Origin: a bacterium
Lineage (GTDB): Bacteria > Electryoneota > AABM5-125-24 > Hatepunaeales > Hatepunaeaceae
NCBI GenBank assembly: GCA_025774605.1
Contig: JALGVR010000014.1
Coordinates: 1 to 35,448 of the forward strand
Length of the DNA: 35,448 nt
Direction of reading: 5' to 3'
Part shown: one piece after another, positions 1-35,448 of the stretch
Layout of the letters: each line of letters opens with the position of its first letter
Numbering within the stretch: the first letter of the stretch is position 1
Notes under the pieces: generated by a model
The model's input: only the letters and a program-made list of their open reading frames with translations
Database searches by the model: none
Told to the model about the DNA's origin: nothing
Translations under genes and position numbers: made by a program

Positions 1-123
1 ATCCAGTATTAGACAAGTTCTCGATAATATCAGTTAAAGCATGAATTATCACTCTGTTCCATGCTATGGCAAAGAGGATTAGTTTTGTTTACCCACACGA
101 TTCAGCGAAGAACCTCATTATAC
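1..123. other. AT-rich stretch without a recognisable gene
   Basis: This short AT-rich end of the window lies downstream of the sulfotransferase gene. Both strands have early stops in all frames and I see no clear terminator, repeat or gene fragment. Confidence 0.5.
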
Positions 124-918
124 TTATACCTCTTTAAATGAAAACCTTAAAAGTTGCTTTTCCATTTTGAACACATCAACTCTATGAAGGATTGGGATTA
201 CTGAATTACCAACATTCCTCTTGAGAACTTTTGCATCTATAACGTTATGAAAATTATTAAGATTCATTTCGAAATTTAGATACTTAAACAAGTATGCTTT
301 TATTAATTGGGGATTTTCAATAATATCATCTAGATAAAACAGTACCCTATTATCACTGTGATTCTTCATAAAATTCAAAATCTCCTTATTGTATAATAAC
401 CAGCATTTTAGGTATTTGTATAATAAAATATGTGATTTTTTCACTGTAAATAATCTTTCTCGCAATGAGCCGTTCGAATTATAAAAAGCCTTTAATACAT
501 TCAATTCTCTTTTTGATCTACGCATACAAGAGGAAAGAACTTCAGCGCATCTTCTCCAGATAAAAATATAGATTGTATCATCGAGTAAAGAAGACCAATC
601 ATTTAAAAATAAAACCGTTCTTGGATCTTTCCAGCCCCATATCCCCATGTGATTTCTCTTGGCAATTAGATCAATTGCTTTTTTCCTGTCAGAAGGATTG
701 AAATTTGTTGTTTGTGTAACCCTCCAATTGTGACCACATTCACGTTTAAGAATTTCTTGGTGAAATTCTACAAAATCCATATCTTCAAAATGTCCATAAG
801 GATTAGACAGATCTGCTTCAAGTAGGCGATCTCCCATCGAAATCCCTAATGATTGAACAAGGTTTGCCAGCATTGATGTGCCAGATCTATGCATTCCAGA
901 AATAATAATAGTCTTCAA
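124..918 (-). CDS. Sulfotransferase family protein
   Basis: A 264-residue protein that probably moves a sulfuryl group from PAPS to a carbohydrate, lipid or other acceptor. The N-terminus carries the P-loop-like 5'-phosphosulfate binding motif (GMHRSGTSM, residues 8-16). A region around residues 122-135 (RRCAEVLSSCMRRS) fits the 3'-phosphate binding segment. The length matches single-domain bacterial sulfotransferases. The start is a TTG at 918, which puts the P-loop at the expected distance from the N-terminus; a GAGTGGA sequence upstream can serve as a ribosome binding site. The gene is much richer in A+T than the housekeeping genes to its right, which suggests horizontal acquisition. No glycosyltransferase or capsule neighbour is visible, so the acceptor is unknown. 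Confidence 0.85.
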   Translation of the reverse strand: MKTIIISGMHRSGTSMLANLVQSLGISMGDRLLEADLSNPYGHFEDMDFVEFHQEILKRECGHNWRVTQTTNFNPSDRKKAIDLIAKRNHMGIWGWKDPRTVLFLNDWSSLLDDTIYIFIWRRCAEVLSSCMRRSKRELNVLKAFYNSNGSLRERLFTVKKSHILLYKYLKCWLLYNKEILNFMKNHSDNRVLFYLDDIIENPQLIKAYLFKYLNFEMNLNNFHNVIDAKVLKRNVGNSVIPILHRVDVFKMEKQLLRFSFKEV

Positions 919-997
919 TTTAAATCCACTCGGTATACCTTTTAACTATTTTAAGTTATCTCAAAATCACAATGGAAATACTAATGGGGATAATTGA

Positions 998-1032
998 TAC
1001 ATTCACGTCGTTTGAAACCTGACGTTAATGTA
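998..1032 (-). terminator. Hairpin directly after the elbB stop codon
   Basis: Two 12-base arms (998-1009 and 1021-1032) form an inverted repeat with one mismatch around an 11-base loop, starting at the base next to the elbB TAG stop. There is no long T-run, so this may be an inefficient terminator or a 3' end-stabilising hairpin. Confidence 0.45.
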
Positions 1033-1707
1033 CTAATCCCTTTCAAGCATCCTCATCAGTTCGCTGATGCTGTTTTCGATCCCATCGGCGACCTCGGAGA
1101 TACTCTGCCCCAGCATGTAAGCGGGCGTGGAGATGACCCTGTTCGCTTCATCCACCGTCACGCCTCGGACATCATGATTCTCGTGAATGCCGCCCATTGA
1201 TTCGAGTGCGGATGCGGTACCGTCATCAGTACCGATGGTAACCTTCGGCTTGAAGCCGCCGTTTGTCAGCGCCTTTACCGCGACGGCGGGTGCGATGCAC
1301 ATTGCCACAATCGGTTTACCAGCCTTGTGCACGGCTTGAATTAAGGCTGAAACCTCGGGGTCGATCGTACAATCAGCGCCCCTGACCGCAAAATCGCACA
1401 AATTCTTCGCTGCTCCGAAACCGCCCGGCATGACCAGCGCATCAAGTTCGTCAATTCTCACGGTTGCCATGTCGCGGATGTCGCCGCGGGCGATGCGGGC
1501 GGATTCAACCAGTATATTGCGCCTCTCACCCTCCGCGACATCACCGGTCAGATGGTTTACAACGTGCATCTGATCCTTATTGGGAGCCATGCAGATGACA
1601 TCGGCTCCCGCTCTGTCCAGCGCCAACAGCGTGATGACGGCTTCATGTATCTCGGCTCCGTCGTATACCCCGCAGCCGGACAGGATTACTCCAACTCGCT
1701 TGGACAT
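1033..1707 (-). CDS. elbB: Isoprenoid biosynthesis glyoxalase ElbB (DJ-1/PfpI family)
   Basis: A 224-residue class I glutamine amidotransferase-like protein of the ElbB group, a DJ-1/PfpI relative shown in E. coli to have glyoxalase III type activity. The N-terminal segment (SGCGVYDGAEIHE, residues 10-22) is typical of ElbB. The nucleophile-elbow segment (VAMCIAPAVA) holds the expected catalytic cysteine. The length matches the family. The ATG at 1707 is preceded by AAGGAG at good spacing. It stands alone between a MITE-like repeat upstream and a hairpin downstream, so it is probably a single-gene transcript. The old link to isoprenoid synthesis is weak; methylglyoxal detoxification is the safer functional guess. 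Confidence 0.9.
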   Translation of the reverse strand: MSKRVGVILSGCGVYDGAEIHEAVITLLALDRAGADVICMAPNKDQMHVVNHLTGDVAEGERRNILVESARIARGDIRDMATVRIDELDALVMPGGFGAAKNLCDFAVRGADCTIDPEVSALIQAVHKAGKPIVAMCIAPAVAVKALTNGGFKPKVTIGTDDGTASALESMGGIHENHDVRGVTVDEANRVISTPAYMLGQSISEVADGIENSISELMRMLERD

Positions 1708-1736
1708 TGGTATCTCCTTGTATTTTAAGCTGATGC

Positions 1737-1817
1737 TGTCATTCTGAAGGAGGTGAAGAATCTCACCAGAGGCGGAACGATGGACAAGCGGGATCCTTCA
1801 CTGCGCTCAGGATGACA
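1737..1817. repeat. MITE/REP-like imperfect inverted repeat
   Basis: An 81-base element bounded by TGTCATTCTGA on the left and TCAGGATGACA on the right, which are inverted copies with one mismatch. Inside these, GAAGAATCTC and GGGATCCTTC pair imperfectly. This pattern (TGTCATxCTGA...GAAGxATCTC...GATCCTTC...TCAGGATGACA) is a dispersed intergenic repeat I recall from many bacterial genomes, often near genes, and it resembles a small non-autonomous element. It sits in the elbB upstream region, between elbB and the DUF1232 gene. I found no second copy in this window. Confidence 0.7.
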
Positions 1818-1835
1818 TTATAAACTTTCAGGTTA

Positions 1836-2318
1836 CTAAAATTTCGACCTCACCAACTTCACGATCTTCCCAAACAGCCCCTTCCCGACCATTTCGTCCG
1901 CCGATTCCAGAATGCGCTGGACGGTTTCGAGGATGTCGTCTTCACCCGCCCAGTTGCGCCGTAGAATGTCCGGATCGAGGTCGTTGATAAGCTTGTTCAA
2001 CACGTACGCCGCCAGGGCGACATCGTCAAGCAGACCGGCAACCGGTATGAAATCGGGAATTATATCGATGGGTGATATGAAATAGGCGCCCGCAAAGGCC
2101 AGCATCGCCTTATGCCTGCCCGGTACGTCGGGATCCAGGGACAGCTTTACAAGCAGATGAAACAGGTCGGGGGCCAGGGCGGCATATTCGGAAAACCGGT
2201 GGTTGGAGCCCTTTTCACGCTCCCACTCCCTGATACGCGTTCGGAGTTTTTGGTAGAAATCCTTTTCCTTGAACGGCAGGCCATCAGATTGAAATACTTC
2301 TTTCTCTTGCTTCTCCAT
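1836..2318 (-). CDS. YkvA-like DUF1232 membrane protein
   Basis: A 160-residue protein with the DUF1232 signature in its middle (ISPIDIIPDFIPVAGLLDD, about residues 81-99), preceded by a hydrophobic stretch (AMLAFAGAYF). The family is widespread, small and without a settled function; it is usually regarded as membrane associated. The N-terminal 45 residues are charged and the C-terminus (GKIVKLVRSKF) is basic. The ATG at 2318 gives a full-length family member. It lies downstream of the decayed HEPN/nucleotidyltransferase locus with a gap of about 70 bases and may be on its own transcript. Confidence 0.8.
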   Translation of the reverse strand: MEKQEKEVFQSDGLPFKEKDFYQKLRTRIREWEREKGSNHRFSEYAALAPDLFHLLVKLSLDPDVPGRHKAMLAFAGAYFISPIDIIPDFIPVAGLLDDVALAAYVLNKLINDLDPDILRRNWAGEDDILETVQRILESADEMVGKGLFGKIVKLVRSKF

Positions 2319-2389
2319 ATGGCGGATAATACATAATTGTTGTTGCCGGTTACATTTGTCGAATTCATCCCCTCATTATCAACTCTCGT

Positions 2390-2560
2390 TCAATTAACAT
2401 CGTCTATCCAGACCACATCGCGAAACTGCCCGCGCGACTGCATCCCTCCCTTCCATTCCGTCTCGGTATAAACGAGAACGTCGACCGCAACCGGCATCTC
2501 CATTGTGTTCCACTTCGCTGCCCTCTCGATAAAAGGCAGATCGCTGGGCCATTTGAGAAC
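2390..2560 (-). pseudogene. C-terminal remnant of a nucleotidyltransferase (MNT) gene
   Basis: In the frame that ends with a TGA at 2390, the translation contains DLPFIERAAKW, then VAVDVLVYTETEW and FRDVVWIDD. These match the C-terminal third of minimal nucleotidyltransferases of HEPN/MNT pairs, where a VDVLVYTPEEW motif is usual. The N-terminal part with the catalytic GSxARG...DxD motif is missing. The preceding HEPN reading frame runs into this remnant out of frame. The simplest reading is a deletion that joined the end of the HEPN gene to the last third of its partner. A possible GTG/ATG-type start at 2587 lies inside the HEPN coding region and is unlikely to be used. Confidence 0.7.
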
Positions 2561-2933
2561 GCGCGAATTTGAGTATCTCACCGGCATACTTCAAAGCCAT
2601 ATCACTTTGAATTGTCCCGTAATACTCAAATGGCGCGCCCTCGGGATGACTGTTTGGATACCTCGGTGGTATATAATAGCCATCCAACACCTTTGCCTTA
2701 TCATGCAGATCATCTGGAACCGGGATCTCATCTGATAAATCCTTCAACAGGTTATAAACTGAATGCCACCAAGCATCCTGACCCAACTTCTGATGGAGGG
2801 CTTTAACCGCCTTCCCTGCAGCTTGGTGAGATGCAAAGCAAGCCCAATCATGGTTATCTGAATGTTCGGATAACTCAGCCTGTTTAAGGTCATGTTCAGC
2901 TTGTTTGAGCCAGTCCCATGATCGATTCGGCAT
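2394..2933 (-). CDS. HEPN domain protein with an out-of-frame tail
   Basis: The first 125 or so residues form a HEPN domain of the Pfam PF05168 type. It starts with WLKQAEHDLKQAE, followed by DWACFASHQAAGKAVKALHQ (the usual CFxxQQAxEKALKA helix), then HSVYNLLKDL and a YYIPPRYPN segment, and ends at EILKFARSQ. The last 50 residues are rich in G, R and D and match nothing; they are the nucleotidyltransferase remnant read in the wrong frame. Such HEPN proteins normally pair with a minimal nucleotidyltransferase as a toxin-antitoxin unit. The gene starts 9 bases after the mdh stop, with a GGAAA just upstream, so it is likely co-transcribed with mdh. Without its partner it is probably non-functional or unchecked; the altered C-terminus may affect folding. 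Confidence 0.75.
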   Translation of the reverse strand: MPNRSWDWLKQAEHDLKQAELSEHSDNHDWACFASHQAAGKAVKALHQKLGQDAWWHSVYNLLKDLSDEIPVPDDLHDKAKVLDGYYIPPRYPNSHPEGAPFEYYGTIQSDMALKYAGEILKFARSQMAQRSAFYREGSEVEHNGDAGCGRRSRLYRDGMEGRDAVARAVSRCGLDRRC

Positions 2934-2942
2934 TTTCCAGCC

Positions 2943-3884
<942 letters not shown>

Positions 3885-4031
3885 TTATACTCCTCCTTAA
3901 AATAAAATTTATATGAAATTGTTGGAACGTGACTTTTCAAACCTCAGGATGTTCAATCCCTGCAGCAACCGGACAATCGAACATCTGCAGATTGTTGAAC
4001 GGATCCTGCCTTATACCGATTAATCACCAGC
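3885..4031 (-). other. Intergenic region upstream of mdh with an imperfect hairpin
   Basis: Between about 3953 and 4001, GTTCAAT and CTGCAG are answered by CTGCAG and ATTGTTGAAC, an imperfect inverted repeat. It lies downstream of the sorting-tail protein and upstream of mdh, so it may end the first transcript or sit in the mdh leader. TATAAA occurs close to the mdh start, but I could not match it to a well spaced -35 box. Confidence 0.35.
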
Positions 4032-4865
4032 CTACTTCAGCAACACTACCCGCGTCTGAATGATTCTCCCGCTCGCCGTCAACTGTACGAGATAGACGCC
4101 GGTCGGCAGAACTGCGCCCCGGTCATCAGTTCCGTTCCATACCTGCCGATAGCTGCCGGGGGCGTGGATGCCGTCGGTAATGGTGACGACCCGTTGTCCC
4201 AACAGATTGTAGGCAGCCAGTTCCACCGGTCCGAATTCGGGAATCGAAAAGCTGATGGTCGTGGTTGAATTGAACGGATTTGGAAAGGCGCCGTCAAGCC
4301 GCCATTCCAACACCGGTTCAACGGGTTCCGATTGAACGGCCAGCGGATTCACCCCTTGCATGACGACATTATCGACCAGTACCGTTCCCGCCATGGGCTC
4401 CTCATCACTCTGGAGAGAGATCATGACCAGTATCGAATCCGCCCTGTCAACCATCGGCGCCCATTCCAGCGAGAAGAGCTGATATTGAGGATTCGCTTCC
4501 ATGGTGGATTCACCCGCGCCGTCTACGGGCTGCCCGTTTACGAAAGCTCCGAGCGTAACGCTAAGCTCAACACCTTCCGTCAGCGCGGCGAAATTGACAC
4601 TGAGGGTAACCGCATCGTCAAGTTCAACGGCGCCGGTTGTCTGCATGAGCGGAGAGACTTCAAAGTCCTCAGTAATCATCAACCGGGCGGCGAAATTACC
4701 GGAATAAGCATTGTCACTGGGCTCAACTGCTTCAACCAGAATATTGTAAGTGGTCCATCCGACCGGGTCGTTGCCGTCCCACTCCTCAAAGTCCGGATTG
4801 ATCAGTTGACCGTATGCCAGACAAGTAAACAGCAACAATCCGACGATAGTACCGAAAAATTTCAT
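4032..4865 (-). CDS. Secreted protein with CBM4/9-like domain and FlgD/Por-type C-terminal sorting tail
   Basis: A 277-residue exported protein. Residues 1-19 form a signal peptide ending near AYG/Q. The next 150 residues begin with INPDFEEWDGNDPVGW, the start typical of jelly-roll domains of the CBM4/9 type that bind carbohydrates or cover a surface. The last 80 residues are a FlgD-Ig or secretion-tail domain: PNPFNSTTTISFSIPE, then YNLLGQRV, GTDDRGAVLPTGVYLVQL and a final basic-hydrophobic strand. This tail is common in surface and secreted proteins of FCB candidate phyla and resembles type IX secretion signals, though no secretion gene is in the window. The ATG at 4865 has a good AGGAG. 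It appears to be a single gene. The ligand is unknown. Confidence 0.85.
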   Translation of the reverse strand: MKFFGTIVGLLLFTCLAYGQLINPDFEEWDGNDPVGWTTYNILVEAVEPSDNAYSGNFAARLMITEDFEVSPLMQTTGAVELDDAVTLSVNFAALTEGVELSVTLGAFVNGQPVDGAGESTMEANPQYQLFSLEWAPMVDRADSILVMISLQSDEEPMAGTVLVDNVVMQGVNPLAVQSEPVEPVLEWRLDGAFPNPFNSTTTISFSIPEFGPVELAAYNLLGQRVVTITDGIHAPGSYRQVWNGTDDRGAVLPTGVYLVQLTASGRIIQTRVVLLK

Positions 4866-4906
4866 TCTAACTCCTTCTTTATTTCCAAACGATTATTTTA
4901 TTAGAT

Positions 4907-4930
4907 TATAATCCAAGGACTTGGATTATA
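4907..4930. repeat. Perfect 11-base inverted repeat between HEPN gene and secreted-protein gene
   Basis: Arms 4907-4917 and 4920-4930 are perfect inverted copies around two bases and overlap the HEPN stop codon at 4926. On the minus strand a TATAAT follows in the second arm. It may end the MNT/HEPN transcript or be an operator for the secreted-protein gene. Confidence 0.5.
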
Positions 4931-5336
4931 TATTCAGCTTATTTTTAACAAACTCCATCACCTTCTCAGCATTCACAACCGCTTCCTCAGCCTCCTCAAC
5001 GGGAATTTCACGCCAATTTTCAAGATAACGAGATGCAACAGCATATCTGGTTAAACCTGCTAATAACTCACGGAACTCAACGAACTCTTCATCATATCTA
5101 CAACAAACATTTACTAAGCGAGTAAGTGAGTGGGTTTTCTCTATATGTTCATCAACATAGGCCAGAAACGCCTTTAGACACTTCTCAGCACACTGCTGAG
5201 CGTGAAAACATGCTGTGTCCGTTATAGGTCGAACATCGGAAAGGTCGTTATGAGCAGAACGTAAATCGTTGTCGGCTTTTATCAACCACCGTTCAATAAC
5301 CAGCTTCTTTTCATTATCCAAAGACGACAATTCCAT
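4926..5336 (-). CDS. HEPN domain protein, partner of MNT
   Basis: A 136-residue all-helical HEPN protein (PF05168 type). Typical segments are RWLIKADNDLRSAHNDL, CFHAQQCAEKCLKAFLAY, HSLTRLVNVC and, at the end, AEEAVVNAEKVMEFVKNKL. HEPN proteins of such pairs can act as toxins, often RNases, held in check by the nucleotidyltransferase through binding or AMP/tri-AMP transfer to the HEPN protein. The strict RxxxxH RNase motif of HepT is not evident here, so toxicity is not assured. The ATG at 5336 overlaps the end of the nucleotidyltransferase gene by 23 bases, which implies translational coupling. A GTG at 5351 is an alternative start. Composition is more AT-rich than the surrounding housekeeping genes. 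Confidence 0.85.
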   Translation of the reverse strand: MELSSLDNEKKLVIERWLIKADNDLRSAHNDLSDVRPITDTACFHAQQCAEKCLKAFLAYVDEHIEKTHSLTRLVNVCCRYDEEFVEFRELLAGLTRYAVASRYLENWREIPVEEAEEAVVNAEKVMEFVKNKLNI

Positions 5337-5646
5337 TCTCAGTAATTTCACGGGCTAAAGTATTTGCTATTGGTTTAAAATCCTCAAGCTCATCAGAAGT
5401 TAAAATAAAAACGTCCATCGCTATCATCGTGTGCATAAAAAGCTTGTATACATCCAATTCCACATCTCCCTTGGATTTCTCACCATCATAAATAATTGCC
5501 AGATCATAATCGCTCTCCGGTCCGGCATCACCCCGCGCCCTTGATCCGAAAAGATAAATCTTCACCGGCTTGATGTAGCCTGCTATCTTCTGGATGATTT
5601 CATTAAGCTGAGGATCCAATGTACTCCCTTTCTTAGCGATAAACAT
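5314..5646 (-). CDS. Minimal nucleotidyltransferase (MNT) of an MNT/HEPN pair
   Basis: A 110-residue minimal nucleotidyltransferase. The signature GSRARGDAGPESDYD (about residues 36-50) gives the GS motif and two metal-binding aspartates of the DNA polymerase beta fold. A third acidic residue is expected in the MDVFILT strand. Proteins of this type (MntA-like) act as antitoxins to HEPN partners, in studied cases by adenylylating them. The ATG at 5646 is preferred; a GTG directly upstream is possible. The ribosome binding site is weak. The stop lies inside the HEPN gene, so the two form one unit. It follows a decayed RelE gene after about 30 bases. Confidence 0.88.
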   Translation of the reverse strand: MFIAKKGSTLDPQLNEIIQKIAGYIKPVKIYLFGSRARGDAGPESDYDLAIIYDGEKSKGDVELDVYKLFMHTMIAMDVFILTSDELEDFKPIANTLAREITENGIVVFG

Positions 5647-5676
5647 CACGACGGTAACCTATAAAAGAAATTGTAA

Positions 5677-5880
5677 TTACCCTTTTATATCGTCAATCTT
5701 ATAGATCACTCGATGGTTACCAACCCTTAGATACCATCCAATGCGTCCTTTCAGTTTCAGGCAACCTGATTGTCTGGGATTGTCAGCGAGTTTATAAAGT
5801 CTGTCCGTAATCAAGCGACGTGCCTCTAACTGAATTCCGGACAATTCCTTTTGAGCTCGTCTGAGAATGAGAACACTATA
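5677..5880 (-). pseudogene. Decayed RelE/ParE-type toxin
   Basis: Reading 5880 to 5677 gives 67 residues that align with RelE toxins: YSVLILRRAQKEL at the start, then LADNPRQSG, LKLKGRIGWYLRVGNHRVIYKID near the end. There is no start codon: the codon before the first residue is the TAG of the antitoxin remnant. The protein stops after DDIKG and so lacks the last strand (usually a VxILRVGHRRDVYR-like sequence). Both defects suggest loss of function. It follows the antitoxin remnant directly, as in normal RelBE-type operons. Confidence 0.75.
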
Positions 5881-6083
5881 CTATTGGTGTGGTTCAATCT
5901 CTGATATTGCCTGGTTAAAGGTATTGCCTTGTCACCAGAAGCTTCCGCAGCATCAAACGCCCGCAACGCTTCCAGTTCCTCCAACTCCTCTAACAACTTC
6001 TCATAATCTTCGATATCGAGTAACACACTAACTCAATTTCCGTTCTCATCGATAATGTACCGCATTTTGAATGTTTCCATCAT
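5881..6083 (-). pseudogene. Decayed Phd/RelB-type antitoxin
   Basis: Starting at an ATG pair (6083), the reading MMETFKMRYIIDENGN is followed by an in-frame TGA (6033-6035), then VSVLLDIEDYEKLLEELEE and EALRAFDAAEASGDKAIP. This is the standard Phd/YefM-type antitoxin pattern. Near 5919-5922 one base is missing: the other frame continues as FNQAISEIEPHQ and ends at TAG (5881-5883), which is the family's normal C-terminus. One nonsense change and one frameshift therefore disable it. It begins 4 bases after the rpmA stop and may still be transcribed from the rplU promoter. Confidence 0.78.
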
Positions 6084-6086
6084 TCA

Positions 6087-6338
6087 TCACTCCCCATACA
6101 CACTAACCGCCCGCCTGCCTCGATAGCGCTCGAATTTAACCCTGCCGTCCTTAAGTGCAAAGAGCGTATCATCCCTGCCCTTGCCGACGTTGCGCCCGGG
6201 ATGAAAGCTCGTACCGCGCTGGCGCAAGATAATCGTCCCCGTCCTGACAAGCTCGCCGCCATAACGCTTGACACCCAACATCTTTGGCTTTGAGTCACGG
6301 CCGTTGCGCGAGCTGCCACCGCCTTTTTTATGTGCCAT
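6087..6338 (-). CDS. rpmA: 50S ribosomal protein L27
   Basis: An 83-residue L27 with the standard N-terminus [15 protein letters not shown], which reaches towards the peptidyl transferase centre, and the conserved [19 protein letters not shown] and GRDDTLFA blocks. No cleavable N-terminal extension of the Firmicutes type is present. It starts 3 bases after rplU and shares its promoter. Confidence 0.98.
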
Positions 6339-6341
6339 CTT

Positions 6342-6656
6342 CTAATCCTCCTGTTCGATTGCTTTGACCCTGACCATCGAATAGTGCTGCCTGTGACCGC
6401 GCTTGCGCCTCATGCCGCCGCGCCGCACAAACCGGCGGGTGATCAGTTTTTTATCGCGACCGTGTTCGAGCACCTCCAGCCTGACCCGGTAGGGCACCAG
6501 CGGCGTGCCGATCTGCTTGTTGTCCCCGTCGGCATACATGATCACATCATTGACCATCACGTCCTCGCCCGGTTCAGCGTGAAGCTTGCCGACCTTTACC
6601 ACCTCATCCGGCGAAACACAATACTGTCTGCCGGAAATCTTGATTATTGCATACAT
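6342..6656 (-). CDS. rplU: 50S ribosomal protein L21
   Basis: A 104-residue L21, which binds 23S rRNA in the large subunit. It begins MYAIIKISGRQYCVSPDE and ends in the basic RRGGMRRKRGHRQHYSMVRV segment typical of the family. It is first gene of the rplU-rpmA unit and is driven by a promoter at 6693-6722. The upstream neighbour rng is the usual one in many bacteria. Confidence 0.98.
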   Translation of the reverse strand: MYAIIKISGRQYCVSPDEVVKVGKLHAEPGEDVMVNDVIMYADGDNKQIGTPLVPYRVRLEVLEHGRDKKLITRRFVRRGGMRRKRGHRQHYSMVRVKAIEQED

Positions 6657-6692
6657 GATACCAATATCCCCAGTTCCTTAATGAAGACTACT

Positions 6693-6722
6693 AATATAAT
6701 AAATCTGCTGACGGTATGTCAA
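6693..6722 (-). promoter_or_regulatory. Sigma-70-type promoter of rplU-rpmA
   Basis: On the minus strand TTGACA (6717-6722) and TATATT (6693-6698) are 18 bases apart, in the 81-base gap between rng and rplU. The -35 is consensus and the -10 has one mismatch. The predicted start gives a leader of about 30 bases. Confidence 0.7.
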
Positions 6723-6737
6723 GCTTTGTCTTGTGTT

Positions 6738-8294
6738 TCAGCCTTTCCTGCCATTACCGCCGACCATGAAGTCGGCGGTAATGTCCCGTCGCTGCTTCTG
6801 TGAGTATGCCCTGAATTCTTCGATCTTCAGTTCGTCCTCCGTTGAAAGCGTTATGTATATCTTGTTCGCCCACATAATCCTGGTCAACCGATTGCGAATT
6901 CCCTTGGTGAGATATGACTTCAATTGGGGATTGACCTTCAGTTCAAGATGTCTCTCACGCGTCTTCGAGCTGAAACGCTTGATCCACCTCTCCAGCGTCG
7001 TCACCACCGTTTCCATGGAGGGCACCAAGCCGGTGCCGTCGCAGTTCGGGCATGGTTCGCGGAAGGTGTAAAGCAGTGACGGCCTGATCCGCTGGCGGGT
7101 CATCTCCATCAAACCGAACGGGCTGAGCGGGGCGATGTCCCACTTGGCTCTGTCCATCCGCATGGCTCGTCGCATTTCGTCGAATACCTTCTTCCGGTTC
7201 CTCTCCTCCAAGAGATCTATGAAATCTATCACGATGATTCCGCCGACGTCCCGCAACCTGAGCTGACGGCTGATCTCCCGCGCGGCGGCGAGGTTTACCT
7301 TCAGCGAGTTCTCCTCGTGATCCTTCTTGCCGGCGAATCTGCCGCTGTTGACATCAATCGCCACCAGCGCCTCCGTTATATCGAAAAAGATGTATCCACC
7401 ACCATTCAGCCAGATCTTGCGCGAGAGACAGTTCTCGATCTCCACCTCGATGTTATACTTGTCGAATATCGGAATACGATCCTTGTAAAGCGTTATCTTG
7501 TCGGTCAATCCGGGTGCCACATCCTTGACGTAACCGACAATTTCGCGGTACAACTTGCGCGAATCAACCACCAGGCTGTTGACCTCCGGCGAATAGAGGT
7601 CGCGTATAATCGATGAAGCCATTGATATATCGCGATAAACCACACCGGGTCCCTTCAATTCGCTCATCGATTGCTCGCATTTGCGCCAGACCTTAAGCAG
7701 GCGCTTCATGTCAACTTCAAGATCCTCCTCCGACCTCGTTTCAGCCAGCGTACGCACGATGATGCCGAAACCTTTCGGACGTATTTTGGATGCGATCGAT
7801 TTTAACCGCTTCTTTTCCTTGAAACCGGCGATCTTGCGCGAAACCCCGATGAACGATTCATTCGGTACCAGAACCATGAATCTGCCCGGAATCGACACCT
7901 GGGAGCTGACCCGGGGACCCTTGTGTCCGATCGGCTCCTTGATCACCTGAACCAATATCTCCTGTCCGACTTTGAGGTCATGCGGCTGCCAGCGTTTTCG
8001 CCCCCCGCCTTCGCCGTTGTTCCCACGATCAACAACATCATGGAGTAAGTGGGTGCCGAGTTCACTGCCACCACCGACATCGGAAAAATGCAGGAAGGCA
8101 TCCTGCGAGAAGCCGATATCTATGAAGGCGGCCGATATTCCAGGCATCACTTTTCTTACTACACCACGAAATAAACTGCCCACCATCCTTTCATTCTCGG
8201 GACGTTCGACGTGCAGCTCCACCAGAAGATCATCTTCAAGCAGCGCTATCCTGGCTTCTGTTGTTGTAGCATTAATAATTATGTCTTGTTTCAT
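6738..8294 (-). CDS. rng: Ribonuclease G/E
   Basis: A 518-residue endoribonuclease that cuts single-stranded, A/U-rich RNA and matures rRNA. An S1 domain occupies about residues 35-125 (GSLFRGVVRKVMPGISAAFIDIG). The catalytic aspartates are D314 in AIDVNSG and D357 in VIDFIDL, 43 residues apart as in E. coli RNase E. The zinc-link cysteines C415 and C418 lie in CPNCDGTG. The C-terminal scaffold of RNase E is absent, so this is the short RNase G-like form. The ATG at 8294 opens with MKQDIIINATTTEARIALLED, normal for the family. It lies between the radical SAM gene and rplU, a frequent arrangement. Its 3' end contains a perfect inverted repeat (6752-6783). Confidence 0.96.
   Translation of the reverse strand: MKQDIIINATTTEARIALLEDDLLVELHVERPENERMVGSLFRGVVRKVMPGISAAFIDIGFSQDAFLHFSDVGGGSELGTHLLHDVVDRGNNGEGGGRKRWQPHDLKVGQEILVQVIKEPIGHKGPRVSSQVSIPGRFMVLVPNESFIGVSRKIAGFKEKKRLKSIASKIRPKGFGIIVRTLAETRSEEDLEVDMKRLLKVWRKCEQSMSELKGPGVVYRDISMASSIIRDLYSPEVNSLVVDSRKLYREIVGYVKDVAPGLTDKITLYKDRIPIFDKYNIEVEIENCLSRKIWLNGGGYIFFDITEALVAIDVNSGRFAGKKDHEENSLKVNLAAAREISRQLRLRDVGGIIVIDFIDLLEERNRKKVFDEMRRAMRMDRAKWDIAPLSPFGLMEMTRQRIRPSLLYTFREPCPNCDGTGLVPSMETVVTTLERWIKRFSSKTRERHLELKVNPQLKSYLTKGIRNRLTRIMWANKIYITLSTEDELKIEEFRAYSQKQRRDITADFMVGGNGRKG
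6752..6783 (-). repeat. Perfect 13-base inverted repeat within the 3' end of rng
   Basis: Arms 6752-6764 and 6771-6783 are perfect inverted copies with a 6-base loop, giving a GC-rich hairpin in the coding region for ITADFMVGGN, the last residues of the protein. No T-run follows on either strand, so it is not a standard terminator. It may stabilise the rng mRNA end or be a processing site. Confidence 0.75.
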
Positions 8295-8324
8295 CTCTCT
8301 ATCAAATCTTTAGAGCGCTGGATT

Positions 8325-10850
8325 TCAAGCCGGTGTGGATTCAACTCCTGAATGTAAAACACTGTTGACTTGAGTAACGCTCGTTATTTTTAAAGGGTTC
8401 GAAGTCAGTTTCTCCACTTCTTCGATTATCGATAGACCGACTTCAATCGGATTCTTCGGTTTCCCGCCCTGTCTGTTCAGCTGAATCGTCAACCTGCGTC
8501 CCCCACAATCCAGCTTCCAATCATCTATACCGACACCGGAGCATACGGATTGCACAACGGGATCGTCCGGGAAACCCACTCGACGATTGAACCGCAGCCT
8601 GTACACAGGCGTCAACGACCGTTCAGTTACAGTTTTTCGCGCCCCGTTCATTGTTTCAAGGGCAAGCGGCTTGATGCCTGACGGGAAGACACGCCTCCAG
8701 CGCGGCAGCCATTCGTCAGCCTCGAGAACCTCCGGTGTTTCAAACTCGAGCCACAATCCGCCTGCACCGATGCCAAGCGATAAAGCCGGTCCATAACTTA
8801 CCCTCGGTCGAGGCGTATAACCGCGGCCATAATTCAAGGGGGTCCGCGCCCGTTTCAAGGCTCTCAACACCGCCGCCATCAGGTCGTTATGTCCCAAATA
8901 CCTGGCGTTCAACAGTTTGCTGAAGGTCAGGCGGTAACGGAAACTGTTGCCCTCCTCCCGCAACACTTCCGGCGCTTCAGCTTTCGGCGCATTGCCGGCG
9001 GGCTCCGTGAAAGCTTTCCCGGGTTTCGATTCTATGCCGGTTGCCGCGGCGCGGTCGCAGAGCTTCATGACGCCGCAGTTGTAACATTCGCCCGCGCGGC
9101 AGTCTGCAAGCGTGATCGCCTGGAACGCCCGATCAAGATCGCGGCGATAAAAACGATCAGAATAACCCTTGCTGATATGCGCCCAATTCAATGCCGACCC
9201 TTCCGGGATGGCTTTCAACAATTCATGCCAGCCGGGAATATGCTCATCCAGGGCGGAATGCCACAGCGATAGATCCAACATGTCGTTCCAGCAGTCCAGC
9301 CCATATCCGCCGTCGGCAACCCTGCTGATGACTCCGGACAGACGTCGGGAGCCTCGCGCCAGAAGCGCCTCTATCAGGCTCGTCTCCGGATCATGCCATG
9401 AAGTCTTCACCCGGCGACCGGAAACCCGGCTGTAAAGACGGCGGATACGACGGCGCAACTCGACGACGTCGAGGAATTCCTCGCGGGCGAACACACTGTG
9501 AGGCTTGGGAATGAAGGGCGAAACGGAAACGTGCAGCTCCCTGCGATACGGCGTTATTCTCGCCAGCCTCTGCAGCAACCGAGCGCCCTCATCGATATCA
9601 TCCATCCGTTCGGTGGGAAGACCGACCATGAAATACAGCTTGACCGTCTTCCATCCCAGCCGGTAGGCGCGCTCGACAGCTTCGACCAGAGCCTCTTCGC
9701 TCAGCCCCTTGTTTATTACGTTTCTGAGACGACGGCTGCCCGCCTCAACAGCGAAGGTTACGCCGGATTTCCTCCCGCCAAGATCGACCCGCGCCATCTC
9801 CTCGGAAAACGTTGTCGGGTGGAGGGAAGGGAAGGCGAGCGAAGCGCGTCTGCCGCTCAGCCTGCTCATCAGCGCGGCGAGCAGATCATCCAGACAACTG
9901 TAATCCGACGTCGACAGCGACAGTAACCCGACTTCATCCCACCCCGTGGCGTCAAGTCCTTTCACGACCTGATCGATGATGTCAGCCACCGGGCGCTCCC
10001 TGACCGGTCGGTGCAGCATGCCGGCCTGGCAGAAGCGACAACCCCGGCTGCAGCCGCGCATGATCTCCACCGTCAACCGATCGTGCGCCCCCCTGACCAA
10101 AGGAACCACCGGACTGCCCGTATAATATTGCGCTTTGAGCTCGGTTACTACTCTGGCTCTAACCCGCCGCGACGCCGTATCGAGCCCGGTCAATCCGACG
10201 GAGCCATTCGGACCCGGTGTATAAAGCTCAGGAACATATACTCCCTCCAGGCGCGCCAGTTGCAGCCATTTATCCCGACGCGACGCCGATCTGAACTCCC
10301 GACAGCGCATGAGCTGAACCAACTCCGGCAGAGCCTCCTCCCCATCACCCACCAGAAATGCGTCAAAAAAAGGCGCTACCGGCTCCGGGTGGAAGGCGCA
10401 CGGACCGCCCCCGATAATCAACGGGTCATCGCGACCCCGCTCGGATGACCGCCTCGGAATCCCGGCCAGGTCAAGGGCTCTCAGGATGCCGGGATAATGC
10501 AGCTCCGTCTGCAGCGTTATACCGACCGCATCGAAATCCTGCAGCGGACGCCCGCTCTCGATGCTGAACAACCGCACACCCTCGTTGTGCATCAGCGACT
10601 GCATGTCCCGCCAGGGCAGGTAGGAACGTTCGCAGGACAGACCCTCCATCCGGTTCAGGACGTGGTAGAGGATCGAATATCCATGGTAGGAAACGCCTAT
10701 TTCATAAATGTCCGGAAAGAGCAGGCAAAACCGGAAATCCGCCTCGGGATCCGGCCGGACAGCGTTGTATTCACCGCCGGTGTACCGTCCCGGCCGCTGA
10801 ACCATGGTCAGTCTGCCGCTCAGCTTGAGCCGCTGGTTTTCGAATGTCAT
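8325..10850 (-). CDS. B12-binding-like radical SAM protein fused to DUF2344 (TIGR03960 + TIGR03936)
   Basis: An 841-residue fusion. Residues 1-600 match TIGR03960: an N-terminal cobalamin-binding-like domain (LLFPDIYEIGVSYHGYSILYHVLN) and a radical SAM domain with C267, C271 and C274 (CxxxCxxC) for the 4Fe-4S cluster. A further cysteine cluster (ECYNCGVMKLC) lies near residue 600. Residues 650-830 match TIGR03936/DUF2344 (YRLTFSKLLNARYLGHNDL...NYGRGYTPRPRVSYGPALSLG). The reaction is unknown; the constant neighbourhood with RNase G/E, L21 and L27 suggests an RNA or ribosome-linked modification, which is inference. The ATG overlaps the upstream stop by 4 bases. In many genomes the two parts are separate genes. 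Confidence 0.9.
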   Translation of the reverse strand: MTFENQRLKLSGRLTMVQRPGRYTGGEYNAVRPDPEADFRFCLLFPDIYEIGVSYHGYSILYHVLNRMEGLSCERSYLPWRDMQSLMHNEGVRLFSIESGRPLQDFDAVGITLQTELHYPGILRALDLAGIPRRSSERGRDDPLIIGGGPCAFHPEPVAPFFDAFLVGDGEEALPELVQLMRCREFRSASRRDKWLQLARLEGVYVPELYTPGPNGSVGLTGLDTASRRVRARVVTELKAQYYTGSPVVPLVRGAHDRLTVEIMRGCSRGCRFCQAGMLHRPVRERPVADIIDQVVKGLDATGWDEVGLLSLSTSDYSCLDDLLAALMSRLSGRRASLAFPSLHPTTFSEEMARVDLGGRKSGVTFAVEAGSRRLRNVINKGLSEEALVEAVERAYRLGWKTVKLYFMVGLPTERMDDIDEGARLLQRLARITPYRRELHVSVSPFIPKPHSVFAREEFLDVVELRRRIRRLYSRVSGRRVKTSWHDPETSLIEALLARGSRRLSGVISRVADGGYGLDCWNDMLDLSLWHSALDEHIPGWHELLKAIPEGSALNWAHISKGYSDRFYRRDLDRAFQAITLADCRAGECYNCGVMKLCDRAAATGIESKPGKAFTEPAGNAPKAEAPEVLREEGNSFRYRLTFSKLLNARYLGHNDLMAAVLRALKRARTPLNYGRGYTPRPRVSYGPALSLGIGAGGLWLEFETPEVLEADEWLPRWRRVFPSGIKPLALETMNGARKTVTERSLTPVYRLRFNRRVGFPDDPVVQSVCSGVGIDDWKLDCGGRRLTIQLNRQGGKPKNPIEVGLSIIEEVEKLTSNPLKITSVTQVNSVLHSGVESTPA

Positions 10851-11392
10851 CCAATATACCTCGCCAGAGCGCGATAACGGTCCAGCCCCTCCCGCTTCGG
10901 ATCGGGCGCCACCTGGTAGTTGTAAGCCAGGTCACACTGCGGATCGGCGAAGGCGATCGTGATGCGCGCCCGTGAAATCCAGCAGAGATACGCCGTCAGC
11001 GGGTCATAAACCGGTGAAAGGTCTACAGCCACATCGGCGCGTATATCCAGCACTTCGTCCTTTAACCGCCTGAGCGGCAGCCCGAGGAGATTTATTGATT
11101 TCCTGTCTATCTGAACGACATGCACTTCAAGACCGGCCGGAGGAGATGCGCCGATGCCGGGCATTGCCAGCACCGTCAAAGACGCCTGCGGGAATCGATC
11201 CCGCAATCGGCTCAGTACGATGTCGGCGGCTGTCACGTCCAGACCTTCAGCCGGCCAGCAGACCAGGCAGCTTTTCACGTCGTCCCAGCAGTTTCCCAGC
11301 GAAAGCGTTGCAACCTTGCCGCGCCTGACTGAAAGCCACAGCGCCCAACCGACGAATCGCCTGCGAACACTCGAGAGCAGGCGGTTAGTCAT
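10847..11392 (-). CDS. Small protein resembling the N-terminal half of GT9 (heptosyltransferase-like), DUF6913-like
   Basis: A 181-residue protein. After a basic N-terminus it shows an alternating alpha/beta pattern: CLVCWPAEGLDVTAADIVLSRLRDRFPQASLTVLAMP, then DIRADVAVDLSPVYDPLTAYLCWIS and RARITIAFADPQCDLAYNYQVAP. This resembles the N-terminal Rossmann half of family 9 glycosyltransferases (ADP-heptose:LPS heptosyltransferases). At about half of the usual 340 residues it lacks the nucleotide-sugar domain, so it is probably not a working transferase alone. The stand-alone DUF6913 family is an alternative fit. It overlaps the CorC-type gene upstream by 8 bases and the radical SAM gene downstream by 4, so it is a true member of this operon. 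Confidence 0.55.
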   Translation of the reverse strand: MTNRLLSSVRRRFVGWALWLSVRRGKVATLSLGNCWDDVKSCLVCWPAEGLDVTAADIVLSRLRDRFPQASLTVLAMPGIGASPPAGLEVHVVQIDRKSINLLGLPLRRLKDEVLDIRADVAVDLSPVYDPLTAYLCWISRARITIAFADPQCDLAYNYQVAPDPKREGLDRYRALARYIG

Positions 11393-12674
11393 CCTTGAAC
11401 ACCCCGCCTACCTTCTCTACACGCACGCGGGTTATTCTCTTGTCCAGAACCTCTTCCACGACAAACCTGTAATCCTCGTACTTGAATTCCTGACCCTTGT
11501 GAGGAACCTCGCCCAACTGGCTGTAAACAAATCCAGCCAGGGTGTCATAGGCTTCACTGTTTGGAACAAGCTCGAGATCGATGCTCTCGTTGAGGTCATC
11601 AATGCTGATTCTGCCGCTGACTGAGACCGTATTCTCGTCGATCCGTCGCACCAGGGGCTGTTCCGTGTCGTACTCATCCTGGATCTCACCGACGATCTCT
11701 TCGATTATATCTTCCATTGTAACCAGACCGGCGGTCCCGCCGTATTCATCGACCGCGATGGCGATATGTATCTTTTCCGTCTGAAATTCCCGGAGCAGCT
11801 CATCGATTTTTTTCTCCTCAGGGACAAAATATGCCGGTCTGAGCAGTTTCTGCAGATCGAATTCGTCAAGCTGCTGGGAGGCGGTCAAGAGATCCTTTGC
11901 ATAGATCATGCCGACGATATTGTCCACCTTCTCTTCATAGACCGGAATGCGGGAATGGCCGCAATCGAACACCGTCTTGAGTATCTCCTCGAACGTGGCG
12001 TTCTTCTCAAGCGTAATCATGTCTATGCGCGGCACCATCACCTCGCGGACAATCGTGTCGCCGAATTCAAAGATCGAGTGTATCATCTTGCGCTCTTCCA
12101 ACTCCAGCGTGCCGTGTTCATGACCGACCTGCACCAATGTCCGGATCTCCTCTTCGGACATCGCCAGCATGCTGTGTTTGTCAACACCCAGCAACTGCGC
12201 CAGGAAGGCGCTGAATCGGGACAACGGCGCCGCCAGCGGCGACAGAACGAAACAGGATATTTGAACCGCTCTGGAGCAGGTCAGCGCCCATCTTTCCGGA
12301 TTCTTCAACGCCAGCAACTTCGGCACAAGCTCGGAGAGGAACAATATAACAATCGTGATAACAAGTATCTGGATTGCAACCGCCAGATTGGGGTCACCAC
12401 CGAGGTTGACCGCCAGTTCCGCGGCAAGCAGTGCGGTTATTGCAGCCGCGGCAGTGTTGACTATGGTATTTCCGCTCAGAATCGATGCCAGCAGACGCCT
12501 CGGATCCCCCAACTGTCTGGCAACCCGACGGGCGCGGGGATCATCGGATTCGGCGAACTGATCACGAATGGCGCGACTCAGCGAAAAATATGCACTCTCA
12601 GCGCTTGAAAAAAATGCTGACAACACCAGTAAAACTAATACTATTACCAGTTTAATCCATAAATCAGCGTCCAA
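11385..12674 (-). CDS. CNNM/CorC (HlyC) family transporter with CBS domains
   Basis: A 429-residue inner-membrane protein. Four hydrophobic segments in residues 8-145 make the CNNM (DUF21) domain (SAFFSSAESAYFSLSR, VITIVILFLSELVPK). A CBS pair follows at about 205-325 (VPRIDMITLEKNAT...GHSRIPVYEEKVDNIVGMIYAKDLL...IAIAVDEYGGTAGLVTMEDIIEEIVG). The CorC_HlyC domain ends the protein. The family is linked to magnesium or cobalt efflux; the old haemolysin name is not meaningful. The start is a TTG at 12674 with AGAGGT in place; the gap from ybeY is 10 bases. It completes the phoH-pgpH-ybeY run. Confidence 0.92.
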   Translation of the reverse strand: MDADLWIKLVIVLVLLVLSAFFSSAESAYFSLSRAIRDQFAESDDPRARRVARQLGDPRRLLASILSGNTIVNTAAAAITALLAAELAVNLGGDPNLAVAIQILVITIVILFLSELVPKLLALKNPERWALTCSRAVQISCFVLSPLAAPLSRFSAFLAQLLGVDKHSMLAMSEEEIRTLVQVGHEHGTLELEERKMIHSIFEFGDTIVREVMVPRIDMITLEKNATFEEILKTVFDCGHSRIPVYEEKVDNIVGMIYAKDLLTASQQLDEFDLQKLLRPAYFVPEEKKIDELLREFQTEKIHIAIAVDEYGGTAGLVTMEDIIEEIVGEIQDEYDTEQPLVRRIDENTVSVSGRISIDDLNESIDLELVPNSEAYDTLAGFVYSQLGEVPHKGQEFKYEDYRFVVEEVLDKRITRVRVEKVGGVFKDD

Positions 12675-12684
12675 CTAAATACCT

Positions 12685-13125
12685 CTATAAAACCATCTGA
12701 ACATACTTCTCCCCGCGATCGATCATTCGACGCAGCGAGACATCATCCCCGTGCCTCCTGCCACACAGGTGCAGCATACCATGTGCAATCAGTCTCAACA
12801 GCTCGTTCTCCGGTCTGTCACAGCGTTCCTTTGCCTGGCTGTGCACACGGTCCAGACTTACGTATATTTCACCCTCCGCCCTGTCCGCGGAATCATCGCT
12901 TAAATCAAAGGATAAAACATCCGTTGTCGTATCAAGCCCCAACCACTCCCGGTTCAATTGACGCAACAATTCGTCGTCCGCCAGGATGACCGTAATATCT
13001 CCCCGGATGCGATCCTCGCCGTGGGCGATGCCCTTTATCACCGCAGTAATCGCTTCAAGTGGAAATTCCGAACCCGCGTCACCGTTATAACAGATCGTTA
13101 TGCCGTCCGAGGTCATTTGTTGCAT
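12685..13125 (-). CDS. ybeY: Endoribonuclease YbeY, 16S rRNA maturation
   Basis: A 146-residue zinc-dependent endoribonuclease for the 3' end of 16S rRNA and ribosome quality control. The zinc site HGMLHLCGRRH fits HxxxHxxxxxH. The LNREWLGLDTTTDVLSFDL block is the usual family hallmark (LNxxyrgkdkpTDVLSFp). I place the start at the ATG at 13125, preceded by GGGGA; it follows the pgpH stop by one base. A longer reading from 13197 overlaps pgpH and adds a basic N-terminus not seen in the family. Confidence 0.95.
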   Translation of the reverse strand: MQQMTSDGITICYNGDAGSEFPLEAITAVIKGIAHGEDRIRGDITVILADDELLRQLNREWLGLDTTTDVLSFDLSDDSADRAEGEIYVSLDRVHSQAKERCDRPENELLRLIAHGMLHLCGRRHGDDVSLRRMIDRGEKYVQMVL

Positions 13126-13126
13126 C

Positions 13127-15490
13127 TTATCCCCGATCAGTCGTCTCCTCCTCACCGGCGTCGTCGTCTTCTCTCTCGTCATCGTCCCGATCGGCATTCT
13201 GTTGCGGGTACTGGATGCGCTGATGGTAAATCCCGGTTAGAACCCTCATGAACACGTTATTGATCGTCCCGATCTCCTTCAGGGTCAAGGGGCATTCATC
13301 CAGATCACCATTGGAGAGACGGGATCGTATCAGGCTGTCGATGGTGTTGCGTATCCCCTCGGGCGAATGGTCGTCCATGGATCGGGTCGCAGCCTCCACC
13401 GTGTCAGCCAGCATCAGGATGCCCGTCTCCTTGGACTGCGGGTTGGGGCCCGGGTACCGGTAGCTCGCCTCATCCACATCCTCACCCTTCTCTTTCACGG
13501 CTTTTGCATAGAAAAACGCCAGCCTCGAACGACCATGATGCTCGCTGATAAACTGCTTTATCTGCTTGGGTAATCGGTATTTCTCCGCCAGCTCCAACCC
13601 GCGCTGCACGTGCGCAATTACCATCTCGGCAGACTTTTCAGGAGCGAGCCGGTCATGAATATTACGGCTTCCGGCCTCCTGATTCTCGATAAAGTATTCG
13701 CGGTTTTCCATCTTGCCGATGTCATGATAATAGGCACCGGCGCGGGTAAGCAACGCATTGGCGCCTATCTCCCGGGCGGCGTTCTCCGCCAGACTGCCGA
13801 CCATGATGCTGTGATGATAGGTGCCCGGAGATTTAAGCGCCAGCTCACGCAGCAACGGGCGATTTAAATCAACCAGCTCCAAAAGGGAAAGATCGGTGGT
13901 GATGTCGAACACGCCCTCGCAGATGATTACCAGCCCAAGCACCAGAGTCGGCGACAGGATCGAGGTGGCGGTTGCGACGGCCATGTCGGCGATCAGCGGC
14001 AGTCCGGTCGTGAAATGAACAAAGTGAAAAGCCGCCACCAGCGGTATGTAAATAACGATCAGGTAAATGGCGGTCCGCATGACGTCGCTGCGCGTCTGGA
14101 CCTTTTGAACCGCAAACAGCGCCGTACCACCGATGATAACCGCACTGAAAGCCACCGGAAAATCGTTGCCCCTGATCAACCCCGCCAGCAGAGCCATTGT
14201 CACAATCCCCATCAAGGCAACCCCCCTGTCCACCAGGATCGCCAGCAGCATTGCACCGACCGCCGCGGGGAACATGTAGCGCGGAAGATCATACTTCACA
14301 GGTACCAATGCCTGGAAAAGGTGGACCAAACCGATAATGAGCGCCACGAGCAGCATCATCTTCCACTGGCGCCAGATGTCGGTCAGCACCAGAGCAATGA
14401 ACAGGAAAAACAATCCTACGATCAACAGAACCAGGACAAACTGACCTGCAGTAAGCAGTATCAGGGCACGTGCACCGCCGCTCTCCTCCTCGAGATCCAT
14501 CCGCTTTTTAGCCAGAGAATTCAGCTTGTCGATATGCTCCTGATTCACCTTTATATTGGCACCGATGATCAGTTCGTCCTTCTTCACAAATCCCTTGACA
14601 AGCGGAACCTTATTGTAAGCGGCATTCAAACGGTTTTCGGTCTCCGCCCTGTTGTAAATGATGTTGGGAGCAATGAAGGTCTTCAGGATGTCGTTAGCCG
14701 CACGGACTGCGCCCTGAGGAAGGCGCATCCCCTTCAGCATGACCGGCAGAAGCGACCTTATTCGGCTGATGGCTTCCTCTTTCGTCAGTAACTTCTTCAG
14801 GTCAGTCGTCGACTCCTCGTTGGCATACTGAATCATCACCGAATCCGACGAATGGATCAGGCTCGCCCGTGGAACATCGATTATACCCTGGTTGTATACA
14901 TCGAACAGAGCCGTGGTGAGAGGTTTTTGAAAGAAATGTGTATATTGCCCGGGATGATTCCTTTGATCAAGGTTATAGAGACGAATGAGAAACCGCCATG
15001 TTCCGCTCGTCAGGCGAACGCCAAACCTGTTGAACAGCCTGTCGCCGCCTCGTATGAAAAAGCTGGAATCTTCGAGCGATATATTCGCCGGTTCGTGTTC
15101 GGCTGCCTTCAGGACCGACGGTGGAAATGTCGATATAATGCTCTTCGACTCCTGAGCAAAATTGAGCAGTTCCTTCCTGTAGAACTCCCTCACCGTATCC
15201 ACCGCCGTCAGTACCGGATGAATTCTCGCTTTGGCTTCTCTGCGCTCCTTCTCAAGTTCCCCCTCCGATTTGAGAACCTCGAAATCGAAGGGAGCGATTA
15301 TCTTGTCCTGCGAGATACTCCCCTTGGTAAGATAGGCGAATTCCGGGGATTTGCCGCGCGGCGACAGATAGGTCAGCGAAGCAACCAGCGCCACGCCGAT
15401 CACCCAATGCCACCAATACACCGGCACCCCGGAGCCGCGCCCGCTTTCAGGCAGCGCTACCTGAGGTTCATTCCCCGCTTCTGCTGTCAT
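13127..15490 (-). CDS. pgpH: 7TM-HD phosphodiesterase, PgpH type (c-di-AMP hydrolase)
   Basis: A 787-residue protein. One N-terminal membrane segment (WHWVIGVALVASLTYL), a long extracytoplasmic 7TMR-HDED domain (about 60-360), seven closely spaced membrane helices (about 370-530) and a cytoplasmic HD domain follow in order. The HD motif is HHSIMVGSLAENAA and then AYYHDIGKM with H589-D590. Studied PgpH enzymes hydrolyse cyclic di-AMP to pApA, which makes c-di-AMP signalling likely in this organism. The ATG at 15490 overlaps phoH by 23 bases. Upstream in-frame starts would extend into phoH and are less likely. The C-terminus is acidic (DRDDDEREDDDAGEEE), which is unusual and may be disordered. 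Confidence 0.92.
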   Translation of the reverse strand: MTAEAGNEPQVALPESGRGSGVPVYWWHWVIGVALVASLTYLSPRGKSPEFAYLTKGSISQDKIIAPFDFEVLKSEGELEKERREAKARIHPVLTAVDTVREFYRKELLNFAQESKSIISTFPPSVLKAAEHEPANISLEDSSFFIRGGDRLFNRFGVRLTSGTWRFLIRLYNLDQRNHPGQYTHFFQKPLTTALFDVYNQGIIDVPRASLIHSSDSVMIQYANEESTTDLKKLLTKEEAISRIRSLLPVMLKGMRLPQGAVRAANDILKTFIAPNIIYNRAETENRLNAAYNKVPLVKGFVKKDELIIGANIKVNQEHIDKLNSLAKKRMDLEEESGGARALILLTAGQFVLVLLIVGLFFLFIALVLTDIWRQWKMMLLVALIIGLVHLFQALVPVKYDLPRYMFPAAVGAMLLAILVDRGVALMGIVTMALLAGLIRGNDFPVAFSAVIIGGTALFAVQKVQTRSDVMRTAIYLIVIYIPLVAAFHFVHFTTGLPLIADMAVATATSILSPTLVLGLVIICEGVFDITTDLSLLELVDLNRPLLRELALKSPGTYHHSIMVGSLAENAAREIGANALLTRAGAYYHDIGKMENREYFIENQEAGSRNIHDRLAPEKSAEMVIAHVQRGLELAEKYRLPKQIKQFISEHHGRSRLAFFYAKAVKEKGEDVDEASYRYPGPNPQSKETGILMLADTVEAATRSMDDHSPEGIRNTIDSLIRSRLSNGDLDECPLTLKEIGTINNVFMRVLTGIYHQRIQYPQQNADRDDDEREDDDAGEEETTDRG

Positions 15491-16451
15491 TGTCTCCTTC
15501 GTATGCTCGCAGAATATCGGCCACCAACCGGTGGCGTACGACATCCTTATCGGTAAACTCCACGAAGCCGATCCCCTTGATCCCGCGCAGCAGTTCACAC
15601 GCTTCTATCAGACCCGACCTTGACGGCTCGGAGAGGTCGATCTGGGTTAAATCGCCGGTCAGCAAGGCCTTCGACCCCACACCCAAACGTGTTAAAAACA
15701 TCTTCATCTGCCCGGAGGTTGTATTCTGAGCTTCATCCAGAATGACAAAGGCGTTATTCAGCGTTCTCCCGCGCATGTATGCCAGCGGTGCAATCTCAAT
15801 CAGCCCCTTGTCAAGGAAACGCCTGAGTTGTTCGCGCGACAGAATATCGTCCAGGGCGTCGTAGAGCGGGCGGAAGTAAGGATCCACCTTCTCCATTATA
15901 TCGCCGGGCAGAAAGCCGAGTGTCTCGCCGGTCTCGACCACGGGTCTGACGAGAATAATCTTGTCGACCGTTCTGTGCTGAAAACGACTGACCGCCATGG
16001 CCACAGCCAAATAGGTCTTGCCCGTGCCGGCGGGGCCCGTGGCGAAGACGATCGACATCTTATCGATCAATTTGACATATCGGTCCTGGCGCCTGCCGCG
16101 TGTTCTTATCGGTCCCCGGTCGGTATCTATGACCTTGATGCCGAAATGTTCTGCGTCCCCGGTCGTCGATTCACCTCTGTCAACCACACCTGAGAGCCTC
16201 AGGATGGTTCTGATGTCATCTCTGGAGACCTCTGACTTGGTGCGATACAACGCGTCGAGATCGACGAACACGCGGCGAATCCTGTCCATCTCGGCAATCG
16301 GTCCCTGCACGCAGATGCGAGTGTTCCTTGCCGTCAGCGTGGAACTGAAATGGCTGGCGATGTATTGCAGGTTCTCGTCGCCCACACCGAGCAGACGGGG
16401 AAAAACATCGTCATCTATATCGATTTCGATGCGGTCGTTCTCTTCTTGCAT
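15468..16451 (-). CDS. phoH: PhoH-like ATPase
   Basis: A 327-residue P-loop ATPase, probably in RNA metabolism together with YbeY. An N-terminal KH-like region (DENLQYIASHFSSTLTARNTRICVQG) precedes the ATPase. Walker A is GPAGTGKT near residue 138 and Walker B is VILDEAQNTT near residue 237. The final part holds LTGDLTQIDL and the arginine-rich tail segment. The ATG at 16451 has GAGGG directly upstream and is preferred to one at 16511, which would translate a hairpin. It is the first gene of the phoH-pgpH-ybeY-corC run and the ribosome binding site follows a terminator-like hairpin at once. Confidence 0.94.
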   Translation of the reverse strand: MQEENDRIEIDIDDDVFPRLLGVGDENLQYIASHFSSTLTARNTRICVQGPIAEMDRIRRVFVDLDALYRTKSEVSRDDIRTILRLSGVVDRGESTTGDAEHFGIKVIDTDRGPIRTRGRRQDRYVKLIDKMSIVFATGPAGTGKTYLAVAMAVSRFQHRTVDKIILVRPVVETGETLGFLPGDIMEKVDPYFRPLYDALDDILSREQLRRFLDKGLIEIAPLAYMRGRTLNNAFVILDEAQNTTSGQMKMFLTRLGVGSKALLTGDLTQIDLSEPSRSGLIEACELLRGIKGIGFVEFTDKDVVRHRLVADILRAYEGDNDSRSGE

Positions 16452-16458
16452 GTCCCTC

Positions 16459-16506
16459 AAAAAAAGAATGCCCTTGCCTGCACGATTAATCGTGTAGTAA
16501 GGGCAT
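16459..16506 (-). terminator. Hairpin with T-tract, just upstream of phoH
   Basis: Outer arms ATGCCCTT (16468-16475) and AAGGGCAT (16499-16506) enclose the palindrome CACGATTAATCGTG (16481-16494). On the minus strand TTCTTTTTTT follows (16459-16467), as for an intrinsic terminator. It would end the lipoprotein-LysM transcript. The phoH ribosome binding site begins 2 bases later, so it could also act as an attenuator for the phoH operon. Confidence 0.7.
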
Positions 16507-16577
16507 AACACGGACTTTCACGATACAACAATCGGTGTTACCCCCCCAATTAACAGTTTTCACCAACCCGTACGGTG

Positions 16578-17429
16578 TCAGTTGCGCGGGATGATCAGAA
16601 TCTGCTCCGGGTAAATCAGATTCGGATCCTGAATTATCGTCTTGTTTGCCTGGTAGATCTTCGTCCACTGGAACGGGTCACCGTAAACTTGAGCGTAACC
16701 GGCGATCTTGCGCAGGAAATCGCCCCGCATCACCAGATGTTCGTCACGACCTATCTGGCGCGGGATGCGAAGAGCCTGATCAGGATAAATGAGATCCGGA
16801 TCCTTGATCTCGTCTCGATTGGCGCTGTAGATCCGCATCCATTTCCAAGGATCGTTGAATATCTCGGCCCTGCCGGATATCTTCCAGAGATAATCGCCGC
16901 GTAAAACATGGTATATATCGTGCTTGGGTTTGGGAAGAGACCGTTTCAGGGCTTCGACCCTTGTTGCCAGCCGACTCAACCGCTCGCGAGGTTCACTCAA
17001 CAGAGCTATCGGATGAGATTGCATCTCCTTGATTTCATCGCCCAGACCGTCAAGTTCCGCTGTCTGATCAAGAAGCATGTCCGGTGACAGCCTTGCCAAC
17101 TGGTTGACCCGGTTCTCAAGCTTGCCGATCGCCTCCAAAAACGCCTTAATATCAGCCTCCGTCGCGCCGAGCAAGGCATAGATTTCGTCCCACGTCGCCT
17201 TGATCTGGGCTTCGATCTCCGCGATCCTGGCGTGCAGATCATCAATCGCTGCACGCTCCTGTGCGATCGCTTCGAGAGCACTCCCCTCACGATCCTGATA
17301 CTTCTGAAGTTGTATCTGATATTCTTCGAAGGTCATCCGATCAGCAGCGACAGTACTTCCGGGAGTGAAGACCAGCGACGCAGTCAGGGCGGAAAGGAGG
17401 ATCAAACCGATATGTGTCGATTTACTCAT
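16578..17429 (-). CDS. Exported coiled-coil protein with two LysM-type repeats
   Basis: A 283-residue protein. The signal peptide is at residues 1-29 (STHIGLILLSALTASLVFTPGSTVAA). A helical coiled-coil segment spans about 35-150. Two LysM-like repeats end the protein: HVLRGDYLWKISGRAEIF...DPDLIYPDQALRIPR and VMRGDFLRKIAGYAQVYG...DPNLIYPEQILIIPR. LysM modules bind peptidoglycan, so it probably acts in the periplasm on or near the cell wall. The ATG at 17429 has GGAGGAG at good spacing and overlaps the lipoprotein stop by 8 bases. The pair is presumably translated together and may interact through their coiled coils. Confidence 0.85.
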   Translation of the reverse strand: MSKSTHIGLILLSALTASLVFTPGSTVAADRMTFEEYQIQLQKYQDREGSALEAIAQERAAIDDLHARIAEIEAQIKATWDEIYALLGATEADIKAFLEAIGKLENRVNQLARLSPDMLLDQTAELDGLGDEIKEMQSHPIALLSEPRERLSRLATRVEALKRSLPKPKHDIYHVLRGDYLWKISGRAEIFNDPWKWMRIYSANRDEIKDPDLIYPDQALRIPRQIGRDEHLVMRGDFLRKIAGYAQVYGDPFQWTKIYQANKTIIQDPNLIYPEQILIIPRN

Positions 17430-17715
17430 GCGGCTCCTCCTCCCGTGTCTCCGGCAGATGCGTTTTGACATACTTCAACTCATCCTGGACGGATTTCAGC
17501 TCGGCTTCCTTCTCAGCCACCGCCTGCTCGACCTGCTTGTGTTCAACCTTGATCTTGTCGAGCTCCTTCTCCGCAGAGATCGCAGCCTTGCGAGCCTCCT
17601 CCAACTGTTGAAGATCATCCTGACTGGCATACTTGGTACAACCAACCGACATTAACAGCCCGGCGGTAAAAACCATAGCCACCACCACGGCGGTTACCCT
17701 CCGCGGTATGATCAT
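17422..17715 (-). CDS. Small coiled-coil lipoprotein
   Basis: A 97-residue lipoprotein. The signal sequence ends in a lipobox LMSVGC, with cysteine about residue 26 for lipid attachment. The rest (QDDLQQLEEARKAAISAEKELDK and further heptads) is a single charged coiled coil with an acidic end. It resembles in layout the murein lipoprotein and other small coiled-coil envelope lipoproteins but shows no specific family match. The ATG at 17715 has an AGGAGG site; a reading from 17754 lacks one. It is first in a two-gene unit with the LysM protein and has a good promoter upstream. Confidence 0.8.
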   Translation of the reverse strand: MIIPRRVTAVVVAMVFTAGLLMSVGCTKYASQDDLQQLEEARKAAISAEKELDKIKVEHKQVEQAVAEKEAELKSVQDELKYVKTHLPETREEEPHE

Positions 17716-17756
17716 GAAACCTCCTGTAAATTGATTGGACTTCTTAAATATCATCG

Positions 17757-17787
17757 CAAACTTAATAAATACTTACCTTATTGTCAA
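17757..17787 (-). promoter_or_regulatory. Promoter of lipoprotein-LysM operon
   Basis: On the minus strand TTGACA (17782-17787) is followed after 17 bases by TAAGTT (17759-17764), extended as TAAGTTTG to 17757. The last element matches the Bacteroidetes -7 consensus TAnnTTTG, while the -35 is the classical consensus. The leader would be about 35 bases. Confidence 0.55.
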
Positions 17788-17896
17788 GTTTTTTAGCATA
17801 ATCTGTAAAAATATAAGCGGGTTTAACGACGATAAAGCGGCAAATCGACCTATTTCGACCATAATTAAATCAATAACAATGCTTTTCCGATTGATT

Positions 17897-19666
17897 TCAC
17901 CGCCCGTCGGGTTTCTTTATCAGTTTCAAACCAAGTTCGGCGAGCTGGTCATTACTCATCGCCGAAGGCGCGCCGTCCATCAGGGACGAGGCTACGTTCG
18001 TCTTCGGAAAGGCGATCACATCGCGTATCGATCTCTCCCCCGCCAGCAACATAACCAGCCGGTCAAACCCAAGGGCAATCCCTCCATGGGGCGGAGCGCC
18101 GAACCGCAGGGCTTCCAGCAGGAAACCGAACCGCTCCGTCGCTTCGGCTCCGTCAATACCGATTACCCTGAAGACCTTCCGCTGAATTTCCGAATCATGG
18201 ATCCTGATGCTGCCGGTGGCGATTTCAACGCCGTTCAGAACCAGGTCATAGGCGCGCGCCTGAACCGTCAGAGGTTCCGTCTCCAGCCTGCCGATGTCAG
18301 CGGTTGCCGGAGAGGTGAAGGGATGATGCACCGCCGTCAATCCTCCGCCCTCCTCATCCGGTTCGAAAAGCGGCGGATTGACAACCCAGCAGAATTTAAG
18401 CGCCCTTTCATCCGTCAGTTTCCACCGCTCCGCCAGCAATCTGCGCAGTCTCCCCAGGGCCGCCTGTGTCGTTGCGGCCGGACCGGCGGCAAACAGCAAC
18501 AGGTCTCCGGTACCGGCGCCCATATGACGGCATAAATCCCTCTGTCGGTCAGCCGACAGGAACTTGGCGGGCACACCGGACAAACCTTCCTCTCTTAGGG
18601 GCGACGACAGTAAACCAGCCAGACCTTCAGCCCTGGCAATCCCCTCCAGCCTGTCGCGTTCACTGCGGGACAGGTCTCCCTTGCCCTCGGCGCATATCCC
18701 GAACACTCCACCACCCTGCCCCAGAACATTCTCGAAAGCCCTAAAACCGGAATCCCTGAAGAAATCATCACAGCGGCGCATAAGCAAATCGTAACGCATG
18801 TCCGGCGCGTCGCTGCCGTAACTGGCCAAAGCCTGCGCGTATTCAATTCTGGGAAATCCAGGATCTATATGTGCACCGATCGTATCCTTCACCAGGCGTT
18901 GCATCATCGCTTCCGTATGAGTAAAGACTTCCTCCTCTTCAACGAACGACATCTCGACATCAATCTGGGTGAATTCCGGCTGCCGATCCCGCCGCAGGTC
19001 TTCGTCGCGGAAACAGCGCGCCAGTTGAAAGTATCTGTCGATACCGCCGATCATCAACGCCTGCTTGTAAAGCTGTGGTGACTGGGGGAGCGAATATCCG
19101 GAGCCAACGTGGATCCGGCTCGGAACGATGTAATCCCTGGCGCCCTCCGGCGTGCTCCGGATGAGAAACGGGGTCTCGATCTCAATGAAACCGCATTCAT
19201 CATGAAAACGCCTGACCGATTGAAGGGCTTTATGACGTAAAAGCAGATTCTTACTCATCCGCCGGCGCCGCAGATCCAGGTAGCGATATCGCAGCCTGAG
19301 CTCATCGCTGGGCTCCTCCGGATCCTCAACTCCGGTTGGAACCGGATCCGATTTGCTCAATACATCTATTGAACTCGCCGATACCTCAATCTCACCCGTC
19401 TTCATGCTGCGGTTGATCATGTCCTCGGGTCGGGGACGGACGGTCCCCTTAATCTGCACGACGTCTTCTGAATGCAGTCCACGGGCTTTGGCAGCCGTCT
19501 CCTCCGACTGATCAAAGACAACCTGTGTCTTACCATACCTGTCGCGCAGATCGATGAAGATCAATCCGCCAAGATCCCTGACGCGCGCCACCCACCCCGC
19601 CAGGCTGACATTCCCGCCGCTGTGGGCAGCGTTAAGTTCGCCGCACGTGTGCGTTCTGTATGTCAC
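17897..19666 (-). CDS. aspS: Aspartyl-tRNA synthetase
   Basis: A 589-residue class II synthetase charging tRNA-Asp. The N-terminal OB-fold anticodon domain covers about 1-110 (LAGWVARVRDLGGLIFIDLRDRYG). Class II motif 2 includes FQLARCFRDEDLRRDRQPEFTQ (split here as FRDEDLRRDRQPEFTQID). A bacterial GAD insertion follows at about 280-400, and motif 3 is GIALGFDRLVMLLAGERSIRDVIAFPK. The length is that of the bacterial-type enzyme. Whether it also charges tRNA-Asn cannot be judged from this window. The ATG at 19666 is the only good start. A hairpin at 19693-19716 separates it from the exb cluster upstream. Confidence 0.97.
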   Translation of the reverse strand: MTYRTHTCGELNAAHSGGNVSLAGWVARVRDLGGLIFIDLRDRYGKTQVVFDQSEETAAKARGLHSEDVVQIKGTVRPRPEDMINRSMKTGEIEVSASSIDVLSKSDPVPTGVEDPEEPSDELRLRYRYLDLRRRRMSKNLLLRHKALQSVRRFHDECGFIEIETPFLIRSTPEGARDYIVPSRIHVGSGYSLPQSPQLYKQALMIGGIDRYFQLARCFRDEDLRRDRQPEFTQIDVEMSFVEEEEVFTHTEAMMQRLVKDTIGAHIDPGFPRIEYAQALASYGSDAPDMRYDLLMRRCDDFFRDSGFRAFENVLGQGGGVFGICAEGKGDLSRSERDRLEGIARAEGLAGLLSSPLREEGLSGVPAKFLSADRQRDLCRHMGAGTGDLLLFAAGPAATTQAALGRLRRLLAERWKLTDERALKFCWVVNPPLFEPDEEGGGLTAVHHPFTSPATADIGRLETEPLTVQARAYDLVLNGVEIATGSIRIHDSEIQRKVFRVIGIDGAEATERFGFLLEALRFGAPPHGGIALGFDRLVMLLAGERSIRDVIAFPKTNVASSLMDGAPSAMSNDQLAELGLKLIKKPDGR

Positions 19667-19692
19667 TCAACCCTCCGGTATGACAAATGAAA

Positions 19693-19716
19693 CAGGGCTG
19701 CCACCAGACAGCCCCG
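19693..19716 (-). terminator. Terminator-like hairpin after the AgmX-like gene
   Basis: Arms CAGGGCTG (19693-19700) and CAGCCCCG (19709-19716) pair over 8 positions with one G-T, around an 8-base loop. On the minus strand TGTTTCATTT follows, a poor T-tract. It lies between the last gene of the envelope cluster and aspS, so it probably ends that transcript. Confidence 0.6.
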
Positions 19717-19747
19717 CTTTATGAAATGCAACTGTCATCTTGATGGA

Positions 19748-20773
19748 TCACTCAAAGATAAAGGTCGCCCCCGCCGTAACATTACCGTCTGCTTCATCAA
19801 TAGGATCGAAGCGCCACTGCCCGATGATGTTCTTGATACATCTCTCCATGTCTCTCTTAAGAGGATTACGTCCCCAATTGCTCTTGCGGAAACGCACCCT
19901 TATAACCTCACCGGTCGGGTTGATGGTAAATTCGACCACTACCTGACCTTTCAAGCTGGAATCGCGCCGCTTGTATGTCCAGTAACAGTACTGAATCTGA
20001 TTCCTGTTGGCAAGAACAACCTGCGAAATAGCCTTCTGACTGCGCTGTCGTTTCTTTGATCCCTTACCCCTGGCGGTAATGGCTTTCCGGGATAACTTGA
20101 TGGGAGCCTCATTGAGCATCGCTTTCAGGTTTCCGGGATCAGCCAGAAAGCCCTTTAGATCGGCGATGTCCAGATTGCCGACGTCCTCGGATATTGCGCC
20201 GCCTCCCCGCAGTTTCTTGACCTTACTGGCAGTCTCTGCATCGCCGATGATCGCCAGCGCGCCCTTCAGGTCGGCGCCACCACCGCCACCTGCATCGGAC
20301 AACCCGACGGCAGCCCTGACGGAAGCGCCGCTCCTGCGTCCTGTGCGACCGCGCACCGTTGGACCGGCAAGCACCTTCAGTCTCTCCGCAATCGCCTTGC
20401 GTCTCGCCTCTGCCCTCGCTGATCGCGCCGCCTTGGCTTGTTCGCGCGCCGCCTTCTTGTCCTCGGCGCTCAACTCCTTGGGCGCCTCCTCTTCAGCAGC
20501 CGCTTCCTCGGGAACTTCCGCCGCAACCTCCGCTCCACCCTTGTCGCTCACCTCAGCCACCACCGGAGCCTTCTGAATCTTGACCCGATAGATGGCCTCC
20601 ATGTATTTCTTCACCTCGTCGGCTTTAAGATCCCTGACCGGCAGGCTTTGCGCATAGAACGCCACTGCATTGAGAATAATGAACGTTAACAACCAGATCG
20701 ACATGAAACCGTAATCCATGTCGCGGAAGAAGTTCCTCTCAAATTTCTTGGGAAATGTCATAACCTGAGCCAT
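19748..20773 (-). CDS. AgmX/PglI-type TonB-like energy transducer
   Basis: A 341-residue bitopic protein. One membrane segment lies near the N-terminus (SIWLLTFIILNAVAFYAQS, about 25-43). A long periplasmic linker rich in A, E and K follows (about 75-145), then a conserved-looking middle part, and a TonB/AgmX C-terminal domain at 240-341. Its hallmarks are VVLANRNQIQYCYWTYKRRD, GQVVVEFTINPTGEVIRVRF and CIKNIIGQWRF. In Myxococcus, AgmX/GltJ and related PglI proteins work with TolQ/TolR-type motors in gliding. Here it is the last gene after TolQ and two ExbD genes. The ATG at 20773 has an AGAGG site. It likely links the inner-membrane motor to an outer-membrane or periplasmic partner. Confidence 0.8.
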   Translation of the reverse strand: MAQVMTFPKKFERNFFRDMDYGFMSIWLLTFIILNAVAFYAQSLPVRDLKADEVKKYMEAIYRVKIQKAPVVAEVSDKGGAEVAAEVPEEAAAEEEAPKELSAEDKKAAREQAKAARSARAEARRKAIAERLKVLAGPTVRGRTGRRSGASVRAAVGLSDAGGGGGADLKGALAIIGDAETASKVKKLRGGGAISEDVGNLDIADLKGFLADPGNLKAMLNEAPIKLSRKAITARGKGSKKRQRSQKAISQVVLANRNQIQYCYWTYKRRDSSLKGQVVVEFTINPTGEVIRVRFRKSNWGRNPLKRDMERCIKNIIGQWRFDPIDEADGNVTAGATFIFE

Positions 20774-20782
20774 TGAAACCTC

Positions 20783-21274
20783 TCAGGATGATTCTTGAAT
20801 GACAACAAAATCGAGGGTCGAATACTCCGTTTGACCACAAGTGTTGATCACCTTCAGCAGCCACTTGTACTCGACATCTTTATCACATTGGATAGTAACC
20901 TCGCCTTTGAACGGTACACCGGCCTTCTCCTTGAATTCACGCTGTGCGACCAGATAGGATTCCAGAGAGGGCAGAACCATTGCATCACTGTTCAACTCAT
21001 CAACACCTGCGATCACGCGCGGATTGGTCTCCATGTCCTCCTGCACACCGCCATCCTTGGTAACAAGGAGCGCCAGCGCCTTTTTCGGTTTCATGTCGCG
21101 ATCGGCAGTGGGCAGCACAAGACGGTCGGAAGGCTGGATCAACGCCCCGGAGGTGGACATGGACTTAAGAAGGAACAACAGAATGATGGTCATCATGTCC
21201 ATCATCGAATTCAAGCTGAGACCACCCTTTTCCTTCCTGGGGTTCTTCTTTGATTTAGAAGGCGCAAAAGCCAT
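20783..21274 (-). CDS. ExbD/TolR family protein, with conserved Asp
   Basis: A 163-residue protein with a cytoplasmic basic N-terminus, one membrane helix (SLNSMMDMMTIILLFLLKSM, about 20-39) and a periplasmic domain. The aspartate in MMDMM sits where ExbD and TolR carry the residue that takes up protons in the motor channel. The periplasmic part (TIQCDKDVEYKWLLKVINTCGQTEYSTLDFVV) fits the usual ExbD/TolR fold. It belongs with TolQ upstream and the paralogue between them. The ATG at 21274 has AAGGGA upstream. This form (MMDMMTIILxFLLKS) is the one found in deltaproteobacterial and FCB AgmX-associated clusters. Confidence 0.88.
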   Translation of the reverse strand: MAFAPSKSKKNPRKEKGGLSLNSMMDMMTIILLFLLKSMSTSGALIQPSDRLVLPTADRDMKPKKALALLVTKDGGVQEDMETNPRVIAGVDELNSDAMVLPSLESYLVAQREFKEKAGVPFKGEVTIQCDKDVEYKWLLKVINTCGQTEYSTLDFVVIQESS

Positions 21275-21326
21275 TTCTTAACATCCCTTCCAAAAGAGGT
21301 GTCGGTGAATCAACCTCAACAATGTG

Positions 21327-21944
21327 TTACTGGAATTGCTTCAACAAGGTAAGCGGGAAAAGCTCCCGCTTCTCGCCGTCGATTTCTTTGTACCTGCAAA
21401 CATCCATTACGTGGATAATGGTCTGGAACGGTATCGCATCCAGAGCCGTAATGGAGACCTCCCTGCCATCCTTTACCTTATAGGTGTTGAAAACCTCCCA
21501 TTGCATGGAATTCTCATTAAAAACGGAGTCCTTGCCGGTCGGTTCACCCACTTCGCGCACCTTGATGCTGTAAAGACTGTCGTTCAATGCTGCAAGATTG
21601 TATCCGCTGCCGGTGGAGGGTATCTCGTAAAAGAACTCACCTTCCTCAAGCTTTCCAAACATGCTGACTTGAATGATATTGTCATCAGAAAGGTTAACGA
21701 GAAGTCTCAGGTTTATATCCTTTTCCTCGTCAGGCGCCTGGTTCTGATCGTCTGCACCGGCGCCCGCGTCCTCCGCGGCTTCCGCCGGAGGCATATACTC
21801 AAGCAGCGCCAGTTTGGTGAATTCGGCGACAGACAGCAATAAGGGAATCAGGACGACCATCAAATTCATGATGGGGGTAAGGTTCAGCTCTGTTGTGCCC
21901 TCCGGTCGAGTACGACGCAGAGAGGGCATAAGCTTTCTAAACAC
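21327..21944 (-). CDS. ExbD/TolR-like protein lacking the conserved Asp
   Basis: A 205-residue ExbD-like protein. The membrane helix (ELNLTPIMNLMVVLIPLLLS, about 20-39) has Asn where ExbD/TolR proteins have the proton-binding Asp. A long acidic linker (AEDAGAGADDQNQAPDEEKD) leads to an enlarged periplasmic domain with the YNLAALNDSLYSIK and FQTIIHVMDVCRYKE segments of the fold. It probably forms a mixed dimer with the Asp-bearing paralogue. The start is a GTG at 21944, directly after the tolQ stop, with GGAG 8 bases upstream. The length is some 60 residues above the family norm. Confidence 0.85.
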   Translation of the reverse strand: MFRKLMPSLRRTRPEGTTELNLTPIMNLMVVLIPLLLSVAEFTKLALLEYMPPAEAAEDAGAGADDQNQAPDEEKDINLRLLVNLSDDNIIQVSMFGKLEEGEFFYEIPSTGSGYNLAALNDSLYSIKVREVGEPTGKDSVFNENSMQWEVFNTYKVKDGREVSITALDAIPFQTIIHVMDVCRYKEIDGEKRELFPLTLLKQFQ

Positions 21945-22589
21945 TTATCTGGCTCCGGTGAGCAGGTGAATCAGTTTTACCGAGTACTCATCGATGTCGT
22001 CTATGATAGCCTGGGTCTTATTCTGGATGAGTGTATACGAGAGCAGCGCCGGGATGGCGACAATCAAGCCGAACATTGTAGTGAACATGGCAATGGAAAT
22101 ACCCTGTGACAGGGCGGTTGCGCCGCCACCAGCCGCACCGGCGGCTTCGAATGATTGAATCAGACCAAAGATCGTCCCCAGCAGACCGGTCAAGGTGCCG
22201 ATGTTACCCAATTGCGCCAGCCAGTTCGTTCGTTTGTTCAACTTGGGCATGATCTCAAGCGACGCCTCATCAACTGCATTCTGCACGGAACGGAAGTCTA
22301 TCATCTCACTATGCTCCGCAACCGTCAGACATCTGAGTACAACCTGAGGAAGAGCCTTGTTACCGGCGGACTTACACAGCGCAATAGCCTTCTTGAAATC
22401 ACCGGCAGAGATCAACTTATGAATTTCCGCCCAGAAGCGCGGCGCGTTTATATTTGATCTCACCCAGATATAAATTGAGCGTTCGATGATAATGGCTATC
22501 ACGAGCACCAGAAAGAAAAGGATCAACCACATGAACCCGTAGCCGGGGCTATCCAAACTGAATTGGTGAAAGAACTTGGACCAATTCAA
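21945..22589 (-). CDS. MotA/TolQ/ExbB proton channel protein
   Basis: A 214-residue inner-membrane protein forming the stator-like proton channel with ExbD. The first helix is at about 18-38 (GFMWLILFFLVLVIAIIIERSIYI). The signature LAQLGNIGTLTGLLGTIFGL opens helix 2, and GISIAMFTTMFGLIVAIPALLSY forms helix 3, as in TolQ and ExbB. I place the start at a TTG at 22589, because GGAGG lies 5 bases upstream and a promoter lies at 22680-22708. A longer reading from a TTG at 22700 would overlap that promoter and adds sequence unlike the family. This is the first gene of the motor unit tolQ-exbD-exbD-agmX. Confidence 0.92.
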   Translation of the reverse strand: MNWSKFFHQFSLDSPGYGFMWLILFFLVLVIAIIIERSIYIWVRSNINAPRFWAEIHKLISAGDFKKAIALCKSAGNKALPQVVLRCLTVAEHSEMIDFRSVQNAVDEASLEIMPKLNKRTNWLAQLGNIGTLTGLLGTIFGLIQSFEAAGAAGGGATALSQGISIAMFTTMFGLIVAIPALLSYTLIQNKTQAIIDDIDEYSVKLIHLLTGAR

Positions 22590-22679
22590 CTTTTCCTCCG
22601 TATTTTGATTTACCCCTTCAACCGCCAATGGGCGGATAAGAATTTTACGAATGGAAAGTTCCTGCCTGCAGCAAGTCGA

Positions 22680-22708
22680 TTTATACTCGTAAGTTTCCAA
22701 CCTTACAA
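22680..22708 (-). promoter_or_regulatory. Promoter of the tolQ-exbD-exbD-agmX unit
   Basis: On the minus strand TTGTAA (22703-22708) and TATAAA (22680-22685) are separated by 17 bases, upstream of the TTG start at 22589. It gives the motor genes their own promoter in addition to read-through from the TPR genes. Confidence 0.5.
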
Positions 22709-22743
22709 GCAGTTACCGACAAATTGGAACGATCGTTCAAGAA

Positions 22744-22773
22744 ACTGAATTATATCGCTGAAATATAATCAGT
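22744..22773 (-). terminator. AT-rich hairpin at the end of the small secreted-protein gene
   Basis: ACTGAATTATAT (22744-22755) and ATATAATCAGT (22763-22773) pair with a one-base bulge, spanning the stop codon. On the minus strand only TTCTTG follows, so termination would be weak. It may partly uncouple the TPR genes from the motor genes. Confidence 0.4.
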
Positions 22774-23086
22774 GTTTCCTTGTTTTTGCAAGTATTTTCT
22801 TCGGTTTCTTAACCTTGCTGACCTCAATGTCAGCCAAACGAGGCTTGATCGACGTAGAGGCATTGAAGATCTTCCCCTCATCGGGGCGTTTCAGCTCGCC
22901 AATGTCGATCTCCGGCTGCTGACGGTTAATGGTTATAATCACATTCGGCAGCTCTGCTTCAAGCTTGATTCTAATCGCTTCCTCTACCATGATAACACCC
23001 TGGTCCTCCTGCGCGAACGCCGGTGCAACGGCGAGAAAGCTTAACAGAACAACCGGAAACAGACAGACGATCTTCTCCACCTTCAT
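22769..23086 (-). CDS. Small secreted protein of the envelope cluster
   Basis: A 105-residue exported protein without a recognised family. The signal peptide is EKIVCLFPVVLLSFLAVAPAFA, cleaved before QEDQG. The mature part has a strand-like piece (AELPNVIITINRQQPEIDIGEL) and a basic C-terminus (VSKVKKPKKILAKTRKH). The ATG at 23086 has GGAG at 8 bases; a start at 23095 is too close to that site. It begins inside the preceding stop region, so it is coupled to the galactose-binding-like protein. The basic tail could contact an acidic partner such as the C-terminus of the 902-residue TPR protein, which is speculation. Confidence 0.7.
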   Translation of the reverse strand: MKVEKIVCLFPVVLLSFLAVAPAFAQEDQGVIMVEEAIRIKLEAELPNVIITINRQQPEIDIGELKRPDEGKIFNASTSIKPRLADIEVSKVKKPKKILAKTRKH

Positions 23087-23091
23087 AATCA

Positions 23092-23856
23092 TCACTCCAG
23101 TTTGTTCTTCTCAATAACCCGCATATCACGCAACTCCCCGACCGACGGCGGTTCACGCCGGCTTTCACGCAACGCCTTGGCAGCCTCCTGCTGCCTGATG
23201 TGTTCCAACCGCCTCTCCTCCTGGGCATCGAGTTCTCTCTGTACGATCCTGTCAAGCTGCGTCTCTATCTCGGGAATTGTCTCGTAGGTCATGCCGAACA
23301 GAAGCCCGTGACGTGTATCATCGACGTCATCGACCTGGACGGCGATGATGTTCCTGCCGATAACCAGGTAGTCGCCGATATCGTGCTCCCTGATATTCAT
23401 CCAGTCCAATCCCTCGGTTTCGTCGGAAGCGATGTACTCGCCGTTCAAGTACAGGCTGTAATCATCATCTGCCGTCAGCCAGATCTTGCCGCCCGCGGGT
23501 GGGTCCTGAATCTCGAACGAACGCCGGAACCAGTATGTCCTGACGCCATCGGCATCGACCTCCATCCACCGGCGCCAAAGCGAGTCCGCGTATTCGGCGC
23601 GCTGCAGTGCGCTCGGCTCTCCGGTATCGACCGCATCCAGTTCCGTCACCTGTGAGCCCGCTTCGTTCGCCCCGGTCTCCTGTGCATAAACAGCCCCGCT
23701 CAAGGCGAGCAGGCAGATCAGCAGAAGATGGAACAGAGCGGTAAAATCGACCGCCCTCTTGTATCTGTTACGAAACAAATTATCCCCGGGATGTTCTGAA
23801 ACACGAAATCCTGCAGACGATTTCCTACTCATATCAGCCCGTCGATCAGCCGCCAT
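23092..23856 (-). CDS. Membrane-anchored or secreted protein with a galactose-binding-like domain
   Basis: A 254-residue protein. A basic N-terminus of about 38 residues precedes a hydrophobic segment (FTALFHLLLICLLALSGAVYA), a signal peptide or anchor. Residues 95-190 show a jelly-roll pattern: YWFRRSFEIQDPPAGGKIWLTADDDYSLYLNGEYI, later VIGRNIIAVQVDDV and GLLFGMTYE. This resembles galactose-binding-like modules of GH2-type and rhamnosidase enzymes, here without an enzyme domain. The C-terminus is a charged coiled coil (RELDAQEERRLEHIRQQEAAKALRE). The ATG at 23856 has AGGAG and overlaps the giant TPR gene by a few bases; a GTG at 23862 is possible. It might bind a glycan or another cluster protein. 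Confidence 0.7.
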   Translation of the reverse strand: MAADRRADMSRKSSAGFRVSEHPGDNLFRNRYKRAVDFTALFHLLLICLLALSGAVYAQETGANEAGSQVTELDAVDTGEPSALQRAEYADSLWRRWMEVDADGVRTYWFRRSFEIQDPPAGGKIWLTADDDYSLYLNGEYIASDETEGLDWMNIREHDIGDYLVIGRNIIAVQVDDVDDTRHGLLFGMTYETIPEIETQLDRIVQRELDAQEERRLEHIRQQEAAKALRESRREPPSVGELRDMRVIEKNKLE

Positions 23857-23858
23857 GG

Positions 23859-26800
23859 TCACTCTCCTGCAACTACATTGACGGTAACCGATCCTTCCAC
23901 CGTCTGATCATTGCTCTGGAGCAGGAAGTCGGCTTTATACACACCGGCATCCTCAGCGGTGGTCTGCCATGAGAAAACGCCGGAGCCGTCCCCCTGGTCG
24001 GTGAACGTAGCCGTCGCCGGCAGGTCGTCCGAACTGAAACTTACCGCCAGATCATCGCCGTCATAGTCCACCCCGAACACCGTGAATTCGATCAATGTGC
24101 CCGCGTTACCTGATATCTCCGGCGGAATCTCAATCCATTCAGGCGGTTGATCGACATTTTCGATGGTTATGGTTATCTCCCTGGTGATCTCAAACAGACC
24201 GTTGGACAGGGTGAACGAGGCGCTGTAATCCCCGGCGTCCAGATAGGTCGGCAGCCAACTGAATACGGCTGATCCGTCCAGATTGTCGATAAACCTCGCC
24301 GCTTCGGGCAGATCCGGAGAACTGAAGGTCAGCGATACATCGCCGCCCAGCGGATCGGCGCCGGAGACGGTGAACTCCATCTGCGAGTTCTCCTGTCCGG
24401 TAACGTCAGCGGGAGCGTCAATCCATTCCGGGGGACCTTCCTCCCTGGCCGTTACGCTTATCGGGACCGTTGCGGAGATGCTGAGCTGACCGTTTGACAG
24501 CGTAAAGTCGGCGTCGTAATCGCCCGCGTCATCGACGGTCGTCTGCCACGTGAACGCCCCTGAACCGTCTCCATGATCCTCGAACTGAGCCGATTCAGGG
24601 ATATTATCCGACGAATATCCAAGGGTGAGCACCTCGCCGCCGGGATTGGTTCCGGAAAGCGCAAATTCAATCAGGTCGCCTGCATCAGCCGAGACCTGCT
24701 CGGGAACATCAAGCCACTCCGGTGAAACCACCCGGCCGGTTACGGTGATCTGTACTGTCTTGTCAGTAGCGAGAACCCCGTTCGATATGGTAAACGTCGC
24801 CGCATATTCGCCCGCGTCAGCGTCGGTCGTCTGCCAGCTGAACGAACCCGAGCCGTCACCGAAATCCGTGAACTGGGCGGATCCGGGAAGGTCATCCGAA
24901 GCATATTCGATGGTGACCGCCCCTCCGGCGGGATCGGCTCCCGACATGGTGAATTCGACGACTGAACCGGCTTCTCCCGTTATATTGTCCGGTATATCCG
25001 TCCATTTCGGGGGTTGAGCCGCGCCGCCGATGGTGATGGGCACCTCGCCTATGATGGTGGTATCCCGGTCGGACAGCGCAAAGGATGCGATGTAGGCTCC
25101 CGCGTCGCCCTGTTCAGTCGGCCAGATAAATTGACCGCTGCCGTCACCGGCGTCGCTGAACTCGACCACATCCTCAGGTATATCCTCGGAGAAATAGGTT
25201 ATGGTTAACGCCTTTCCATCGGGATGCATGCCGGCAACCGTGAATTCAACCGGATCACCCTCTTCGACATCGATCCGTTCGGGCAGATCCACCCAGCGGG
25301 GCGCGCGTACCGCATCCTCAACCCTTATCGGGATCTCGAGGCTTACCGAGGTGTCAACGTTGGTCAATTCAAGAACCAGGTTATATGATCCTGAATCCTC
25401 AAACGTGGTCTCCCAGTAGAATGTTCCCGTTCCGTCCCCCTGATCCGTGAACCGGGCTGATTCGGGCAGATCGATCGACTGGTCGGACAACGCCGGCGGC
25501 AGTCCGTCGGGGGATGACGCGGTTACCGTGAATTCAATCACCGACCCTTCAACGGTGTTGATCTCACCGGGATAATCGATCCAGCGCGGGGAACGAACGG
25601 CGTTCTCGATCCTGATCGGAATATCGAGCGCCAGCACGGTGTCGCCGTCGCTCAGCTCGAAAGACGCCGTGTACGAGCCTGAATCATCGTAACTGGTCTC
25701 CCAGGTGAACTGACCCGAATCGTCACCGTTGTCGACAAAATCAGCGGTCCCGGGAATATCGAACGAACTGTACGTAATCGTCAGAGGATCACCATCTGGG
25801 TCTTCACCGGCAACCCTGAAACTGACAGTCAAGCCCTCTTCAGAATCGATTCGCTGCGGGAATTCGATCCAGTTGAACCCCCTATCGACATCCCCGACCG
25901 TAATCGGCACTTCGATCGCCACCGGTATATCGTAGTTATAGAGCGTGAATCGGGCTGTATATTCGCCTTGTGCGGAGAAGGAAGGCGTCCAGGAGAAGGT
26001 GCCCGTGCCATCGCCGTGATCGGAGAATACGGCATCTCCGGGCAAATCATCAGACGAATATTCTATCCTCAGCTGCGGCGGCGGGGCGCTCGGTTTCTCA
26101 GCCTCAGGATAGGACGGTTCGGTTGTCGGAGTCTCCGGTGTTTCAATGACCTGTCCCGCTTCACCTTCCTCCGTCGCCGCCCCTTCCAGTCCCTCGCCGC
26201 CCGCTTCCAAGGTGGTATCCTCCACCCCGGGAGCCTTCCTTTCGGGGGCGACGCCAGCGACTGTGAATTCGATCAACTCGCCTTCCAAACCACTCACTTC
26301 CTCAGGATATTCGCGCCATTGCGGCAGCGCCGGCGGGGCTTTGAGCTCAAACCAGATCGCCGTTGCGCCCAGACTGTCAAGTACGCCGAAGTCAGTACCG
26401 GCGGGGAAGGAGGAGACCCGGGCATGCTCCCAGTTGGAATCGTCGAAGTCGGCCGTCTCAAAGTCAGTCTCGTATTCGGGCCATATCAACCAGTCCGTCG
26501 AGCTGGTGATGGTGAAGTACTGCGGCTCGATACCAACTTTTGAAGCATACACATCCGGTTGAAGCTTAACCAGTTTACGCAGGATATTTATTCCCGCCAT
26601 ACCGGGCAGCTCATATCTGTCCCGCAGGTTCAGGCCCTCTTCGAGCAAGCCGACTCCGTAGTCGGTACAGGTAATCGCGATATCCTCGAACGATGCCGCT
26701 GCATCGTTGTACCAGTATCTTTCAACCTCCTCCTCAATCTCATCGTCCCAGTAATAGCCGTTTTCCTCGTATTCGCGCGCATATTCCTCGCTCTTTTCCC

Positions 26801-29800
26801 TGGCTTTCCGCGAATATTCATCGAATCGATCGTACTGTTCAAGGATATATTCGAGCGGTTTTTCAAGAGCCCGGTCGCCGAAACCGATCGGACGATCATA
26901 CTGGACAACTGTATCCAGCAGTGTTGAAAAGGCGTTCAGCTTGTCGAGATTGTGGACGTTCAGGTAGTCTATCCATGTCAGGATAATGGAGCCCATCATG
27001 TCGGGCAGGAAACCTTCCCTCGATTCTGCGGTTTCACCCTTGGGCAGCATCTCGCTGTATTCCTCTATGTATCCATCGATCTTGGAGATTGATACCGTGA
27101 ATTGATTGTCCCATTGTGCAAGCAGTGTATCGATTGCGTGCGTAAACCGCTCTTCGAGGTAGGAATTCCAGTAATCCACGTTGACGCCCGTTTCCGCGAC
27201 GGTTCCCAGCGCCTGGAGATATAAACCGCATACCTCAGGCGCCAGGGGTGTGAGGATGTTCTTCAGGATTTCCTCCTGGAAGAGAAGCCTGATCTCCGGT
27301 ATCCTCTCAGGATTCTCCCAGGCAAACTTCGCTTCATAGGAGCGCAGCAGGTAATCACCGTTCCGAACGGCAATCTCGGGAATCTTGTCCCGGCAGGCAT
27401 CAGCCCATTTACGGGCTTCAAAGCGCGAGGAATCCAATTCGGCAAGCGTTTCATCCATTATAGTCAGCCGTTTGGTGGAATCAGCCAGCATGGTCGCTAC
27501 GGAATCGGATTGCCCGGCCGCGGAAGTATCCGACTGCGTATCGCGGACCCAGTTCTTCAGTCGATCGCGCACCAAGCTGGTCGAATCGCGCAGCTCAATC
27601 AGCTCCTTTTCAATCCTGTCGAGTTGAGTGTAGCCATCCTTGTATTGAAGCAGGGTTGCCTGATTGAGGATAATCGCCTCATCAACCACCTGATCCAACG
27701 CTTCAAAACGCTTTTCCTGCTCGGGGAAGTAGGGGATCGCCTGTTCAAAGGTGGCGACAGCCTGCTCCTCGACAAGCCTGCCGATCTCGTAGAATGCCTG
27801 CCAGGCTTCCTTCTGGCTTAACTGGATCAAGCGCCGGTACTTGGCGATCAACGAATCGCGCCACTCACGCTTTCGAACCCGGGCGGTCGTGTCCCCGGCG
27901 ACCGTGAAGCGAAGCTTGTCGTATTCCTCATGCTCCCACTCCAGCAACCTGGACAACGCCTTCGCCGCATAGTTCGGCGCGCCAACGCCACCGGCGGCAA
28001 CCTGCCTGTCGTTGGCATCCACCGCCTGCCTGAACTCCTGCGCCGCCAGGGATTGTTCATTGTGGGTGAGATAGTAACTGCCGCGCTCGAAATACGCGCG
28101 GATCGTTCTCGGATCGTCGGGATATTTCTCGGCAAACCTCAGGTATATCTTGTTCGCCTGTTCGAGGTCGTCCAGTTTCAGATAATGTCCCGCCATTTCG
28201 AACAGGTAGATATCGGCTTCCGGATCATCCGGATAGAGCGAGAGGAATTTTTCATTCACCCTGATAACGCTTAGATGATCGTCAACCTTGTTGTAATTAA
28301 TACTGGCGTTCGCCAACGCATCCTGAACCAGCTCGGAATTTGGGTACTCCTCCGCCAACCTCTCGAATACAGCCGCCGCCTGATCGAGCTGGCCGAGTTC
28401 GTTCTGGAAGTTGTAGGCGGTGTTCATGAGTGCCTTGTCGGCCCGCCCCGATTCGGGGTAGCGCTCGACCAGCATCAGGTAGGCTTCATTGGATTTCTCG
28501 AAGGCTTCGCCCTTGGCGTATTCCTGCCCCGCCTGGAAAAGCGCCCGGTCCGCTTCGTCCCAGTCAGGCGTAGCCAGCGCAACCCGCATGAACTCATCAG
28601 CGGCTCCGACATGATCATCCTGCTGCTGCATGGCGGCTGCGTTGCGGAAGATGGCGACAGCCTTGCGCTTGTACGCAGCCTGCTTGAGTTCATCCGATAC
28701 ATCGGCGGCCTCGATGCGGGCGGCTACATCCTCAACACCTTCCATGTCTACCATGCGGAAGTAGCCGTCCAGCAGTGCCGTGTAAGCGCTTTCGAAAAAC
28801 TTCGTCTTGGGGAATTCAGCGATCAACTTCTCGAAATACTGTCGCGATTCAACGATCCAGTCGTGTTCATATAGGAAATTACCGGCGGTGTACAGGATGA
28901 TTTCCCGCAGTTTGCCCTCGGGGAAATTGGCATCGTACAGGTCAAAAGCGGAGAGTTCGAGCTTCTCCGAATTCAACAGCGGGGTGCGTTTCACATCGGG
29001 CGTCATACTCATTCCCCCCGCTGCCGCAGTGTCCGTGACAACGGTATCCGGCTCCGTATATCCGATCGGTTTCTCGGGAGCCGCTTCCGGCGGCAAAATT
29101 TCAGCCTGGTCGGAAACGTAGATCAGACCTTCCTTCTCCTTCCTGGCAAAATCCATGGCGATGAGCACAACCGTCTCGCAGGCAACCTCCATATCCTCCT
29201 TATTCGTATAGGACATCGCCACCTGCCAGTACTCGCGCATCGCTTCCATCGGGCGATTCAATTTGTTGTACAGAATCCAGGCGAGGTTGGAGTGGATTGC
29301 GTAGGCATTCGGTCCGTTGGGCCAGAAACGCAGGTATTGTCGCGCGTACTGAACGGACTTCTCGAGCTTCTCGATGTTGTTCTCGTTGTAGCCTTCCGTT
29401 GTAAACCGGTCGATAATCAGGTCAAGATAGCTCTCCAGAAACGGCACCACTTCATTTCTGACCCGCGGATCGTCGTTTGCCGCCCACCACTCGCTGTCGG
29501 GGTTGTACGTATCGTAAAACTTTATCGGTTCTTCAACCATCCTGGCTGAATCTTTTATCTGTTCGGTAAGGAACACCTGCACTATTTTCCGCTGGACAAC
29601 CGCCGCACGCGGCTCAAGCGGGAATATCTCGATGAATTTCTCATAGACCTCGACGCCTTCAGCATATTGACCGCGTCCGGCGGTGTAAATATCCCCCAGG
29701 GTTATGAGAATATCCGCTCCGTAATTCCGCATCCGGTCGGGATTATCCTCCAACCACGCCTCCAGTCCATCCACACCGGAATTCTGCCATTCCTGCTTGT

Positions 29801-30968
29801 TCACCGAGAAGCAGATCCCCAGATAGCGTAAAGCATCCGGTGAAAAATCCTTGACGGTTGTCTTTTCAAGCTTGGTGCCGTCAGCAGCGTAATCGGTGTC
29901 CAGGGTTTTTGCGAAATACTCAACTGCCGTCGGTATCTTGCTGATGCGATAATAGGACCAGCCGAGGTGATAGATGGCTTCAACGCAAAAGGGTGTGTTG
30001 GGATAATCCCGGGCGATCCTGGTGAAAACCTCGATTGCCTTCTCGATCTCGTTGACCGGAGGGTTGAAATAATACTCCCCGATCCTGCGCAGGGCGTTCA
30101 GCGTATATTTGTTGCCCGGGTAATGCGTGACAAGGGTTTCGAGGTACTGGTTGGACGTCTGCTTATCAAGCGGATCATTGGACTCGGAACGCAGCAGGGC
30201 GATGTTGTACAGCGCGTCGACGCCGAACTGCGTGTCGGGGAACTCGTCGATGATATGCTGATACATCTCCAGTACCTGACTGACGTCCTTCACCGGTTCA
30301 GGCAATGCCGCAGCGGCGTCGGAATCGGTTTTTGCCAGCTCCATCTTGCGATCAAGCTGATCGTAGAATTCGTCTTCAGCCTCCTGGAGCATCAACTCGG
30401 CAAGCCGGAAGTACAGATCGGCGATTACGGCGCGTTTGTGAGGGTTCTGGCGGTATGCCGGATTGGTGAGATGTTCGTTCAGCCGCTTTTTACCGAGCTC
30501 AATCATCTTCCTGCGGTCGGCTCGGATGTCCTCCTTCAACTGGTCTTTTTCCGCGAAGTAACTATCGCGGAGAGCCTCAAGCTGCGCGTCATCGGTAGTG
30601 CTGATAACCGCCGCCATCTCGATGCGGTCCAACAGATCGACCAGTTTATTCAACGTTCCTACGTATACGGGATAGCTTGGATCACCCGGCTTCGGCGGTT
30701 CGCCGCCTACCACTTCAACGAGCTTTCCCAACTGATACAGGACCCGCTTCCCCTCGACAAGATAACCGCCGATATTGCTGGTGTCCGGTTGCGAGAGCAG
30801 ACTTAACCAGCGCCCGCGCAGGTCCTCCGGCAACAGATCCACAGGGTCGGTTTTTTGCTTGGAGCCGAACAGATCAATCGCCCTCGACTGCACCGGCACA
30901 AGCAACACAATCAGCGCCAGTAGACAGATCAGACTGATTGTATATTTAATCTTCACGTGAACGTTCAA
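23859..30968 (-). CDS. Giant exported TPR protein with eight C-terminal Ig-like repeats
   Basis: A protein of up to 2369 residues. A signal peptide is at the N-terminus (YTISLICLLALIVLLVPVQSRA). TPR-like helix pairs fill about 100-1050, with tol-pal/YbgF-like pieces (DALYNIALLRSESND, PNTPFCVEAIYHLGWSYYR, YPESGRADKALMNTAYNFQNELG). A helical region reaches about 1470, then a short galactose-binding-like piece (ADFDDSNWEHARVSSFPAG). From residue 1549 there are eight Ig/cadherin-like repeats of about 95 residues, each opening PPxWxDxPxxI and carrying DLPxxAxFxDxGDGSGxFxW. The first repeat has an acidic, proline-rich insert of about 60 residues. The start may be TTG 30968 or GTG 30956. It follows the other TPR gene by 24 bases. 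It likely scaffolds a periplasm- or surface-spanning complex. Confidence 0.85.
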   Translation of the reverse strand: MNVHVKIKYTISLICLLALIVLLVPVQSRAIDLFGSKQKTDPVDLLPEDLRGRWLSLLSQPDTSNIGGYLVEGKRVLYQLGKLVEVVGGEPPKPGDPSYPVYVGTLNKLVDLLDRIEMAAVISTTDDAQLEALRDSYFAEKDQLKEDIRADRRKMIELGKKRLNEHLTNPAYRQNPHKRAVIADLYFRLAELMLQEAEDEFYDQLDRKMELAKTDSDAAAALPEPVKDVSQVLEMYQHIIDEFPDTQFGVDALYNIALLRSESNDPLDKQTSNQYLETLVTHYPGNKYTLNALRRIGEYYFNPPVNEIEKAIEVFTRIARDYPNTPFCVEAIYHLGWSYYRISKIPTAVEYFAKTLDTDYAADGTKLEKTTVKDFSPDALRYLGICFSVNKQEWQNSGVDGLEAWLEDNPDRMRNYGADILITLGDIYTAGRGQYAEGVEVYEKFIEIFPLEPRAAVVQRKIVQVFLTEQIKDSARMVEEPIKFYDTYNPDSEWWAANDDPRVRNEVVPFLESYLDLIIDRFTTEGYNENNIEKLEKSVQYARQYLRFWPNGPNAYAIHSNLAWILYNKLNRPMEAMREYWQVAMSYTNKEDMEVACETVVLIAMDFARKEKEGLIYVSDQAEILPPEAAPEKPIGYTEPDTVVTDTAAAGGMSMTPDVKRTPLLNSEKLELSAFDLYDANFPEGKLREIILYTAGNFLYEHDWIVESRQYFEKLIAEFPKTKFFESAYTALLDGYFRMVDMEGVEDVAARIEAADVSDELKQAAYKRKAVAIFRNAAAMQQQDDHVGAADEFMRVALATPDWDEADRALFQAGQEYAKGEAFEKSNEAYLMLVERYPESGRADKALMNTAYNFQNELGQLDQAAAVFERLAEEYPNSELVQDALANASINYNKVDDHLSVIRVNEKFLSLYPDDPEADIYLFEMAGHYLKLDDLEQANKIYLRFAEKYPDDPRTIRAYFERGSYYLTHNEQSLAAQEFRQAVDANDRQVAAGGVGAPNYAAKALSRLLEWEHEEYDKLRFTVAGDTTARVRKREWRDSLIAKYRRLIQLSQKEAWQAFYEIGRLVEEQAVATFEQAIPYFPEQEKRFEALDQVVDEAIILNQATLLQYKDGYTQLDRIEKELIELRDSTSLVRDRLKNWVRDTQSDTSAAGQSDSVATMLADSTKRLTIMDETLAELDSSRFEARKWADACRDKIPEIAVRNGDYLLRSYEAKFAWENPERIPEIRLLFQEEILKNILTPLAPEVCGLYLQALGTVAETGVNVDYWNSYLEERFTHAIDTLLAQWDNQFTVSISKIDGYIEEYSEMLPKGETAESREGFLPDMMGSIILTWIDYLNVHNLDKLNAFSTLLDTVVQYDRPIGFGDRALEKPLEYILEQYDRFDEYSRKAREKSEEYAREYEENGYYWDDEIEEEVERYWYNDAAASFEDIAITCTDYGVGLLEEGLNLRDRYELPGMAGINILRKLVKLQPDVYASKVGIEPQYFTITSSTDWLIWPEYETDFETADFDDSNWEHARVSSFPAGTDFGVLDSLGATAIWFELKAPPALPQWREYPEEVSGLEGELIEFTVAGVAPERKAPGVEDTTLEAGGEGLEGAATEEGEAGQVIETPETPTTEPSYPEAEKPSAPPPQLRIEYSSDDLPGDAVFSDHGDGTGTFSWTPSFSAQGEYTARFTLYNYDIPVAIEVPITVGDVDRGFNWIEFPQRIDSEEGLTVSFRVAGEDPDGDPLTITYSSFDIPGTADFVDNGDDSGQFTWETSYDDSGSYTASFELSDGDTVLALDIPIRIENAVRSPRWIDYPGEINTVEGSVIEFTVTASSPDGLPPALSDQSIDLPESARFTDQGDGTGTFYWETTFEDSGSYNLVLELTNVDTSVSLEIPIRVEDAVRAPRWVDLPERIDVEEGDPVEFTVAGMHPDGKALTITYFSEDIPEDVVEFSDAGDGSGQFIWPTEQGDAGAYIASFALSDRDTTIIGEVPITIGGAAQPPKWTDIPDNITGEAGSVVEFTMSGADPAGGAVTIEYASDDLPGSAQFTDFGDGSGSFSWQTTDADAGEYAATFTISNGVLATDKTVQITVTGRVVSPEWLDVPEQVSADAGDLIEFALSGTNPGGEVLTLGYSSDNIPESAQFEDHGDGSGAFTWQTTVDDAGDYDADFTLSNGQLSISATVPISVTAREEGPPEWIDAPADVTGQENSQMEFTVSGADPLGGDVSLTFSSPDLPEAARFIDNLDGSAVFSWLPTYLDAGDYSASFTLSNGLFEITREITITIENVDQPPEWIEIPPEISGNAGTLIEFTVFGVDYDGDDLAVSFSSDDLPATATFTDQGDGSGVFSWQTTAEDAGVYKADFLLQSNDQTVEGSVTVNVVAGE

Positions 30969-30992
30969 ACCACGCCCATTCCACTGGTTTGA

Positions 30993-33701
30993 TCAATTAT
31001 CATTGCTGCCTGCCGGGTTTTCATTCCTGGTCGGCGGCTGTTTCCTGCCGGTGGTATCCGCTGCTGACTCCTCCCGCTCCAATTCAACGGGAGTCTGAGC
31101 CTGACCCTCCAAGACGGGCGACTCTTCCACAGTTTCCTTAACGGTTTCACCTGCACTCTGCTCATCGGCAGCACCGGTATCGGACTTTACATCATCTTCC
31201 GTCGATGATTCGCCTTCGGGCGTTTCATCTCCCGCGGGTGTCTCCTCAACTCCCTCGTTGGCGGGCTTCGGCTGCCCGGGTATCTCCCCGGCAGGTTGCT
31301 CGGATCCGCCGCCAACATCTCCGGTCTCCGGAGTGGTTCCCCCGCCGGGAACCGTTTCCGGCGGATTTTCCGGTTGTTCCCCGGGCGACTCTTCCGGCAG
31401 CGGTTCCCCGGCTGTGGAGTCGCTTTCCGTCACCGTCGTATCAGTGGTCACCGGTCTATATTCCTTTGGCTGCCAGAGCGGTATCGGCGGAGCGTAATAG
31501 GGCTCGTCACCCGGTTCACTTGCCAGAGCCAGGGAGTCGGGCAGCTCGGCGATCTCCTCCTCGACGGCGTGTCGTTCCGCCAGGATATTGTTGATTCTGC
31601 TGATATACTGATCGAGTTCTTTCAGTCGGTTTTCCCTCATATACAGATAGTCAAAGGCCAGACCGGCTGTTGAATGACGTTGATAGGCGAACCAGCTCCA
31701 GTGGTCCAGGTTGCTGGTTATATCAACCTGTTTGAAGCTGTTCAGGTTTCTGCTCACCGCCATCAGCCGGACCTGGAGATTCATCATCCCCAGCTCGATC
31801 TCACCCAAATCGACCAAGAGCGCCTCATCCCCCACCGATTCGGCTTCCGATATCAGCGTCCTGACCTTCTCAAGGGCATCCTCCGATGCCTTCCATTCCT
31901 GGTCGAACCGGATCTTCAGTGAATCGACAAACCTCGCCTGAAACAGTTGCTCCTGCTCACGATGAACAAGGGACTTCTGTTGCATCTGGTAACGGAATCC
32001 CGATTTCAGGTCATTGGCCAAATCCAGCAGTTTGGCATACAGCTTGTCATACTTTGACAGAAGCCTCGCATCCTGGGTGGCGAACAGCTCCTTCTCGATC
32101 CCCTTTAGCTCATCGAATAACCGGTACAGTTCATTCTGCTCGTCCAACATCTCCATAATGACCGGCGAAGACATAACACCCTCAGCCAGTTTCAGTCGCT
32201 CGAAGATCGATTTCAGCTTTATCCTCAGCCTGTTGTAACGATCGAAAAGCTCACGGCGACCCTCCAGGAACAGGTCCGGCTCCAGGCGTTGTAATTCACC
32301 GATCGCACTCGAGACGTTATGCTTCTCAAAATCAGCCTCCTTGAATTCCCGCCGTTCATCAACCGCCGTCATGACCTTTTCATATTCACTCTTTGCATCC
32401 TCACCCCGTCCGATAACCTCCTGGCTGTAACCCAGCAGACAGAACACCTCATAGAAATACTGCGATTTTGGAAACTCCTCGAGAAACTCATTGCACAGCT
32501 CAATCACCGCGCCGTAATCGTGAACCCGGAAGAGAGACCAGGCCGCGATCAGACTGGCTTTCTCCGCCATCTCGCCCTTGAACTTGGTCATGCTCAATTT
32601 ATCATAAGCATCGTAATATCGTCCGCTGAGATAATCTATATAGCCCAATTTGAGCATCGCTTCCCACTTGATCTCCTTCGTCAGCCCCTTGCCTTTCAAC
32701 TTGCCTTCAGCGATCTCCATGTACCGGTGTTCAGCATCCACAAGGTCGAGCATCCCCAGCGCACAATCAGCCGCGCGGAGTTTTGCGACAATGTACAGCT
32801 CTGTCTTGGGGCGTATTTGATCCAGCAATTCCTGTGCTTCGGCCCATTCCTGAAGGGACATCAGGAAACGAGCCGTCAATTCGGCCGTATGCCAGTACGA
32901 CTCGTCAGCCTGCCCGCCGGTCAGCTCACTGTATCTCATCCATGAATTCCTCAAACCGCGCAGATCACCGTTGTTGCCGGCAATGGCGATGAGCCTCTCC
33001 AGCGTCCGCCGTTTTAACTCAACGTCATCGGAATGCTTAAGCACGTAATCGTAATCCTCCCCGGCGCGGTCATACATCGTCACCTTGAAGAACGATTCAC
33101 CACGGAGGAAAACAATGTCAGCCAGATCCTCATATCCATAGCGTTCCTTCAATTCGGTAAAGCGGAGAATTGCCTGATGGTAATTGGAGTTCCTGTAGGA
33201 TTCCAGCGCGGATTTCAGGTCGGTGTTGAACATCCGTCTGCGCTGCTCATCGGTGGCGCTGCTCAGCAGCCTGTCCTTGATCTGCCGCGCCTGGGTGTAC
33301 TTTTGAACGTACTTCTCACGCTGCAACTTCTCCCAGGTTTGGTACTTAATGCGCGGAGGAGCTTCAGCCAGGTCTGACGGAAAAACATAGGAAGAATCAT
33401 CGAAGGTGGCTGGATCAAGCGGTGCGAACGCATCGCGGGTACCGTTCAAATCCTCCCTGCGGCGCTTTTTGGCTTCACTGGTAATCCCCTCATAGAGCCA
33501 GATCAGGAAGGATTCGTACTGGAAAACCTCCGCTTCAAAATCCAGACCGCGCTGAAAGAGGAAGAGATTTGCCTGCGCTTGATAGCTCTTATCAAGTGAA
33601 GTCTCGTTCCGGGTGTTGATCTGGGCTGACAGCGGTGCGGGGTATAACAACAACAGAATCGTCAGAACAAGCAGATCAGTCGCCAGGCGCCTAATCGACA
33701 T
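30993..33701 (-). CDS. Exported TPR/coiled-coil protein with acidic low-complexity tail
   Basis: A 902-residue protein. Signal peptide at residues 1-27 (LATDLLVLTILLLLYPAPLSAQ). TPR-like helices occupy about 150-480 (FTELKERYGYEDLADIVFLRGESFFK, FPKSQYFYEVFCLLGYSQEVIGRGEDAKSEY in two parts). A long coiled-coil region covers about 490-720. The last 160 residues are rich in P, E, T, G and S with few hydrophobics, and are probably disordered and flexible. The ATG at 33701 gives a clean signal peptide; a GTG at 33764 would add 21 residues ahead of it. It is the first gene of the envelope cluster, downstream of a strong promoter and a leader of about 300 bases. Confidence 0.82.
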   Translation of the reverse strand: MSIRRLATDLLVLTILLLLYPAPLSAQINTRNETSLDKSYQAQANLFLFQRGLDFEAEVFQYESFLIWLYEGITSEAKKRRREDLNGTRDAFAPLDPATFDDSSYVFPSDLAEAPPRIKYQTWEKLQREKYVQKYTQARQIKDRLLSSATDEQRRRMFNTDLKSALESYRNSNYHQAILRFTELKERYGYEDLADIVFLRGESFFKVTMYDRAGEDYDYVLKHSDDVELKRRTLERLIAIAGNNGDLRGLRNSWMRYSELTGGQADESYWHTAELTARFLMSLQEWAEAQELLDQIRPKTELYIVAKLRAADCALGMLDLVDAEHRYMEIAEGKLKGKGLTKEIKWEAMLKLGYIDYLSGRYYDAYDKLSMTKFKGEMAEKASLIAAWSLFRVHDYGAVIELCNEFLEEFPKSQYFYEVFCLLGYSQEVIGRGEDAKSEYEKVMTAVDERREFKEADFEKHNVSSAIGELQRLEPDLFLEGRRELFDRYNRLRIKLKSIFERLKLAEGVMSSPVIMEMLDEQNELYRLFDELKGIEKELFATQDARLLSKYDKLYAKLLDLANDLKSGFRYQMQQKSLVHREQEQLFQARFVDSLKIRFDQEWKASEDALEKVRTLISEAESVGDEALLVDLGEIELGMMNLQVRLMAVSRNLNSFKQVDITSNLDHWSWFAYQRHSTAGLAFDYLYMRENRLKELDQYISRINNILAERHAVEEEIAELPDSLALASEPGDEPYYAPPIPLWQPKEYRPVTTDTTVTESDSTAGEPLPEESPGEQPENPPETVPGGGTTPETGDVGGGSEQPAGEIPGQPKPANEGVEETPAGDETPEGESSTEDDVKSDTGAADEQSAGETVKETVEESPVLEGQAQTPVELEREESAADTTGRKQPPTRNENPAGSNDN

Positions 33702-34010
33702 ACTACTATTCCGGGTTATATGGTTGCGAAAAACCGGATTTTTATAATATAACGTAATTCTCACCTGATTTTTACAGTTATCTCAATTTAATAACAGTCA
33801 TAATAAATAAAATGCCAGACAAACGTCTGACATAACTCACTGATCAAGGCTCCCCCACGGGATCACTACAAAGCAGAGATTCCCGATTACGATTTCAGAA
33901 ATGCTCGAAACCGGCGAGGTTTTATTGTTGCTATAACGATAGTTAAACAAAAGCGTATACTATCTTGATCCGTTCTGAAAAAGTACGCTGAAAGTACTAT
34001 TCAATAGTGG
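33702..34010 (-). ncRNA. Long structured leader or small RNA upstream of the TPR operon
   Basis: The promoter at 34011-34039 predicts a transcript start near 34004, about 300 bases before the first gene. I see no coding region in the leader. It has a short stem (AGTAC/GTACT) followed by T residues near 33977-33996, a TGATC/GATCA stem near 33841-33866 and a 9-base-pair hairpin with a T-rich tail at 33801-33833. A stop at the last hairpin would give an RNA of about 190-200 bases. I recognise no known riboswitch, T-box or 6S RNA motif. Confidence 0.4.
33801..33833 (-). terminator. Terminator-like hairpin inside the TPR operon leader
   Basis: Arms 33812-33820 and 33825-33833 form a 9-base-pair stem (one G-T pair) with a four-base loop. 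On the minus strand TTTATTTATTA follows (33801-33811). It may end a small RNA or act as an attenuator before the TPR genes. Confidence 0.5.
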
Positions 34011-34020
34011 AGTATACGCT
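33952..34020. promoter_or_regulatory. Inverted 10-base sites flanking the transcript start
   Basis: AGCGTATACT occurs on the plus strand at 33952-33961 and inverted at 34011-34020, a perfect match. Centres are 59 bases apart. The right-hand copy overlaps the -10 box. Two operator half-sites for a DNA-looping or cooperative regulator are possible. Confidence 0.45.
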
Positions 34021-34039
34021 CATTTTATCAAAATGTCAA
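34011..34039 (-). promoter_or_regulatory. Near-consensus sigma-70 promoter of the TPR/Ig envelope cluster
   Basis: On the minus strand TTGACA (34034-34039) and TATACT (34011-34016) are separated by exactly 17 bases. The spacer holds the small palindrome CATTTT/AAAATG. It begins about 29 bases after the atpC stop and points to the TPR genes. Confidence 0.8.
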
Positions 34040-34067
34040 GTCCTGAAACGGTACAATTGGAAAGAAA

Positions 34068-35448
<1,381 letters not shown>

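Follow-up and report, generated by a model that had tools for sequence, protein, structure and literature searches.

The eight co-directional genes described here very probably encode a proton-driven force machine that spans the envelope, a divergent form of the Agl-Glt "core complex" acquired by vertical descent. They lie on the minus strand, from position 33764 down to position 19748, in a 35,448-nucleotide stretch of DNA (hereafter the window) that represents contig 74 of a MAG of 2.83 Mb and 93% completeness. The Agl-Glt core has been known outside of the gliding bacteria since 2011, with no function assigned to it. Its wide vertical presence in the FCB lineages, together with its retention in genomes devoid of Tol-Pal, now points to a function for this core that is both concrete and testable.

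The cluster is flanked by atpD-atpC on one side and by aspS on the other, and its genes are separated by short gaps or overlap by four nucleotides. In order of transcription, the products are a 923-residue exported TPR/coiled-coil protein (TPR923, 30993 to 33764), a 2369-residue exported protein with TPR and Ig-like repeats (TPR2369, 23859 to 30968), a 256-residue exported protein (23092 to 23862), a 108-residue secreted protein (22769 to 23095), a TolQ/AglR-type proton channel (21945 to 22700), two TolR/ExbD homologues referred to as ExbD1 (21327 to 21944) and ExbD2 (20783 to 21274), and a force transducer of the AgmX/GltG type (19748 to 20773). The four-nucleotide overlaps connect the gene for the 256-residue protein with those on either side of it. 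Family searches matched TolQ to MotA/ExbB (PF01618, 4.5e-24), ExbD1 and ExbD2 to ExbD (PF02472, 4.1e-7 and 1.3e-13, respectively), and the cluster also yielded TPR_6 (6.5e-24) and Ig-like (2.4e-12) domains. Together with the profile matches and signal peptides discussed below, these searches bear out the gene content and close spacing given in a preliminary description of the locus. Its upstream border at position 34039, on the other hand, falls in the non-coding gap before atpC; the first open reading frame begins at 33764, and the more likely start is at about 33701, which yields a signal peptide ending in PAPLSAQ. The TolQ reading frame is likewise extended at its 5' end, with the true start at about 22622. 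The 108-residue protein carries a signal peptide and has orthologues at the equivalent position in Electryoneota and in Calditrichota/KSB1. It is possibly the product of the unnamed extra gene noted by Luciano in 2011 (PMC3169522).

The family search gave only weak YfiO/YbgF TPR matches for TPR923. The proteins of the window's phylum were therefore turned into profiles and set against the three TPR proteins encoded in 12 deltaproteobacterial-type clusters, in two of which NCBIfam recognizes GltC, GltE, and GltG homologues. TPR2369 matched the GltD-like profile at 2e-112 with a score of 1019, and nearly the whole of its TPR portion was covered; the GltD-like reference is a TPR protein of 1100 to 1300 residues, so named on the basis of its size, place, and TPR content. 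TPR923 matched the GltC-like profile at 3e-33 with a score of 288. Cross pairings, by comparison, scored from 103 to 134, with a range of 113 to 133 for the pairings set against the GltC match of TPR923. One of the GltC-like reference proteins matches the NF033756 GltC model at 4.9e-14, and TPR923 itself gave no direct match to that model. On the basis of these profiles, TPR2369 is assigned as a GltD homologue and TPR923 as a GltC homologue, both well above the generic TPR background. The giant Ig-repeat subunit, for which the preliminary description knew of no Glt or Nfs counterpart, thus finds one in GltD. No gene was seen at the place of GltE in the window or elsewhere in its phylum, and GltE is found in the deltaproteobacterial clusters (1.4e-25 and 6.7e-32).

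The transducer contains an AgmX/PglI C-terminal domain (NF033768, 7.5e-20) and a partial match to GltG (NF033760, 5.1e-14) that lies below the equivalog cut-off and spans the region from the transmembrane helix to the end of the protein. The helix is formed by residues 21 to 43 and is followed by a glycine-rich disordered linker and the C-terminal domain. An AF2 model of the window protein was good for the C-terminal domain only (pTM 0.44), and the top PDB matches for that domain were TonB C-terminal domains; a Pfam search of the protein showed no domain at all, and hence no vWA domain. The cytoplasmic FHA region of GltG is absent given that a transmembrane helix at residues 21 to 43 leaves no room for it. 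In most of the deltaproteobacterial homologues, the helix lies at about residues 143 to 227. The TonB-like head might be taken as a sign that the cluster is one more TonB system, serving the uptake of nutrients. This reading, which we regard as highly improbable, was rejected because the genome contains two other TolQ-ExbD-TonB_C loci. Moreover, the cluster has no TonB-dependent receptor, and a different role is indicated by its TPR scaffold, by the presence of two ExbDs, and by its homology to GltG and GltD.

The overall layout of TPR2369 is characterized by a region of GltD homology at residues 1 to about 1440, the first half of a further domain at residues 1485 to 1545 or thereabouts, and eight Ig-like repeats of about 96 residues each. 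The 256-residue product, previously described as a galactose-binding-like protein, aligns to the C-terminus of fused orthologues and is merely the second half of that domain, followed by a conserved C-terminal tail ending in RDMRVIEKNKLE. Where the Ig repeats are lacking, as in the relatives G001, G004, and G007, in members of other families, and in Calditrichota/KSB1, the large protein ends in one complete domain. The AF2 model of such a fused orthologue from the KSB1-like locus L075 (pLDDT 80, pTM 0.69) is a jelly roll, for which Foldseek returned the sugar-binding domains at the N-termini of GH2 enzymes (2.1e-7, probability 1.00). In this model a disordered linker separates the first strands from the rest of the domain, and it is at this linker that the split occurs. 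In the window genome and in G002, G003, G006, and G008, a gene of its own encodes the second half as an exported protein, and the Ig repeats occupy the linker position in the first four of these genomes, the G008 locus being truncated where its contig ends. Fission of the gene at the linker, accompanied by expansion of the Ig repeats, is the most economical explanation. The two halves would be expected to pair again, and the resulting GH2-type domain is predicted to bind sugar. The Ig array itself was considered as a part of the core machine and rejected, for it is an insertion particular to one lineage, confined to part of a single family, and is missing from relatives.

Sequence alignments provide a distinctive picture of the motor. 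The two pore threonines of TolQ are kept without exception in the 104 aligned sequences, which include five controls or phylum-genome duplicates. The glutamate of the third transmembrane helix is replaced in about 95 or 96 of these 104 sequences; the cluster TolQs of this alignment (A1) lack it, and it is present in the Tol/Ton TolQ paralogues of the same phylum. At the proton-carrying position, ExbD2 has an aspartate (Asp 26 in the window) in 100 of 101 homologues. At the aligned position, ExbD1 has an asparagine (Asn 27 in the window) in 83 of 99, with aspartate in nine, serine in six, and alanine in one; a few loci in these ExbD sets come from the same genomes. Aspartate occupies this site in each of six ExbD/TolR proteins from Tol and Ton systems, taken as controls from the window genome and others of its phylum. 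A review from 2022 states that in Myxococcus both AglQ and AglS are predicted to carry the aspartate and that it is unknown whether they form homodimers or a heterodimer (PMC9389320). The asymmetry of the two ExbDs, as read from these alignments, is new here.

Because ExbD1 has asparagine at this position and ExbD2 keeps the aspartate, the two likely pair as a heterodimer, giving an axle that has a single site for protons. An in-frame TolQ::ExbD1 fusion in a Chitinivibrionales MAG (L082, 10775 to 12091), which lies beside separate tolQ and exbD2 genes, is compatible with a mixed assembly in which the motor holds one ExbD1. The asymmetry predicts an obligatory TolR-type heterodimer, and the system provides a natural experiment on the number of proton sites required by a 5:2 motor. 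In the proposed mechanism, a TolQ/AglR pentamer would enclose the ExbD1/ExbD2 axle, with the protonatable aspartate only on ExbD2, and proton flow would drive the axle. Force would then pass to the transducer, by way of its transmembrane helix, flexible linker, and TonB-like head, and from there to the GltC/GltD TPR scaffold on the outer membrane side. In Myxococcus, AglR is known to bind GltG, and the motor needs both the proton motive force and the aspartate of AglQ (PMC3169522, PMC3858216). The scaffold would end in the GH2-type sugar-binding domain at or near the outer membrane, to which the window's subfamily adds a long Ig-repeat arm.

The cluster is by no means confined to the window genome. 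A genome of the same family, G006, includes the contig of Candidatus Hatepunaea meridiana (L035 is identical to a portion of L062), an organism assigned by NCBI to Candidatus Electryoneota within the FCB group, so that the window's organism is placed in that family as well. In a search of 39 genomes of the phylum, a TolQ orthologue with 47 to 79% identity was found in 23, with scores of at least 156 bits for the cluster TolQs versus at most 89 for others, and the gene order was kept in all 23 as far as the contigs reach. In a wider survey, named genomes were scanned and genes were then called with profiles made for the purpose; the gene calls for the GC-rich deltaproteobacterial loci are rough. 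Six core genes were seen to follow one another in the same order in Calditrichota, KSB1, Latescibacterota, Nitrospirota, Nitrospinota, Myxococcota, Pseudomonadota, and further groups. Adjacency of the TPR and motor genes in this genome alone, the finding named at the outset as one that would count against a common machine, is thus contradicted, and chance adjacency is ruled out by an order kept across the phylum and beyond. The same survey, combined with the GltC/GltD profiles, the GltG/AgmX models, and the TonB C-terminal fold, upholds the relationship to Agl-Glt and Nfs that had been proposed.

The genomic context is shared as well. The cluster precedes aspS in the Electryoneota families f1 (that of the window), f2, f4, f5, and f7 and in most of the Calditrichota/KSB1 loci, and the opposite flank is often atpD-atpC. 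Past aspS lie genes for a small coiled-coil lipoprotein (17422 to 17754, minus strand, in the window) and a twin-LysM, peptidoglycan-binding protein (16578 to 17471, minus strand; PF01476, 4e-11), followed by phoH; the lipoprotein and LysM genes are neighbors of the cluster and are syntenic in most of the genomes that carry it. Most f3 genomes have phoH next after aspS and have lost the cluster, lipoprotein, and LysM genes. In the cluster-less f4 genomes, the aspS-lipoprotein-LysM arrangement is still there. As judged from gene order, both arrangements are footprints of cluster loss.

In a quick TolQ tree, which was calculated without M. xanthus AglR, the sequences from the phylum form one group joined by those of Calditrichota/KSB1, Latescibacterota, and a Chitinivibrionales MAG (SH-aLRT 94). 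The cluster TolQs fall on one side and 12 Tol/Ton-type paralogues on the other, with a split support of 68. This grouping suggests old vertical inheritance in the FCB lineages. Luciano inferred a transfer from Deltaproteobacteria to Fibrobacter on the basis of the few genomes of that time (PMC3169522), and the present tree, with modest support, does not favor such a transfer. The MAG titles of L067, L075, L079, and L080 (Actinomycetota or Bacteroidota, for example) look mislabeled, in that their TolQs group with KSB1/Calditrichota-like or other FCB sequences. Additionally, KSB1/Calditrichota were seen to possess another type of this cluster (L103, L104, L120, L126, L128, L135, and L140), which is smaller and whose transducer has a long cytoplasmic region, and one genome carries both types (L074 and L128).

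The distribution of Tol-Pal was scored with TIGR02800 for TolB and TIGR02802 for Pal, both of which gave bimodal scores; these models were relied upon because PF04052, the TolB N-domain, is too insensitive in this phylum. Neither protein was found by profile search in any of the nine genomes of the window's family or in G012 and G017 (79 and 77% complete, respectively). For the window genome, the best TolB match was that of a generic propeller (2.6e-19), and Pal gave no match at 1e-15. Every other genome of the phylum has at least one strong TolB or Pal match; G032 has TolB without Pal, its contig C46 ending there, and G016 has Pal without a clear TolB. Two TolB matches examined in full belong to tolQ-tolR-tolA-tolB-pal operons, and TolQ/ExbD neighbors accompany the majority of the remaining TolB loci. 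All 16 cluster-less genomes have Tol-Pal, and none in the phylum lacks both systems (Fisher p = 0.0009, with descent ignored); 12 of its genomes have both, and genomes without either exist outside of the phylum. In a species tree based on a single gene, AspS, family f1, with the cluster and without Tol-Pal, is sister to f3 plus f8, with Tol-Pal and without the cluster, and f5 plus f7 form a separate cluster-only branch. Retention of the cluster in lineages without Tol-Pal, and the reverse in the sister clade, is likewise new here. Since there are two independent contrasts only, the pattern is suggestive and not significant after correction for descent.

Outside of the phylum, TolB and Pal at true-member levels are lacking from all but one of 16 genomes of the Calditrichota/KSB1 type that carry this kind of cluster (15 of 16), completeness not being given for these genomes; the exception has both. 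The deltaproteobacterial, Nitrospirota, and second-type KSB1 clusters occur mostly alongside Tol-Pal, and M. xanthus has both a Glt-type cluster and Tol-Pal (PMC3169522). The machine is therefore not a simple Tol-Pal substitute, as both systems are found in 12 genomes of the phylum and in most of those from Deltaproteobacteria and Nitrospirota. The loss pattern nevertheless allows the tentative proposal that the Glt-type machine replaces or covers a Tol-Pal-like maintenance of the outer membrane. A broader reading, that an ancestral FCB envelope machine took over this maintenance after the loss of Tol-Pal and works with an obligate heterodimeric, one-site axle, as opposed to the two-site MotAB, ExbBD, and TolQR, is offered as a conjecture.

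With respect to output, the envelope-spanning, proton-driven motor and scaffold of the preliminary description hold; its list of motility, export, and adhesion is incomplete because it omits the Tol-Pal-like role suggested by the phylogenetic pattern. The likeliest output would be the pulling or remodeling of a glycan layer linked to the outer membrane or to peptidoglycan, which in the window's lineage may cover part of the missing Tol-Pal work. A less probable alternative is a gliding or surface-transport motor similar to Agl-Glt or Nfs that moves adhesins or polysaccharides, with the Ig arm and sugar-binding domain gripping slime or substrate. The homology to the gliding/Nfs core, the sugar-binding fold and Ig repeats, and the handling of surface polysaccharides by Nfs and Glt (PMC3858216) agree with it. 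None of the myxobacterial group A gliding proteins (GltA, B, F, H, I, J, and K), however, nor MglA/AglZ, was seen at the locus, and the FHA domain of GltG is missing. Furthermore, Luciano showed in 2011 that motility is not driven by the core on its own, which was also found in non-gliders (PMC3169522), and a housekeeping role agrees better with the wide vertical retention of the cluster beside genes of that kind.

It could also be argued that the cluster is the missing type IX secretion motor of this phylum, given that SprA is present in nearly all of its genomes and that GldM gave no match in 61 genomes, in a search without a responding positive control. Most of the 16 cluster-less genomes still have SprA, however, and for that reason this was rejected as the main role and is considered most unlikely. 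The window also encodes, at 4032 to 4865 on the minus strand, a secreted protein with a T9SS/FlgD-like sorting tail.

Among known systems, the vWA force transducer clusters of PVC bacteria (TPR, tolQ, two tolR, vWA) share with the window the combination of TPR proteins, TolQ, and an unlike TolR pair (PMC12204202), but the window's transducer is of the AgmX/GltG type with a TonB-like head in place of a vWA domain. Tol-Pal has in common with the cluster a TolQ/TolR-type motor powered by the proton motive force, a TonB/TolA-like transducer, and a TPR protein, and the presence of the two in the phylum is partly complementary. The cluster differs in having two ExbDs, in lacking TolB and Pal, and in the placement of its TolQ in a separate clade.

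The order TPR, TPR, unknown, TolQ, ExbD, ExbD, TonB-like is shared with FSU_2396-2403 of Fibrobacter succinogenes, a likeness drawn from locus numbers and product names, not from sequence (PMC6851124, PMC4619616). That operon differs by an adjoining OmpA gene and by having no Ig array reported. Its proteins are up on cellulose, and a TPR protein occurs in an outer membrane complex with cellulases; a role in the anchoring or working of surface polymer-degrading enzyme complexes has been proposed for it (PMC6851124, PMC4619616). The window genome also has SprA and the T9SS-type tail protein, which would be in keeping with such a role, yet SprA occurs in cluster-less genomes as well, and we regard this alternative, too, as rather unlikely.

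The closest relationship is to the Agl-Glt/Nfs core (AglR, AglQ, AglS, GltC, GltD, GltE, and GltG; PMC3169522), compared here through deltaproteobacterial homologues, with the M. xanthus protein sizes and domains taken from Table 1 of Luciano 2011. In the window, GltE is lacking at the locus, the transducer has no cytoplasmic FHA region, and ExbD1 carries an asparagine; GltD bears the GH2-type sugar-binding domain, split and with the Ig array, and the context is that of atpDC and aspS. What the two systems share, in a single cluster, is a TolQ, two unlike ExbDs, a GltG-type transducer, and the GltC/GltD TPR proteins.
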